Positions 1 to 64,000 of a stretch of 64,000 nucleotides of DNA are shown here, piece by piece (positions within the stretch are counted from its first letter, which is position 1; each line of letters starts with the position of its first letter). The stretch is from Ilyonectria destructans. Its lineage: Eukaryota > Ascomycota > Sordariomycetes > Hypocreales > Nectriaceae. The position numbers were made by a program, and so were the translations under genes. The notes beneath the pieces were generated by a model that was not told the DNA's origin, made no database searches, and saw only the letters and a program-made list of their open reading frames with translations. Location: assembly GCA_020740775.1 (NCBI GenBank), contig JAHEWK010000011.1, positions 496,001-560,000 of the forward strand, written 5' to 3'.

Positions 1-1454
1 GGGTAGTCGACAAGGTTGTAGAGCGATGTATAAGTCCAGTAAAAGGCCGTGTCATGGGCAGAAGCAGGTCCGACAAAGGCTGGTCCGATCACCACATCCA
101 CATCTTGCTCATTCCAACTCTCGGCAAAGTCGCAGCGGAAATCATCTCTCTCCCTGCGCGCCAAATTCACGTCTTGGGCAGTTTGCATCCCATTGGGCTC
201 TTCGTCCTTCCAGATCCAGTCGCTCAGAGGATGCACTGGCTCTCCAGTGGCGAGAATAGCACCTTTACTACCTGCTCCTCCATCGGGCCAGTACATCCGT
301 CGGGCCTTGGACCATGCATCAGCTGCACCAAAGGGCTTGAATTCCTTTACTTCAATGAGCTCTGCGTGCTTGGGGTCAGACAAGAGTTCCTTTGCCCACG
401 CCATTGCCCTCTTGACAGGTGGCTGAGGCTCGATGAAGCCGTCGTTGTTGATAATTCCAACCTTCAGGCGCTTGTTCAAAGGCGTCTTCAAGCCGGTCCA
501 GGGGAGTGGAATAACTTTGGGGTCGACAAGGTACGGCTTGGCGGCGAGGACGCTATTCATGAAAAGGTCCATGTCTCTCAGGCTGCGACACATGGGTCCT
601 GTCGAGCACATAATGTTGAGCTCAGCTGCGGATGGAGACGCGAGGAACGCCTTCATCGGTAGCAAAGGTGATGTTGGCTTGAATCCGTAGATGCCGCAAA
701 ACGCAGCCGGTGCCCGAATGCTTCCACCAATATCCGTGCCGACGCCCAAGACAGATCCTTTCATGGCTATCAAGGCCGCCTCGCCTCCGGTAGAACCACC
801 AGCCGTGAGGTTGATATTGAAAGGATTCAACACTCGACCCCAAAGAGAGTCGCTTTCAAGGTGCATCAGGGTTTGGGGTTGGTTGGTCTTGCAGTAAAAC
901 ACGGCGCCCATGTCACGCAGAATCGCAATCATGTGGCTGTCCGTTTCGTCCTTGACAATAGAACTCATGCATCCAAGCGAAGAAAAGGTTCCCGCGATGG
1001 GCATGTGGTCCTTGATGCTAATAGGTACTCCGTGTAGAGGACCAATCGTCTTTCCATTCTTGGCAAGGTACTCATCCAACTTCGTCGCTTGCTCAATAGC
1101 CTCATCCATGAACCACTGGGTCAAGCAGCAAGTGAGTTGGTGAGAAATGATGGCGCGCTTCGAAAAAGCCGTAGCCACTGCAACCGCAGTGTATTTCTTG
1201 TTTGCAATTGCTTCTGCGAGACCGACTGCATCGTAGGTCTCTGTAATCTCAATCTCCTCGGCAGTCAAGATCCCGCAGGTAGTGGGTATCCCAGACACAT
1301 CAAGAGGCGGGCTGCTGATGAGTTCTTGAGGCAAGAGGTACTCGGATGGAACCTTTTCAGCAAAGACTTGAAGCAGTGAAGTCCGCTTCGTCTCAAATTC
1401 AGGAGTGCCCTGGGGGACTGCCTTTGGCTTGACGACGGAAAGAGATTTGGCCAT
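1..1454 (-). CDS. Amidase (acetamidase/FAAH-like), C-terminus off the window
   Basis: An open frame runs without a stop from the ATG at 1454 to base 1, giving about 484 residues; the gene continues leftwards beyond the window. It is an amidase-signature enzyme, which hydrolyses carboxamides to acid and ammonia. Visible motifs are the catalytic lysine in GVPISIKDH, the cis-serine region TAGGSTGGEAAL (second Ser of the usual GGSSGGE is Thr, but the cis-Ser is kept) and the nucleophile serine in GTDIGGSIRAPAAFCG. All three Ser-cisSer-Lys positions are present, so it should be active. No signal peptide is seen, suggesting a cytosolic enzyme. No intron is needed. Fungal family members are about 530-560 residues, so some 50-80 residues are missing. 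It is divergent from an MFS transporter followed by a Zn2Cys6 regulator, which suggests an inducible amide or nitrogen-source unit; the natural substrate cannot be told. Confidence 0.93.
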   Translation of the reverse strand, partial: MAKSLSVVKPKAVPQGTPEFETKRTSLLQVFAEKVPSEYLLPQELISSPPLDVSGIPTTCGILTAEEIEITETYDAVGLAEAIANKKYTAVAVATAFSKRAIISHQLTCCLTQWFMDEAIEQATKLDEYLAKNGKTIGPLHGVPISIKDHMPIAGTFSSLGCMSSIVKDETDSHMIAILRDMGAVFYCKTNQPQTLMHLESDSLWGRVLNPFNINLTAGGSTGGEAALIAMKGSVLGVGTDIGGSIRAPAAFCGIYGFKPTSPLLPMKAFLASPSAAELNIMCSTGPMCRSLRDMDLFMNSVLAAKPYLVDPKVIPLPWTGLKTPLNKRLKVGIINNDGFIEPQPPVKRAMAWAKELLSDPKHAELIEVKEFKPFGAADAWSKARRMYWPDGGAGSKGAILATGEPVHPLSDWIWKDEEPNGMQTAQDVNLARRERDDFRCDFAESWNEQDVDVVIGPAFVGPASAHDTAFYWTYTSLYNLVDY

Positions 1455-2202
1455 GACAGTGATTGAAGCGCAGGGCCAATAATTTTAGTAGCAGTAAAAG
1501 ACAGAGAAGAGAGAGAAGATGATGAATCTTGATGTAGGCTGCAAGCTATGGCATTTAATATTGCCGTGTCTCAGCCCCTCATTGTGCAACCATCCGGCGG
1601 AATGCGAGTAATGTGCTATCTGCCGCCACATTCATTTCCATGCGCAAATACATGTTATTGGTCTTGATCAACTTCCCCGCTCGACCAGCTTCATATCGGG
1701 CTATCATCAGGTGTCGGAACCAAACGTCAACCCCACGTCCCAGACTCGGGATCCCGCTATACGCCGGCCGCATAACAGTTCCGACTCCTCCAAGCCAGAG
1801 ATATAACCGAAGCACTATCTCGCGCAGTGACCAATCAAAACTAAATGCGCAAGCCGTCGATATCGCTTATCACGCATGCCAGGGTGTCACTACCAGCCAA
1901 TCATGTGGATTTGCGCTGTTGCGGATCCCCATAGCGCTGATCGATGCTCCTCACGTCGGATCCTGGTTGTCACGAGCGTCACCACGGTCAAGTGCAGATA
2001 AACATTCTCAACATGAGCAAGGGTCATGTCTCCGTTCTGGTCTTATCAGCCAGCGTGTAAATGCGGCCGTCGTTTTCTAGGCGAGTATCATTCGGCCGGC
2101 CGGAGACATTCCGTGTGAAACCTTGGAATGTACAAACAGTTTAAAGTCCCTGCATTCCCTCCTGCAGTTGCCGATCCAACTCCTCATCAATTCTTCACCA
2201 CC
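1455..2202. other. Divergent intergenic region between amidase and MFS gene
   Basis: About 750 bases hold the presumed promoters of both flanking genes. Open frames here are short and show no recognisable domain. I see no repeat or RNA gene. Confidence 0.6.
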
Positions 2203-4029
2203 ATGTCTATTGATTCCGAAAATATGGCACACAGGGATGCCATTCCCGGTACCGTCCATCTGGTTGACTTGGACCACACAATGCACGCTCGTCACTCTAG
2301 TGCCGCTGGCGACATTGTGCTTGATCCGTCGCCTTCCAGTGACCCGAATGATCCGCTCAATTGGGCTCCTCGTCGGAAACTTCTCTCCATGATCTGCCAG
2401 AGTTTGTGAGTATCCCAAACGAGCCGAGTTCTCCACTAACGCACGCAGATACACTTGGTTCACCGGAATCTCAGTGTCCACGGTCTACTCGGTCATCGTC
2501 CCCCTTTCTGCCGCGTCTGGTGTCTCCATCGCCACCCTCAACGAAGGCACCGGTTATATGTTCCTGTTCCTCGGCTGGAGTCTGCTATTCTGGCAACCAT
2601 TCTCTCTGAGATATGGAAAGCGCCTGACATATCTCATTTCAATCCTAGGAGCCATCGTAAGTGCCATATCATATCCTTTGCACTCCAGCTAACCATGATT
2701 AGGGCACAAGTATTTGGAGGTAAGCGTGCCGATATTAAGCATCGCAGAAGCTAACCCATGTAGCGCGTATGTCACTAGCAACGGAGAGTGGATTGCCAAG
2801 TGCATTTTGCAGGGGTTCTTTATCTCGCCCATCGAGGCGCTCCCAGAGATTTCTGTCACTGACATTGTAAGTGCCTTGCCTTGATATTGTCCAAAGCTAA
2901 CAGATGCAGTACTTTACCCATGAGCGCGGTACCTACATGGGCATCTATGCCTTTACTCTAGCAGGAAGCAACTATTTCGCCCCCGTCATCTGTGGCTTCA
3001 TCGCCGAGTATCAGGGATGGAGATGGGTGTTTTACTGGCCCGCCATTTTCCTGGCTGTCGTCTTTGCTTTCCTCTTTCTTTTTATGGAAGAGACAAACTA
3101 CAACCGTGTCACTGTCCAAGAGACGGCCTTGTCCCCAGATTCGCCCACAGAGCCCACAGAAAAAGCCCCTGTCGAGAACCCACACCTGACAGAGATTGGC
3201 GAGGTATACGCGACCGAAAAGACCTTTGTCCAGAAAATGTCCCTTTGGCAACCATCTCCCGGTCAAAACATGCTTCATCGCGCGCTTCGGAGCTTATCGT
3301 TCCTCAGCTGGCCCGTCATATTCTATGCAGGCTTCTCATACGGCTCCTACCTGATTTGGTTCAATGTTCTCAACGCAACCGCTTCTCTTATTCTCTCCGG
3401 AGCTCCCTACAACTTTGGTTCCTCTATGGTTGGAGTTAGCTACATCTCATGCTGCGTTGGAGTCATTGTCGGATCTTTTATTTCCGGTAGGCTGAGCGAC
3501 TGGTTGACGATCAAACTAGCCCGCCGGAACAATGGTATCATGGAGGCGGAACATAGGCTTTGGCCATTTGTCATCTGCGTCGTCATGGTTCCGGCTTCCT
3601 TGATCCTTTGGGGTGTCGGTGCTCAGCACGGAGTTCATTGGTTTGGACTCATTTTCGCCATGGGCTGCCTCGCCTTTACGTCCACCGTGGGCATTACGCT
3701 GAGTGTCAACTACCTGATTGACAGCTACCACAACATCAGTGGCGATGCCATTGTAACGGTCATCATCGTTCGAAACACAATGTCTTTTGCAATTAGTTAC
3801 GGGTAAGATGCTCCCCCTAGTAAAGTAACCATCTAACATGTGTAGAATCACACCGTGGATTACAAACCTAGGATATCAGAACTGTTTCATCTCAGCCGCC
3901 TTTGTCGGCATGGCCGCGTCTTCTGTATTTTTCATCATGATCAAATACGGAAAGCCACTCCGAGTCAAGAGTGCTAGCAAGTACTGGGAACTTGTGGACG
4001 GCGACAAGGCCAAGGCGGAGGGTAAATAG
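2203..4029 (+). CDS. MFS transporter, DHA1 (drug:H+ antiporter) type
   Basis: Six exons: 2203-2405, 2449-2656, 2703-2719, 2764-2866, 2910-3802 and 3846-4029, summing to 1608 nt (535 residues). The start ATG sits in the good context ACCACCATG; an upstream in-frame ATG at no better context is not needed. The N-terminal cytosolic tail carries DPNDPLNW, a hallmark of fungal DHA1-type facilitators, followed by hydrophobic helices (for example around [15 protein letters not shown] and [19 protein letters not shown]) and a long central loop rich in Glu and Pro. The expected 12 helices are accounted for by the length. Exon 3 is only 17 nt. It is in the plasma membrane by family and probably exports or imports a small organic compound. 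Position between an amidase and a Zn2Cys6 regulator suggests it moves the amidase substrate or product; that is inference. Confidence 0.93.
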
Positions 4030-4402
4030 TTGCGGTGTAGGGTAGGCGATGTTGGAGGCTTAGGAGCGATGTAGCGTACCAGGGTTCCACTGTGCTCGAT
4101 GGAATTATAGTAATCCAATATTGATTCTTCAATCTCAACTCACATCGTAGCAGGTCTGGAACAATCCATGAACCGCCATCCAATAACAAGGTCTGGATAT
4201 TGCCCCTGAAGACTACGTAGCTCAGGCCCCGCCTTATCTCGACCCCCGCACGTTATCACCACTAATCATCTACTAACCCATCTGGTCAAAGCTAAGACGC
4301 AGTGCCATCGTACATAACGTGGACATTCCCCTGGCCCACTCCTTCGGACCCAAGCTCTTAATCTATGGCTTGCAAATGTCATGTTGATTCACTCTGGGCA
4401 CT
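4030..4402. other. Short intergenic region
   Basis: This is the MFS 3' flank plus the presumed promoter of the Zn2Cys6 gene. No coding or repeat signal is seen. Confidence 0.5.
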
Positions 4403-5963
4403 ATGAGTAGTGCTACAGCTAGATTACGTACCAAGACTGGCTGCCTCACATGTAAAACCAACGACCGGCTTCGCGAGACCTTCTAACTGTGAATAGGCAG
4501 GAAACGACGGAAGAAATGCGACGAACAACTCCCCGTTTGCACAGGATGCCATCTTTCGAGTCGGCATTGCGAATGGCCTACCTCAGACGACCTCCTTGAT
4601 CGTCGCTTCGCCTCCCACAACCGCTCACGATACAGAGCGACCAAGACTGAACGAACAGAGCCAGCCGAGGATCGATCTCGGAAAGCCCGTTCCGAATCAA
4701 TCCCCCTCGACTCGGAACTTTGTATCCTTTCGGAATCGGCGGCTCACCGGGTGCTGTCTCGTGACTTGGAGATGGTCATATCCCGCCACTTTGTCGAGAG
4801 ATTCTATGGCCTTTTACTCTTGCCAAAATGTCATCCCGGCTTCTACGAAGGGTGGCTGACAGAGATACAAGATCTGATGGTCCAGCACAAAAGCCTCTAC
4901 TATTCTGTCTTGGCCTGTGCTGCATCTCATATCCACTGTACTGATGCATTGTCACAAATGCAGGAGCTTGCTCTCAGCTATTATTCCAATGCGCTCAAAG
5001 AGCTCTCGAGACTTCTTGCAAGGGCCTCCCAGCTCGAGAACCACAATGGCTTGTTAATGTCAGTTATGCTATTGTACCTACACGGGGTAAGGTTCCACGA
5101 CAAGTGCACAACCTTGTGCTGACTTCTTACAGTGTATGGGATATGGTACGGATGCCGATATCCCACGGCACGTCACTGCTGCAACGAGAATCCTTACGCT
5201 ACGACTTTTTAGGCGCTCTTTGAGCATCGACCGGCTTTTTGACAGGCTTGCTGTTGAAAGTGTTTTGTACCAGATATTTCTTGTTACCACTGGTTTGTGG
5301 ACGGATTCCAAAGGGCTAGACTACGACTTTGACACCGACTTTTGGACCCAAGCTGAGAATTTATTGGACCGATCGTCATTTTTCCCTGGGCGCTCCATGA
5401 GCTTCAACAGCCCGGTCCTTGGCATTCCAGTCTCACTATTTAGACTTGCCATTTCGCTACGCCAGCAGTGTCGAAATCGATCGCAAGACCAGGCCGTCCT
5501 TGAAATAATACGGAGCGAAGTAGAGGTGTGGGAAGCAGCATTACTTTGCGACCCGGAGCTGAAACCCTCATCCCTGAATGAGCGACCGAAAACCCAAGAA
5601 AGATACTACAGGGACGCGGCATATCTGTACGCTATTATTGTCTCCATGTTGCTGGAGCAGCTAGACCAGAATGAGAACACTGGTCCTTCCCCGATGGCGT
5701 CAGGCGACAGTTGGCAGATAAGAAAAGCGGTTCAGATCCTTCAAAGTCATAGATACGACGACGGATGGACAAAGTGCTACATCGGAAGTTGGCCCGTGTA
5801 CACGCTGGGCTTTTTTATGAGCTCTCCCGAGGACATCGAACTCATTCGATCTGAATTTCAACGGAGATGGGCCCTGACGAATTTTTCCCAGATCAAGCGC
5901 TTCAGCCATGACCTCGAAGCTACTTGGAGTGCGCGGGGGCAGATTGGGAATCGTTGGGGATGA
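4403..5963 (+). CDS. Zn(II)2Cys6 transcription factor
   Basis: Three exons: 4403-4451, 4497-5086 and 5133-5963, total 1470 nt (489 residues). The first intron interrupts the second cysteine codon of the zinc cluster, and splicing restores C-x2-C-x6-C-x6-C-x2-C-x6-C beginning at residue 14 (GCLTCRKRRKKCDE, then CTGCHLSSRHCEW). This is the canonical fungal binuclear zinc DNA-binding domain. The rest is a helical regulatory region of the Fungal_trans_2 kind (pieces such as HFVERFYGLL and LYYSVLACAASH). The length is usual for the family. It is nuclear and DNA-binding by family. It follows the MFS gene on the same strand by 373 bases and is the natural candidate regulator of the amidase/MFS pair. 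Confidence 0.92.
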
Positions 5964-6529
5964 GGCCGGCATACTGTTGGCAATGCACCACAAGGCAAGC
6001 GAATTGATCTGTCGCGTCGTGTGCCAGGTGAGAGACGGCAGAAAAATACGCCGCGGACAAAACCTTCAGTGGGTCTGTTAAGGCGAATATCGTGGTCTCT
6101 GGCTTGATACGGTGCGGCACAGCATAGCGAAAGGATCAACCACCTATTCACTATTTGGCCGTGGCATGTGCTTTAGCTGGATAGAGGTTGACTGTATTAC
6201 GATGCGGGAACCGATATCTCATTTGTTGAACAGCTTCGCTTGGGCTCAGAGCTCTTGATGCATGACTGTATTCTGCAATTGACTTGACTGGCCGCATCAC
6301 TCGCACCATCAATGTCGCCCACCAAGCGGGTTGAAACCATGCTGGAATCGCTCCAAGAGTCAGTATGTAATTAGAGAATGCAATTATCTTTCGATCCCCT
6401 TCTCTTCAATGCACAATTAATTTACGTAACTCCGGTGGGGAGGGCTAACCCGCTTATATGGGTCTTCGCTTGCATGAGGTTAAGAACTGAATTAACTCAC
6501 GCACTTTCAACATTCGATCAAGAACTTAA
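5964..6529. other. Intergenic region
   Basis: No supported gene lies here. The antisense open frames over 5700-6150 overlap the end of the transcription factor and have no domain. Confidence 0.5.
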
Positions 6530-6619
6530 GCCCTCATCATCTAGTGGTTAGGATACCAGTTTGTGGTTCACCGCATTCATAAAACACTGGAAACGACCGT
6601 TCGATTCTGTCTGGAGGCA
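6530..6619 (+). tRNA. tRNA-His (GTG), intron-containing, slightly degenerate
   Basis: A cloverleaf can be folded. The acceptor stem is 6530-6536 with 6612-6618 (one C-A mismatch and one T-G wobble). The D-arm holds the A-box-like TAGTGGTTAG at 6542-6551. The anticodon stem is CCAGT (6556-6560) with ACTGG (6586-6590). The loop is TTGTGG plus C, matching fungal tRNA-His with G37 and C38. An 18-nt intron lies at 6567-6584 directly after position 37 and contains CAC, able to pair with the GTG anticodon as in normal pre-tRNA. The T-arm has GTTCGATTC (B box), with one C-T mismatch in its stem. T-runs from about 6635 can terminate Pol III. The two mismatches leave some chance that it is a decaying copy. 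Confidence 0.62.
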
Positions 6620-6941
6620 ATTGATTCGATATTCTTTTCTTTTTTTCCTTTTTATTCAAGTCTCTATCAAACAGGATGAATTGGTTGAGACAGCTTATTG
6701 ACAATGTAAGATGTTGTCTTTTTTTTCTAACAGGTAGGAAGCTAGCTATTTATCCCTAGGGATCGAGTTGATCATGATGCCTTCGGAACGATGACTCCGA
6801 CCCGGAGTTGGGTCCGGCGGGTCCCGGGAGTTGAGTCCGGTAGGTCCGGATGACCTAGGACCCGGTTCGGGATCATAAGCCGGTAGGGCCCTAAGAGCCG
6901 GCAGCCGTTCGTCTGACAGTCTCCAAGTCGCTTCCATAGTC
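6620..6941. repeat. Spacer with GC-rich degenerate GGTCCGG-type repeats
   Basis: At about 6785-6905 the sequence repeats variants of GGGTCCGG, GAGTCCGG and GGTCCGGA several times, with CCCGGG and CCTAGG palindromes. It lies just 3' of the secreted-protein gene. Similar CCGG-rich words recur at about 40255-40335. Its function is not known. Confidence 0.4.
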
Positions 6942-7379
6942 CTACCTGTCCACCCAGCACTTTGCGCTCTTCCACTGGTAGCCACCAGAGCTTCTGCCTG
7001 CCAAACAGTTACCACTACCCGTATGAATCCCCTTCTGGTTGCCTTTGCATCCCCAGTCATCCCAGAATGAACAAGAGCACCAAGGATGCGGCGTGCTGCT
7101 TCCATCCCAGCAACCGGCAAGATTCAGGCTTTGTGTTCCACCAGCTTGTCGGAAATCCCAGCATTCTCCGTCGTCAGGGTCGCTGATGGAGAAGGTGAGT
7201 CCGGCCTGAGGGTGTTTTCCGCCGCGAAATTGCCAAAAGGCCATCTCGCCAGCGTACTGCGAGCATTGCGTGTTTGTGTAAAAGTTGATTTGAACCGCTT
7301 TGCCGTTTTCATAGTTGGCCTGCACGCCGGTGAACTGTGCGACGGTGGCTAAAACGGCTGAAAATTTAAGAAGCTGCAT
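6942..7379 (-). CDS. Small cysteine-rich secreted protein (candidate effector)
   Basis: Intronless, 145 residues from the ATG at 7379. The frame stays open upstream, but this ATG begins a clean signal peptide (MQLLKFSAVLATVAQFTGVQA), so it is the chosen start. The mature part of about 124 residues has eight cysteines, enough for four disulfides, and many aromatic and Gly residues (CWDFRQAGG, HPWCSCSFWDDWGC, YQWKSAKCWVDR). I recognise no named domain. Size, secretion signal and cysteine content fit the operational definition of a fungal effector or small secreted antimicrobial-like protein, but function cannot be inferred. A TATA-like element lies about 115 bases upstream. Confidence 0.8.
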   Translation of the reverse strand: MQLLKFSAVLATVAQFTGVQANYENGKAVQINFYTNTQCSQYAGEMAFWQFRGGKHPQAGLTFSISDPDDGECWDFRQAGGTQSLNLAGCWDGSSTPHPWCSCSFWDDWGCKGNQKGIHTGSGNCLAGRSSGGYQWKSAKCWVDR

Positions 7380-7492
7380 CTTGGGTGCTAGATGTTGACT
7401 AGAAGAAGAATAATGTGGATGTCGGTGAGTTTCTGTGATTTCTTTCAGAATGTCGTGGCTGAATCGAATCTTCAATGGAAGATGATGTGCTT

Positions 7493-7502
7493 TATATAAA
7501 GC
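7493..7502 (-). promoter_or_regulatory. TATA-like element of the secreted-protein gene
   Basis: A TTTATATAAA-like word is centred about 115 bases upstream of the start codon at 7379. It fits a TATA box with a leader of about 80-90 nt; this is a motif call only. Confidence 0.45.
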
Positions 7503-9687
7503 AAATGGTCGATGGGAAGTAAACCATTGTGACTTCGGTAAACTAAACGAGATGGACACAGTATTGGACCGGATTAAGCTTATGCTGACGGTTAATTTAA
7601 TGGCTAATGAAACACGTCAGCTAAGCATATACGAACTTCGTTGCCCCATCGTTGCAGGAATACCTATTGGTCGATTGTGGGGAAATTATTATGTGAGATC
7701 AGCGGCGTACTACTTTACAACGTCCAACTATCCTTTCATGCTTGAAGGCCTTCCTCTTTCTGGTAGGAGGCCTGTCTCTTTCTGGCAGGAGGCTGAGTGG
7801 AGTCTCAGTTCCTTGTGACTTTATTGGGTTGGAATATTTTTACCCTTCGAATACGAAGCGCATCTCTCAATATTTGTGGATTTAGCCGAGACTATACGCT
7901 CTAATTCGGGTTCGTGCATCGACAGCAAGCCTGGCGAAAGCCGCTAATGAGTTCGAGACCTATGAGCGATTGGGCAATTATTTATAGTATCCTATGGACA
8001 GGATAGAAGACGCGAGGGCTTAATTGATCTGTTATCGCTGTTAGAAGAAGAGTAACTGTAGCAGTAGCTGAGTTTGGTCTAGCTCTGGGACCATAAGTGG
8101 TCTTGGCTACACTTGATAGCTGGCCCTTGAAGTATTCCTTAAGACCACTTTGTTCTTGAAACAATCTACGTACCCCCCTCAAGACATAAGCCGGCAGATG
8201 CCTTCCAACATCCCCAGCAGCCAATAGAGCCTTTGTCGACGACGTTGGACCGGGACTTTAAGACCCCTTAGCTACTTACCAAAGGTTCAAATTAACGCTA
8301 ACTTATGATGGTGAGTCAAGTGTGTCGCTGTCTCGATCGGCTATCTGGCTGCATTTGCGGGCCAAGGAAAGGGCAGGCTAGCATCTTAAGTACGGGTCGA
8401 GGGCGCCAAGGTAAAGCGACGTGCATGTTCGAATAAAATTGCCCTAGGAGTAAGATGAATAACGTACAGAACAAGGCGAATTGGCTCTTTATTCCCTCAT
8501 GTAGCTCGCTCCACTCTGGGACATGCTGCTCACATGCATCTACAGAACAGAGCCAATAGCCAACGATCGCATCGTTCATAACCATCCCTCTCAAGTGGGC
8601 CTCATTTCTTAGGCAAGTCGCTTTCGAATGTGGGCCCACAAAATGGATAAATAACATGGCTTTCAGCTGCTCGTGAAATAATGAGGCAAGCTCGAGATGC
8701 GTTGGTTTGGAAAGTCTTGATAGCGTCTAGACCCGTTTCTTATATCAAATGATGCCTCTAAGTCATTTAATGATAGAACAGAGTACTTTAAATAAGCCGT
8801 AATGACCACCAAGCCCGTCGGATTGTCAAAAATTGACTTTTCTCAATCTCCTCCTCCATATCGTGCCTGCGCCTCACTAGTGACCCGTGTGCATAATCAG
8901 GCTACAAATAAACAGCCACAACAGGTCCCTGTCGACTAGTTTTTAGTGGGTATCCCCGCTGCAAGAGAGTATTGATGGATGTCTTAATGTACACTTATTC
9001 CGCTGCCCAACTGGACCACATTTGTGGCAGAGCAGCAGAAGTATAGTGGCTTAGCATTAAGGCAACGATATGCATAAGAATATGCCGCAATAGAATTCTC
9101 CACCTATCAAGGTCGCGTCTTGATGAGTTGCTGCGCGACGTCTCCATGGAATGTCATAGAATCTTTCGCCCGTTCAATTGATGCGTTAGGCAGCATCAGG
9201 CCGAGCACACTTACTGCGGCAGCATCATTTTCAACCCTGTAGTATTGTTCTGCCCCACCAGTGCGCAAATGCAAGCACCGTAGCATTGCCAGGAAACTTT
9301 GAAGCCCCATAATCTCCCACCTGAGCATGGGCAGGGATCAAATAAGTATACCAGGCGCAGTTATTTCAAGGCCGCCGAATTGTGTGGTATTCGCGTGCAA
9401 GACAAGAGGCTGAGGCTATCATTGCCACATGACCATTCAAGCTGAAGGCCTTGCACTCATTTAAATACGCACCCACTGCCCTTCTACCATTATATTTCAA
9501 TCGTTTTTCTGAAATTCAAAAATATTATCGCTGCGTCCCGTGCTTCACATTTTATCCACCCGATCCCTTGAGGCTCCTTGGACCTTCTTTTTATTTATCA
9601 TTGAGCTTCTTGCGCCAATATTCAGGTAGGCTAACATACTATTAAATACCTAAATATAGTTGGTACAACTGACACAGTCAAATCAAG
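7503..9687. other. Gene-poor region
   Basis: About 2.2 kb with only short frames lacking domains or credible starts. Around 7950-8260 the composition and a run of stop-interrupted coding-like sequence on the minus strand could be an old retroelement remnant, but no motif confirms it. At about 7755-7800 there is a tandem CTTTCTGG(T/C)AGGAGGC duplication. Confidence 0.45.
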
Positions 9688-10590
9688 ATGGAGCCTCAAC
9701 AAAGTAAAAGCTTGAGGGAACAATTTGCCAGCCATTGGGAAGTTGGTACAGCAGACAGCAACCTTACTCTACACGGTTTCCGTCGCTTCAAGACAACCCA
9801 TTTAATCAACCTGCGATACCTCGAAGCAGAGATTGCTGAAATGGATCACCTGCTCTATCAACTTGGCCTCGGCCTGAACCTGGAAACATCTTCCACTGAT
9901 AGACTCGGCATAAATCACTGCCAAAAGGATGAAACAGCGCCTTCTATTGACGAAGTGCTCACGAGCGAACTAATACAAAAACTGCGTCGACTAATGAAGG
10001 AATACGGTAAGTAGGGCGCTGAATTTCTAGAGGCGATATTAATTGACGCAGATGACGCACTGATTGCATTCAACACAATCATGTCTATGGACACTTTCTC
10101 GCTTCTAGACGACGAGAAACAATCACATTTCCGAACCGAGTTGACCGTCTATGAAAAATACAAGACTAGACTCTTGAGGGTTGATCAGACACCCCGCGTG
10201 CGTCAAGATCCACTTCAGCGGTGTATTCATCAACTTTTAAGACTACTTCGGTACAGGAGGGTTTCCAGCCTACCCAACAATGTTGAGCGTGCAGATATGG
10301 CGATGCCTGGACGACGGTGGTCCGCCCAAAACACGGCACTTATTGCGGATATCACAGGTCGGATCATCATTGCTGTGGTGGCAGCTGGCTTTCTAACGAT
10401 TCCTCTTGCGGCCTTGTCGCATGAGACACGGAAGGGCGTTCAGGTGATAGTGGTCTCAATATGCATTGTGCTATTCGCTTGTGTTGTGTCAGTCATGCTG
10501 AGGGCATCTAATTTGGAGATGCTAATCGTTTCTTCCGCATATGCTGCAATACTATCAGTATTCGTCTCGAATGCCCCAGCATCTAATTAG
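9688..10590 (+). CDS. DUF6594-type membrane protein
   Basis: Two exons, 9688-10006 and 10052-10590, total 858 nt (285 residues). The N-terminal half begins with the family-like FRRFKTTHLINLRYLEAEIAEMDHLL pattern (Arg-rich start, then a coiled helix), a middle linker follows, and the C-terminal third has three hydrophobic helices (TGRIIIAVVAAGFLTIPLAA, VIVVSICIVLFACVV, MLIVSSAYAAILSVFVS). This layout is that of fungal DUF6594 proteins, which are common in accessory regions and of unknown role. It ends about 300 bases before a decayed transposon. The second-exon frame includes Arg-rich RYRRVSSLP before the helices. Confidence 0.85.
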
Positions 10591-10895
10591 TCCCACAAAG
10601 GCCAACGTTCGGTATAAAGTGGCCACTATCTTCTAGGAATGCATTTATTTGAGCTTAGACAGAGATCCATAGTGTATGACGTTGATAGCCGGTTTGAAGC
10701 CAAATGTTGTTGTGGACTTGTGACTTTCAAGCACGCTTACACAGGCCACCCGCTTATGAGTGGGTAGAACACTTGGTTAGTGTTGTGTTGCTAAGTGGCA
10801 GCTGGTAGAAGTAAATCTCTCACCCTGAGTAGTGATGTGTCAGCCCAGACTTCTTAGTAACGGTTATAACACAGTGCAGGTGTGAATGACTTTGT
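10591..10895. other. Spacer between DUF6594 gene and transposon
   Basis: 305 bases of 3' flank. No further feature is seen up to the TA target duplication at 10896-10897. Confidence 0.5.
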
Positions 10896-11998
10896 TACAG
10901 TGGGTGGCCAAAAGTTACGACACATCGGAGGTATCAGGTACCAGCCTTTCCTAAATAGGGAATACTCAGTTAAAAATTACAATAAAATTCTATCTAATTC
11001 TATAGAAGAAATCGCTATTTATCGGATATCTTTTTTTCCTAATTAGAAGATTTAATTATTTAAATAAATATTTTTAAAAACTATTAGTTTTTTTAAGATT
11101 TTAAAACCTTATAATATTAAGCTTTTTAAGGTATATTAAGAAATATAAAAATAATATATTATAATTTAAGCTATATAAAATAGTATTTAAAGATAAAATA
11201 GATATATTATTATAGAAATATATAGAGATATTAAGTCTTATCTTAATAGTATTTTAAGGCTAATATATAGAGTTTTTAAGTAATCTTTAGCTTTATAATA
11301 AATAGTATCATTATTGAAATTACTATTCTAACTACTATTTCAAATTCTATATTACATACTTATACGAATGTGACGAGGGACTTAGTCTATTAATTATAAA
11401 CCTAATTACAGTCTTTTACCTCTTCTATATCAGTTGGCTGACTCCGGGAAAAACCACCAAGCATATAACCTCCTCTGTAACATCCCTCTATTATTCCTTT
11501 ACAGCCGCTATTAGAGGCAACTAAGTTCCCTTAGGCTCTTATATTAATTCTTTAGCTGCAAGTTAACCAATACTATATCATTTATCAGCTGTATAGACTA
11601 TATAGTACCATATAAGCTGTTAATAAATACCCTTTCTGCCGGAGAAAGTAAATACCTTTAGTATTTTTAAACTAGAGCCTTAAGATAGCCTAGCTCTATA
11701 GTAACCTAAAGTTATAAAGCTATATCTTAACCCGCTAGCTCTTAAATTATATAATAGCTAAAGACTATCAGCTATACCAGATAAAGCTCGTCAGGTTAGT
11801 TAATTTAGACTTTTATAATATCTTTAAGCTCTAACTTTTTAGCTGCAATTTGCAGCCTTAGAATAAGGGTTGGATTACTTAGAATTAAGTAATAGAGATT
11901 AAAAGAGAAGCTATAAGTATACCGATAATTAGAAAAGACTATATCGGTCTGTAGTGTGGGGCGGAAAGATATCTTCAGTTAGTTAAGTAGTTAGTTAA

Positions 11999-12440
11999 TG
12001 TAACGGTCGTGTTCTCTGGACTGCCGTATACGTGGTATAGGGTAGGCGAGAGACGGGTTGCTGGTGGATAAACCGTAGGTTTATGTTAGCAGATCGGTTA
12101 GGGCGTCACTTACTGGGTAAATGTTACGTCTGGTAATAGTCAAGCACAGTGATGCGTAGCGAGTCAAGGTGATTGAGGTAACCAAGTTGTATTGATAGCT
12201 GAGGTAGCTAAGAGTCTAGGAAAGTGCTAATGAACGTGTGTCTATATACTAGAATGATAGGTGAGGCTCACGGCGGTGAGCCTTGGAATCGCAGGTGAGC
12301 CGGAGAGGCTCACGCGTGAGCCGTAGAGGCTCACGGGTGAGTCCTTTAGTACGGCGTGAGCCGCAGTGAGGTGTATTTGATTGGGGGAAATTTGTGGGGT
12401 GCACGTGACGCCAGGCGTCTACGCGGCACGGGTCGTAACA
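11999..12440. mobile_element. Solo LTR nested in the decayed transposon
   Basis: 442 bp beginning TGTAACGGTC and ending GTCGTAACA, flanked by a perfect 5-bp direct repeat GTTAA at 11994-11998 and 12441-12445. Length, TG...CA ends and 5-bp duplication fit a Ty3/Gypsy-type solo LTR left by LTR-LTR recombination. Its composition is normal, unlike the AT-rich host element, so it inserted after the host was mutated. At 12261-12372 it holds a cluster of GTGAGCC and GGCTCAC words in both orientations that can fold into hairpins. Confidence 0.85.
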
Positions 12441-12487
12441 GTTAAGTAGTTAGTTAAGTAGTTAGTTAAGTAGTTAGTTAAGATATA
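12441..12487 (+). repeat. 12-bp tandem repeat GTTAAGTAGTTA
   Basis: The unit GTTAAGTAGTTA is repeated about 3.5 times right of the solo LTR. The same repeat continues left of it at 11978-11998, so the LTR inserted inside a pre-existing minisatellite in the AT-rich element. Confidence 0.8.
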
Positions 12488-13114
12488 TATAAGGATAGAA
12501 GGATAATTAGAATATAAGAGATCTTATAGAGCTTTTATATCTATTATAATTTTACCTTTTTTAAGATTTAGCTTTTTTAGTAGATCTAGCTTTTTTAAGA
12601 TATAGCTATTCCTACAGCTTATTAAGGTATTAAAAAAAGTAACCAGTTAGATTAGAAACTTTAGTCTATTTAAGTAAACTATTAATTTTTAAATAGACTG
12701 GATATATAGTCTGTATTATTAATACTATTATTAGTGTTTTTTTTTACTATTAAGCTTCTAGTCCTCCCTCTATATATATATATATACTAGGGCACTCTAA
12801 CTTCTTAATAATAAATAGTATTTAAGAAAATAAAAAATAAAAAAAACCTTAAATTTAGAAAATAGAAGTTAGAAATATTATATTAAGCTATTCTTAATAA
12901 TTTTATTTACTATATATCTCAAATTAAATTTAGGTGTAAATATAGCATTTTGTATATATACCAGGGAATGTGTCGTAACTTTTGCAGCCCCACTGTATGC
13001 AATTAACCACATCTATCCCCTCACGCAACACACCTTTTCAGTGCAGCCTTGGATTTCTGTCTGATCACACTCGAGTAGAGTTGAGACAGCTCTATCCCGC
13101 CTTCAACTAGCAAC

Positions 13115-16100
13115 ATGGAAAGCAACATGGATCGCTCCGAGATCCTTTCGGAATTCGAAGCCATGTTTGGAACTTCGAGGGATGAGGACATAACTGCCGC
13201 CATTGAGATGGATAACTACGGCGACTACGATGACGTAGCAGCAATACCTCTCGATCATCCAAATCGGTTCCAAATCTTGAAGAACATTGGAAATAATCTC
13301 GGGACTCGGTTTGAGTACGAAGGTTCGGTAGAAGACCTCCATCACGCCATTGAAGTCACCGAAATGGCTATAGCAGCCATGCCACCAGAGCAACCTGCTG
13401 AGGACCAAGCTGATGTGCTCGCTGAGCTCGGACATTGGCATTACACCATGTTTACGCATACAAAGTCGATAGATAGCCTCAACCGATCTATTCAGATTAC
13501 CGAACAAGCTCTTGCCACGTTGCCAGAACTTGAAAACGTCTCTGAGCGAGCTGCCCTTCAAGGCGACTTGGCAGCAAGACTATACGATCGACACGAAGAA
13601 AGCGGCTCTATCCCAGATCTTGTCCGTGCAATCGAGTTGACCGGCAAGGCCATCAAAGCAACACCAGAATGGGGCGCGTATCCGGATAGAGGGGGTCTGC
13701 TGGAGAACCTTCGAGACTGGCTTGTGCAGTGGTTTGAGAAGAGTGGGCATATCGATGAACTTGACACTCTACAACTTGACAAACTCGACCAGACCCTGGA
13801 ACAGACCATCGAAGTCATCAACACAGCAATCGAAGCTATGCCTTCTGACCACCCTCACCTTCATCCCCTCTTGAACAATCTCGGAACCCGTCTTTTGAAG
13901 CGATTCCTCCTGACTGGTTCGATGAAAGATCTGAACCGTGCTGTAGAGGTTGCAGAATTGGCTATCGCAGCAATACCTCCCCATCTTCGGCCAGTGGCGC
14001 TATTGAACCTTGGGTCTCAGCTTGGCGCACGGTTTGACCTTTCTGGTTCCTGGGAAGACCTCGAGAATGGGATCAAGGCTACTGAAGAGGCTCTCGTGGG
14101 AATCACTGAGGAGCATACATCTAGATGGAAGATTCTGAGCAACCTTGCACACCAGCTCTCACGACGATTTGAACGAACAAGCTCAGAAGAGGACTTGAAT
14201 CGAGCTGTCGAAACAAGTGAGTTGGCTTTGAAAGCTGCACGTGGTCAAGATGTAGTTACATGCTTGATTCACCTTGGGACAAGTCTCAACAGACGATTTC
14301 AGCACGCGGGCGTGATCAGCGATATCGATCGAGCTATCCAGGTAACTGAAGAAGCAGTTGCAGCCACACCGACCACTAATTACGAACGTGCCAGCTGGTT
14401 ACACAATCTAGGGGCTTCACTGGGTTCAAGATTCGAGAAAACAGGCCTACGAAAAGACCTTGACCAAGCCATCGAATATACCGACATGGCTGTTTCGGGA
14501 ACATCCCTCGACCATCCTAGCTTTGCTGACAAGGCATATGGTCTTTCAACACTCTTGATCTGGCGTTTCCGGCAAACTAATATTGATCAGGATCTCGAGA
14601 AGTCCCTGGTCCTTTGCAAGGAAGGCTGGAGCAGTCAGAGATCTCGACCTTCGGCCCGCATTCTTTCAGCATGGAGGGCAGCCCTCATCCTTACCACTAG
14701 ATTGGAGTGGAGCGAGGCAGACACACTTCTGAAGGACGCGGTCAAGCTCCTCCCAGCCGTCAGTCCGAGATATCTAAAAGACGACGAAAAACAGACCATG
14801 ATAAGCAGCTTCTCCGGGCTGGCTTCCTTGGCCGCCGCAGCAACTCTGAACGCAGGCGGTGGAGGTGAACAGGCATTGGAAATTCTGGAACTTGGCCGTG
14901 GCGTGGTGAACGGTCTCCTACTGGAGATGCGTACCGATATTTCTGACCTGGAAGCAAGGTATCCAGAGTTGGCCGAGCAGTTTCGCCTCCGTCGGGATGC
15001 CTTGGATTCGCCTGTTGATGTGGCGGCGCATTCCATCTCCAGTTTAAGTGATGTCGGGGTGTCGGCGGCTTCACGACTCAACTGGCGGCATGAGACGACG
15101 CAGAGATTCGATGAAACGGTCGAAACGATACGCGCCCAACCGGGATTTGAGAGGTTTCTGCTTCCGCCGACTGCAGACGAAATGAGGGCTGCTGCAAAAC
15201 CAGGTCCTATTGTTGTTATCAACATCAGCGACTATCGCTCTGATGCATTTCTCGTCCAAAGTCATCAGATCACGGTATTGGAATTGCCCAACTTGAGTGT
15301 CGAGTCGGCGGAGGAACATGCCAAACAGATACGACTTGGTCGCCAGTCCGGTGCACCACGTCAGACGAGAGCTACGTTAGAGTGGCTTTGGGACGTTGCT
15401 GCGAAGCCAATCTTGAAGAGGTTGCAATTTGAGATACACCCTGCTGAGTGGCCTCGTATCTGGTGGGTTCCCACAGGCGTCATCAGCAATCTCCCAATAC
15501 ATGCAGCCGGAATCCATGCCAAAGACTCTACAGAGACGGTTCTGGATAGAGTCATGTCATCGTACAGCTTATCCATCAAGACTCTAATCTACGCACGCCG
15601 ACATAGTGCTCGAGAAACTCTAGGAGGAGGGCGTATTCTCCTATGTTCCATGCCGACCACGCCTAGTCAACGAACTCTCCCTTTTGCTATGAAGGAGGCA
15701 AATCTAGTGAAAGATCTCTGTCCATCGCTTCAACTGTCAGCAATTGAACCGCCACGGAACAAAGAGGCCATACTGGAGCACTTGCGCACCAGTGATATCT
15801 TTCACTTTGCTGGACACGGACTATCCAACCCCACGAAGCCACTCCAAAGTTATTTGCTCCTCGACGATTGGAGTCAAGATCCACTGACAGTTGCCTGTCT
15901 CCGAGATTCTAGGCTGCAAGCGGAGGCTCCATTCCTTAGCTACCTCTCTGCTTGCGAGACGGGTGCCAACGACGCGAGCAAGCTTGTTGACGAGGGCATA
16001 CATCTAGTTAGCGCATGTCAGGTTGCTGGGTTTCGTCATGTTGTAGGGACTTTGTGGGCAGCATCTGACAAGCACTGTCTCGACATAGCAAAAGTGTTCT

Positions 16101-16411
16101 ATGAGACGCTTCGAGATGAGGGCATTACTGATAGGTCGGTATGCTTAGGTTTGCATCTTGCTATTAGAGCACTAAGGGATATTGAGATGACATTAAGTCA
16201 TGATGAGATGGCGGAGGAGAGGGACGACAGGCAGGACGCAATGGAAGATGGAAACGGGCTTACAGAGGACAGCAATCTGGTCCACAAAAGCACAATCTCC
16301 TCGTTGGACACGATAAACAGGGCACACAATGAGAGAAATGCAATTCTCATAGAGGAGGATGAGGAGGTGGACTTGTTACATTGGATTCCATATGTTCATT
16401 TTGGTGTATAG
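13115..16411 (+). CDS. TPR-CHAT protein (caspase-like protease fold)
   Basis: Single-exon gene of 1098 residues (an alternative ATG lies at 13130). Residues about 48-500 form roughly nine TPR-like units of 42-48 residues with the pattern NLG..L..RFE..G...DL..AIE..E.A. A linker with further helices follows. The C-terminal CHAT domain (about 690-1098) has the catalytic dyad: His901 in DIFHFAGHGLS and Cys947 in YLSACETGAND, 46 residues apart, followed by the typical GFRHVVGTLWA segment and a W-I-P-Y-V-H-F ending. Both catalytic residues are intact. CHAT proteins are relatives of caspases and separase; in bacteria and fungi TPR-CHAT proteins are linked to regulated cleavage of death effectors such as gasdermins, so a role in allorecognition or immunity is a reasonable inference. 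No gasdermin-like gene is seen in the window. The gene is flanked on both sides by AT-rich transposon-like DNA. Confidence 0.92.
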   Translation: MESNMDRSEILSEFEAMFGTSRDEDITAAIEMDNYGDYDDVAAIPLDHPNRFQILKNIGNNLGTRFEYEGSVEDLHHAIEVTEMAIAAMPPEQPAEDQADVLAELGHWHYTMFTHTKSIDSLNRSIQITEQALATLPELENVSERAALQGDLAARLYDRHEESGSIPDLVRAIELTGKAIKATPEWGAYPDRGGLLENLRDWLVQWFEKSGHIDELDTLQLDKLDQTLEQTIEVINTAIEAMPSDHPHLHPLLNNLGTRLLKRFLLTGSMKDLNRAVEVAELAIAAIPPHLRPVALLNLGSQLGARFDLSGSWEDLENGIKATEEALVGITEEHTSRWKILSNLAHQLSRRFERTSSEEDLNRAVETSELALKAARGQDVVTCLIHLGTSLNRRFQHAGVISDIDRAIQVTEEAVAATPTTNYERASWLHNLGASLGSRFEKTGLRKDLDQAIEYTDMAVSGTSLDHPSFADKAYGLSTLLIWRFRQTNIDQDLEKSLVLCKEGWSSQRSRPSARILSAWRAALILTTRLEWSEADTLLKDAVKLLPAVSPRYLKDDEKQTMISSFSGLASLAAAATLNAGGGGEQALEILELGRGVVNGLLLEMRTDISDLEARYPELAEQFRLRRDALDSPVDVAAHSISSLSDVGVSAASRLNWRHETTQRFDETVETIRAQPGFERFLLPPTADEMRAAAKPGPIVVINISDYRSDAFLVQSHQITVLELPNLSVESAEEHAKQIRLGRQSGAPRQTRATLEWLWDVAAKPILKRLQFEIHPAEWPRIWWVPTGVISNLPIHAAGIHAKDSTETVLDRVMSSYSLSIKTLIYARRHSARETLGGGRILLCSMPTTPSQRTLPFAMKEANLVKDLCPSLQLSAIEPPRNKEAILEHLRTSDIFHFAGHGLSNPTKPLQSYLLLDDWSQDPLTVACLRDSRLQAEAPFLSYLSACETGANDASKLVDEGIHLVSACQVAGFRHVVGTLWAASDKHCLDIAKVFYETLRDEGITDRSVCLGLHLAIRALRDIEMTLSHDEMAEERDDRQDAMEDGNGLTEDSNLVHKSTISSLDTINRAHNERNAILIEEDEEVDLLHWIPYVHFGV

Positions 16412-17910
16412 GTAAATTTAGAATGGGTTAGTTCTAGCTACAACTATTCCGTCTATATAATCACTTTACTACTGATCAAGTTACTAGATTTATTTATCAC
16501 TCTATTAATATCTCTAGATATAAATAAATTTAACACTATAATAATAATTAATAAAGTAATACTAAATTCAGTAGTAAGAAGTTATATTTATTTAAATAAA
16601 GAGCAGGTATAGATAAAAAAGATTCTAATAGCTGAAGTTAGAAAAACAGTATTTAAATATATATATTTATTTAAAATATAATTTACCTTTAGTATTAGAG
16701 TAGCATACTATAAATTGCTAAGCTTCTATTTCCTTATAACTTTTATTAGTAAAACTCTATTTAATAGCTTATTAGTTAAGTTTATCCCAGAAACAGATGC
16801 TACATCCATATTGTGAATATGACGCCATGCCTCCCTTGCTAACCCTCATTGCATCTACCGGTTCTAGCTCGCTGACTCGGATGGAGCGGCAAGAATGACG
16901 GTGGGAATCACAACTTAAAGTTGAGGCTGGACTCGGACCAGAGCTGGAAGAGGTCTAGTTAGCCCGGGCTGATCGACGTACATGATAGCCGACAGGGTGA
17001 AACCTGAGGAGCTTGGCAGCCTGTCCAGCCGAATTAGGCCTCCACATGGTGGGAAGATGCCTCGGCAAGGTAACCAAGGTACCTAAATGGCTTAGCAAAC
17101 AACGGGAAGAGATTGCGGTAGTTCCTCTATACCTGACACTTAAAACCAACACGGCATCTACAGCACAGCCGGCTACTTTAAATAGGGAATGGCGCAGCTC
17201 TCCCCAAATAGAACAAGAGATACTTAAGTCAGCTATGGCTGGCTGATTGGTCGTAGCTCACTACTTCAATTGTCATATCCTTACTTTGGGAGGTCCGGTA
17301 GCTTTCGGGTTAACGGAACTGCTAGAAATTCAACTCGTTGATAAGAGGAGTAATTTTTGCCAGTGCAAACTCTACCATGTTTAATCTAGCGTTTCTAAAA
17401 TAAGCAAGTATGGGCGCCAACTCTGAAATAATATAATTAATAAGATAAGAGCCTTACACTCTCGCGTAGTCCTCTATATTTTATAGTTTAGTTTTGAGAC
17501 AATCTTTTTGCTTCAAGATCTCATATGACAACCTTCAGTTATAACAAACAATACTGGGCACTTTTGCCGGCAGGGACCTCGAATATGGCTAATAGTTGAG
17601 GGACAAGAACGAATCCGATCAGTTTACCGGAGATCGTGAGCTGGAGCTGAAACTGAATACTGCATAGCCAAGTTAGATTACTAGCAATCGTCATTCCAAC
17701 TATATATGAGAGCATAAGCCGTAATTACCGTGTTCTTTGCCAAGAAACCTTGTGCGCCATATGGGTAGTAGAGTTGTATATTTAGCTCAGTATCTTACTA
17801 TTAAATTACTCAGGGATATTAAAATAAAAGTTATAGTAAGATAATAGAGAAAAGATATAGTAATAGAATAAATAATAAGAGAAAGATAATTCTTATATAG
17901 AAGGATACAA
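16412..17910. other. Gene-free, partly AT-rich region
   Basis: About 1.5 kb. 16430-16790 is strongly AT-rich, 16800-17380 is of normal composition without a supported gene, and 17440-17910 is AT-rich again. I saw no terminal repeats. It is bounded by the end of the CHAT gene and a decayed copy of that same end. Confidence 0.5.
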
Positions 17911-18005
17911 AGAAGACCTATTATATTGGATTCCATATTCATCTTGGCAAATAAATTTACAATCTTCTGATTCTAGCTATAACTACTTTCGTCCACACAA
18001 TTATT
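17911..18005 (+). pseudogene. Relic of a second CHAT gene 3' end
   Basis: This stretch matches the last codons and 3' flank of the CHAT gene (16355-16470): both carry ATTGGATTCCATAT (encoding W-I-P-Y), then an AAATTTA(G/C)AAT-like run and TTCTAGCTA(C/T)AACTA. In the relic the frame reads K-E-D-L-L-Y-W-I-P-Y before diverging. The sequence upstream (17815-17900) is AT-rich and carries no readable gene. It is either a RIP-decayed tandem copy or a duplicated tail. Confidence 0.65.
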
Positions 18006-18130
18006 GTTAAAGAATAAACCAACACTGTTTCTTCTTGGTACTATTCGTCTCGATTTACAAAATTCACGCTACTCTCGGGTTGGATTTAAGTGCCACTCGT
18101 GTTGCGTTCAATATCAAGGGAGAGTAATAA

Positions 18131-19078
18131 CTAAGTCGAAACCCATCCTGGGGCGCCGTGGGATTGCAGCTCCTTGTTTGTCCACTCCCATAGAATACCC
18201 GACAGTTTATCATCCACAGCCAGCTTCCCCTCCTTTCCGGCTTTACCCACTGGCTCGTAGTAGCTTCCATTCTTTACATTGCCGCTAAAGGTGCACCACA
18301 GTTGTGTTTTTGCACCTTCCTCGTTAGAAATGCCCGTCAAGGCAACCAGCGGGTTGATAACGAGGGTTCGAAGCACCCAGTTGACGTCCTTGTCGCCACT
18401 CCATGTGTTGCTTTTGACGGTTCCAGGGTGAAGGGATGTTGCAGTGATATGAGGATACCTCTTGGCGAGTTCATGAGCGAATAAAGTCTTGGCAAGCATA
18501 GCCTGGCCATAGAGTGTACGTCCACCCCGCCGACTCATGTCCGACTTTAACTCATCAAAAAGGATCCCTTGCTTGGGAGCAAAGGCCTTGTGGGCAACAG
18601 AAGACATACAAACAACCCTTACATCCGCACCCGGGAGCTTGGTTGTGGCAAGTAACTTGGGCAGAAGTAGCTGGGTAAGAAGTACATGGCCAAGATAATT
18701 TGTACCAAAGTGTACCTCGTAGCCGTCCTTGGTGGTGGCTGCAGGTATCATGCCAACACCACCATTGAGGTGCAGGATGTCAAGTCGGTCGGCTTCATTG
18801 TTTACGCGAGCTGCTGCAGCCTTGACTGACTCAAGAGAGGCCAGGTCTAGGTCAAGGATTTCAATCCTGCAAGATCTTGCAGTTGTTGAAGTTGCCTTGA
18901 TACGGTCAAGTGCTGCCTCTGCCTTGGCGCGAGATCGAGCTGCCAGGTAGACCATCTGCGGATTGTGCTGTGCGATCGCTGCAATGGTTGCTTCACCCAG
19001 ACCAGAGTTGCCTCCTGTGACGAGACAAACTCTACCACTGAGGTCCGGGATGTCGCGCTGAGGATCGAATGTCGACAT
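18131..19078 (-). CDS. Short-chain dehydrogenase/reductase
   Basis: Intronless, 315 residues. Classical SDR features are all visible: the cofactor loop TGGNSGLGEAT near residue 21, the NGG variant of the NAG motif (LHLNGGVG), catalytic Ser in MSSVAHKAF and the YGQAMLAK (YxxxK) pair, then the substrate region TSLHPGTVKSN. The WW-domain-oxidoreductase or retinol-dehydrogenase-like layout (NYLGHVLLTQLLLPKL) fits an NADP-dependent cytosolic reductase. The substrate cannot be told. The start is the first ATG of the frame. No cluster partners are adjacent. Confidence 0.93.
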   Translation of the reverse strand: MSTFDPQRDIPDLSGRVCLVTGGNSGLGEATIAAIAQHNPQMVYLAARSRAKAEAALDRIKATSTTARSCRIEILDLDLASLESVKAAAARVNNEADRLDILHLNGGVGMIPAATTKDGYEVHFGTNYLGHVLLTQLLLPKLLATTKLPGADVRVVCMSSVAHKAFAPKQGILFDELKSDMSRRGGRTLYGQAMLAKTLFAHELAKRYPHITATSLHPGTVKSNTWSGDKDVNWVLRTLVINPLVALTGISNEEGAKTQLWCTFSGNVKNGSYYEPVGKAGKEGKLAVDDKLSGILWEWTNKELQSHGAPGWVST

Positions 19079-20131
19079 TGATGCTATGTGACTCGGAGTG
19101 TGTTGATATGTTCAAAGAGAGTATTGGATGAGCTGATTGATCTCGGAGAATGGCAGCCATGTGCAGAATTATGGGTGCCTTAAATACTTTTTAGAGAGGA
19201 TGACCTTTAGATCTCTGCAGCCACAAAACCACACAAAGCCTGCATGATTAAACTCCGCTGGTTAGTATATCCCAAGTCCGCTCGGAGTTTGTCGTGGTTC
19301 TACAGCTGGACATGTGCAGGCAGCGATCCTTTCCTAAAACGGAATACAATCTGGTCTTGGCATCATCCAATTTAAGCGCCATTCGAGACAAGGGTCATAC
19401 ATACATCATGGCCGTATTGAAACCAATGAGAGACTGCCTCGACTACCCTGCCATCGCCGGTTAGGCAGTCTTGTGCTTAGTGTGATGAAATACTGCTGAA
19501 TATCGCTGACGTTGCTTGTTGCCTTGTTATTAGGCGAAAACCGGGAGGCAAAACGGTCCTGCCTGGCCATTGTCAATAGACAAATTTGTGTGATTTCAAC
19601 GTCTGATACCAAAAGATCCAGGGCCACCCGGATAGGGCTTTTATTATCCCTGGCTAGCTTGTATCAAGATTGGGACAGTAATATCGCCTGGTAGCACGAG
19701 ACGAGCTCCTGAAGTGACTACGCGGCTCAGTGCCTAGTTTTAAGCATGAGTGGATGGCGGGCGACCGTGAGGAGACAGTGAGGAGGTACCGATGTCCTTG
19801 ATCCCCTTGAGAATGGCGGCTCCTTGCAGACGCGAGTTAATAATGGCTGTTTGACCTACTAGCCGTCTTAAGATGTCTTCTTGAATTGAACCACGTTTTA
19901 ACTGGATTTGGTCGGCTGGTCAATTAGCTGTCTATCTGAAGTTGAAGACCATATACATAGTGAAGACTGCTTTATAAACGTACAAAGGACTGTGGACGAT
20001 TTGTTGCTCTTCACGGCTTGAATTGGTTGGTAAGATACCCCGCTTTCCGAGGTAGAAACTCCTCCTCCTACTCGGATAAGCCGCGGATATTCAGCAGTGC
20101 TTGAGCGAATTCCTGCTCTCACATCAACATC
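19079..20131. other. Divergent intergenic region
   Basis: About 1 kb between the SDR start and the DUF1907 gene, presumably holding both promoters. Short frames here have no domain. No repeat is seen. Confidence 0.5.
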
Positions 20132-21100
20132 ATGGCTCAACACAGGAAACTATCAGTTCGCAAGCTGGATCTGTTGCCGCCACCGCTGAAGGAGCTCGAG
20201 CTTGCAATTTACAATGGGCTAAAGCAAAACTTCAGCAAGTACAGCGTCCAGATCTCAACACCTCCCGACCTTCGAGAAGCTCCCTTCTATCTCGCAGGTC
20301 CAGGCTTGAGCGGAGATGTTCGCATTGCAGACGTTGGAGGCCAGGCCAACCTCAGACCTTCCCCAAACTTCGATTCCAAGTATGACTTACTCGCCATCTC
20401 TGAGCTCATGGACATGTCGCAGGACGGCGGCATGCTAATCGGAGCGGGCGCCGGCCCATTTCATGTCTTGGGTCGCAACACCGAATTGATGCCAAATATC
20501 GCTTATGGATCTGCTACCGCCGACGGCAAGCTACACAATTATACGCGCTACGCAAAAGTAACCGACAACGGAAGCGTATGCTGCGAAAAAATTGAACCGG
20601 CTGAGTCGACAGGATTTGGGCTCATGTGCAACTTGCTCGGTTGTAACGGCGAGTCGGGTCCCATACTGCACATCAAAGCAAAGGGTCGACTACAGAAAGC
20701 CAACTTTCCCGAATCGATCCAGAACGCTATTCGGGAAGTCTACGGCGAGAAGCTGATTAGTCTAGGAGGCGTCTTTGTAATCCACACCGGCAAGACGAAA
20801 TTACACGTTATGCCGGATTTCCCAGGCAAACCTTTTGACGACGAGAAAGACGTTGGAAGCTGGCTCAAGTTCTTTGACACGGATGCGCCTCTCATTTGTC
20901 TGAGCGTTTTCCATTCCGGTAACCAGCAAGACTGGGGTCTGAGGACTGAGCATACACACTGCTTCGCCGTTGACGGACAGGACGCAGACAAACGGGGTGG
21001 ACATTACCACTATGATCTTGATGAAACGATGGAAGAAGTTGAATACGAAGGCTGGTTCAACGTTGCGGATGTTCTTTATAGGATTGATCAGCCGGTTTAA
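20132..21100 (+). CDS. DUF1907 / C11orf54-like zinc ester hydrolase
   Basis: Intronless, 322 residues. It resembles the C11orf54 (PTD012) family: the N-terminal half has FYLAGPGLSGDVRIADVGG and GAGPFHVLGRNTELMPN, and the C-terminal half has MPDFPGKPF, then the metal-binding pattern EHTHCF followed after 16 residues by GGHYHYD, and the family ending EYEGWFNVADVLYRIDQP. The His-x-His plus His-x-His arrangement coordinates zinc in this family, and an ester hydrolase activity has been reported for the human protein. Likely cytosolic or nuclear; the physiological substrate is not known. All motif histidines are present. Confidence 0.92.
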   Translation: MAQHRKLSVRKLDLLPPPLKELELAIYNGLKQNFSKYSVQISTPPDLREAPFYLAGPGLSGDVRIADVGGQANLRPSPNFDSKYDLLAISELMDMSQDGGMLIGAGAGPFHVLGRNTELMPNIAYGSATADGKLHNYTRYAKVTDNGSVCCEKIEPAESTGFGLMCNLLGCNGESGPILHIKAKGRLQKANFPESIQNAIREVYGEKLISLGGVFVIHTGKTKLHVMPDFPGKPFDDEKDVGSWLKFFDTDAPLICLSVFHSGNQQDWGLRTEHTHCFAVDGQDADKRGGHYHYDLDETMEEVEYEGWFNVADVLYRIDQPV

Positions 21101-23487
21101 ACGCCATTCATTTAGCTATTGATTTAACACAAGTCCACGTCGTTTCAACGGAATCAGAGAAGGCCGCAGGAGCCATACTAGTTACTGCTGATACTTGACA
21201 ACAAGAGGGCGAAGGTTTTATCCGGCTGGCTCGGGCTTGGGTCGGGGCTATCGGGCTCCTCTCAAACTAGCCAGCTACTGTAAGAACGGATTCTGACAAG
21301 GTGTCTAGAACGATAGCTGAACTGACCCTCTCCTTAGACAAGGCCCTCGGCGGTGTTAGCTATGTAGAAGACTATCAGAGCCCAGTTGAGTTCTTGCAGA
21401 AGGATAACAACGGCATGGGTGGGTTTAGTATCGCTGCCATCTAGGTGGCTATCTAAGCTATATGCCATCCTCGCAATGAGCTGTGCCTTTGTAATTTAGT
21501 GGCTGTTTGTAAATTAGTATTGAATTGTAAAGAGACAGCTTAGCGGAATAGCTTAGTACTGTATCTTACTCTTAGGTAGAACTTTTTTGTTACGGAAACT
21601 GGCTCTATAACAGGAATAGAAAGTGGAAGTAATAGAGACTCCCTTTTAGAGATAGTTTCTATCTGACACTATATACTAGGCACCGACATTTTAAGTCTAG
21701 CTTATTAACCTTCTAAAAATAATAAAGTCTCCAGATCTTATAGAATTATAAAATAATATTAAAGTATATATAGTTACCCTCTAACTACTAAAGAATTTTC
21801 CTTCTATTTAACTTCTATAAATTCTACTCCTAAAGAATCTTCTAAAAGCTCTTACAATTTTCTCTGCCCAATATATGTCAGGGAAATACTAACATTTCCC
21901 ATGGAAATCCCAACAGTTCCCCAATGGGCTTCTTCAGCAAATCCTAGGGAGGTCTGAGTGTATTTACCCCGTACTTCCCTGGCTTGCTGCCGGAGAGTGC
22001 ACGGGAGATTTCCTAAGGACTTCCCGACAGGCTTTCCCAGGGAAATCTGTAATATTATTACAGTATAATTACTCTACTTATTTATTTATATTACCTTCTA
22101 AGGAACATTTTAACGAATCTTTTATTATCCTTATAAATAAAAAGAAATTTTAATATTATATCGTTGTCCAGACACGAAGGAATGCGGTCCTGCGTTTAGT
22201 GGCAGGTTGCCTGCGCTACAGTGGCTCAGCCCTGAGCAGCAGCCCCAGCGGCGCGAAAGATGCCCTAGAAATTAGCGCTTCAGACCACCTCCTCCACTAC
22301 TCCATTACGCTCCAGGGCTTGTCATCCGCTAAGCCACCCGGGACCCTCTATCAGGTCAATGCCGCTCGCCATGCCCGCGGTAGCAACCGCTACCACATCA
22401 CCATTTTACCTTCCGAAACGGATCTACTCATCCAAGTTGTTCAAGAGTCTAAGGAGGTGCGCGCCATAAAGTGGTAGACACATGCCTAGGTAAAGGAGTC
22501 TCATCCGGTTGTTCTACCGGCGTTCACACCACGGGAACAAAGTAATCGTCAAGTCGCGCGCCATTCACATACTTGCAGCTTACAAGGAACCCTGAAGCGT
22601 AGATCAGTTATTCGTATGAGAATATGGTTATTTGGGCAGACTAGAGCAAGCAAATGGACATCTCGTTGGGCAATTGACATGTCTCAAAGAGGAAATTCCG
22701 GCCCGGTCCGTCCGTCCGGACACGGAGTGGGGCCGTGCTTCTCCGGGCCGTCTGTCCCTAATAGGCAGCATGCTCTGACAATCAAAGACAACCACACTCG
22801 AAATGATTTCTCTGCACCCTCAATGTTGCGAATCCACTCCTCGTTTCGTCAAAGTTTGAAGTCATGCCAGTCTTACTGCTCGTTCCCCAACAGGCTGCTT
22901 GTCGTAGAATAATAGCTGGTCTCAGTAGTTCACGGAGCGTGGCGGTTGTGCGTCAAGGCCGAGTCGTTCACGTGGGGTACCTGCTGTCTCGCTGTCAGAT
23001 CGAGTTTTGCAGAGAATGTATGAGAAACGAAGCGCACTAAAAGCTGTTTATGAGAGCTATGAGTGGCTTACACAAAGCGCTCATCAGGAAGCTGATGAGA
23101 GGACTCGCGAGAGGGCGCGCCCTGCAACGGAACAGTCAGGAAGACCTGTCGGATGGCTCATGAGGGGACTCACATAGACCCGGTATTATTTAAACACTTG
23201 CGGGGGATTTAACACGTCCCTTAGCATCGTTATGTGGGTGAGGTTGATGGGTGATGTGGAATGATTCAATCCACGTGAGGTAGGAACAGGCACCGACCTT
23301 CAATGCGCACAACTTCTTTCACCTGGTTCCAGTGAATTTCTGGAGTGTTCCACGTGATTGGATTGACGCGTCATGCTATGCATGTTTGATGCACTTGAAT
23401 TGTTTGCGCTCGCTGCCTGCTATTTGTCACTACAACTTCACATTCAAGGTCCTTGCACGCCGAACATCACAACTCAACGCAGTCACA
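21101..23487. other. Gene-free region with AT-rich tract and GC island
   Basis: About 2.4 kb with no supported gene. 21480-22170 is AT-rich, interrupted at about 21885-22050 by a 165-base stretch of normal composition full of GGGAAAT and ATTTCCC words and followed by the palindrome CTGTAATATTATTACAG. An open frame at 22199-22477 has no ATG start and no domain. The last 200 bases are the presumed promoter of the coiled-coil gene. Confidence 0.5.
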
Positions 23488-24941
23488 ATGACGACCTTTG
23501 ACGACCTTCCCGATGCGCCCGACTCTCCTGGAAGCCACATAGTGCACAAGGAGACCCGAGATGAACTGCGACATCTTGTCAACGAAGCGATGCGGCATTC
23601 ACAGGCGAAGGCCACAACCGCCCAAGCCATGGAGCAGGCTGAACGGGAATCTGAGTAGGCTATCCCTGGGATGATAACCTCTGAGGTGCGACTCCGAGCT
23701 GACGATTCCTATATAGGTTGACACGACCTCTCAAGGCTTTGGCCGCGCGCCTAGAGGTTACCAATCATCAGCTTGAGAGCTTACCAGCCATCATCCACCA
23801 AATCGTCAAACAAACCGCAACCGACACCTCGACGGACCAGCTCCAGACCATTATGAAGGCCCTCGGAAAACCAGACGGAAAACCCATGGCAGAGGATGTG
23901 GAAAATCTCAACGCCACGGTGGTGACGTGCCTAGACACTGTGTCCGCAGGCCTACGTGAACTGCCCACTCGCCAGGAAGTGGACCGCCGCCCGGGAACCG
24001 TCGATGGTTTTCTCAACAAACAGCGCGATATTGTCGAAGCGCAGGTTGAAGTTGGCGTGACCCGAACTGTTCAGAGTGTTGCTGAAAAAGTCGACGCGGC
24101 TACTGGCGACGTGAAAGGACAAGTGATTGATTCTGCCAACGACATCCAAGAATCTATCGCTAGCATGGCAGACATGATTTCAGGCGTCAAGAACGGCATC
24201 ACCTCAGTCAAAGATGAGGTTACTGGCATGAGAGCTGCCATGACTGGCATGGGAGACTTGGCTTTAGGCGTCAAGAGCGAGGAGACCATGGCGGAAAAGG
24301 TCGCTCGGTTGAGAGGTGTCCTCATAGCCGTAAGGAGAGATGTCGACTTCGCTTTGGAAGGTTACGATTCCAGAGTCAAGGATGCCACAACCAGCCAGGT
24401 CAAGAAAAGAGTCGAGTCAATGCAGCAAATCGTCGATGGTTAACCGGTCCATCTGGCTTCACCGCCTGGGAACTACGAAAATCGCTTTTCGACGTTGATC
24501 GCCAATCACCTAGAGCTGAGGAAAATATTTGGAGCGATGAAGAATGAGGTCGAACCGCTTGGGAAACCTGTTCCCGATATTGTTGATATGCAGGAGAAGG
24601 CTAAGATACAGGCCCGACGCATCTGCGTCTTGGAGGAGGACGTCAAGACCCTGAACAATACCATCATGTCCAAGAAGTGGTCGGAAAATAGACAGGTATG
24701 GCTTATCGACCAAATGAGACAGAAGGAACAAGCCCAGGCCAAGCTCATCGCCGGCATGCAACAAAAAGTGGATTCCCAGGCCACTTTCATCGTCAACCTG
24801 CAACGCAAGGTGGATTATCGGGTCTCTTTAATCGCCAACCTGCGAGCCAAGGTGAATTCCCAGGCCACTTTCATCGCCAGCCTGCAAGCCAAGGTGGATT
24901 CCCAGGCCATCTCCCTCGCCATGCGTTCCAAACAGCTCTGA
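23488..24941 (+). CDS. Coiled-coil protein of unknown function
   Basis: Three exons: 23488-23654, 23717-24438 and 24514-24941, total 1317 nt (438 residues). The second intron uses the weak donor GTTAAC, but the phase fits exactly. The protein is nearly all heptad helix: an acidic start (MTTFDDLPDAPDSPGSH), Ala/Glu-rich helices, repeated VTGM/SVKDEV segments, then KIQARRICVLEEDVKTLN, and a C-terminal run of 14-residue repeats built on KV(D/N)SQA. No membrane helix or signal is seen. Proteins of this kind in fungi are often lineage-specific. A further short frame at about 24969-25139 (ending SNALQS) could be a last exon joined through a weak donor at the AAG-GTG near 24892; this is not certain. 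Confidence 0.65.
24763..24925 (+). repeat. 42-bp tandem repeats inside the coiled-coil gene
   Basis: About four imperfect 42-bp units, each encoding 14 residues of the form KVDSQATFI.NLQR (two heptads). Units differ by a few substitutions, so the array grew by unequal exchange while keeping coiled-coil register. Confidence 0.8.
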
Positions 24942-25932
24942 TGACCACACGCTCTAGCAGGCGTTGAAGCCGATGAAGGATGAAACACTTGCGCATCTTC
25001 GGGCAGAACGGATGTCTCAACCGACTTGGGGCATTCAGTGGTTGGATCCCGCCAAGGGCCTGATTACCATTTTGGGTCGCTGGGTCAAGGGTGGGACTGC
25101 GTATCGCCCGTGTGTTGTCTCAAACGCATTACAGTCCTAGGGGACTCAAGGATGGAGAGAGGAACTCCGGTTTATGTATCAATAGTGTATCCAACTTTTT
25201 CGGTGTGTCATCGGGATTGGTGCCGGTCAATAACTGAACTCGGTAGTGTTGTATACGAACTTGGTTGATCACTGGATCCATGTTGTCGGTGTGTACCGTG
25301 ATTGGTGAATCCATCAGACACTGTGACCCTTCGTATCGAGATATTAGGATCTGGATATTTAATTGACCTGAAATGGACATCAATAGTGGATACAATCATC
25401 TTGTCTGATCGTGCAGTTGTTGTCTTTGTGGTTCACTGTGGTCATCAGAACCCAGTGACGCAAGGCGGGGCGATTACAGGTGCCATCCGCTAATCTCCAG
25501 CGCAGTTCGCCGCAGCCCCAGTGCACTTGTCCATTAACCTCAGTAAATTTACAACGCTTGCCCCGAATTCCAGCGCTCTAGTGGCCTAGAATCTACGACG
25601 CCACCCTACAAATCGCACAAGCCTGGGCGAAATGTCCATACAACGCCGGGAGTCTACTCGACAGCTACCAGGTTTATCGAAACTTGGGATGGGAAAGGAG
25701 ATAGTGCGTACCACCGACAACTCGTCGCCGGAAGAGTTACGGGACTCCAACCGGCAATTGATAACAATTGATAGACTTCCGAGCGGAGTCACAGGACTAG
25801 TAGAGAGGTTGGCTCGAGAGCTGGTCACTTGCTATTACCTCTTGCGGACTTGGTGAGATGGTTGCAGCGTGCGTAGTGAGGAGTATATTAGCCACCGAAT
25901 GATTTCCCAGCAAGGTGTCGCGTGGAGCTTAC
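24942..25932. other. Region without a confident gene
   Basis: Apart from the possible terminal exon near 24969-25139, open frames at 25302-25493 and 25632-25856 lack domains. Nothing else is supported. Confidence 0.4.
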
Positions 25933-26149
25933 AGAAAAATAGGCTCTTGTCGTCGGTTACATTGACACTTCCAGCGAAGTGACGGCTTCCGGCCTTGCAT
26001 ACTGAATCGTCCTGCTCTCGTATTGACCAATTCTCCCCGCTAGCACTGGCAAAGGATTGATAGTCGGACGATTCCAGGGCCTTCTGATTGCCTTGACCAT
26101 AGGATCGGAAGGGGAAAAACAGAAGGGATAATGCAATTAGAATCAGCAT
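25933..26149 (-). pseudogene. Orphan first exon of a serine carboxypeptidase (S10)
   Basis: The frame starts with a good signal peptide (MLILIALSLLFFPFRSYGQG). After 25-30 residues it reads DDSVCKAG...AGSVNVTDDKSLFF, which aligns with SVCNSS...SGFIDTDGDNMFFW of the intact S10 gene at 28623, that is, the conserved Cys and first beta-strands of S10 peptidases. A GTAAGC donor follows at 25932, yet none of the next S10 blocks (WLNGGPG, GESYGG) can be found downstream on this strand. It therefore looks like a truncated copy or relic. A short functional protein is less likely. Confidence 0.5.
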
Positions 26150-27555
26150 GTTGAAACGTCAATGTGCAATCGAATTCAATAACTCAGTCCATCAACATTC
26201 TCGAGCGGTTTTAGTGACATTGACTGAGGCGCTCGCTCTCGTTTGCCTAATCGGGACACGACTACCAGATTGGGTAGTGATAACCTCACGCGCAAGACCA
26301 GGCCACCTCCGCTCAATTGACACGAGCCGATGTGCCTTTTCATCCTCATAGACGACTCTTTACATCAATATCTACCTCCAGCTTCATCAATTAAATCCCC
26401 ATATCAAGCTTATGAACTTTTAGAAGCCATCACTCGCATTTTGCTTGCGGCCGGTGCTACTGCTCGTTCTCGCCAAGTCCAGCATTGAACAAGGATCATG
26501 ATCAGGGGCTTATCAGTGCTACAGGGTACGGATGTCACAGCTGAATGGGTGGACTGTGGAAGATGGAATCACAGGTGTGGCAATGTTCTAGCTAATAAGC
26601 ATCGTTGAACATCTCGTCGCTCAATTCTTTCGGGTTCTTAATTTGTCGTGATATTTTTGCCACTATGGTTAACATACATGGTCGTCAGAATGAGACATCC
26701 AATCGTACTCTGGATGTCTCCAAGGCCGTCACAAGCGGAGAAAAGTGCATCCCATGAACTTCCATGCGTTTAAAAGCTAACCTCTGTAGTGCAGAGAGCA
26801 GTGTATCGGATCTCACAAAACCCTGCTAGCCTCTTTATGAGATTCCACCTTGGTAACAGTGGCCAAACCAAAGCCTCCCCATCCCTTAGGATCTCTATCG
26901 GAGACAGACTATACCTCGCCCACTTCAAAGTCAACATCACCGAGACTCTCCCATACAGCTGGACTATTTATTTCGAATGGCTATGGAACGTCCACAGTCC
27001 GATATGCTTCAATGGCGCTTGCAGCCGCGAGTCTGGCGAATCTACAAGGGAAGCCAGCGTTGGATCAACAAGGCGTGTGGGTGCCAATGCAATCCCACTC
27101 CAAAATGCCACAAAATTCGCCGCTTGGAGCATAGAGGGCGATTCAACCATCTTGCTTCCCGTTTAGTTATGTTGATGCTTGCTCTGTTATGAATTCGAGG
27201 CTGGTTCCTTTAGCAGAGTGTAGACTGCTCTCGCCAATCTGGATGATGCGGTCCTCGGAAGTTCGGATCAAGTACTTGCTCTTCCCGGCCACAATTTGGT
27301 CCGCTGCTGGCTGCATCTCCGCTCCTCTACGATGTTCAGAGGAACTCATGCGCCGTACGGTGTTGAATCTCAGAAAGAATCGCTGGTCATTGAGTTGGAG
27401 TCTAGAGTGGCTTCAAAGTCGCAAACCATCTGGGACAAAGGCACTTCAAATATGCAACAGCATTTTGGTGTTGAAGGGCATGCGCAAGAATGGTGACAGC
27501 TAGAGATACAGAGGGCTGGTGATTGGTGGGAAATCATCAAAGGGGTATCATTCGG
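26150..27555. other. Region without a confident gene
   Basis: Several overlapping open frames exist at 26789-27200 and 27167-27350 on both strands, but none has a recognisable domain, start context or matching introns. They may be remnants of a broken gene. Confidence 0.4.
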
Positions 27556-27890
27556 GAATTCTGTAATATACACCTCAGATTTTGGTATACCCAACAGCTA
27601 GCCGGATCTAGATGGGATCGCCGCCTTTTTGAAGCAATTATTATCAAAAGATGCAAGGCCGCCGAGTGGCCCCCCGGGGCCCCCTATGGGGTGGGGGGCT
27701 TGAGGCATAGGCCGGATCTTAAAGAAATATTTGCAAAAGAAAGCCCGAAGATGTGGCCGCCAGCCGCAGGCGTCATTGCAAGAGAATGAATTTTGGTGTT
27801 GAAGTAATTGCTCTGAAAAGGCGGCAACCGTTCTAGATCTGGTTAGCTGTTGTGTATATACGAAAATCCGAGGTTTATATTACGGTATTC
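27556..27890. mobile_element. MULE-like non-autonomous element (MITE), 335 bp
   Basis: Long terminal inverted repeats of about 90 bp: the left arm 27556-27645 begins GAATTCTGTAATATA and the right arm 27800-27890 is its imperfect reverse complement (GAATACCGTAATATA), sharing blocks such as ACCTC.GATTTT, CAACAGCTA, GATCTAGA and GCCGCCTTTT. The flanks carry a 9-bp near-perfect duplication, ATCATTCGG (27547-27555) and ATGATTCGG (27891-27899). Long inverted repeats plus a 9-bp target duplication are typical of Mutator-like elements. The core has a GC-rich hairpin around 27670-27710 and no transposase frame. Confidence 0.75.
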
Positions 27891-28622
27891 ATGATTCGGG
27901 AATTCGGTAGATGCTTCCAAAACGTCCCCAGTTTTGGAGGAGGAGGAGTTGTAGGAATTGGCACGACTCCGAGCGCTGGAAACTTGCGAGCCACCGAAAG
28001 GGTTACCACTCGATCCCAATCGGTGCACACACTGTAGCTGAGATTGAACCTCTATTATTCTCGAGTCATTGCGAAGCCATGGATGCGCCGACCACGTCTT
28101 TGCGCATCTTGTTGCGACGACCAGGTGGTTAGTAGACTAGCAGCCCAGAGAATTTGCACCATCTATTCCGCCACGAGCTAAAAGTATCCATCCTCGGATG
28201 CATCTACTACTTCGCATGGCAGCAGGTCTGGATCCTGTCGAATGCTCTTAGCGAAACATGTACCCGAAAGGCAGACAGGAAGACCGACGATTTAGGCCTC
28301 GTGGTGGGTGAAGAGACGCCACGAGGGGTTTATAGAAATGGCCATTAATTACAACGAGAACCAGAAGAGTCATTTCAAGTCTTAAAATAAATTTATCCAA
28401 CATTCAAACCAGCGCTTTCATGTTCAAATGCCTACTCCGCGTGTTCCATACGGCCCCGTCGTTTGCGCGTAATTTTTCTCCTGATCGGGCATCTCGGAAC
28501 GCTTGCTTTAGCGTGGGATGGATGCCAGTCAATTAACCTGCCATCTTCAAATCGCACGAAGCTGCACATTTCTTGGACCACGATCCTCAAAATCGTTCGT
28601 TTCGCCGAGACCAACCGCCATC
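27891..28622. other. Spacer upstream of the S10 gene
   Basis: About 730 bases hold the second copy of the MITE target and the presumed carboxypeptidase promoter. Frames here have no domain. Confidence 0.5.
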
Positions 28623-30176
28623 ATGCTCTTACCCATATGTGCACTCCTCTGGTTAGACATCTCCAGAGCTTTGGCGCTTCAACCTCGCGACACATTCCCG
28701 GCCCAGCATGGCGTGCCGGAATTCTCAATTCGACTGGGCAACGACACAGCAAGCGTCTGCAATAGTTCCACGCCTGGCACGTCCGGGTTCATTGACACAG
28801 ACGGGGACAATATGTTTTTCTGGTTATTCGAAAGCAAAAATGATCCGCTGGTTGATCCCGTTATTCTCTGGATGACTGGGTTCGTATTTCACCTCTGTGG
28901 CAATTGTTCGCTAATGGTTACAGTGGACCTGGAGCCTCCTCAGTTGGGTACGGTGCGCTAATGGAACTGGGTCCTTGTCGCATCGCGCCGGACGGTGGCT
29001 ACACTATTGACAACCCCTATGGATGGAATACGAATGCCACGGTGTTGTTTGTCGAGTAAGTCATCAAGATTCAATTGAAGCATCGCTGACGTCTTCCAGC
29101 CAGCCCACTAGTGTTGGCTTCTCATCTGGTAAATCCATTCCAGAGGGACTGCCCCAAGCCTCCAAGATGATGGACCAATTCTTACGCCAGTTTTTTATTG
29201 CCTTTCCCCAGCTGGCCGCCCGCGATTTCTTCATTGCAGGGGAGTCTTACGGTGGCTCGTGGGTCCCGGCCTTGGGTGCCGAAATTGTGCAAAGCCAGGC
29301 TGATCCTGGTTTCGGAGTTCAACGGGGCATTCAATCAGATTTCCTCGGCATGAGCGTCCCAAAAATAAACCTCAAAGGTATCATGATTGGAAATGGCCTT
29401 ATTCGGCAATCGGTGCAAAATCCCGGCTCTTTTGAAGCCGCCTGCTCTGGCCCGGATAGCCTGTTCAACACGTCGCAGTGTCTAGAGTGGGCGCCACGAG
29501 CCATGTGGTGCGAGACAAACCTCAATGTCTGTGAGACGGAAGGCTGGAAGTCTGCCAAGTGCAAGGAAGCAGAACAGCTATGCAGTGAAATGAGCCAAGT
29601 GGTCACTGGCCAGATGCAGCGTAACCCCTACGACTGGCGGCTAACCTGCACCGATCCCCTTGCTTGCTACAAGGAACAGCAATACGTTGAGGAGTATCTC
29701 AACAGGACGGAAATAAAAACTGCGCTTGGAGTGGATGGTGATGCACCTTTCAGGGGTGTTTCGACGGAGATCTTTGAGCAATGGGAAAAGGTTGGAGATT
29801 TGTGGAAGTCGAGCGACAGCTATGTCAACTATCTCCTAGATCTTGCAAGTCTCATTCTTCCGTCACTGCTCGTTTCTAACCTCTGCAGGATATCCGTGTA
29901 CTCATCTACGTCGGTGACAAAGACTGGTACTGTCACGCCGCTGGAATGCGCCGGCTTGTCGACCAAGGACTAGTCTGGAACGGGCATCCATTCTTTCGCT
30001 TCCGCGAACTGATTCTATGGTATACTGGAGCTAAGCCTGCAGGACGGTGGAAGTCATACGAACCGTTGACTTATGCGGAAATTTGGAATGCTGGGCATCT
30101 GTCACCATTTGATAAGCCGGAGGAAGTATTGACGCTGATAAATTCATGGATCTATGGCGTCATTCCTACCAATTAA
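28623..30176 (+). CDS. Secreted serine carboxypeptidase (peptidase family S10)
   Basis: Four exons: 28623-28879, 28924-29055, 29100-29844 and 29889-30176, total 1422 nt (473 residues). The third intron (29845-29888) begins GCAAGT, a GC-AG intron. The signal peptide is MLLPICALLWLDISRALALQ. Family blocks occur in order: WMTGGPGASS (usual WLNGGPGCSS; the Cys is Ala), the FVDQPTSVGFS segment, catalytic Ser179 in GESYGGSWVPA, catalytic Asp in YVGDKDWYCHAAG, and catalytic His in WNAGHLSPFDKPEE. The enzyme removes C-terminal residues at acidic pH; the signal peptide means vacuole or outside the cell. Several N-glycosylation sites are seen (for example NDTAS, NTSQ, NRTE). The catalytic triad is complete, so it should be active. 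Confidence 0.93.
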
Positions 30177-31515
30177 CGGGACGATAAATGGATGGAATAG
30201 GATGTTTATTTATGTTCTGTCTAGTTTGTTTCGAATGCTGTTGATCAATGCAGTTATAAAGTTTATTGTTTCTGTTACACGTTCTGATACCTGCCCCTGA
30301 GGTCTCTGTATCTAGGGGAAACGAAGTTTACTGTGATTGACAACAATGAATGTTATTCGAGGGTTGGAATTATCCTTTCGAAGGTTAAATGAGGCTACCA
30401 GATTTATTGCAGTGCAACACTCCCGGGTAGGTTCCAGTAGACAACATCGTGAATGATCGGCTTGCTGCTTCGCTAATGAACTCCACGTATTCGCTAAACA
30501 CCCTGGATTGTCGCCGGATGTCTTCCGTTACCCCGCCATCAATGCGACCTGCTCGGAGACTCGTGAGTTACATCGCTGGCTCAACTTGAGTACCTACTTG
30601 CCGTTGCTACAGGAAGTGATGTACACTTTAAGAAGCCATTCGTTAATACCAACCTTCAATTCCACCGGATTATTCTGCAATAGTTATTCATAAATCTACA
30701 TGCAAGTTTCCGGTGGCCTGACATCTGACACGTCTACGGTGAGCCAAGAATCCCCCGTCTTGGCACTAGGCAAGTAAGCTTAAGTGGGTTATCATGCAGG
30801 GATGAAAACGTAATTCCCGGTACCCCTTGCTCATGTGGAGTCGTGGTCCCCTTTCACGCGCATCACAGCATACGCGGGAACTTAATCGACATCGACCGAT
30901 CGATAGATACAATTGGAACTCAATTTTAGTAGGTGCGAATACACTCATTCCGAGAATCAATCCCTCAACCGATTGTAATAATCAACTGCAATGAAGCGAA
31001 CAAACAGGAAACAGTGACACGCAGGTGGTTCCGTTTCTCCCGTTCCCGCACCACCTGAAACTATCGGTCCACTACCGTAAACGAGTTAACGTTGTTTCGG
31101 ATTCATCTACATTTGTTGTTGCCGCGCGCTTCAATCTAGGCGAGGAGGTGGCAGCGGATGAAACCAATATCCCTGCCATCTGGCCGGACCTATCTCTCAA
31201 AACAGAACAAGTCTCCACGACACTGAGACCGGGTCTAAATTCCACCACTCTGAATTCGAACCCGAAAATGGCCTGACAAGCGAGCATCCGGTGGAAGCCC
31301 CGTAGAAGCAGATGCAGACTATAAAGAAGACTGAAGATGCCACTCTCTGTCTACTCTTTCTCCTCTCCAACGCTGCAGGTCGCATTCACTTCCAATACAT
31401 CTTTCATTCTTTTCTTCACTGTGTGAAGCTGGTACATTCTTTGATTTCCATTATCCATCTTTTGATCAACTTTATCTTCACTCTCTCAACCACCACACAA
31501 CTTCATTCACTCAAG
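30177..31515. other. Intergenic region
   Basis: About 1.3 kb, the S10 3' flank plus the LPMO promoter. Short frames without domains. The final 130 bases before the LPMO start are pyrimidine-rich, as is common in highly expressed fungal genes. Confidence 0.5.
31320..31326 (+). promoter_or_regulatory. TATA-like element of the LPMO gene
   Basis: TATAAAG lies about 190 bases upstream of the LPMO start codon and is followed by a long C/T-rich leader. Motif call only. Confidence 0.4.
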
Positions 31516-32580
31516 ATGTCTTTCAAGGCCACCGCTGCTCTCATTGGCGCTTTCGCCACCACTGCCCTCGCCCACGGCACCGTCACTGGCTTCAAGACCG
31601 ACGGCACTGCCCAGGAGGGTTACAAGCTCGAGTACTACTACGCCAAGCAGAACGGCCAGACTGTCCCTGACATTCCCGCTTGGTCTGCTGAGAACCTCGA
31701 CAACGGCTTCGTCGCCCCCGATGCCTATGGCACTTCCGACATCATCTGCCACATCAAGGCCGAGCCCGGTGCCACCTCTGCCTCCGTCAAGGCTGGTGGC
31801 ACTGTCGACTTCAACTGGTCTGCGTGGCCTGAGTCTCACGTCGGTCCCGTCCTGACCTACGTCGCCAAGTGCGATGGCGAGTGCAGTGCTGCCGACAAGA
31901 CTACCCTCAAGTGGGTCAAGATCGACGAGGCTGGTATCAACCTGGACACCCAGGTCTGGGCTGCCACCGACATGATTGCCAACAACAACACCTGGACCAC
32001 CACTGTTCCTTCGACTCTTGCTGCTGGCAACTACGTCTTCCGCCACGAGATCATTGCCATGCACGGAGCTGGCTCTGAGAACGGTGCTCAGAACTACCCT
32101 CAGTGCTTCAACATTGCCATCACTGGCTCTGGCACTGACAACCCCGAGGGTGTTCTCGGCACGGCTCTGTACACCTCCACCGACGCCGGTATCCTGTTCA
32201 ACCCCTACGAGACCCTCACCAGCTACGACATCCCCGGCCCTGCTCTGTACGGCTCCGGCTCCGACTCTGGCTCCGACTCTGGCTCGGATTCCACTCCCGT
32301 CGCCTCTTCGCCTGCCGCTGTCTCTACCACTGCCACCCCTGTCGCTGCCCCTACCAGCCTTGTCACCTCGGTTGTTGTCCCCACCCCGGCTGCTACCACT
32401 GCGGCTGCTCAGTCTGTCGTCCCTTCGTCTGCCGTCGCCCCTGCTGCCACCGAAACTGCCAGCTCTGATGACAGCTCCAGCACCCTCCCTGAGACCTTTA
32501 CCCTCGACACCTTCATTGAGTGGTTGAAGTCCACTGCTGGTACCACCGTGTCTCGACGACACGCCCGTGCCCTGAACTAA
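31516..32580 (+). CDS. AA9 lytic polysaccharide monooxygenase
   Basis: Intronless, 354 residues. Cleavage after MSFKATAALIGAFATTALA exposes His20, which with His108 (PESHVGPVL) forms the copper histidine brace; the axial Tyr is Tyr194 in AQNYPQCFNI. The HEIIAMHGAG segment is the usual second-sphere region. These residues identify an AA9 enzyme that oxidatively cleaves cellulose or related glycans outside the cell. After about residue 250 comes a Ser/Thr/Ala/Pro-rich linker with an SGSDSGSDSGSD repeat, ending not in a CBM1 but in an amphipathic helix (FTLDTFIEWLKS) and a basic tail (SRRHARALN). Codons are strongly biased to C-ending forms, implying high expression; this bias also leaves a 360-codon antisense frame open. 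The start was chosen at 31516 because the upstream in-frame ATG would bury the signal peptide. Confidence 0.94.
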   Translation: MSFKATAALIGAFATTALAHGTVTGFKTDGTAQEGYKLEYYYAKQNGQTVPDIPAWSAENLDNGFVAPDAYGTSDIICHIKAEPGATSASVKAGGTVDFNWSAWPESHVGPVLTYVAKCDGECSAADKTTLKWVKIDEAGINLDTQVWAATDMIANNNTWTTTVPSTLAAGNYVFRHEIIAMHGAGSENGAQNYPQCFNIAITGSGTDNPEGVLGTALYTSTDAGILFNPYETLTSYDIPGPALYGSGSDSGSDSGSDSTPVASSPAAVSTTATPVAAPTSLVTSVVVPTPAATTAAAQSVVPSSAVAPAATETASSDDSSSTLPETFTLDTFIEWLKSTAGTTVSRRHARALN

Positions 32581-32966
32581 GTGTTCCATACGAGAGAGAT
32601 GTTATGATCTCAAGTTTGTCTTCTTCATGTAACTTTAACTTTATGTCGCCTCAGTCGGACCCTAGTAGCAACACTGTCAATACAAGTTGTACTTTGAAAT
32701 GTTCCATTAAACTGTGATGTATGTAATTTGCAAACACCCAAACCTTATACTGGGTCTGGAACTTTACTACTGAACTCAATGAATCGCGTCATCTGGCACT
32801 GAACAAGGAACGTAATTCTAGGCAGATGCCGATCACTAAATCTAGTGGATCCACGGGATGCTACGTATGTGACTCGGATGTGATCCAGCCGACCCGCTGC
32901 ATGACAAATAGAATGAAGTTGCAAGTATATGTGTGATTACTAGGCGTGATCGACTTGCCGAGTAAC
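32581..32966. other. Convergent spacer (LPMO and P450)
   Basis: 386 bases shared by two gene 3' ends; no feature beyond AT-rich untranslated sequence. Confidence 0.5.
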
Positions 32967-34751
32967 TCAAGATACCTTGTTTGTAGCCGCAGTGTATGCT
33001 TTCAACTGTTCCATGGCGTCCTCGAAATCTCTCTCAATCACCTCCACTTGCCTTGACGAACGGGGCGTGATGGAGCAGGGAAACGGAAGGGGGGAGGAGT
33101 TGAACCCTTCAGAAAAGGCGAATCTGCGGATGTTAGTACTGTAACTACTGTTTGAATCATCGGGCTTACATGTCAACATCCACATCCCTCCCGTCATGTC
33201 CTTTTTCTGGATTCACCTCAAACGCCCAGAGTATGCGTGCAATGTTGATTGTTACCGAAGCAGAACCTAGATGCATGCCAGGGCAGATGCGTCGACCCCA
33301 TCCGAAAGCGCTGTGGCCAAATGTGCCGGGATAGTTTCGTTCTTCTATGAAGCGCTCCGGTCGAAACTCGTCGGGTTCAGGAAAGTCGGCTTCATTGTGA
33401 TGGACTAGAGAGTTAGTAGAGTCTAAGGTGAAAAAGGACTACTCACTACTCCAGAGAGGCGCAATGATTGTGCTCCCCTTGGGAATAAACATCCCTTTGT
33501 ACACGTTGTCTGCCGTGCTTGCATGAGGAGTTCCTCCTAGTACTGCTACAGGTCGCCAGCGCAATGTTTCCGATGCAATTGCTCTCACGTACTCCAACTT
33601 GGGCAAGTCATCGAATGTGGGAAGGCGATCGAATCCGATAACTCTGTCAAGTTCCTCTTGCGCTCGTGGGATAAACTGAGGGCCAAACTTGACACAAGCA
33701 AGGAAAAAGCTGGCAAGAGAACCGGCAGACTAATACCATTAGAATTGTCTCGTTCTCGCATCAGACACTTACTGTTTCTACTCCAGCCCCAAATGGAGAT
33801 CCTGCGGTATAGGCAAGTTCAAGATCTGACATTCCAAGGTTTTCTTGTTCGTTCAGTAGGTGCTTCGCAAAAGACGCTGGCGCAGTTCCTTGGGCAACCT
33901 TTTCACGGACTTCGTCCATGAGCTCAGTGTACATTTTGATATCTTTTTGACGTTGCTGGAGAACTTCTGCTTTCCAAGGTGCAAAGATGGCCGGAACGTA
34001 TTTCAACGCGGGATACCGTTCTACTGCAAACTTTCCAGGAATACTAAAACGTTAGAGCATTCAAAATAGGATAAGAGACTTACTTGACCATTGTTAGGCG
34101 CTCCATTGACTCGGCATTCCGGCGGACCACGATGTCGGTTGTGACGTCTTCAACTCTTCGCCCGTAAGTGACAGTGACAATGACTGAAGCTGCGTATCGT
34201 TCCAGATGTGTTCGAAAGCCAGTAGGGTCCGTCAAAAGGTCGTGCATCAGTACCTTTGATTCCAGACTCTGGATCGGTCGATAGGTTTCGCTCTGGCGTT
34301 GCATGAAACCTCCATGCAGCAACTTTCGCCAACGTCGCCAGTACGAGGAATACGGAGCCATGAGTCCTCTCATCCCTCCCGACAAGAGTTCACCTCCCAT
34401 GATGAAACGAGGTCGAGAGGAATAGACGGCACCTCGCTTCTCCAACAAATCCCAAGCTGCCTGGGCGGAACCCAACACAATCGTGGGAGTTGGCCCGAGC
34501 TGGAGGTAAACTACATCTCCATACTGCCGGCTAAGCTCCTCAAACCACAACCACGGTTTTCTGATACCAACTTTGATGGTTTTGGGCCCTGGCGGCAGTT
34601 GAGAACGATGCGAATGAAGCTTCCATTCTTGTCGAAGCTGATTGTGTCAGTTGGCCCAACATTTAGCCGAGAGACTTACCCGCGGGAATGACAAGGCCAC
34701 ATAAAAAAGCGCAACAACGACGCCCAAGGCGAAGACAGTTGTACCAAACAT
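32967..34751 (-). CDS. Cytochrome P450 monooxygenase
   Basis: Six exons on the minus strand: 34680-34751, 34084-34637, 33773-34043, 33447-33729, 33170-33404 and 32967-33123, total 1572 nt (523 residues). The N-terminus is a single membrane anchor (MFGTTVFALGVVVALFYVALSF), then the hinge QLPPGPK, the I-helix (GSPFGAGVETSAGS), the K-helix ExxR in ASETLRWRP, and the heme loop FGWGRRICPG with the cysteine ligand intact. Layout resembles the O-methylsterigmatocystin-oxidoreductase-like group common in ascomycetes. It sits in the ER membrane and needs a P450 reductase. Divergent, with 374 bases between, from a sugar porter; no backbone biosynthetic gene is nearby, so a catabolic or detoxifying role is as likely as secondary metabolism. 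Confidence 0.94.
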
Positions 34752-35125
34752 TTTGAGTTACAGAATGAAGAAGATGGAATTGGGGCTTGTGTTAAAGCGA
34801 TTCAACTGCCATGACAACTGCCGATCTTATCTCGATAAGAAGCCACCCCCGCTCAAAATGATGTTTTTGATGAAATACCGCGGCCTTTCACCCATGCAAG
34901 TCTGGGCAAAGAGTTAGCTCATATAATGATTTGATGTCCATCCTACCCCGCATTATTTTGCCCCATACCGTCATATGACAGATGTTTAGCGCGGGGTGTG
35001 ACATGTACAAGTGGATTGGATCCACGATTCACCGGGTATAATTACCCTCGACATAGATATGAGTTGATGAAGACGCTGTTGATGAAGATGATATTGATGA
35101 AGCAATTACTTGCGCATTCAACACG
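34752..35125. promoter_or_regulatory. Shared divergent promoter of P450 and sugar porter
   Basis: 374 bases separate two divergent start codons. An inverted pair of GATA sites, CTTATC-TC-GATAAG, lies at 34826-34839, a plausible target of a GATA (nitrogen or light) regulator. Near the porter start a GTTGATGAAGA-like word is repeated three times. Confidence 0.4.
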
Positions 35126-36952
35126 ATGAAGACTTACTCTTGGCTTGATAAGCCGTTTTTGACTGCTTTGTTTTTGGGAATCGGCGGGTTCCTATACGGA
35201 TAGTAAGGCTCATCCCAATCATAACGAGGACATCTAACAATTCAGTGACTCTGGAATCATTACTCCGAGTTTAGCATTGTCATCGTTTCTAAGTCACTTT
35301 GGTAATCCCGATGCTCCTCTTCGCGGAGCCATTGTGTCTGTTTACCAGGCCGGAGGTAAGTTATTTCCGGCTTAGCAAACGCTTACTGATCATGTAGCCT
35401 GGCTTGGCAGCGCCTCTGTCGGCATCACCAGCGATTGGCTCGGCAGAAGAAAAGCCATTGCGTTTGGATGCATTTGGGGCGTCATTGGTGGCGCCTTGAT
35501 GGCTGGAGCGGCCCATGTAGCCATGCGTAAGTTTATTGTTTCGAGGGAGACAAAGCTAACTTGAGTAGTCATTATCGGTCGCTTGCTTGTTGGTTTCGCT
35601 GTGGGGACGATTACTGGTGTCGCTCCAGTCTTTGGTGCCGAGATTGCCAAGGTACGACTGACATTTGACATTGATCTACGGAGTAGCTAATTTTCAGACA
35701 CACCAACGAGCCAAAATTACGGCAGTCAATCAGATGAGTGAGTCCATGTATGTTCCGGCATCTACAATGCTAATTAATTAGTGGTCGCATGGGGCTTCTT
35801 TGTCGCACTATGGACTGGAGTTGGTGAAGGCCGCTGGGATAGCCCCAATCAATGGAGACTCGGTTTCGCCATTCAGAGTATTCCGGCTCTCCTCCTTGGT
35901 GTTGGAGTGCTGTTTATCGGCGAGTCTCCAAGATGGCTGCTTCTTAAAGGACGCCATGACGAGGCTAGAGAGGCTTTTCTCAGCTACCACTACGACGGAT
36001 CCAACGAGGCATGGTGCGACACCGAATTCACATTGATCCACATCAATATTTCCGAAGAATTACAAGCCCAAGGCCGACTATCATGGAAAGAGCTGTTCAA
36101 AACCTCGGCTTTCCGCAACCGTCTCTTTGTCGGGTCTTTTGTCTGGGCAGCAGCCATGCTATCTGGCATCTCGTTTGTCCAGTACTACCAAACCGCCATC
36201 TATTCAACTCTGCAGTTCGACCAAGACAGACAGCTTCTCGTCAGTGGACTTTACGGTTCTGTCGGGCCAGTAGCGTGCCTGGCGTCTTTGTTCTTTGTCG
36301 ATCGAATCGCACGCAGGAAAATCCTCATCTTCAGCTCATCCCTCCTCTCGGTTTGTTACATGATCATCACCATCATTGCCGCGCTATTCCCAGCCCAGCC
36401 AGGAATGCCCACAAACGCCGCAGCTCAACGCGGTCTCATTGCTTGCATCTTTGCAGTTTCGGCGAATTACTCGGCTCTCCTTGGCCCAATGACATGGATT
36501 ATTCCGTAAGTCTCCCACCTAGTCTATTTCCATGCTAACAAATCAGTCCCGAGGTCTTTACCACTGAGCTACGAGCAAAGGCAAATGCTATTGTGCAAGT
36601 TATTCATTACTCAATCAGTTTGATCATCACTCAATGCTCTCCCATTGCGTTGGCAGAAGTGGGATGGAAATATTACGTGAGTCCCAACAAGGTTTACCCG
36701 ACGCAACTAACAATCGAAGATCCTTTTCATCCTTACTAATGCTCTTTGCGCATTGGTGTTTGCCTTTGCATACCCAGAGACTAGAGGTGAGTCGGACCTT
36801 TTCACTTTTACTTTGTACTAACATCGCAAGGTAAATCACTCGAGGAAATTGACGAGATTTTTGGGGACATCAAAATCATTCACGAAAGTGATGTCAAATT
36901 TGAGGAAAAGATGGGTATTGAAATTGTAGAGACTCGAAATAGCGCGGCCTAG
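35126..36952 (+). CDS. MFS sugar porter
   Basis: Nine exons: 35126-35202, 35246-35355, 35398-35526, 35569-35651, 35698-35737, 35782-36505, 36547-36676, 36720-36786 and 36831-36952, total 1482 nt (493 residues). Sugar-porter signatures are present: GGFLYGYDSGIITPSL in helix 1, the D-x-x-G-R-R loop (SDWLGRRKA), IIGRLLVGFAVG, GESPRWLL with the following basic loop, a second D-R-x-A-R-R motif (VDRIARRK), and the end PETRGKSLEEID. Twelve helices fit the length. It is a plasma-membrane proton/sugar symporter by family; the sugar cannot be read from sequence. Placed beside an LPMO and a P450, it may belong to a carbon-acquisition neighbourhood. Confidence 0.94.
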
Positions 36953-37204
36953 ACGGTTGATACATTGACGATCCAGAGCAAGCAACGTCTAGCATCTGAC
37001 AATTATTCATTCACAGATAGATGTCCAATTAAGCCAAATCTCATCTCACGTCACTTACGGACAGATTGCTAGCGACGCGTGTTTTATTTTATGGGTGATC
37101 AGCCCACTAAAACTGGGTTATTATTTTAATGAATGTATCCAATCCTGCCACCCTGCTGAACCTCCCCCACCCATCCCCTTTTCTTGTTGAGTAAGTCTCG
37201 TAGT

Positions 37205-37902
37205 CTAGACGGAAATGCCCAAAATGCTAAGGCCGAGAGAGCTCAGGATGTTTGCCGCACTGGTGAGAAGGCTGGTCAAAACGCCACCGAGGCCGGTGAC
37301 AACAGCAGAAGCAGTGGCGTTGACCCTAAGGCCCTGGACAAATTGCGTGAGAGGAGTAAGGATGTTGTTAACCGCAGCCTTGATAGCGTTGACTTCGGTG
37401 ACAATAAGTTGCTTGACGCTGGGAGTAAGCACGCTAACGGAGGCGGTGACGGTAGCAGTGACATTATTGACAGCAGCAACAGCACTGTCGATGGCGGCCT
37501 TGATCTGTGCAATCTGTGCGGTAGTCAAGTTGTTGACATCGGCGCCAATTTCAGCCGCGGCTTCAGTAGTAGCGTCCGTAATGTTACCGGCAGCAACGTT
37601 GAGAACACTGACAACCGCATCAAGGTTGGCCTGGAGCTGAAACTGAAGTTGTACGAGAACACTAGCAGCGACATTGCTCTGGATAGAAGCAACAATGGTT
37701 TCTAACTGGTTAGCGACGTTTTTTTTTAGGTGGTTCTAAACTCACTGATGTTGGCGAGGTTGCCCGCGGTGCTGGCGGTGATGGTGTTGGCAATGTTCTG
37801 GACCGTTCCTAGGACAGTAGTCTGTCTCTTGTCCTGATGCGCCTGCATCGTAGGAGCAGCCAAAGCGGCAGTGGCAAAGAAGAGGACGTTGGAGAACTTC
37901 AT
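37205..37902 (-). CDS. Small secreted helical protein, HsbA-like
   Basis: Two exons on the minus strand, 37746-37902 and 37205-37701, total 654 nt (217 residues). Splicing at the AG of TTAG (acceptor 37702) is the only choice that keeps the frame open. The signal peptide MKFSNVLFFATAALAAP is followed by a Lys-Arg site (HQDKRQTT), then long Ala/Val/Leu/Thr-rich amphipathic helices with almost no Cys or Trp. This matches the general look of hydrophobic-surface-binding protein A and cell-wall mannoprotein-like families, which coat hydrophobic surfaces and can recruit cutinases or lipases. The family call is by resemblance only. Confidence 0.75.
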
Positions 37903-40626
37903 TGTGAATGTGATGTAGAGATGATGTTGGAGATGGTGAATTGTTGCTGGATGATGGATGATGGATTATGGATTCCTTTGAAGACACCCAGCCTATATAT
38001 ACGCTCTTACTCGGAACAATACTCCTTCGAATCCGCATTTGGATGCATGCCGCACGTTGTCAGGTTGAGTTCGCACCAGGTTTGAGCACATTCCAGCGAC
38101 CAATGCTTGTTGTTTCCGGAGCGGAGCGTGGCTTAGCCAAGACATACTTTGAAGATGCTTACGATCTGTTGTCTTGGCTGTTTTCTCAGACAAGTTTCGC
38201 ACAGAAGATCATTCCACGATTGGCGCAATCGTCTCGGGTCGCTCCGGGCGGCCATCTAAGTCATCTCAGACAAGTGCGTGTTATCGTCGCTTGATTCGAA
38301 ATTCGAGGCCCGCTAAGCGCTTGGGGAAACTGAATCGCAGGCGTTAATTCGGGAAATCGTTCAAATGACTTTAAAGGTTGAGCTTAGATACAAAGCTTAT
38401 TGTTAAACATAGAAATCGAGCTCGTAGCATGGCAATCGCAGCTAATCGTCCACCATCTCGATGGCTTGGTTAGCCGGCCCACAGCGGAGACAGATCATTC
38501 CGTGAGTGAATACAAAGGAACGGTTTCCAGTCCGATCTGCAATTCGAGGCTCGTCCCGCAGTGCAACACTCCCAAAGCGGGCAAGTTTGTGAAGCTCCAT
38601 CAACCTACAGCTTTAGACGGGCCGTCGGGCCTTTCTACTCCCCGAGCCGCAGCTCCATAACGGGTCTTGCCGCTAGGAATGGGTTGCCATCTATGGGGTT
38701 GCTCCACGATCGGCAATAATCCTTTGCCAACTCCTCGGATGCATGAAAGCATCACTTAATGAGTCATAGACCTTGATTCGGTCGAGACAATGCCTCTCGC
38801 TTGATGGGCTCTGAAGTCACAGAGGTCCAGACTCAAGCGTTGTGCGCTGTAATCTCCTACTTCCCGGAAGAGGGGACGGGAATCAACTTGGCCTGCGGCA
38901 ATTGCCGTGAGTTTATTCTGGCCAAAGAAAGCCTCTCCAGAGTTAGCCGGCCGCCTTGGCAGCGTCCTTTTGGGTCTAATCACTGACTTCCCGTCGGAGG
39001 AATGCATTAAACAATGCCCGAAGCCTGGTCTAGGCTCGGATAATCGCCGACGGGCGGTGTAGCGTGCCGTCTAGAACATCTAGGGGGCGCAGGTATGTCT
39101 CAAAAGATGGTTGATTGGCCTACGTAGCGAAGTGGACCAGGAGCTATGAGAACGACCATGAAGAAACTCGTGGGTATTACCAAAGCATCAACTACACCGT
39201 CTTTTCAGCTACCAACTGTAGATTGAATCTGCCAGCAAATTGTCAGCATCCGTCTACTGAAACATGGGCCGCTCCCATCCGAGTCATATTACGCAAGTGT
39301 CTGTTTGTCGCACATGCGCTCGGATACTTTCATACAAGATCGTCAAGAGCGGATCACGGGTCAAGCACATCCTTTCTCTTTCAGCATTGTCTCATCCCGG
39401 ATGGTATCCATGTGGCCCTTGGCGAGACACGGGTGGAGGATCTGCAACGTCAGCCGAACTTTGACATCCGCCCAACCAACGAAGACGTGGTTCCGGGTTC
39501 CCGAATCTAACACATGTAGTTGTTTGGCCGAGACTCCTTGGATATCTATTGGCTCAAGGATGGGCATTGCGGAATCACATTCCCACAGTGTCTGCAGATT
39601 AAGGAAATGCCAAGGACTTATCTCTGCTCCACAACAGCTGTCTCGGATCTCATGAGCGGCACGGATCTGAGATAGGACATGGTTTTCAGCTTGGTCAGAT
39701 TCTATAGATAATCCTGGGCATCAACGCAGATGCATCGACTGAATGAGCTGGGTGTGGGGATATCATGGCGACGATTAGGCATGAGAGGAGGCGGCTGAAT
39801 TATGTCAAAGATCAACCTTGTTGTAGTTGATTATTGCATATTGAGTATTGAGGGATTAAGTTGTGTGGATTAGAAAACAGGAGCTTGATGTGCCACGAGT
39901 TCTCAGGACTAGTTAAACGTCATGCTTGGAAGACGTCACTGTGTAGTAGGAGGAATGGTTCTCAGTGAATTTGTTTGATTGAGACTCGTAGCGTATCAGG
40001 GATGCCCAGTAGTTTAACTGACCTGACACCTTGACCCGAGTCGGGTTGGAATAGCTAATTTGTGCTGGAGAATGCGAGGATCAGACTCAATGAAGTGCAT
40101 TCCCAACATTGCCAATGTCAATGTATAAGGTCTTTAGCACCGGTGTTTGTTTACTTTACTCCAGGCTTGATATTCATACCTATTGCATTTATTTCAGATT
40201 TATTCCTCCGTTCATGTGAATTCTTGTTTGATGAGTAGATGCAGGGTAAGTTGGCCCGGGATCGACCCACTTCCCGTTCCGGCCCCGGACGTCCGGGTCG
40301 GCATGTATTCCCGGAGTATTTTCCGGGTGGGTCAATTGCCAAGCTTCTTAATAAAGGGCTTGGCACTCAAACTTCTCACATTGCAATATCAAGACTGGGC
40401 ATGAAGGGTTCCCGGTCAGTGTGTGACATCCTACTCCTAATTGGACAGTCAGCTGGTGGAATGTCTGCGTCGGCGGATTGCGCTCATGGTCACAGGTCAA
40501 CGAGAAGGCCGGTGACCGATTCATCTATGGACAAGACTAAAGAGACGAATTCTCACAAACCCCATCTCCAATTGTCCATCCATACCTCTGCTCATACTCG
40601 AGACACCACCCACCGTCCCGAGTCCT
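37903..40626. other. Gene-poor region
   Basis: About 2.7 kb. Open frames (for example 39115-39510) have no domain or clear start. 40255-40335 is GC-rich with CCGG words like those near 6800. No RNA gene or mobile-element end is seen. Confidence 0.45.
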
Positions 40627-41549
40627 TCAGTGAAGGCCGCCTTCGTAGTCGTCATCGTACTCATACGGTGCATAAGGGGTCCATAGGGCTGAAGGCTCGC
40701 CGGGAAGAGGTCTTCTCGCGGTGTAACGCATAGTCACCTCTACTCTTCTGTTATGGCTGAGCGCAGCAATACGCCCGGCAATCCTGGCGAAGGCGTTTTC
40801 ACTCCCAGCTGTAAAGGTAAAGTTGAAGGTCTCAGCCGTCATGCCATCTGGCACAGCGTCCGAGTTCTCTGTGGCGTTTGGGTACCCGACGACTGTGCTG
40901 ACAATCCTTGTGCTGGCGACGACTGCGTCGGCAGTGTTTGCGTTGCTGGTGCCTGTTTTGATTGTGTCTGAGTCTGAGCTTGAGCTTGAGTCTGAGCTTG
41001 AGTCTGAGTCTGAGTCGGAGTCGGCATGGCCTCTCTCACGCGCGGCCTTGTCCTTGAGGAACTCTTCATACACCACGGACGGACTCTCCATATTTTGGCT
41101 TATTTTTGGTTTGCATTTGGACCATGGCCAATTGGGTATTATAGAGCCCTGCAGCTCGTGTTTGTCGACTGCACAAGTATTAGATGGAGCGATTGGACAT
41201 GCGATAGAAACGTACACCAGATTTTCCAGAAGATCATATCAACTAGGTAGTCGAAGAATGAGGTTCTAATGGCCTCATGCTTGGTTTCCGTGGCCCAGTC
41301 GCAAACCCGACCAACGGCTTCCTGTCGCAGCTCATCGTAGACTCGCTGATCTACACCAGGGACCATATAATCGAAGTAGGCGTGCATGTGCTCACGCCGG
41401 GATTCGGTATTCGTAGGGTCGACATCATCAGGAGATAGGTGGAATTTCATGCCACGTTTCCCCACTGGCGAAAAGTCGCTATATAGTTTTGGAGGGACCT
41501 GGTTCGTGTCCATCTCGATGGCTTGCGTTGGCTCGAGTCTCTGCGACAT
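40627..41549 (-). CDS. Orphan gene A: PGD-DPTN protein with FKTG-like C-terminus
   Basis: Two exons on the minus strand, 41216-41549 and 40627-41168 (donor GTACGT), total 876 nt (291 residues); an alternative ATG is at 41513. Domain order: an N-terminal family domain (LYSDFSPVGKRGMKFHLSPD, then DVDPTNTESRREHMHAYFDY), a helical part ending FFDYLVDMIFWKIW, a W-P-W linker after the intron, an Asp/Ser run, then ENSDAVPDGMTAETFNFTF and TAGSENAFARIAGRIAALS near the C-terminus. Genes B and C share the first part and the intron position; C also shares the end. No signal peptide or membrane helix is seen. Upstream on the same strand is an eroded AT-hook-like exon. I know no named family; function unknown. 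Confidence 0.8.
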
Positions 41550-42205
41550 TGTTGGTAGGTAGGGGAGGAAAGTCGAGAGACGAGTCGGAGGACAGGGGAA
41601 GTCGGTTAGGGAGGAGGTTTCGAGAAAGGTTCGGGAGGGAATTCGGCTGAGGCTCAGGGCTAGAATCGAGAGCTGTTCTTTGAGGGATGACCGCAACTGC
41701 GTTTGATCGTGGTATTAGTTCGACGGTAAATTGCAATAGACCACAGTTTGGGATGCCGGAGATGTAGCGTGCAGAAAGAGGAAGAGAGCCCACGGGCGGG
41801 CGCTGTTTATCGCGCTTCGTGTCCACTCCATCAATGCGAGTGTGAGGCTCGTGCATGCTGTCAGAGTTGCCGTGAGTGACTCCAGTTGAGATGAGATGCG
41901 GTGGTTCACTGGAAATCAGCATGCGCAGCGCGGCAAAAGTTAGCACAGCCTCTCTGCAGCCTAAAATTGAGGGCACAGCTTCATCACTGTGTCACTATTA
42001 ACTTGAACTTGCCGTAAAGTTGGTTTATTACTCGTATCTGTCAACTTCCTTTGTACTGCAACTATTCTTGCCACATATCGGGCCCATCACACCGACGACA
42101 GCTAAACGACCCCAGCGAACTCTTCCCGTGTCCCAAAATCTTCAACCACGTCGTGAATAATCGCCCAAAACAGCCGCCATCCGGGCGTTGAGTTGTCGCA
42201 GGACA
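41550..42205 (-). other. Leader region of gene A with eroded AT-hook-like exon
   Basis: On the minus strand, 41661-41715 reads T-T-I-K-R-S-C-G-H-P-S-K-N in the frame corresponding to the AT-hook exons of gene F, and is preceded by a TKRDKQRPPV block also found, altered, near 55.7 kb and 47.75 kb. The splice acceptor is damaged (AATACC in place of CAG). It may be untranslated leader in gene A. 41950-42205 is the 3' flank shared with gene I. Confidence 0.45.
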
Positions 42206-43021
42206 CTACTGGGGCTCTTCATGGCCACTAGCACCATCGCTAGGACGACGGCGATAGTCAATGAATCCGGTACTGGCATCGGTTTCCATGAACCAGGTGG
42301 TATTCTCCGCACGTTGGCACTCAGCAGAGCGCACCTCGTTGATGGGGAACACGTGGAGGCCGATTTGGCGGATGTTACTCTGCTGGGCTGCCATACCGCA
42401 AACTTGCACCACTTGGTTTACATGGCCAGACCTGAGGAAAAAGTCCCCCTCCGAGAGCTCGAACGCGACACCCGGGGTTTGGAGAAACCCATCCTTGTTG
42501 GTGACAAAACTAGCCGGCATGTCTGGAACAGACTGGGGCTCGTTTCGTCCATCAAGCTGTCCTTCCGGGTCAGTCTGCACGCCTTCTTCGGGGTCGAGAG
42601 GATCACTACTTACGTCAGAAACGTCAGCAACGTCAGAACCGTCAGAAACATTTCCAGTCTGGTTGCTGTCTTGGTCCTGGGCCTGGGACTGGGCAAAGCC
42701 CTGGACGAATCCCCTTTCGTAGCCATTTTGGAGACCCTGGGCGAAGCTCTGGGTGTGGTCCTCTCCGACATCTTGAGCTTGGTGCTGGCTTGGGTGCTGG
42801 TCGTTGTCTTGTTCCTGGCCCTGGGACAGGGCAAACCCCTCTGCGAAGCCCTGGGTGAAGCCCTGGGTGAAACCATGGAAGTGGTCTTGTCTGACACCTT
42901 CACTTTGGTGTTGGCTTGGGTGCTGGTCGGAGTTTTGGCCTTGGCCCTGGCGTCGAGAGTTGTGATTTCTGCCATATGGCTCACGTCGGTTGTTGTTTCG
43001 GCGGGCTCTCTGTCGAAGCAT
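42206..43021 (-). CDS. Orphan gene G: Arg-rich/QGF-repeat protein with FKTG domain
   Basis: Intronless, 271 residues. It begins with a basic MLRQRARRNNNRREPYGRN block nearly identical to the start of gene H, then Gln/Gly/Phe-rich repeats (FTQGF, FAEGF, FAQGL, FVQGF and SQHQ units), an acidic Asp/Ser stretch (VSDGSDVADVSDVS) and a C-terminal domain from about residue 185: GDFFLRSGHVNQVVQVCGMAA, then VFPIN, A-E-C-Q-R and TTWFMETDAS. That domain is shared with genes E and I. Low-complexity Phe/Gly/Gln repeats beside a basic patch suggest RNA binding or condensate formation, as inference only. The 5' leader matches that of gene H and the 3' flank that of gene I. Confidence 0.8.
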   Translation of the reverse strand: MLRQRARRNNNRREPYGRNHNSRRQGQGQNSDQHPSQHQSEGVRQDHFHGFTQGFTQGFAEGFALSQGQEQDNDQHPSQHQAQDVGEDHTQSFAQGLQNGYERGFVQGFAQSQAQDQDSNQTGNVSDGSDVADVSDVSSDPLDPEEGVQTDPEGQLDGRNEPQSVPDMPASFVTNKDGFLQTPGVAFELSEGDFFLRSGHVNQVVQVCGMAAQQSNIRQIGLHVFPINEVRSAECQRAENTTWFMETDASTGFIDYRRRPSDGASGHEEPQ

Positions 43022-43396
43022 CTTGTCGACGGGTGCGGGATGCGCAATGGTGGTTGGAAGAGAATCTGGGAGAAGACTCGGACTTGGGCTCAGCGGCGAG
43101 CTTGAAGTGGGAGGGATGATTCGGGAGAGGTCGCGGAAGAGGACTCGAGATAGAGATGGAAAGAGGTGACATCGACGGAACGAGCGCTGTGGTGGAGCGT
43201 GGAAGGGTCAGATATTGACTGAGTGGTTCAGCAGCCATGATTCACAGTCAACGGAGTTCGGCGAAACTTCTTTGATACCTCGGTACACACAATGAATCCA
43301 GGCAGCAAACACCTGCACGCACTGAACGTGTGCCGCTGAATTTTCTTTCAACTCCAAAGACAATCACCACCAAGAAGTTCGACCAACGCAATCGTC
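43022..43396. other. Promoter/leader between divergent genes G and K
   Basis: The G side (43030-43200) closely matches the leader of gene H at about 56690-56880, including a CCTCTTCCGCGACCTCT-like tract. The K promoter is on the right. Confidence 0.5.
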
Positions 43397-43877
43397 ATGG
43401 CACCAAACGCGACCGAAGAGCGATCCAGTGTAAGCCCGGCAAAGGACCAGGCTTCTGGTGCTTCCGGATCTGGTGCAGCATCCGGTGCAGCATCCAGTGA
43501 GTTATCCCTCGTTCCAACTCCTCTCCTCTGCTACGTGAGCGGGAATCTGACATTTTGCTTCAGGTCCCGCGGCTGCTGAACGTCGGCCTCGAAATGACGA
43601 GCCTTCGCCAACCGCTTCCGCTTCCGGCATCGACTCTGGCTCTGCTTCTGATCCCACGGCTGCTGAACATCGACCCGACACCCCAGCGAAGACGCAACCC
43701 GATTCCCCTCGAAATGACGAACCCTCGCCAAGCCCTTCCGCCTCTGGTATCGACTCTAGCTCCGCTTCTAGCCCCGGGGAACCGTCCACCTCTACCAAGA
43801 AGGAAGAACACCAGGCTAGTATGACTCGTCTGCCTAAGTCTGTCGCTGCCCCTGGCTCCCATTCCGACTCTGTTTGA
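43397..43877 (+). CDS. Orphan gene K: disordered Ser/Pro-rich repeat protein
   Basis: Two exons, 43397-43496 and 43564-43877, total 414 nt (137 residues). The protein is wholly low complexity (Ser, Ala, Pro, Glu, Asp) and holds two copies of a unit of about 40 residues, each with RPRNDEPSP or SPRNDEPSP followed by SASGID. No domain, signal or helix is seen. Reading in frame through the TGA at 43875-43877 continues as D-Q-D-A-S-A-T-P-I, then TGFSPEAIEMLRPVE, which looks coding; the TGA could have come from CGA by one transition, so the gene may be truncated. It is divergent from G in the orphan array. Confidence 0.6.
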
Positions 43878-44167
43878 GATCAAGATGCGTCAGCCACGCC
43901 CATAGCCACCGGCTTTTCTCCCGAGGCCATCGAAATGCTGAGGCCCGTCGAGTCTTCAATTCCATTGTGTCACCACATCGCTCAAAACTCCTTGACAAGC
44001 AGTTCGCTCTGGTATTCCGCCGAACAAAGGGTGCACCCGCGTCGCATGTTGTTCGGGAAGCGATGAGGGTTTCGGGTGGATTAATGTTTCGAGACTGTCG
44101 TAGTCAGAGAAGTAGTAGTTTAGGCCGCAGGGCCTTTGAGGGAATTAATAAGGCTCACGAGGAGTGA
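43878..44167 (+). pseudogene. Possible former C-terminal part of gene K
   Basis: In frame with K, codons after the TGA read TGFSPEAIEMLRPVE. In another plus frame 43925-44167 reads ARRVFNSIVSPHRSKLLDKQ and KGAPASHVVREAMRVSGGLM, also coding-like, ending at a stop. One nonsense and one frameshift mutation would account for this. A hidden intron is the alternative, but no good splice pair was found. Confidence 0.4.
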
Positions 44168-44316
44168 ATAAAAACTCGGTGACGATTTGACATGTCTCTC
44201 ACGCGCAGAATCGTAAGTTAAAAGTGAAGTGGTGACAAAATTGATTGAACTATGATACATCTACTACAAGTACACTCCATCCCATGGCGTTCCGGTCCAA
44301 CCCAGTCATCAACCAC

Positions 44317-45821
44317 TCACTGACCCATCTCGGCAACTCTGTCAGCAATGGCCTTCTGCTGGTAAATCCACTCGCGACGATACAATCTGACAATCTGGTC
44401 TCTGCCTCGTGGGATGTCGTTGGTAATCCGGCACGCCATGTAGTTCTCGTACGCCATCTGGGTTGGCACATGGTCGACGTAGCCTTCTGGACCGACAGCG
44501 TCGATGGCTTCGACAACCTTTCTCAAGTCCCGCATTTGGACGGCATAAACCTCCAACCCCTGCGACACCGTTGGAGAGTTAGACTCACCCTCCTCGGCAT
44601 CGATCAATCCTCCGAGGGTTCTGAGGAGACGGGAGTATGGGGTGTGGAGGTACCCAGCCTCGGTAGTCTCTTGCATGGCCGCCCTGAGCATGTCTCGGAC
44701 AGGGACAGGCAGAGGGCCATCCTCAGAATTGCGCATGGCAGCTCTGAGCCGGTCCAGGACAGGACACGCAACCTGAGTTGGAGTTTCCCACACACGGCGG
44801 TCATCCGTGCGGCAGATGACTGCGAACTGAAGGAACATGGCCAGCACGGCAGGGTCTCCCATCCAGACCGGATGCGTCAGGAGGATTGACAGTTGAGCCC
44901 AAAAAGTCTGCCCCCATACTGGCGAGACCAGCACATTCGAGGAGTAGTTTATTGAGTTGCTGGGAGTCTGCTCATACATAAGCTTTCGCAGCGGTGTGAT
45001 GATGGAGAGGGGGGAGCATCGGAACTTGCGCAAGCAAATCTTCCAAGTGCCCATCGGTCGTAGGTAGCCCGACGAAGACAGGGCCTGGTTCTCGGGAGAC
45101 TCATCCCACTGCCTCTCCAGCTCAGCGTCGGCGATCTCTGGAGCGATGAGACCATCTAGATCGGCTTCCTCAAGCGGTTTCTTGACGGTCTCGAGGACCT
45201 TGATGGACTGGTCACGGACATCGAGCAGGTTTGTCTTCAGGGCGTACCACATCGCTTTTCGGTACTCCGTTTCGTCCTTCGTCATCTCTCCACCCTTTGA
45301 TCGCTTTTTTGGTGGTTCGGCCTTGGACAAGTCGTGGTCGAGAGAGGGCAACTTGGGAGGCGATTCGGCAGGGGGTTGGGCAGGCTCAGGCAGGGCAGGC
45401 TCAGGCAGGGGATTCTTCCTGGGACGACCACGGCCACGCTTGGCGGTGGTAGTTTCTGGTTCAATGTTAGATACGCGTCCGGTGAGGAGTTCAGAGAGGG
45501 ATTCTAGGGAACATCTTGCGACGAGGCGAGGGCTGCATCATCCACAAGAGCTCACGAGAAGACTGACCAGGAAGAATACCAGAAGGCTGGCTCGAGGCTC
45601 CGGGTTCGGCAGGCTCAGGCAAGGGAGCCTTGCGAGGACGGCCACGGCCACGTTTGGCAGCGGTCCCTGTGATTTGATGTTAGATACGCATTCAGTGAGG
45701 AGTGAGAGGAGTGCCGAGAGAACAGCTTTCGACGAGGGAAGGGCTGCATTGTGCACAGGGACTCGCTAGAAGGCTCATGAGAAGACTCACTAGGGGTCGG
45801 TTCAGCCACAGTTGGGGCCAT
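44317..45821 (-). CDS. Orphan gene F: double AT-hook protein
   Basis: Three exons on the minus strand, 45791-45821, 45568-45666 and 44317-45455, total 1269 nt (422 residues), with unusually long introns for this window (124 and 112 nt). Exons 2 and 3 each start with an AT-hook, AAKRGRGRPRKAP (residues 14-25) and TAKRGRGRPRKNP (48-59), so the hook exon was duplicated; both introns end in a TCTAAC branch motif. After a Pro/Glu linker and a KKRSK basic patch comes a helical domain of about 340 residues (WYALKTNLLDVRDQSIKVLE, RRVWETPTQVACPVLDRLRA, TVSQGLEVYAVQ, QMAYENYMACRI) with no named family. AT-hooks bind the minor groove of AT-rich DNA, so a nuclear chromatin role is likely. A broken copy lies at 55.9-56.5 kb. 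Confidence 0.82.
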
Positions 45822-46634
45822 CTTGATCGCTCGAGGTGTGGACGCTGATGGCGGGTGGTTCAAGATGCGAAATTTTCAAAGACCAGTAGACGCTGCTGCC
45901 TGCTCACAATCAATTTTGCGATTATTTGAAAGAAACAGTTTGTGGCCGGACAGGTTCCATGGCAGTGAATCATGATTCCGCTGCCACTTGACATGGAACC
46001 TGGCGCACGGTTATTGAGGCAGCCAGACAAGAGGCCAAAGCCAGCGCTGCGATCTGTCGAATCTCAAACACGACAGTCGAGACGCGCGGGTGACGGTGCT
46101 CTCGAGTATGCTAGGCGCGGGATCGATGCACAAATGCAGGAATCTTAATAATTAGAAGATGTTGGCTCATTTTAGCCTTCACCTGTGTCTTGACTATTGT
46201 GTCAGCCGTGAAACAAACTCAGACAAACCTGGGCTCGGTGTTGTTTTCGGCGAGAGGGCGTACCCGGCCGAGGAGCGCGGATCTCAGGACTGGATCGCAA
46301 AGTTGTACGTGTAGAATATGTGCACGAAATTCATGGATCCCATACTAGCATGGAGGGCACAACATCATCACCGTGTCACTACGAACTTGAGAATTTTCGT
46401 GAAGTTGCTTTATTGCTTGTATCTGCCAACTTCCTTTGTATTGCAAGTATCCTTGCCACCTGTCGGGTCCATCACAACATGCATCAACCACAACTGCCAC
46501 GACCCAAGCGAACCCATCTCCGACCGTGTTCCAAATTCTTCAACCGCGTCGTGAACCATCGCAGGAAACAGCCGCCACCTGGGCCTCGAGTTGTCGCAAG
46601 GGTGCTGGGGCTCTTCATGGCCACCAGACACAGC
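45822..46634. other. Spacer carrying duplicated 3' flank of gene I
   Basis: About 46360-46634 matches the 3' flank of gene G (41985-42230): shared blocks include GGCCATGAAGAGCCCCAG, GTGGCAAG and ACAAAGGAAGTTG, all on the minus strand. In G the first block is still coding; in I it lies after the stop. No other gene is seen. Confidence 0.5.
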
Positions 46635-47093
46635 TTAATGGCGAGAGATGCGAAGCCGGGAGGTAGAGTATCCAGGCCTGGCCGTGACGTCCACGCCCAC
46701 GAGGGTCTTTCCAGCACGCAGTTTCGCATCATCCCCGTCGAGGATGGGGAACAATGCCGTCTGCACATCAGAATCGCCAATCATGGTGGCGATCATGTCG
46801 AGACCTTGTCGCAGGGTGTCCTGGTGCCCAGTCTTGATGAAGTAGCCGCCGCCCGGGACCTCTCTGATGACGTCCTTGGTTGGGACACTGCCACCATCCT
46901 CAATGATAGCCTTGACAACCGCGTCGGAGATAAAGACGGGGGCGTCTCCTCCCTCGAGCAACCCTCCTTCGCCGGTCTGCTCGCCTGTGGCACCTGGGTT
47001 GCCAGCAGACTGGTTCTCAGACGAACCTCCATTTCGGGGGCCCAGAGGAACAATGTTGATACCAGTAGCGGGGTCTGGGCGTCGGAAAGGCAT
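46635..47093 (-). CDS. Orphan gene I: VPLGPR-FKTG protein
   Basis: Intronless, 152 residues. The N-terminal half is Gly-rich and holds INIVPLGPRNGGSS, matching SVPLGPRDGGFS in gene H. Residues 78-152 are the FKTG domain (VPGGGYFIKTGHQDTLRQG, then TALFPILDGDD and TLVGVDVTARP), shared with genes E and G. Compared with G the protein stops about 15 residues earlier, since sequence after the stop still encodes SGGHEEPQ in another frame. No signal or membrane segment. Function unknown; the shared modules put it in the same family set. Confidence 0.7.
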   Translation of the reverse strand: MPFRRPDPATGINIVPLGPRNGGSSENQSAGNPGATGEQTGEGGLLEGGDAPVFISDAVVKAIIEDGGSVPTKDVIREVPGGGYFIKTGHQDTLRQGLDMIATMIGDSDVQTALFPILDGDDAKLRAGKTLVGVDVTARPGYSTSRLRISRH

Positions 47094-48079
47094 CTTGTAG
47101 AAGGGGAGGATGTGTGTGTTTGTGGTTGTGGTGGTTCTTGAGATGTTTTTGTGGTGGTGTGGTGTGGTGGTGTGGTGCGGTGGTGAGGCGGTGGTGATGT
47201 GAAGGAGGAGAAATTTTCAAACTTGGCAACAAAGTCTGCGTGCTAAATATGATTTTCTTTTACCACCCGTTCTGTGCGTTGTGCGTTCCAGTTATGTGAC
47301 CGCCTGAATTCATTGTTGTGTATCAAACGAGGTTTCGCCGATCTCCGTTGGCTGTGAATCATGACTTGGTTGCCGACTGGAAGTTGCTGAACCGCCCAGT
47401 CAACATCTGACGGTTCCATACTCAACACCGCCACTGTCGTTTCAGGCCTCACATCAGAGATTCAATCCAAGAGCGGGGGCTCTTCTTCTTCTTGACCACT
47501 TGAGACGCTGTCCCTAGGAGGCTTGCTGCTGGCTCCCTGGTCTACGCTGCGCAACATCTCCTGGCTTCAAACGCACTGTTACAGGTACGGAACGCGTTTG
47601 TTATTGTGGAATCTCGCCGCGCCGCGCACGCTGAATTTCAGTGAATGATCCCATCCCGCCTTGCCTGTAGCCACTCCACCCCAACTCTTACGACGTTCAT
47701 AAACCTCGCGTCAATAAGGGTAACACCGAGCGTGAAAAAGCTTCACCGCCCAGTGAGCTCTCTCCTCCTATTTCTGCATGCTGTATCTCTCCGTCCTTCT
47801 AAGCTGTTGCTTGTTCAACTCTAACGTCGAACAATAGATGCCACGATCAAGTGCGACCGTTTTCGTCCCTCGAAGAAGCGACACCCGATCCTGGGCTCGA
47901 GCCTCAGTCGAATACTCTTCCTCCTCTCCGAATTCTCCTCCCACTTCGAATCCTCTCTGAAACCTCCTCTTCTTCGAAACTCCTCCTCTCCGAAACATAC
48001 TCCGACTACAGCTTCTGCCCCGGAGCTTCCTCTTGTCACTTTCCCGCATCGACTCAGAGCGACCCAAGCACGGCTGGAC
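47094..48079 (+). other. Gene E leader with probable 5' coding extension
   Basis: From 47838 to 48079 the frame of gene E has no stop and reads A-T-I-K-C-D-R-F-R-P-S-K-K-R-H after an AG acceptor preceded by TCTAAC, the same exon start as the AT-hook exons of gene F. Ser/Pro-rich sequence follows. The true first exon was not found; a CCCAGTGAGC donor-like site lies near 47750. Upstream (47094-47640) is the gene I promoter and nothing else recognised. Confidence 0.45.
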
Positions 48080-49120
48080 ATGGCAACACAAGCGGCCAAG
48101 GCTGAGCTAGAGGGAGTTGACACGCAGTGGAACCAGATGCGCGACTTCGAAGTCTCCCGTGCCCTGGATCCCAAGGTGTCAGACCTGGAATCTCGTGTGT
48201 CTGAACTTGTGCACGAGCTGGAGGCAGCCCGGCACGACGCCAATGTCAAGGCCATTGATTCCGCCGCCGAAATCACCAGGCTGGAAAGCGTCATTGAGAG
48301 ACAGCGCAGGGATGACGCCTCCCTCGATCACCGGGCTGAGGATGGTGGCCGACGGGATGAACTCGCGGCTCCCACACGGCAGTACCCTGGCGGCTACTCC
48401 TTCAAGACTCGGAATCTCAACGACATCGTGCAAGTTGCTGGGCAGGCAGCCCTGAATAGCGAGGACGGGTTGGTCGGAGGGTGGGTTTATCCCATTGACC
48501 AAAAGGTCTGGGCTCGTTGCCGACAGAAGGAGATCGCCATCCGGGCTCTGCAAACTACCTCGGTCTCTGGGATGATGAAGGATCACGTGGCCACCGGACG
48601 ACGCATCGAGGAGGTCACCGATGATATCGAGGATGAGGATGTGGACGAGCCGGTGCCGCGGCCTGTGGATAGCAATCCTGGCGCGAAGCTCCTCTCGGAG
48701 TTCCCTTGGTCCACTCGGGTTGCCATTGAAAGGCAAGCAGCCCCGAACCCGCAGGGCGGGAGAGCCCCGGCCCAAACGGCATCCAATCCCAAGCCCAAGC
48801 CTCTACCAGAGGCTCTCTTCGCTGCTCTCCGCGCGCATCGTGCAAGCGCGGTCAAGGCCAATCCAGGCATCTTGACCGAGGGCTTCCGAGCCGCCCACCG
48901 CGACGAAGCGCAGAGGCATGCACTGCCACTTGTCAACGGATCGGACCCGGCCCCTCCCCAATCTCTGGGCCTTGGTGATTTGGATGCGATGGACAACCTG
49001 GAAGGAGCCCAGGGCGGTCGGGGGGAGGTGTCCCTCCAGGATAACTCCAGTGTGCCTGTTAGCCACAGTCGGGAGTTCGACCAGGAGCAGGGCAGTGACC
49101 ACGAAATGGGTGGCCAGTAG
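48080..49120 (+). CDS. Orphan gene E: coiled-coil protein with FKTG domain
   Basis: At least 346 residues from the ATG at 48080; coding probably extends upstream to 47838. Residues about 1-85 are a coiled coil (DLESRVSELVHELEAARHD, EITRLESVIERQRR). Residues about 102-175 are the FKTG domain (YPGGYSFKTRNLNDIVQVAG, then GGWVYPIDQKVWARCRQKE and ATGRR). After that come an acidic stretch (VTDDIEDEDVDE), a basic/Pro region (ASNPKPKPLPEALFAALRAH) and an acidic Gln/Ser tail. No signal or membrane helix. The mix of a dimerising helix with the shared domain suggests a scaffold for the family, which is inference. Confidence 0.75.
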   Translation: MATQAAKAELEGVDTQWNQMRDFEVSRALDPKVSDLESRVSELVHELEAARHDANVKAIDSAAEITRLESVIERQRRDDASLDHRAEDGGRRDELAAPTRQYPGGYSFKTRNLNDIVQVAGQAALNSEDGLVGGWVYPIDQKVWARCRQKEIAIRALQTTSVSGMMKDHVATGRRIEEVTDDIEDEDVDEPVPRPVDSNPGAKLLSEFPWSTRVAIERQAAPNPQGGRAPAQTASNPKPKPLPEALFAALRAHRASAVKANPGILTEGFRAAHRDEAQRHALPLVNGSDPAPPQSLGLGDLDAMDNLEGAQGGRGEVSLQDNSSVPVSHSREFDQEQGSDHEMGGQ

Positions 49121-49491
49121 TTGGGCAAATGGAAGATTGTGTACAATAAAGGATGGGCGAAATGACAGAGGATGGATTATCGTCACTTGCGCTGTGAAAG
49201 TGATTGTCCATGTTCGCCAATGAATATCACAAGCATCCCAGTGTATCCCATGCCGTAGTTCCACCTAACCAAGCCGAGATGTCCCTACCTCAAGACAGCA
49301 AGGTCGGTCGTGTCTGATGGGTGATCCACTTGCCAGTTGTCACAGAGGTATTTCAGGCCCCCAGCGTCGATTCCAACCACACAAACAACCCGAATCAAGT
49401 GAGAGTTCTCCGCCTACTTCGAGCTCACTTCAACTTCACCCTTTCACCTCTGTCAACACACACACACACAACCACACCACACAACGGCAAA

Positions 49492-49719
49492 ATGACAGAG
49501 AGAGTCAAGACAACGCACATCCTCAAGATGGAGGGAAAGGAGGCGCCTCAAAAAATATACGCCGACTTCACGCCCGCTGGTGAGAGCGGGAAAAGGTTCC
49601 CTGTGTCTCCTGGGGACGTTGACCCCACGAACATCGAGTCCCGGCGTACCCACATGAACGCCTTCTTTCTGTACATGTTTCCCGAGACCAAAGAGGCCAT
49701 TTTGGAAAAGAATTGTTGA
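49492..49719 (+). pseudogene. Orphan copy D: truncated PGD-DPTN gene
   Basis: 75 residues: IYADFTPAGESGKRFPVSPG, then DVDPTNIESRRTHMNAFFLY and MFPETKEA match the N-terminal domain of A, B and C almost residue for residue, but a stop follows shortly after. In the next frame the sequence continues as ELLIACKWSIGL and a further hydrophobic stretch, resembling the next helix of the family (LRLLAIESACRS in C), so a frameshift probably broke it. It is the only member on the plus strand. A (CA)n run lies at 49457-49470. Confidence 0.65.
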
Positions 49720-50202
49720 TTGCCTGCAAATGGAGCATCGGGCTCCAACCGGCCATCACCACGTGCTGTTCTTCAGTAGTCGTAGCCCTCCAGATGGCAT
49801 CCAACACAGCCGGGTAGCGCGTAACTGAATGGTGCCTCGAAGAATGTCGCGCCATGAAGTAGGCCAGGTAATGGTCGTAGAAGAGGATGGGGAGCCCTTG
49901 CTGAAAGACGAAGGGTCCTGGGCGTCACTGCTTACTGTCTGACTTTGGTTCTGGTATCATTCGGCGGCCTCTTCCTCCCTTCAGCATCCAGATCTCAGGA
50001 TGCTGGGTCGAAGCATGCAGAATGAGGAGATATCAAGGTCTGGGTCTTCCCTTGTAGAATTCCATGGCAGTCACAATGGCACAGTCAATTGTTGAACACT
50101 TCTTTCTTTGTCTCCCACGCCCATTACTCTTGTACGTAAAACACTAGGCCATTACTGACCTGCCAGCGACTCCAAGTCGCTGTGGTCAATCTCATCCTCG
50201 GA
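49720..50202. other. Convergent spacer
   Basis: Decayed continuation of copy D to about 49835, then 3' flanks. No gene seen. Confidence 0.45.
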
Positions 50203-50803
50203 CTAACGCGCGGCCTCACCCTTGGCCTCACCCTTGGCCTCATCCTCAGACCCATCCTCAGCCTCACTCACGCCATAATCCACTGGGCCCATATCTATAT
50301 CTTCGAGCTCATCGATTGGTGGGATTATCCGTTGGATCCTAGCAATACGGGCGGCCTTAAGCCACTCGTCGTAGGTCGCGGACCTGCCATCCTTCATGTC
50401 GTCGTGTTTGGGACGATACGCGGCCCAAGGCCACTCGGGCGTCGGATAGCCCTTCTTATCGAGTTCCTTGACTGTGCAACTGTTAGACAAGTCGACCGAT
50501 GTGGGATAGCAACGTACACCAGTCAACCCAGTGCTTGTGGTCGACAGCATACTCGAAAGCCGCCCTCCCAACAATGGTGAGATTCCACTGGTTCATTGTC
50601 TCACACGCCAGCGTACTGGCCTTGTCATGCATTTGAACCAAAGCGGACAGTGGTGCGTCTGGCTGCATGTAGCAAAAGAATGCGTTCATGTGAACACGGC
50701 GGGCGATGATGTCTGTGGGATCGAGATCACCAGGCACCAAGTAGAACCTCTTGCCAGTCTGCCCTGGCGGCGAAAAGTCGGCATAAAAGCGGCTGGAAGG
50801 CAT
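50203..50803 (-). CDS. Orphan gene B: PGD-DPTN protein, short form
   Basis: Two exons on the minus strand, 50518-50803 and 50203-50471 (donor GTACGT as in gene A), total 555 nt (184 residues). N-terminal domain: FYADFSPPGQTGKRFYLVPG, then DLDPTDIIARRVHMNAFFCY, then helices ending FEYAVDHKHWVDW. After the intron: PTPEWPWAAYRPKHDDMKDG and RSATYDEWLKAARIA, close to gene C. It ends in an acidic tail with GEAKGEAK repeats and lacks the FKTG-like end of A and C. The open frame continues upstream of the chosen ATG without homology to the other copies. Divergent from gene J, with 401 bases between. Confidence 0.75.
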
Positions 50804-51204
50804 CGTGCGGTCGTGGATGGACGCGTAGTTGGTTGCGGTTGTGATGGTTGTGGGTGCGATGGAGAAAGTTCGAGCGATGGAGAAATCTCGAGCGATTGCA
50901 AGTTTGAGACGTTGTTGTGTAATGAACAATGTTCTCTGAGCTGTCACCTGAGTTCCAGCGAATTTGGACGAGTTCTATCCAGGACGTTTGGGTTCCAAAC
51001 GGTGGGCATCTGTCAACAGCTGTCAGGTAACATGCCCCTCACATGCATCTCACTCGGCGTCAAAACTGCGGACTTTATCATCACAACTTCACCATCGCGT
51101 CCAACTCCAGCCTTTTTCTGGCAACTGAACGACAAGATCAAGGGTAACTGTTACTGTTTTTTCCCTGCCCCCAGTTGAACTCACCGCTAACCTGAACAGA
51201 CAAC
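50804..51204. promoter_or_regulatory. Divergent promoter of genes B and J
   Basis: 401 bases between start codons. It contains repeats of GAGCGAT(G/T)G and GAGAAA(G/T) near 50860-50900. No defined factor site is recognised. Confidence 0.35.
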
Positions 51205-53412
51205 ATGTCTGCTTCCACCACCAACGAGACTCTCGACGCCATCGCCCACTGGGCATCCTCCTCCGATCCTGTCGTCTTCCGTCACCTCCGTGTCAGCCAC
51301 GGGGACTTCACCCATCCCAGTGTCCGGCAGGCCATCTGGAAGTCGGTCACCAAGCATAAAGATCATGTCATCTTCGTTGGGTCCAAGATGGAAACCGATG
51401 TCGCCAAAGACGATACTTGGGACTCGAACTCGGAAAGTCCTCCGACATTCGCGACTTACGTTGAGTTCGTCGACCTGCTCGAAAAGAATCGAGCAAAAAG
51501 TGGCAAGGGCCCTGAGGCCTGGAAGGAGGAGTGGCAGTCGGATGGTTGGATTCTGCCAAGCCGCGTCCTCATCATCATGTCGATCGAGCCTCAGATGCCT
51601 TGCGAGTGTGCCCTTGCCCTCGTTGCTGCGGTCCACTGGGCCATGGACATTGCTCAACGAAAAGACGCCCGCGCCCGGGTGCTGACAATGTCCCCAGAGG
51701 AGGAGGCGCTCGCGCTCATAAGTCTCCTTGAGTTGTACTCTGTTCCGTGGGCCACCCAGGTTGACATGAGTGGTGCATTGCCCAAGGGGTATCGGACTGT
51801 ATGCGCAGACCCCTCGGAATTGGCCAGGCAGGTTCTCTTCAATCTAACGCCGGAGCCAACCGAGAAGGACATAATCTTGTGCTTTCCGCCAGACGAGCGC
51901 GCCTTTTCGCTTGGGGCTCACTTCCAACGGCTCAAAACCTTAGGTGGGTTGGACAAGGCTTGGGTCGAGTCCCTGTCAAATTACTTGCCGACGACTGAGT
52001 TGGTTCGTTCCACTTTTCGATCCCACATCGCCCCGGGCCACTTGGTATACATGAACAATGGGTTTCGTGCTCCATGTGGAATCGATGGCTTCGACCGAGT
52101 GCACATTGTCTTAGGGTCCACCGACATGAGGCCCGTCTTCGACGCTGTCACTGGTCAGATCACTTTGACGGAGCTCTCTCTATCGCGAGACGAACGACTG
52201 GATCAAGTGTCTTGGATCGGCAGAGCAGACTGTCTCCCGGAGAACATATTCGTCTACCTCGATACCCAGCACCGCACGGTGGAGGAGTTTGTTGATGCGG
52301 GTCAAACGCGTCGTCGGCTACAAGTTTCCAACCACCAGCTGGGTGGCTTTCTTGGTGCCTTGGCAGGTATTTCGCACTGGGGCCTTGATGTCTTTCAGGT
52401 CGCTGAGCAGTTCGTCCGCGAGAACTTTGCCTTGCGTGAGATGGCAACTCGGATGACGCGTCAGGGGATCCTCGTTCGGTCGTCGGACTCGATATACAAC
52501 GGCCTGACCCTTGGCATGCGTGACGATGAGCCACGAATCTTCAAGGCAGTGCTACCCATCCTCAACTACGACCATCGGTTAGCCTACTTCCTAGCGCGCA
52601 GTTCCTCGAGTGGTCTCCTCCGGCACCTCAAGGTACAAGTAGCGGCTGTTATGTGCGTTGGTCCTCACGACGTGGTCAGACTTCAGGACGTGGCCGGGAA
52701 GACGGCCGCCGAGGTCATTCCGACCCTCATTAATGCTTGTTGGGGATGCACCCGACATATGGCAAGGAAGGGCGCCATTTGGCTCATGTCAGGTCTCTGG
52801 AAGCGGATGGCCAAAGAACATGGCAGCTTTCAGTCGGAGGGATGCCAACAAAGCATGGGACTTCTCATTTCCGACACGGATATTTCTGTAACCGCCCTGT
52901 GTTCACTTGAAGTGGTCAACATCATCACGGCCCTCAACGATGCACTCTCTGACCTCGACGTCGCCAACTGGACGAAGGCTATAGCCAAGGAGACCAAGGA
53001 CCTAGACCTCGTCGAGTCGCAGCAGTTGGAGCTACAGCGCGACTTGTTGTATGCATACGCGTACCAGCTTGCTGGGTCCGTTATGCATCGCGGGCTTGAA
53101 GCAGGCCCCCTGCTGCTCACTCATGATATTTCGACACGGAAGATGTTATACGCCAACCTCACCTGGCTGGACTCCATTCTCGATACCGCGAGACAGTCTG
53201 AGAAGAAACCCAACTGTGTTTTTGGCATTTACCATTTCTTGAGCCGCGAAGGAAAGGATGTCGGGTTCCAGGACTGGACCTGGATCCCCACTCAGCTGAT
53301 CCGTGATTGGGACATGGTCAAGAAGGAAATGGGCACACTTCACCAATGTTTGTCCGGGAATCTTCGTCCAACCAAGAACTTTGATGAAATTGAGACGGAT
53401 CCTTCCCAATAG
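51205..53412 (+). CDS. Gene J: DEAH/RHA helicase-like protein with lost catalytic motifs
   Basis: Intronless, 735 residues. The layout follows DEAH-box helicases with motifs decayed: residues 127-170 (IEPQMPCECA...ARVLTMSPEEE) sit where DEAHERS...VIIMSAT is expected; 221-247 (KDIILCFPPDERAF) where gILVFLPG-type motif IV lies; 281-294 (VYMNNGFRAPCGIDG) where ATNIAETSLTIDG lies; 307-325 (DMRPVFDAVTGQITLTEL) matches the K..YDP.TG..SL strand; 333-342 (DQVSWIGRAD) replaces QRAGRAGR; 376-397 (NHQLGGFLGALAGISHWGLD) matches the E-I-x-R-T-N-L ratchet helix start; 404-490 matches the HA2 winged-helix region. No P-loop GKT is seen. It should not hydrolyse ATP and may act as an RNA- or partner-binding scaffold. 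The C-terminal third could be an OB-like region. It is the only large gene in the orphan array. Confidence 0.7.
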   Translation: MSASTTNETLDAIAHWASSSDPVVFRHLRVSHGDFTHPSVRQAIWKSVTKHKDHVIFVGSKMETDVAKDDTWDSNSESPPTFATYVEFVDLLEKNRAKSGKGPEAWKEEWQSDGWILPSRVLIIMSIEPQMPCECALALVAAVHWAMDIAQRKDARARVLTMSPEEEALALISLLELYSVPWATQVDMSGALPKGYRTVCADPSELARQVLFNLTPEPTEKDIILCFPPDERAFSLGAHFQRLKTLGGLDKAWVESLSNYLPTTELVRSTFRSHIAPGHLVYMNNGFRAPCGIDGFDRVHIVLGSTDMRPVFDAVTGQITLTELSLSRDERLDQVSWIGRADCLPENIFVYLDTQHRTVEEFVDAGQTRRRLQVSNHQLGGFLGALAGISHWGLDVFQVAEQFVRENFALREMATRMTRQGILVRSSDSIYNGLTLGMRDDEPRIFKAVLPILNYDHRLAYFLARSSSSGLLRHLKVQVAAVMCVGPHDVVRLQDVAGKTAAEVIPTLINACWGCTRHMARKGAIWLMSGLWKRMAKEHGSFQSEGCQQSMGLLISDTDISVTALCSLEVVNIITALNDALSDLDVANWTKAIAKETKDLDLVESQQLELQRDLLYAYAYQLAGSVMHRGLEAGPLLLTHDISTRKMLYANLTWLDSILDTARQSEKKPNCVFGIYHFLSREGKDVGFQDWTWIPTQLIRDWDMVKKEMGTLHQCLSGNLRPTKNFDEIETDPSQ

Positions 53413-53673
53413 ACGCGTCACTTGCCAACGGCAGCCGCAATGCGAAAGAAATTGTCGAACACTACCTGTAATAATAAAGCAAGTTCACCCCGCAAGTCTC
53501 AAATTCAACGCGATGAAGTTGTGCTCTCCATGTTTGTGTGAGGTTTAATGATTTGGTACACATAATCTACAGGTACAACTTTAGATTCCAGTCCTGAGAT
53601 CCGCGCTTCTCGACCTGGTACACCTTTTCGCGGACAGAACACCGGGCCCTGCTGCTTCTCTGATCGTGACATA
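53413..53673. other. Convergent spacer of J and C
   Basis: Untranslated flanks; the word AGTCCTGAGATCCGCGC here recurs inverted near 46270. No gene. Confidence 0.4.
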
Positions 53674-54350
53674 TTAAGGGCGGTAACACACGTTTACATC
53701 CAGCTCTCCAGAAGGGCTGAGCCCAGCGAGATGGTTAAGAATCTCGACCACAGCTTCTTCGCTCCCAGCCTTGTAGGTGAAGCTGAGGTTCTCAAGCGTC
53801 AGGCCGTCCGGCATAGAGTCAGAGTTCTCGGTGGTGTCTGGGTCGGCGGTGACTGTGTCGGCAGTGTTTGTGGCGACAGTTTTCGGATCGGTGGTGCCTG
53901 TGTCGGCGGTGTCCGTGTTTTGGGCCTTGAGCCACTCGTGGTACGTCTCAGATCGACCATCCTTCATGTCGGTCGGATTGGGGCGATATTTTGCCCATGG
54001 CCAGTCCGGCGCTTGGCCAGAGTCTCGATGTTCGCTAACTATACGGTTGTTAGTCAGGACAATCTAACATGCGGAGGGAACTTACAGCTGTGAACCCAGT
54101 GGGTCTGGTCGACCCAATACTCAAAGAACAGGGCACCAATATGCTGGTGACCCTTCTTGGAGATGGACCTGCACGCCGATTCAATGGCCAACAGGCGCAA
54201 TCCTTCGAAGTGGTCCTTGGGGGCCTCCGGGAACATGTACAGTAAATAGGCGTTAATATGTTCCGCCCGACTCTTCGAGTTCGTGGGATCAAGATCCCCG
54301 GGAGACAAGTCGAACGTCTTGCCACTTTCGCCAAATGGCGAAAGGTCCAT
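53674..54350 (-). CDS. Orphan gene C: PGD-DPTN protein with FKTG-like C-terminus
   Basis: Two exons on the minus strand, 54086-54350 and 53674-54038, total 630 nt (209 residues). N-terminal domain: LSPFGESGKTFDLSPGDLDP, then TNSKSRAEHINAYLLYMFPE, then helices to FFEYWVDQTHWVHS. After the intron: PDWPWAKYRPNPTDMKDGRS and ETYHEWLKAQ (close to B), a Thr/Asp repeat tract (TADTGTTDPKT), then ENSDSMPDGLTLENLSFTYK and AGSEEAVVEILNHLAGLS, which align with gene A. The intron position is conserved with A and B. The starting methionine gives a shorter N-terminus than the other copies. Function unknown. Confidence 0.78.
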
Positions 54351-54799
54351 GGCTGGGTTAGGTTCCGACTGTCAGTTGCGGTCGCTTGTGAATTCGGTCA
54401 GCGAGGACCCATTCACAAAGACAAGCTCGGAACCCCCCAAGTCGTGGAAGATTCTACCACCGTTGTCCTCTGACAAGTTCAGACACATTTCTCCCAGGAG
54501 ATTCATCATACGACACAATAGTGAGGAAGAGCAGTCACCTTATAGCACAATCTGGGACTTGACAACTATTTCTTTGATACGTCCCCCGCTCATCCCCTTT
54601 GCCAATAACCACATCGTGTCCGACTCTCGAATCCATGCTGCTAGCCCCGTCGAAAGCATCACCACTCAACCCCGTCCAACATCTCCTCATCGTCGTTGTC
54701 TTCTTCAGCGGGGACCGGCAGCCTCGCACGCCCATTGAGGGGATGCCCCGAGCCCAGTTTCTCAAGTCGGCATCAAGCCCATAGCTGGTTGTTCGCGTG
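54351..54799. other. Gene C upstream region
   Basis: On the minus strand 54660-54730 reads PAEEDNDDEEMLDGVEW before a stop, an acidic tail that may belong to a lost gene. Otherwise nothing is recognised. Confidence 0.35.
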
Positions 54800-55830
54800 A
54801 ACAGTAGCCTAAGTTCTCTCGCTGTCGCCGTAAAGAGCCACTGCGTTGATACAAGAGAATTCCCTCTTAGCAGGGCTGTTGCTGTTGACAGTCGAGTGTG
54901 GAAACCTTACAGCGACGGTTGAGAGTACTAACGTTGCGAAGACGCTTTGAGGTAACCGGACTCTCAGTGGTCCCAGCGGCGATATTCGCGCCATCAGACA
55001 CACCTCCCTGGGCCTTGAGCCGGTCGCAGTACGCTTCGGACCTGCCTTCAAGAGGCCAGTAGAATTTCCGATCGAACTAAACTACTGGCGGAAAGTCGGA
55101 ACATATCGTTAGAGGGACCTTTTCCACGTCCACCCCAATTGTTGTGTTGACTCACTTGTCTCTGGCATGGCGCTCTTTTTAGGAGAGTCGTGGTGGGTGG
55201 AGAAGTCGGAAGAGAAGTCGGATGATGAGTCATAGTGGGAAGAACATCTGGACGGGACTCGGAGGAGGACTCAAGAGAGGTCGAAAGTGGAGTCGGCAAA
55301 GAGACCAGAGGAAGGTTCGACACAGAGGTCGTAGTGGGTGGAGAGGAGGAGACGTCGAAGAGAAGGAGGATATGGAGTGAGGAGTCGGGAGGAGGAGGTT
55401 TCGAAGACGAGGAGATTTCGGAGAAGAGGAGGCGTCGGAGAAGATCAGGTGTCGGAGAGGAGGAGATTTCAGAGAAGAGGGGGTGTCGGAGAGGATGCGT
55501 CGGAGAGGATTCGAAGCAGAAGGAGGTTCGGGAGATAAATCAACTGGGGCTCGGGGTCAGGATCGAGTGTTTCTTTGAGGGACGACCGTATTCGCGTTTG
55601 ATCGTGGCATCTGTTGTTCGACGTTAGATTTGAACAGACAAGCAGCTTCGGATGGCGGAGAGATACAGCACGCAGAGGGAGGAACAGAGGGCTCACTGGA
55701 TGGTGCGGTTTGTCACGCTTGATATCGCCTTGCTGGTATGAGATTTGGAGAAGGTGGAATGATTCACCGAAATTCGGCACGCCCAGCGTGGAAAACATGG
55801 ACAATATCAAACCCCTTTCAGACTTAGAAC
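54800..55830 (-). pseudogene. Degenerate PGD-DPTN family copy with expanded CT-rich leader
   Basis: On the minus strand, about 55690-55750 holds the IKRDKPHHPV leader block, 55560-55610 an eroded AT-hook-like exon (T-I-K-R-E-Y-G-R-P-S-K-K), 55150-55530 a CT-rich tract of repeated TCCTCTCCGAAATCTCC-like units, and about 54980-55060 reads EGRSEAYCDRLKAQGGVSDG, matching KDGRSETYHEWLKAQ of gene C. The N-terminal PGD domain is missing. It appears to be a fifth, broken family member. Confidence 0.55.
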
Positions 55831-55885
55831 AGTGCTTGAAGCCAGGACATGTTCCGCAGCGCGCGCGGACCTTGGAGGGCAGGCC

Positions 55886-56482
55886 TCAGAGCCAGCAGTA
55901 AACCTCCTGGTGACAGCGTCTCAAGATGTCGGGGAAAAGATGAACCTCTGCCCTTGAAGTTACTCTCATAGCGAGATCAGATATGAGAGTTGTCGTGTCC
56001 GGGATGAAAGGTTCAGATGTTGACTCGGTGGTCCAGCAGTTCCCAGTTGGCACTCGACCATAATCCACAGCCAGGTAGTTCTCGTACACCATCTGTGTGG
56101 TCGGTGTAGCCTCCTGGACGACATAAAACTCGAGGCCCTGCGATACAGTTGGAGGGCAACTTGGAAGGCGATTTGAAAGAGAACCTTTTGAGACGAGATT
56201 CGACAGAGGGCCTGGCAGACTTGGGCTGCTTATTCTTTCGGGGACGGCCACGGCCACGCTTGGCGGTCATAGTTGCTAGTCCAACGTTAGATACGCGTCC
56301 AGTGAAGAGTTCAGTAAGGGTTTCCAAGGGAACATCTTGCGACGAGGGAAGGGTTGCATCATCCACGACGGTTCACCTGGAAGCTTAGAGGAAGTCTGGC
56401 CAGAGTGTTCACCGGCGGTTCAAGTATTCGTCGGGCGCCTGCCAGGGGCCGGTTCCGCCACAGTTGGGGCAGTTGGGGCCAT
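55886..56482 (-). pseudogene. Broken copy of AT-hook gene F
   Basis: On the minus strand from 56482 it starts MAPTAPTVAEPAP like gene F (MAPTVAEPTP), but the exon 1 donor GTGAGT has become GGCAGG. The AT-hook exon is kept (TAKRGRGRPRKNK), then after KLPS the sequence jumps, out of frame, to PTVSQGLEFYVVQEA and QMVYENYLA, that is, the C-terminal end of F. Some 250 residues are deleted, two reading frames are needed, and the tail is unrelated. It is a pseudogene made by internal deletion. Confidence 0.75.
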
Positions 56483-56886
56483 CTTGATAACTCGATGTGC
56501 GCAAGTTGTGATAGCGAGTATTCAGAGCAAGTTTGAAATCTTCCAAGTTCGGTAGACGTTGCTGCGTGCTCACAACCAATTTCGCAATTAATTGGAACAG
56601 TTTGTGGGCGGACAGGTTTGCAGTGAATCATGATTCCGCTGGCGTTTGACAACGCTCGGTGATCATTCCCACACCCAGCCTTCGATTCCTCCTCATCTTT
56701 CCATCTCTCTCTCGAGTCCTCTTCCGCGACCTCTTCCGAATCCTCTTCCGCGACTTCTTCCGAATCCTCTTCTGCGACCTCTTCCGAATCCTCCCTCCAG
56801 CCTCAAGCTCGCCGCTGAGCCCAAGTCCGAGTCTTCTCCCAGATTCTCTTCCAACCACCAACACACACTTTTTCATCTTCTACAAG
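56483..56886 (+). repeat. Gene H leader with 24-bp CT-rich tandem repeat
   Basis: At about 56712-56800 a unit like CGACCTCTTCCGAATCCTCT is repeated about four times. The rest (56800-56880) is nearly identical to the leader of gene G, so G and H share promoter-proximal sequence as well as coding sequence. Confidence 0.65.
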
Positions 56887-57924
56887 ATGCCTCGACAGAG
56901 AAACCGCCGAAACAACGACCGACGTGAGCCATATCACCAAAACTACGGCCAGTACCGAGGCCAGCACCAAGGCCAAGACTACGCTCAGGGTTTCGCACAG
57001 GGTTTCGCCCAGGGTTTCGCCCAGGGTCTCGCCCAGATTAATGCCCAGCACCAAGCCCAGCACCAAGCCCAGCACCAAGCCCAGCACCAAGCCGACGACC
57101 ACACCAGAACCCTTTCTAGCGCCAACAGTGTTCCTCTCGGCCCCCGCGACGGAGGTTTCTCTCGGGACCGATCCGCTGGTAACCAAGTGTCCAGAGGTGT
57201 GCAGACTGTCGAAACAGGAAATCCGCTCCCGTTTGGTCCAAGCGGCGCCGTCAATGATATCAGCCAGGGTCAGATTCCCGAATGCCGACTTCGGGGGATG
57301 ACTGGGGGCCTGGGAATCGGCGCCAAGAAGGGATCGTTTGCCTACCGGACGCGTCTGCCTCGTGATCTCTTAACCCGTCGCAAGGAACCCGCAAAGGAGG
57401 GGGAACGGGCTCAAGAGGCTCTGGAGCCAGCAAAGGAGGTGCAACCGGCTCAAAAGGCGCCGGAGACTGCACCCTGGAGGCCCAAGTGTGCTGGATGTGG
57501 CTCCAGCACCCACTTGCTCGCCTCGTGTATGCGCTGCAATGACAGGGGAATGATTGAAGGCTGCCCCCGCTGTAACACATTGAGCCATGGGGCCAACAAC
57601 TGCGGTATCGGCCTCAATATGCGCGAACTTGTCAACGATCTGCTGTACGGTCGTGCCAACATGCCTCCTTTCAGTGGGAGACCTTGGTTCCTCATTTTCA
57701 AGGACTACATCAAGGGCAAGGAGAACCCTCCCATTCCCCAGGCGTTTCCCTGGTCTCCAGCTTTTGCCGTGGAGAAGCGAGCAGAGATCACCAAGCTGCA
57801 GGCAGAATTGGACGCTCACGGGGACTGCAGCAAGTTGCCCGTGGACCCCTCCACCAAGGACTGGGAAACCGTTCAGGCAATGGTGGTCTTCGAGAAGGCT
57901 TCAGAAAGTCGCCGCCTACACTGA
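56887..57924 (+). CDS. Orphan gene H: QGF-repeat protein with two CCHC zinc knuckles
   Basis: Intronless, 345 residues from the ATG at 56887, chosen by match with gene G (MPRQRNRRNNDRREPY). Residues 33-48 are AQGF repeats, 52-69 AQHQ repeats, 81-90 the SVPLGPRDGG block shared with gene I, and 149-162 (GSFAYRTRLPRDLL) a partial FKTG-like motif. After a Lys/Glu/Pro stretch come two zinc knuckles of exact CX2CX4HX4C form, C201-C204-H209-C214 and C226-C229-H234-C239. The C-terminal part (GRPWFLIFKDYIKGKENPPI, EKRAEITKLQAELDAHGD) has no named family. Zinc knuckles bind single-stranded RNA or DNA, so an RNA-binding role is likely; no Gag, protease or RT domain is present to suggest a retroelement. 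Confidence 0.8.
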   Translation: MPRQRNRRNNDRREPYHQNYGQYRGQHQGQDYAQGFAQGFAQGFAQGLAQINAQHQAQHQAQHQAQHQADDHTRTLSSANSVPLGPRDGGFSRDRSAGNQVSRGVQTVETGNPLPFGPSGAVNDISQGQIPECRLRGMTGGLGIGAKKGSFAYRTRLPRDLLTRRKEPAKEGERAQEALEPAKEVQPAQKAPETAPWRPKCAGCGSSTHLLASCMRCNDRGMIEGCPRCNTLSHGANNCGIGLNMRELVNDLLYGRANMPPFSGRPWFLIFKDYIKGKENPPIPQAFPWSPAFAVEKRAEITKLQAELDAHGDCSKLPVDPSTKDWETVQAMVVFEKASESRRLH

Positions 57925-59519
57925 CAAGGCCCAGAGGAGGAGCCGGGATTTGAGTCGGATTTTGAGATAACCCACAACGATGATGCGTCGATGATCGGCC
58001 AGTAACGCCGTAGTGTTGTATGTAGATGGGTGAGAGATCAATGGATTCAGTGTTTTTTAATCATGCATTTTGCCGTTGAATTGATTGTTCTTTTGTCTAT
58101 GGAAGCGAGATGCATTGTGATAAAACTGACGTGAGTTTCTGGCCCATGCCGTCCGCACTGCTGTTCTTCAGTGGGTTGCATAAAGTTGACACCCGACCTA
58201 AGTCAATCACACAATACCTACGTTAGTCAATATTAGGGTACAATTTATCGTCAATATAAAGTTTAAGGTAAGGGTTAGGGTTTGGTTTTTATTTTTATTT
58301 TTATTCTCTTAGAAACAATAATACTTTATCATAAAGCAGAAGGAGACAATGCCTTAATACTTGGTCAAGCTCTTATGGCAAAAGTATTGAGGTGCAAACT
58401 TTCCTTTCTGCTTCCCATTGGAATCAGACTATGAAACAGGAAAAAGACAAATAATAAGACAGACCATTCATAGCTCGAGCGGCAGGCGTTTGAGGCTCGT
58501 AGTTAATTTGCCGATACCTTCTACATCAGTGCTTTGGGAGCGTTCGCGAATTAGGCAAACGAGAGCGATGGCGCGACCACGAATTCTGGGCTGGACCTTG
58601 CAGTTCGACACGCTTACAAGTATCTTTATTAGTTAGTAGATTAAATGTTCTGGTCATCTGAAATTTGTTGCTGTCTCAACCATGCCAGTCCCCGACTGTT
58701 GGTTCCGACGACACGAAACCTGGAGAATGCAGGGGCTCTGCAATCAGTCAGCTTCGGGTGGGCCTGCAATTTCGGTGCCCCAGCATGTTAAATCCCAATG
58801 GCGTGTTGAATCTATAAGCCGATTGGTTAATGAACATGTGGATTTGTTAGTCGGGTGTTGGTTGTCATCATGATTCTGTCTCTTGTCTACCTTGGCGCAG
58901 CTGTGGCGATGCACACAAGGGGATCAATCATCCGCTGGTTCAATTCGTCGTGAATCAATTGGCTGTCTATCTCTTCCCTGGATTATTGATCTGCCGGGTT
59001 TGTGCCATGTGGAGCAGGACATGACAGAAATGTAGGTCGCTGTCGGCAAGTACCAGTGTAGTAAAAGCTATGGAGCGGGTGCTTAGTTGGGCGACTCCGG
59101 ATCGAGGCATCAGGATCACAGTATCCACATCCTTGATCTCTCATTAACGTACCTTGCGGAAATGAATGGCCTTGACCCGACCGTGTCAAGACGAATATGG
59201 ATGCCGCTTTGCCTGCACTGTTGGTGCTGTTGGTCCGGTCCATATGAAACAATACGGGCTCAACAGCTTGGGATATTCCAGCGCAGATCCTTCGACTTAC
59301 CCCTGCCAAGATGCAACGTTCATCCCTGCGGCCAAGCCAACTCAGCCTTGATTGCCAGCCTAGATTTTAACCTTTACTCGCCCAAGTTCCTGTCCCCCGT
59401 CTTTGACTTTTTGTCTTTCCCCTCATTGTCGTGCCGTTTTTGTTCTGTCCTCGTTCACGCCTCCATTCGTTCTGCTTCAAGGTTGAGCGTTGGGCCTCTT
59501 CCGAGTCCTGATTGCAGAC
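57925..59519. other. Gene-poor region with a short telomere-like tract
   Basis: About 1.6 kb. 58267-58284 reads GGTAAGGGTTAGGGTTTG, containing the fungal telomere unit TTAGGG; ATTAGGGTA occurs about 50 bases upstream. A T-rich run follows. Open frames here lack domains. The last 150 bases are the pyrimidine-rich leader of the lectin-like gene. Confidence 0.5.
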
Positions 59520-60881
59520 ATGTCTGGTTCCAATCAGTACTCTGACCTGCCTGAAGTCGCGCCCATTGAGGCGTCCCACAGGCACGCGACCGTCACCGAC
59601 AATCTTCCAGAGCCTGTCTATGCGCCAAAACTCGATGGTCTGACAATATATTCCGTGGGAGGTGAGGGGAAAAACCCGGATCGCAAGATATGGGGCTTGA
59701 AGCGGATGACCTTTTTTATTCTCGTTGGGGTGGCAGCAATCGTCATTATCGGCGCCATTGTTGGCGGTGTCGTCGGCAGCAGGGCAAACTCGACCACTTC
59801 CACTTCAGATCCGGCAACACCCACGAGTAGCACATCATCAGCAACTTCGACGCCGACTTCCAGTTCGACACCCATTCTATCAAATTCCCGAATCGCAAGC
59901 GTGAATTGGACCGACTCGAGCGACCAACACTATTTCGTCTTTTACCAAAATCAGAACAACGACATCATCGCTTCTTCCTGGGATTCTCAGAACAAGACAT
60001 GGGAGGCAAGGAGCATTTCAGCAAGCATCAAATCGGCCGGTGACAGTCTGGATGCCATTGAAGGAACGCCAATTTCTGCTGTTGCTTGGTCAGATTCGGA
60101 AAACTCATGGAACATTCGCGTATATGTTCTGATAACCGGCAACTACATTGCCGAACTGTTGACAAGCCACCCTACAAAAGGTTCATGGTCTCAGAGTAGT
60201 TTTGGGTCACAAGTGAGGATAAGCCCAGCCGAAGGATCAAACATTGCTGCTTGGCGTCCAAATGGCGGCAACGAAACTTGGCCCCAGAGGCTGTTGATGT
60301 GGGAGAATGCCGACCAGAAGCTCATCTGGTCGAGTAGCGACAATTGGGACGATTATTCGACCTTTTCAACCATTGCAAAATCAAGCAGTCTTGCTGTTAC
60401 CAGCGTGTCTGGAGGTGGCAACATTTCCAATCCTCGTTGGAGGCTGTATTACGACAACGATGAGCTCCTTCAGGAGGGCATGATGGAGCCGAATTTCGTA
60501 AATCCAACATACAGTAAGTTATTCTCCATGTTTGTATTTTTTTAACAATTAATAGGTCAAACACTTGGCAACATTGCATCGTCATCCAAGACCAATTTTG
60601 CTGCTGTTTGCTTCAATTTAGTATACACAATCATTGTCGACCTTAATGATGAGGGCGGCATAAGAGCTCGATGGTACAATAAATCGACGTGGTCGACTAG
60701 CAGTGAACCAAGTCTTGCAGATTCACCAGATGGCATGTCGGTCTCTTCAGGGTTTACCGCCATTTCAGGGCATGCCGACCGAAGAATTTATGGCATTGTA
60801 AATGGAACGATCCACGAGTGGTCGTTTGATACAACTACTCCAATGACGTGGACCTACGTAGGTGAGGTCACGGTGACCTGA
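59520..60881 (+). CDS. Membrane-anchored fucose-lectin-like protein
   Basis: Two exons, 59520-60513 and 60556-60881, total 1320 nt (439 residues). A cytosolic N-terminus of about 60 residues precedes one transmembrane helix (MTFFILVGVAAIVIIGAIVGGVVGS), then a Ser/Thr/Pro linker and about 320 outside residues. These form beta-propeller-like repeats with the spacing of fungal fucose-specific lectins (R.Y...., W.S...., W.......; for example WRLYYDNDELLQEGM, IRARWYNKSTW, IYGIVNGTIHEWSF). Type II membrane topology with an outward propeller is common for fungal members of this family. Sugar binding would need the Arg/Glu/Trp triads to be checked. It may be a surface adhesin or self/non-self lectin. 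Confidence 0.8.
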
Positions 60882-61211
60882 AGTCTCCGGTTAATAGTTA
60901 TAATTTGAGATTCGGTAGAATAAATACAAGATCCGGCCACCTGGCACACTGCTTCAATCTCAAGATCAATGGTTTGAAATACAATTATCTTAGTGTCGTT
61001 TTTGGGTAAAGTATAATTCAGCAGGCGGTATACTTCTATCCGTTGCACTGCTGCATGGCTTGATCTCTAATATTGAGTAAAGCTAAATATATAACAAGCG
61101 AATATGGTAGAATCTAACAGTCCGGATCCCTACTCCTTTAATCTGCACGTCTGCTGGGACTGCTCCTAGCCAGACGTGAAGAGGCCGACCAATTTTATGC
61201 ACATCTCAACT
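60882..61211. other. Convergent spacer
   Basis: 330 bases of 3' flank for the lectin-like and binding-protein genes; nothing else seen. Confidence 0.5.
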
Positions 61212-62346
61212 CTAAATATCATCGGCAATGGGGTTCAATCCCTGAGCCGTTCCAATGCGACCCTCGAAAAAGAACTTGAGGCGCTCAACAAGGGCACGAT
61301 CAGCCATGAACCTAGCAAACTCGGCAGGGTTGGTAGCAGTCTCGTTCCACAGGCTAGGATAACCGGCGGGCGTAGGCACATCGCGACGGACAGACCACAA
61401 TCCTGAGGCCTCCTGGAACTCGGTGCTGAGGAGGTAGTTGTGGAGAAGCTTGGCTCCCTCGGGGTGGGGGGCGTCCTTCAGAATGGCGGCAGTCTGGGGC
61501 CACGACACGTACTTGCCCTTGGTAGGCTCCGAGAACTTGATGGAGCCAGAATCAGTGAAGCCACCGCCAGCAGCGAAATAAGCAGCGGAAGTGCTGTTCT
61601 TCAGGCCGATGAGAGTACCGGGAGTCGCAGTACCGCGGACCCAGCGGGGCTTCTGGGCGACGAGCTTGTCGAACCACGAAACACCATATTGTTGCATACT
61701 ATAAAGGTCAGATTGATTCAATTATGCAAGGGTGAGCTTACATGAGGTAAAAGGCCCAAAGGACCGCGTCGTCGTCGTTGGGGTAGGTCAAGACAAGCTT
61801 GTTCTTGAACTCGGGGCGCAGCCAGTCCTCCCACTCGACGGGCGCCTTGATGCCAGGGAGCTTGTCGGTGTTCCAGGCTCCGGACCAGAAGAAGACGTAG
61901 ACTCCGTACCACGCAGCGGTGTCGTCCTTGAAGGAGTGCTCAATCTCTTCGAAGCCGTTGGGGGCGTAGTTCAAGAGAGCACCCTCCTGAGCCCAGCGGG
62001 GGTAGTCGTGGAGAGTCTGCAGAATGATGCTGTCGACATGCACGCTGTCTTTTCCAGCGGCCAGTTGCTCATCCAAGCGACCATCGTGGTACTTGGAAAG
62101 GTCGACGGTGATGTTGAGGGTAATGCCGGGGAACTTGGCCTCAAAGGCCGTCTTGAGAGAGTCTTGCTGGTTGGCTTCGTCTCCACCGTGCCAAACGGTG
62201 ACAACATCGCCCTCCTTCAGAGCAGCCTTGTAAATCTCGTCAAGGGATCGGGTCTCGTACTCGACAGCGGCGTTGAAACCAAGGGCTTGGTCATAACCAA
62301 GCACATGGCCTGCCAGGAGGGCGGTAGCGGCGAGATTGCGCAACAT
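61212..62346 (-). CDS. Secreted bacterial-type substrate-binding protein (PBP II fold)
   Basis: Two exons on the minus strand, 61742-62346 and 61212-61698, total 1092 nt (363 residues). The signal peptide is MLRNLAATALLAGHVLG. The mature part reads like a periplasmic solute-binding protein of the iron/thiamine/polyamine type: GDVVTVWHGGDEANQQDSLK, an AFEAKFPGITLN strand pair, WEDWLRPEFKNKLVLTYPND and AILKDAPHPEGAKLLHNYLL. Such proteins occur in many ascomycetes without the bacterial ABC permease and are usually taken as old transfers from bacteria. One short intron shows that it is now a normal fungal gene. Its ligand and partner are unknown. C-biased codons suggest good expression. Confidence 0.88.
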
Positions 62347-63807
62347 TGTGACTGGGTTTATGGAGAAGCAAGTAAATTGGAGAGATTGCTAACTGAACTG
62401 AAGAGTATTGAACATTATCAAGGCGCACCTAGTTGATATATATATCCCTTTCCGAGCGATATCGTCATAGTTACGAAGCATTCACAAGGCGGTGCAGAAC
62501 CTAGCGTGACATCTCGGAACCTCCTCGGAATGGATATTGGAGGACAGACGTTACATCTCGCGCGATGCGTTCCGTCTCGTGTAAACGTAACTAGCGGGGC
62601 TGAGGCTCGGCCTTGGCCGTGGGATTTCGCATCGTAGAACGATGTAAACTTTGAGCTAAGGGGCTTTTGGAGAAGATCTTGTTTACTCCAGGAAAGCGAA
62701 ACAGGACATCTTTTCGCCCTACGCCGAAGTAGGATAGCGTGGACCCTGAAATCGGCATTGAGCCGATGATCCATGTCATAGCCGCGCGCGCGTGGCTAAT
62801 CAATCATCAGTCATCCATCGGCATCGGAGTGGGATGGGGAGATGTTGTCCACGACAGGGTTATCGCATCCCTTGTTTTTTGTGGTTCTTATTGTCTCTCC
62901 TATCTCTGCTTCGATTATTCCGAATTAAGGGGTTTATCACGCGCGCGCGAGGGTCATGGCTGGAGATGCGCCGAGGAGGTTATTTTCAAGTCTCATATTC
63001 CTTCAACTCTATGGCTAGGCGTAGATGTGTGTTGATCAGTCACTTTGAGTTTCCAAGTGTTAAGGTTAATTAAGGTTTTCAGCGTCGTGAATGATCTGGA
63101 TGGCAACAGGTCTTGCATTAGGGACACTGCAATGCATCCAACAGAGGATCGTCGATCAATCACGATACGGGATGAGAATGCATGACGTGCATCCACTCAC
63201 GGGAGATTGTCACACTGAAACGCATGAGAAGCAAAACGGCAAGTCCCGAGAGGCGATGGAAAGGGGATGAAAGTGGGATGCGGAAAGCTGACATACTACG
63301 TAGTAGTACGGTCGATGCGGAGCCCTGGTCTTATCAGAGGTGAAACAATTAGATTGATTGATAAACAGTATTTCCTCCCTTGGAACCTCCCTGGAACCTC
63401 CCTAGAACCCTCCCTAAAACCTCCCCTAGAAGGACCCAACAGTCACCTAACCAGGTTGTCTTGAATCCGTAAATACACAATACCTACCCTACACTCCCAC
63501 CACTAGCCCAAACACCAAACCTTTTGCGAACCAGCTGCGAATCAATCAAGCTCATCATGACGACGAGCTGCATGTGCAAGCGTCAAGCCACTCGTGGCAC
63601 TGCAGACGCGGCATCTGCTGACCTAATCAAGAAGCCATCCAGGTCGTCGCATCAGCAGACTGCTGACTGCTGCCTGGATGTGGCTGACGAGGCAGAGATG
63701 AAGCAAGGCAGACGCAGAGGCGGACGAGACGGCGAGTAACTTCTGGTGGTGAGTCAAATCCGCTGCAACTTGGCTGAACTTGGCATCTCCATCACCAAAT
63801 TGCTGCA
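62347..63807. other. Intergenic region
   Basis: About 1.46 kb, the promoter of the binding-protein gene plus the leader of the right-edge gene. A CCTCCCT(G/A)GAACC-like unit repeats four times at 63375-63425. A small frame at 63557-63739 (MTTSCMCKRQATRG...) could be an upstream ORF. No supported gene. Confidence 0.45.
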
Positions 63808-64000
63808 ATGGCTGCACAGACTGAAACTCGCATCGCCGACGACTGGCTCGAGGTCGACAGTGCAGCGTCGGTTGTGTCGCTCGACTCGCTCCCGACGACG
63901 GATGATGAGGCTGACGACGATGCTTCCCCGCCGAGATCGCCAGTTCAGCCGTCTTCTCCACCTCGCCCTCAAGACGCTCCCGATCGCTTCGAAACCCCCA
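63808..64000 (+). CDS. 5' end of an acidic protein gene, cut by the window
   Basis: From the ATG at 63808 the frame stays open for 64 codons to the window end: MAAQTETRIADDWLEVDSAA, then SVVSLDSLPTTDDEADDDAS and PPRSPVQPSSPPRP. The composition (Asp/Ser/Pro) and the DDW.EVDSAASVVSLDS start are typical of intracellular ascomycete proteins with a disordered N-terminus. The family cannot be told from this part. Confidence 0.6.
   Translation, partial: MAAQTETRIADDWLEVDSAASVVSLDSLPTTDDEADDDASPPRSPVQPSSPPRPQDAPDRFETP

Follow-up and report, generated by a model that had tools for sequence, protein, structure and literature searches.

A helicase fold without a working motor has been described for Utp25/Def, which PMC9539457 terms "the first fully validated pseudohelicase" and presents as a DEAD-box-like, essential protein in the SSU processome. 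Gene J of Ilyonectria destructans (Nectriaceae, Hypocreales, by taxonomy look-up) resembles Utp25/Def in retaining a helicase fold whose ATPase motifs are gone or can be dispensed with, whereas it differs in being DEAH/RHA-like, in having so far been seen in Nectriaceae, and in its position within an orphan cluster. With the DEAH/RHA (DHX) helicases HrpB, Prp2, Prp22/DHX8, Prp43/DHX15, and DHX37, J shares the domain order and a collinear profile alignment, but it is devoid of the Walker A, DEAH, SAT (at its place), and QRxGRxGR motifs. The recurring cluster in which J resides is probably a real DNA- or RNA-handling system. Our main reading, to which we assign a probability of roughly 0.45, is a conserved, fast-evolving Nectriaceae cluster encoding a nucleoprotein complex that is scaffolded by a pseudo-DEAH helicase.

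J (51205..53412, plus strand) encodes 735 aa, and in its structural model the RecA1, RecA2, winged-helix, ratchet, and OB domains follow each other in the order of the DEAH/RHA fold; by structure comparison, J retains the C-terminal domains that DEAH proteins of the cellular type have. Its motor motifs, on the other hand, are lost. Walker A (GxGK[ST]) is absent anywhere in all 12 J proteins compared, bare GKS/GKT occurring at residue 65 of P0008 and residue 498 of P0001, and motif II (DE[AVI][HD]) is found in none of the 12. SAT appears among them only at residue 2 of P0004, away from the place of motif III, and IEPQ-like and MSP-like sequences stand at the presumed places of motifs II and III, the former place having been set by eye. 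Likewise, motif VI (QRxGRxGR) is present in 0/12, its site being occupied by EQVSWIGRAD-like or more decayed sequence. J is not recognised by Pfam, and when single segments were compared with DEAH proteins by sequence, RecA2 gave P 0.017 and the other segments P 0.1-0.33, no match on their own. As modelled, J is a dead DEAH-type helicase, in agreement with the dead helicase-like protein that a previous reading of the letters and open reading frames (hereafter the sequence-only reading) had noted, and the case rests on the whole protein and its fold, not on single segments.

Furthermore, conservation in J is reversed, being highest outside the motor domains, with the winged-helix/ratchet region retaining constraint; the reversal is modest, adjacent columns are not independent, and the two alignments are of unequal size (12 and 6 rows). 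It is an indirect pointer to a function of J apart from ATP hydrolysis, as would befit a pseudohelicase. G-patch partners of DHX15 and Prp2 contact the winged-helix region and RecA2, and some of the fold matches of J are structures with G-patch partners. Thus, J may bind such partners without motor activity and could, via its winged-helix/ratchet region, serve as a scaffold that holds RNA or partners independently of ATP.

The window, i.e., the whole stretch of 64,000 nucleotides analysed, lies on contig C3 of a 71.7 Mb genome in 74 contigs, and its genes bear the letters of the sequence-only reading wherever these could be matched. The interval from 40.6 to 57.9 kb is filled by nine open genes together with a number of broken copies. 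Three of these genes carry the PGD-DPTN domain at the coordinates expected from the sequence-only reading, namely A (40627..41549, minus strand, two exons), B (50203..50803, minus strand; NCBI EDB80DRAFT_894805, P0010), and C (53674..54350, minus strand), and the domain is truncated within exon 1 in the broken copy D (49492..49719, plus strand); a scrap of PGD exon 2 is left at 55009..55049 (minus strand). Predicted splicing removes one identically placed intron, 46-47 nt long, from each of A (41215-41169), B (50517-50472), and C (54085-54039), and the spliced product of B equals P0010, which has one extra C-terminal residue. A and C also have a related tail (score reached by 0/2000 shuffles), which is missing from the B sequence.

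The remaining open genes, apart from F and J, are linked by shared parts. G (42206..43021, minus strand; relative P0020 in I. robusta) consists of a QGF-rich N-terminus and an FKTG module, and H (56887..57924, plus strand) of an Arg-rich/QGF N-terminus, a VPLGPR stretch, two CCHC zinc knuckles, and a conserved C-terminal domain. I (46635..47093, minus strand, 153 codons with stop) carries the VPLGPR stretch seen in H together with an FKTG module, and E (48080..49120, plus strand) a stretch that by eye looks coiled-coil-like, together with the same module. The Arg-rich/QGF N-terminus attributed to both G and H is indeed common to them, including the 5' DNA (81% over 224 bp), and so is the VPLGPR linker of H and I (DNA 75% over 91 bp; protein score reached by 0/2000 shuffles). 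The FKTG motif, which had been assigned to A, C, E, G, and I, stood in part: the regions of G and I and of G and E are related (0/2000 shuffles each), those of I and E less firmly so (33/2000), whereas comparisons of A or C with G, E, or I were not significant (213-1105/2000), one profile comparison (P = 0.0012) giving a hint only. Protein fragments of H compared with G, E, A, and C were likewise non-significant (179, 511, 1212, and 1303 of 2000 shuffles, respectively).

By DNA comparison, the duplications within the locus are old (67-83% identical for pieces >100 bp) and cross gene boundaries. For instance, upstream DNA is common to A and E although the encoded proteins differ, the E 5' region (47616..47942, plus strand) matching the A 5' region (41609-41934) in inverted orientation at 67%. 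The 3' flank of I (46231..46627) is matched in parts by the 3' end of G at 41966-42231 (78%) and by that of J at 53512-53649, in the 3' flank (79%), and the 5' end of H is the one in common with G. In addition, a scrap of a J-like gene lies at 49836..49898 (minus strand, 76% over 63 bp), and a relic of the E upstream region (47349-47996, 67%), which also resembles the A upstream region, at 55449..56073 (minus strand). Because the shared pieces cross gene boundaries, the earlier interpretation as locally shuffled modules is right, and there are fewer distinct families than letters: PGD (A-D), an H/G/I/E type joined by shared pieces, F, and J. The duplicated copies show mostly ordinary ti/tv and no RIP signal, and their divergence is not RIP decay.

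F (44317..45821, minus strand) encodes 418 aa by predicted splicing and contains, as the sequence-only reading had it, AT-hook exons, two in tandem and each preceded by a putative 124-nt intron; the exon repeats at 45608-45775 and 45394-45564 are 75% identical, resembling a tandem exon duplication. Its two KRGRGRPRK hooks show the GRP core and the basic context of AT-hooks, a likeness to AT-hook proteins in general that concerns a short motif and not family membership. Pfam AT_hook scored 17.1 bits on P0018, just below the 17.4 cut-off, and P0016 of Ilyonectria sp. is 89% identical to F over 65% of the query, with the same two hooks. The broken copy of F (56070..56651, minus strand) comprises an AT-hook exon and the 5' region. 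Eroded hooks had also been proposed upstream of A and E and in the 55 kb relic; this is plausible but weak for A and the 55 kb relic, since over 45 bp the DNA upstream of A has a similarity of 60-62% with the AT-hook exon of F and the relic of that exon, and it matches the 55 kb relic at 82%, and E connects to the AT-hook relics only indirectly, through the A upstream region and the 55 kb relic (67%). From about residue 220 on, the core of F, with its VICRTDDRRxW signature, is predicted to be helical (pLDDT mostly 70-89), with no Pfam match over the cut-off and no convincing fold match in the PDB.

The zinc knuckles claimed for H are two by sequence, both CX2CX4HX4C as in CCHC knuckles, and here, too, the likeness to CCHC proteins in general is one of short motif and not of family membership. 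Among the six H proteins aligned, a set that left out P0012, the first knuckle is invariant (6/6) and the second is imperfect in the C6 copy; in P0012 of I. robusta, the first knuckle is decayed. The alignment matches SLU7 (E 0.0015) and nucleocapsid knuckles. PF27939 is precomputed on five H relatives (P0011-P0015), this family being newer than the Pfam copy with which the window's H was scanned.

A protein search of the whole genome was carried out with J, F, and PGD of both C3 and C6 and with H and a gene named here K of C5, and since only the best candidates were scored, the counts are lower bounds. J was found at least at C3, C5, and twice at C6, F at least at C3 and C6, and PGD in at least four copies at C3, two at C6, and one each at C5 and C67. 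H is present at least at C3, at C5 as one open copy and another divided between frames, at C6, and in three copies at C67, K lies at C5:1456673-1458754 and C6:1844456-1845667, and for E only its own C3 copy was among the best genome candidates. Some further matches are fragments inside the same four loci, which span ~17, 10, 24, and 11 kb, so that every family match falls within ~62 kb of 71.7 Mb. At C67 only H and PGD were seen, J, F, and K being undetected there; therefore, not all parts are needed together. When C3, C5, and C6 are compared with each other, the only DNA in common is in pieces of ≤50 bp, and J proteins of separate loci are only 22-37% identical. The J tree joins the C5 copy to Fusarium napiforme (support 96/93) and the C3 copy to I. 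robusta and further contigs and after these to Cylindrodendrum. Long branches lead to C5 and F. napiforme, a setting in which a joining can be spurious, but if the tree is right, the loci would have split before those genera did.

Relatives were also found in other species, which, as far as they are named, we take to be all Nectriaceae (taxonomy checked for two species). The searches need short exact words, which makes absence weak, and gene I was not queried by itself. J gave nine matches including the window's own, with relatives in five genera, H five relatives, and F with pieces of G/E as query nine matches, one of which is E itself; a sparse word search found no PGD relatives outside the I. 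destructans genome. At least two of the families are held by five named assemblies, and they are linked in four: I. robusta AUP68 (J 02606, H 02607), I. robusta BGZ61 (H and G), Ilyonectria sp. MPI-CAGE-AT-0026 (H 652212, F 652211, plus a second F), and Cylindrodendrum hubeiense (J g12686, F g12687). Linkage here means presumed location on the same contig, contigs of equal length being taken as one, a rule that proves true for the window's own proteins, with consecutive tags suggesting neighbours without proof, least for JGI numbers. In Neonectria magnoliae, J and F are unlinked, on separate contigs of 230,376 and 113,094 bases. A further contig of 21,850 bases carries J and H and is countable only because they are linked. 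Thus, the homologues cluster elsewhere, at other loci of this genome and in other Nectriaceae, and the predicted lack of a named family holds for most of them: they are lineage-restricted, with no match above cut-off in the Pfam copy used here, which is older than PF27939. The searches hence yielded neither of the outcomes that the sequence-only reading had considered fatal, i.e., assignment to well-known unrelated families or homologues that are never clustered, and its description of the modules as nucleic-acid-binding in type agrees with the AT-hooks of F, the knuckles of H, and the dead helicase J.

Nothing firm separates a complex from three other accounts. The locus could be a birth-and-death cluster of lineage-specific genes without joint function, in which tandem duplication keeps neighbours together and the modules stem from unequal recombination. 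A wealth of relics and exchanged flanks in a stretch of 17 kb, copies with mostly ordinary ti/tv and no RIP signal, and one locus without detectable J, F, and K are what it would lead one to expect, but drift and local duplication alone leave the linkage of unrelated families unexplained, and these families stand together in separate loci with such divergent J proteins and in other genera; we regard this account as unlikely. That several loci hold the same set would also be explained by the domesticated remains of a multigene mobile element or virus carrying J, H, F, and PGD as a unit. This is improbable: IMG/VR contained no relative of J or F, in PHROGs the sole matches were two weak ones, confined to residues 2-25 of P0016 in the neighbourhood of its AT-hook, the seven other proteins searched having none, the genes contain short introns, and the C-terminal domains of J are those of cellular-type DEAH proteins. 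Moreover, that C3, C5, and C6 have only DNA pieces of ≤50 bp in common argues against recent movement.

Fast evolution, duplication and decay, and the AT-hook and RNA-binding types would suit a locus of genetic conflict, be it meiotic drive, incompatibility, or repeat defence, with paralogues diversifying under conflict, and other conflict-type genes are nearby, a TPR-CHAT gene inside the window and a NACHT-type domain ~9 kb past its end. However, no toxin-like, toxin/antidote, or silencing component was recognised, and J relatives occur in five genera, not one, and we consider such a locus quite improbable.

In the nucleoprotein complex that we favour, the proteins would act together, presumably at a nuclear site, where the zinc knuckles of H would contact RNA and F, because of its two AT-hooks, could anchor the complex to AT-rich DNA. 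Weighing against it are the C67 locus with only H and PGD, the single locus found for E, the separate contigs of J and F in N. magnoliae, the decayed knuckle of P0012, the weak segment matches of J, the lack of a fold match for F, and the lack of PGD relatives outside this genome in the sparse word search. Growth and decay of the cluster proceed by local duplication of segments, which also swaps 5' and 3' flanks among different genes. As a long shot, we imagine a Nectriaceae nuclear RNA-chromatin complex in which J clamps transcripts, knuckle and KH-like partners select them, and the AT-hook protein tethers the complex to AT-rich (e.g., RIP-mutated) chromatin, while the paralogous loci diverge, each against targets of its own, to form a genome defence. 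J would represent a DEAH-type pseudohelicase family long kept without its motor, in a recurring cluster with nucleic-acid-binding partners outside named families. If these form one complex, it would offer a compact, removable model for the reuse of a helicase fold without ATP, and also one for the origin of orphan clusters by local flank and exon swapping.

The KH-like partners of this scheme derive from the sister loci. Long PGD proteins at C5, C6, and C67 carry a second domain with an invariant GXXG (3/3), which the PGD genes of the window do not have. KH proteins account for 13 of its 16 PDB profile matches, all at a weak E of 0.4-1.9, among them the KH proteins IMP3 and MEX3C. This is a lead towards a KH-like domain, which these long proteins may contribute to the complex.

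A fifth family, K, lies close to the pseudo-DEAH helicase gene J at both sister loci, C5 (K at G000:C5:1456673-1458754, G000 being the whole genome) and C6 (G000:C6:1844456-1845667); the two proteins, found by protein search, are 29% identical, and that of C5 carries an RS-rich tail. Within the window, the K query of C5 gave no match. A genome-wide protein search, in which the best candidates were scored, placed a fourth locus at G000:C67:1800033-1810927, comprising at least three paralogues of the zinc-knuckle protein H together with at least one PGD-DPTN family gene, and at this locus neither J nor the AT-hook protein F (queries from C6 and from C3, the window's contig) nor K (query from C5) was detected. 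In P0019, a 771-residue protein, the F core ICRTD[DN]RRPW is present as a tandem pair.

The AT-rich blocks at window 10001-14000 and 16001-18000 combine a GC content of 36-43% with a TA/AT ratio of 1.11-1.23, which suggests RIP-mutated repeats; judged by composition and TA/AT within the window, the orphan cluster is free of this AT-rich, raised-ratio pattern.

A large TPR-CHAT protein, a caspase-like type frequently tied to cell-death systems, is encoded at window 13085-16408 (plus strand; Pfam CHAT, E 8.8e-32). About 9 kb past the window end, an NPHP3_N/NACHT-type ATPase domain (L025 8963-9766, minus strand; NPHP3_N, E 7.5e-26) is adjoined, by eye, by a WD40-like ORF, and together they constitute a predicted NLR-type gene in the region. 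Immediately beyond the 3' edge of the cluster lies a short telomere-like AGGGTTAGGG (window 58271-58280). A fungal fucose-specific lectin domain (window 59487-60545, plus strand; E 4.5e-12) is preceded, as judged by eye, by an apparent membrane anchor.
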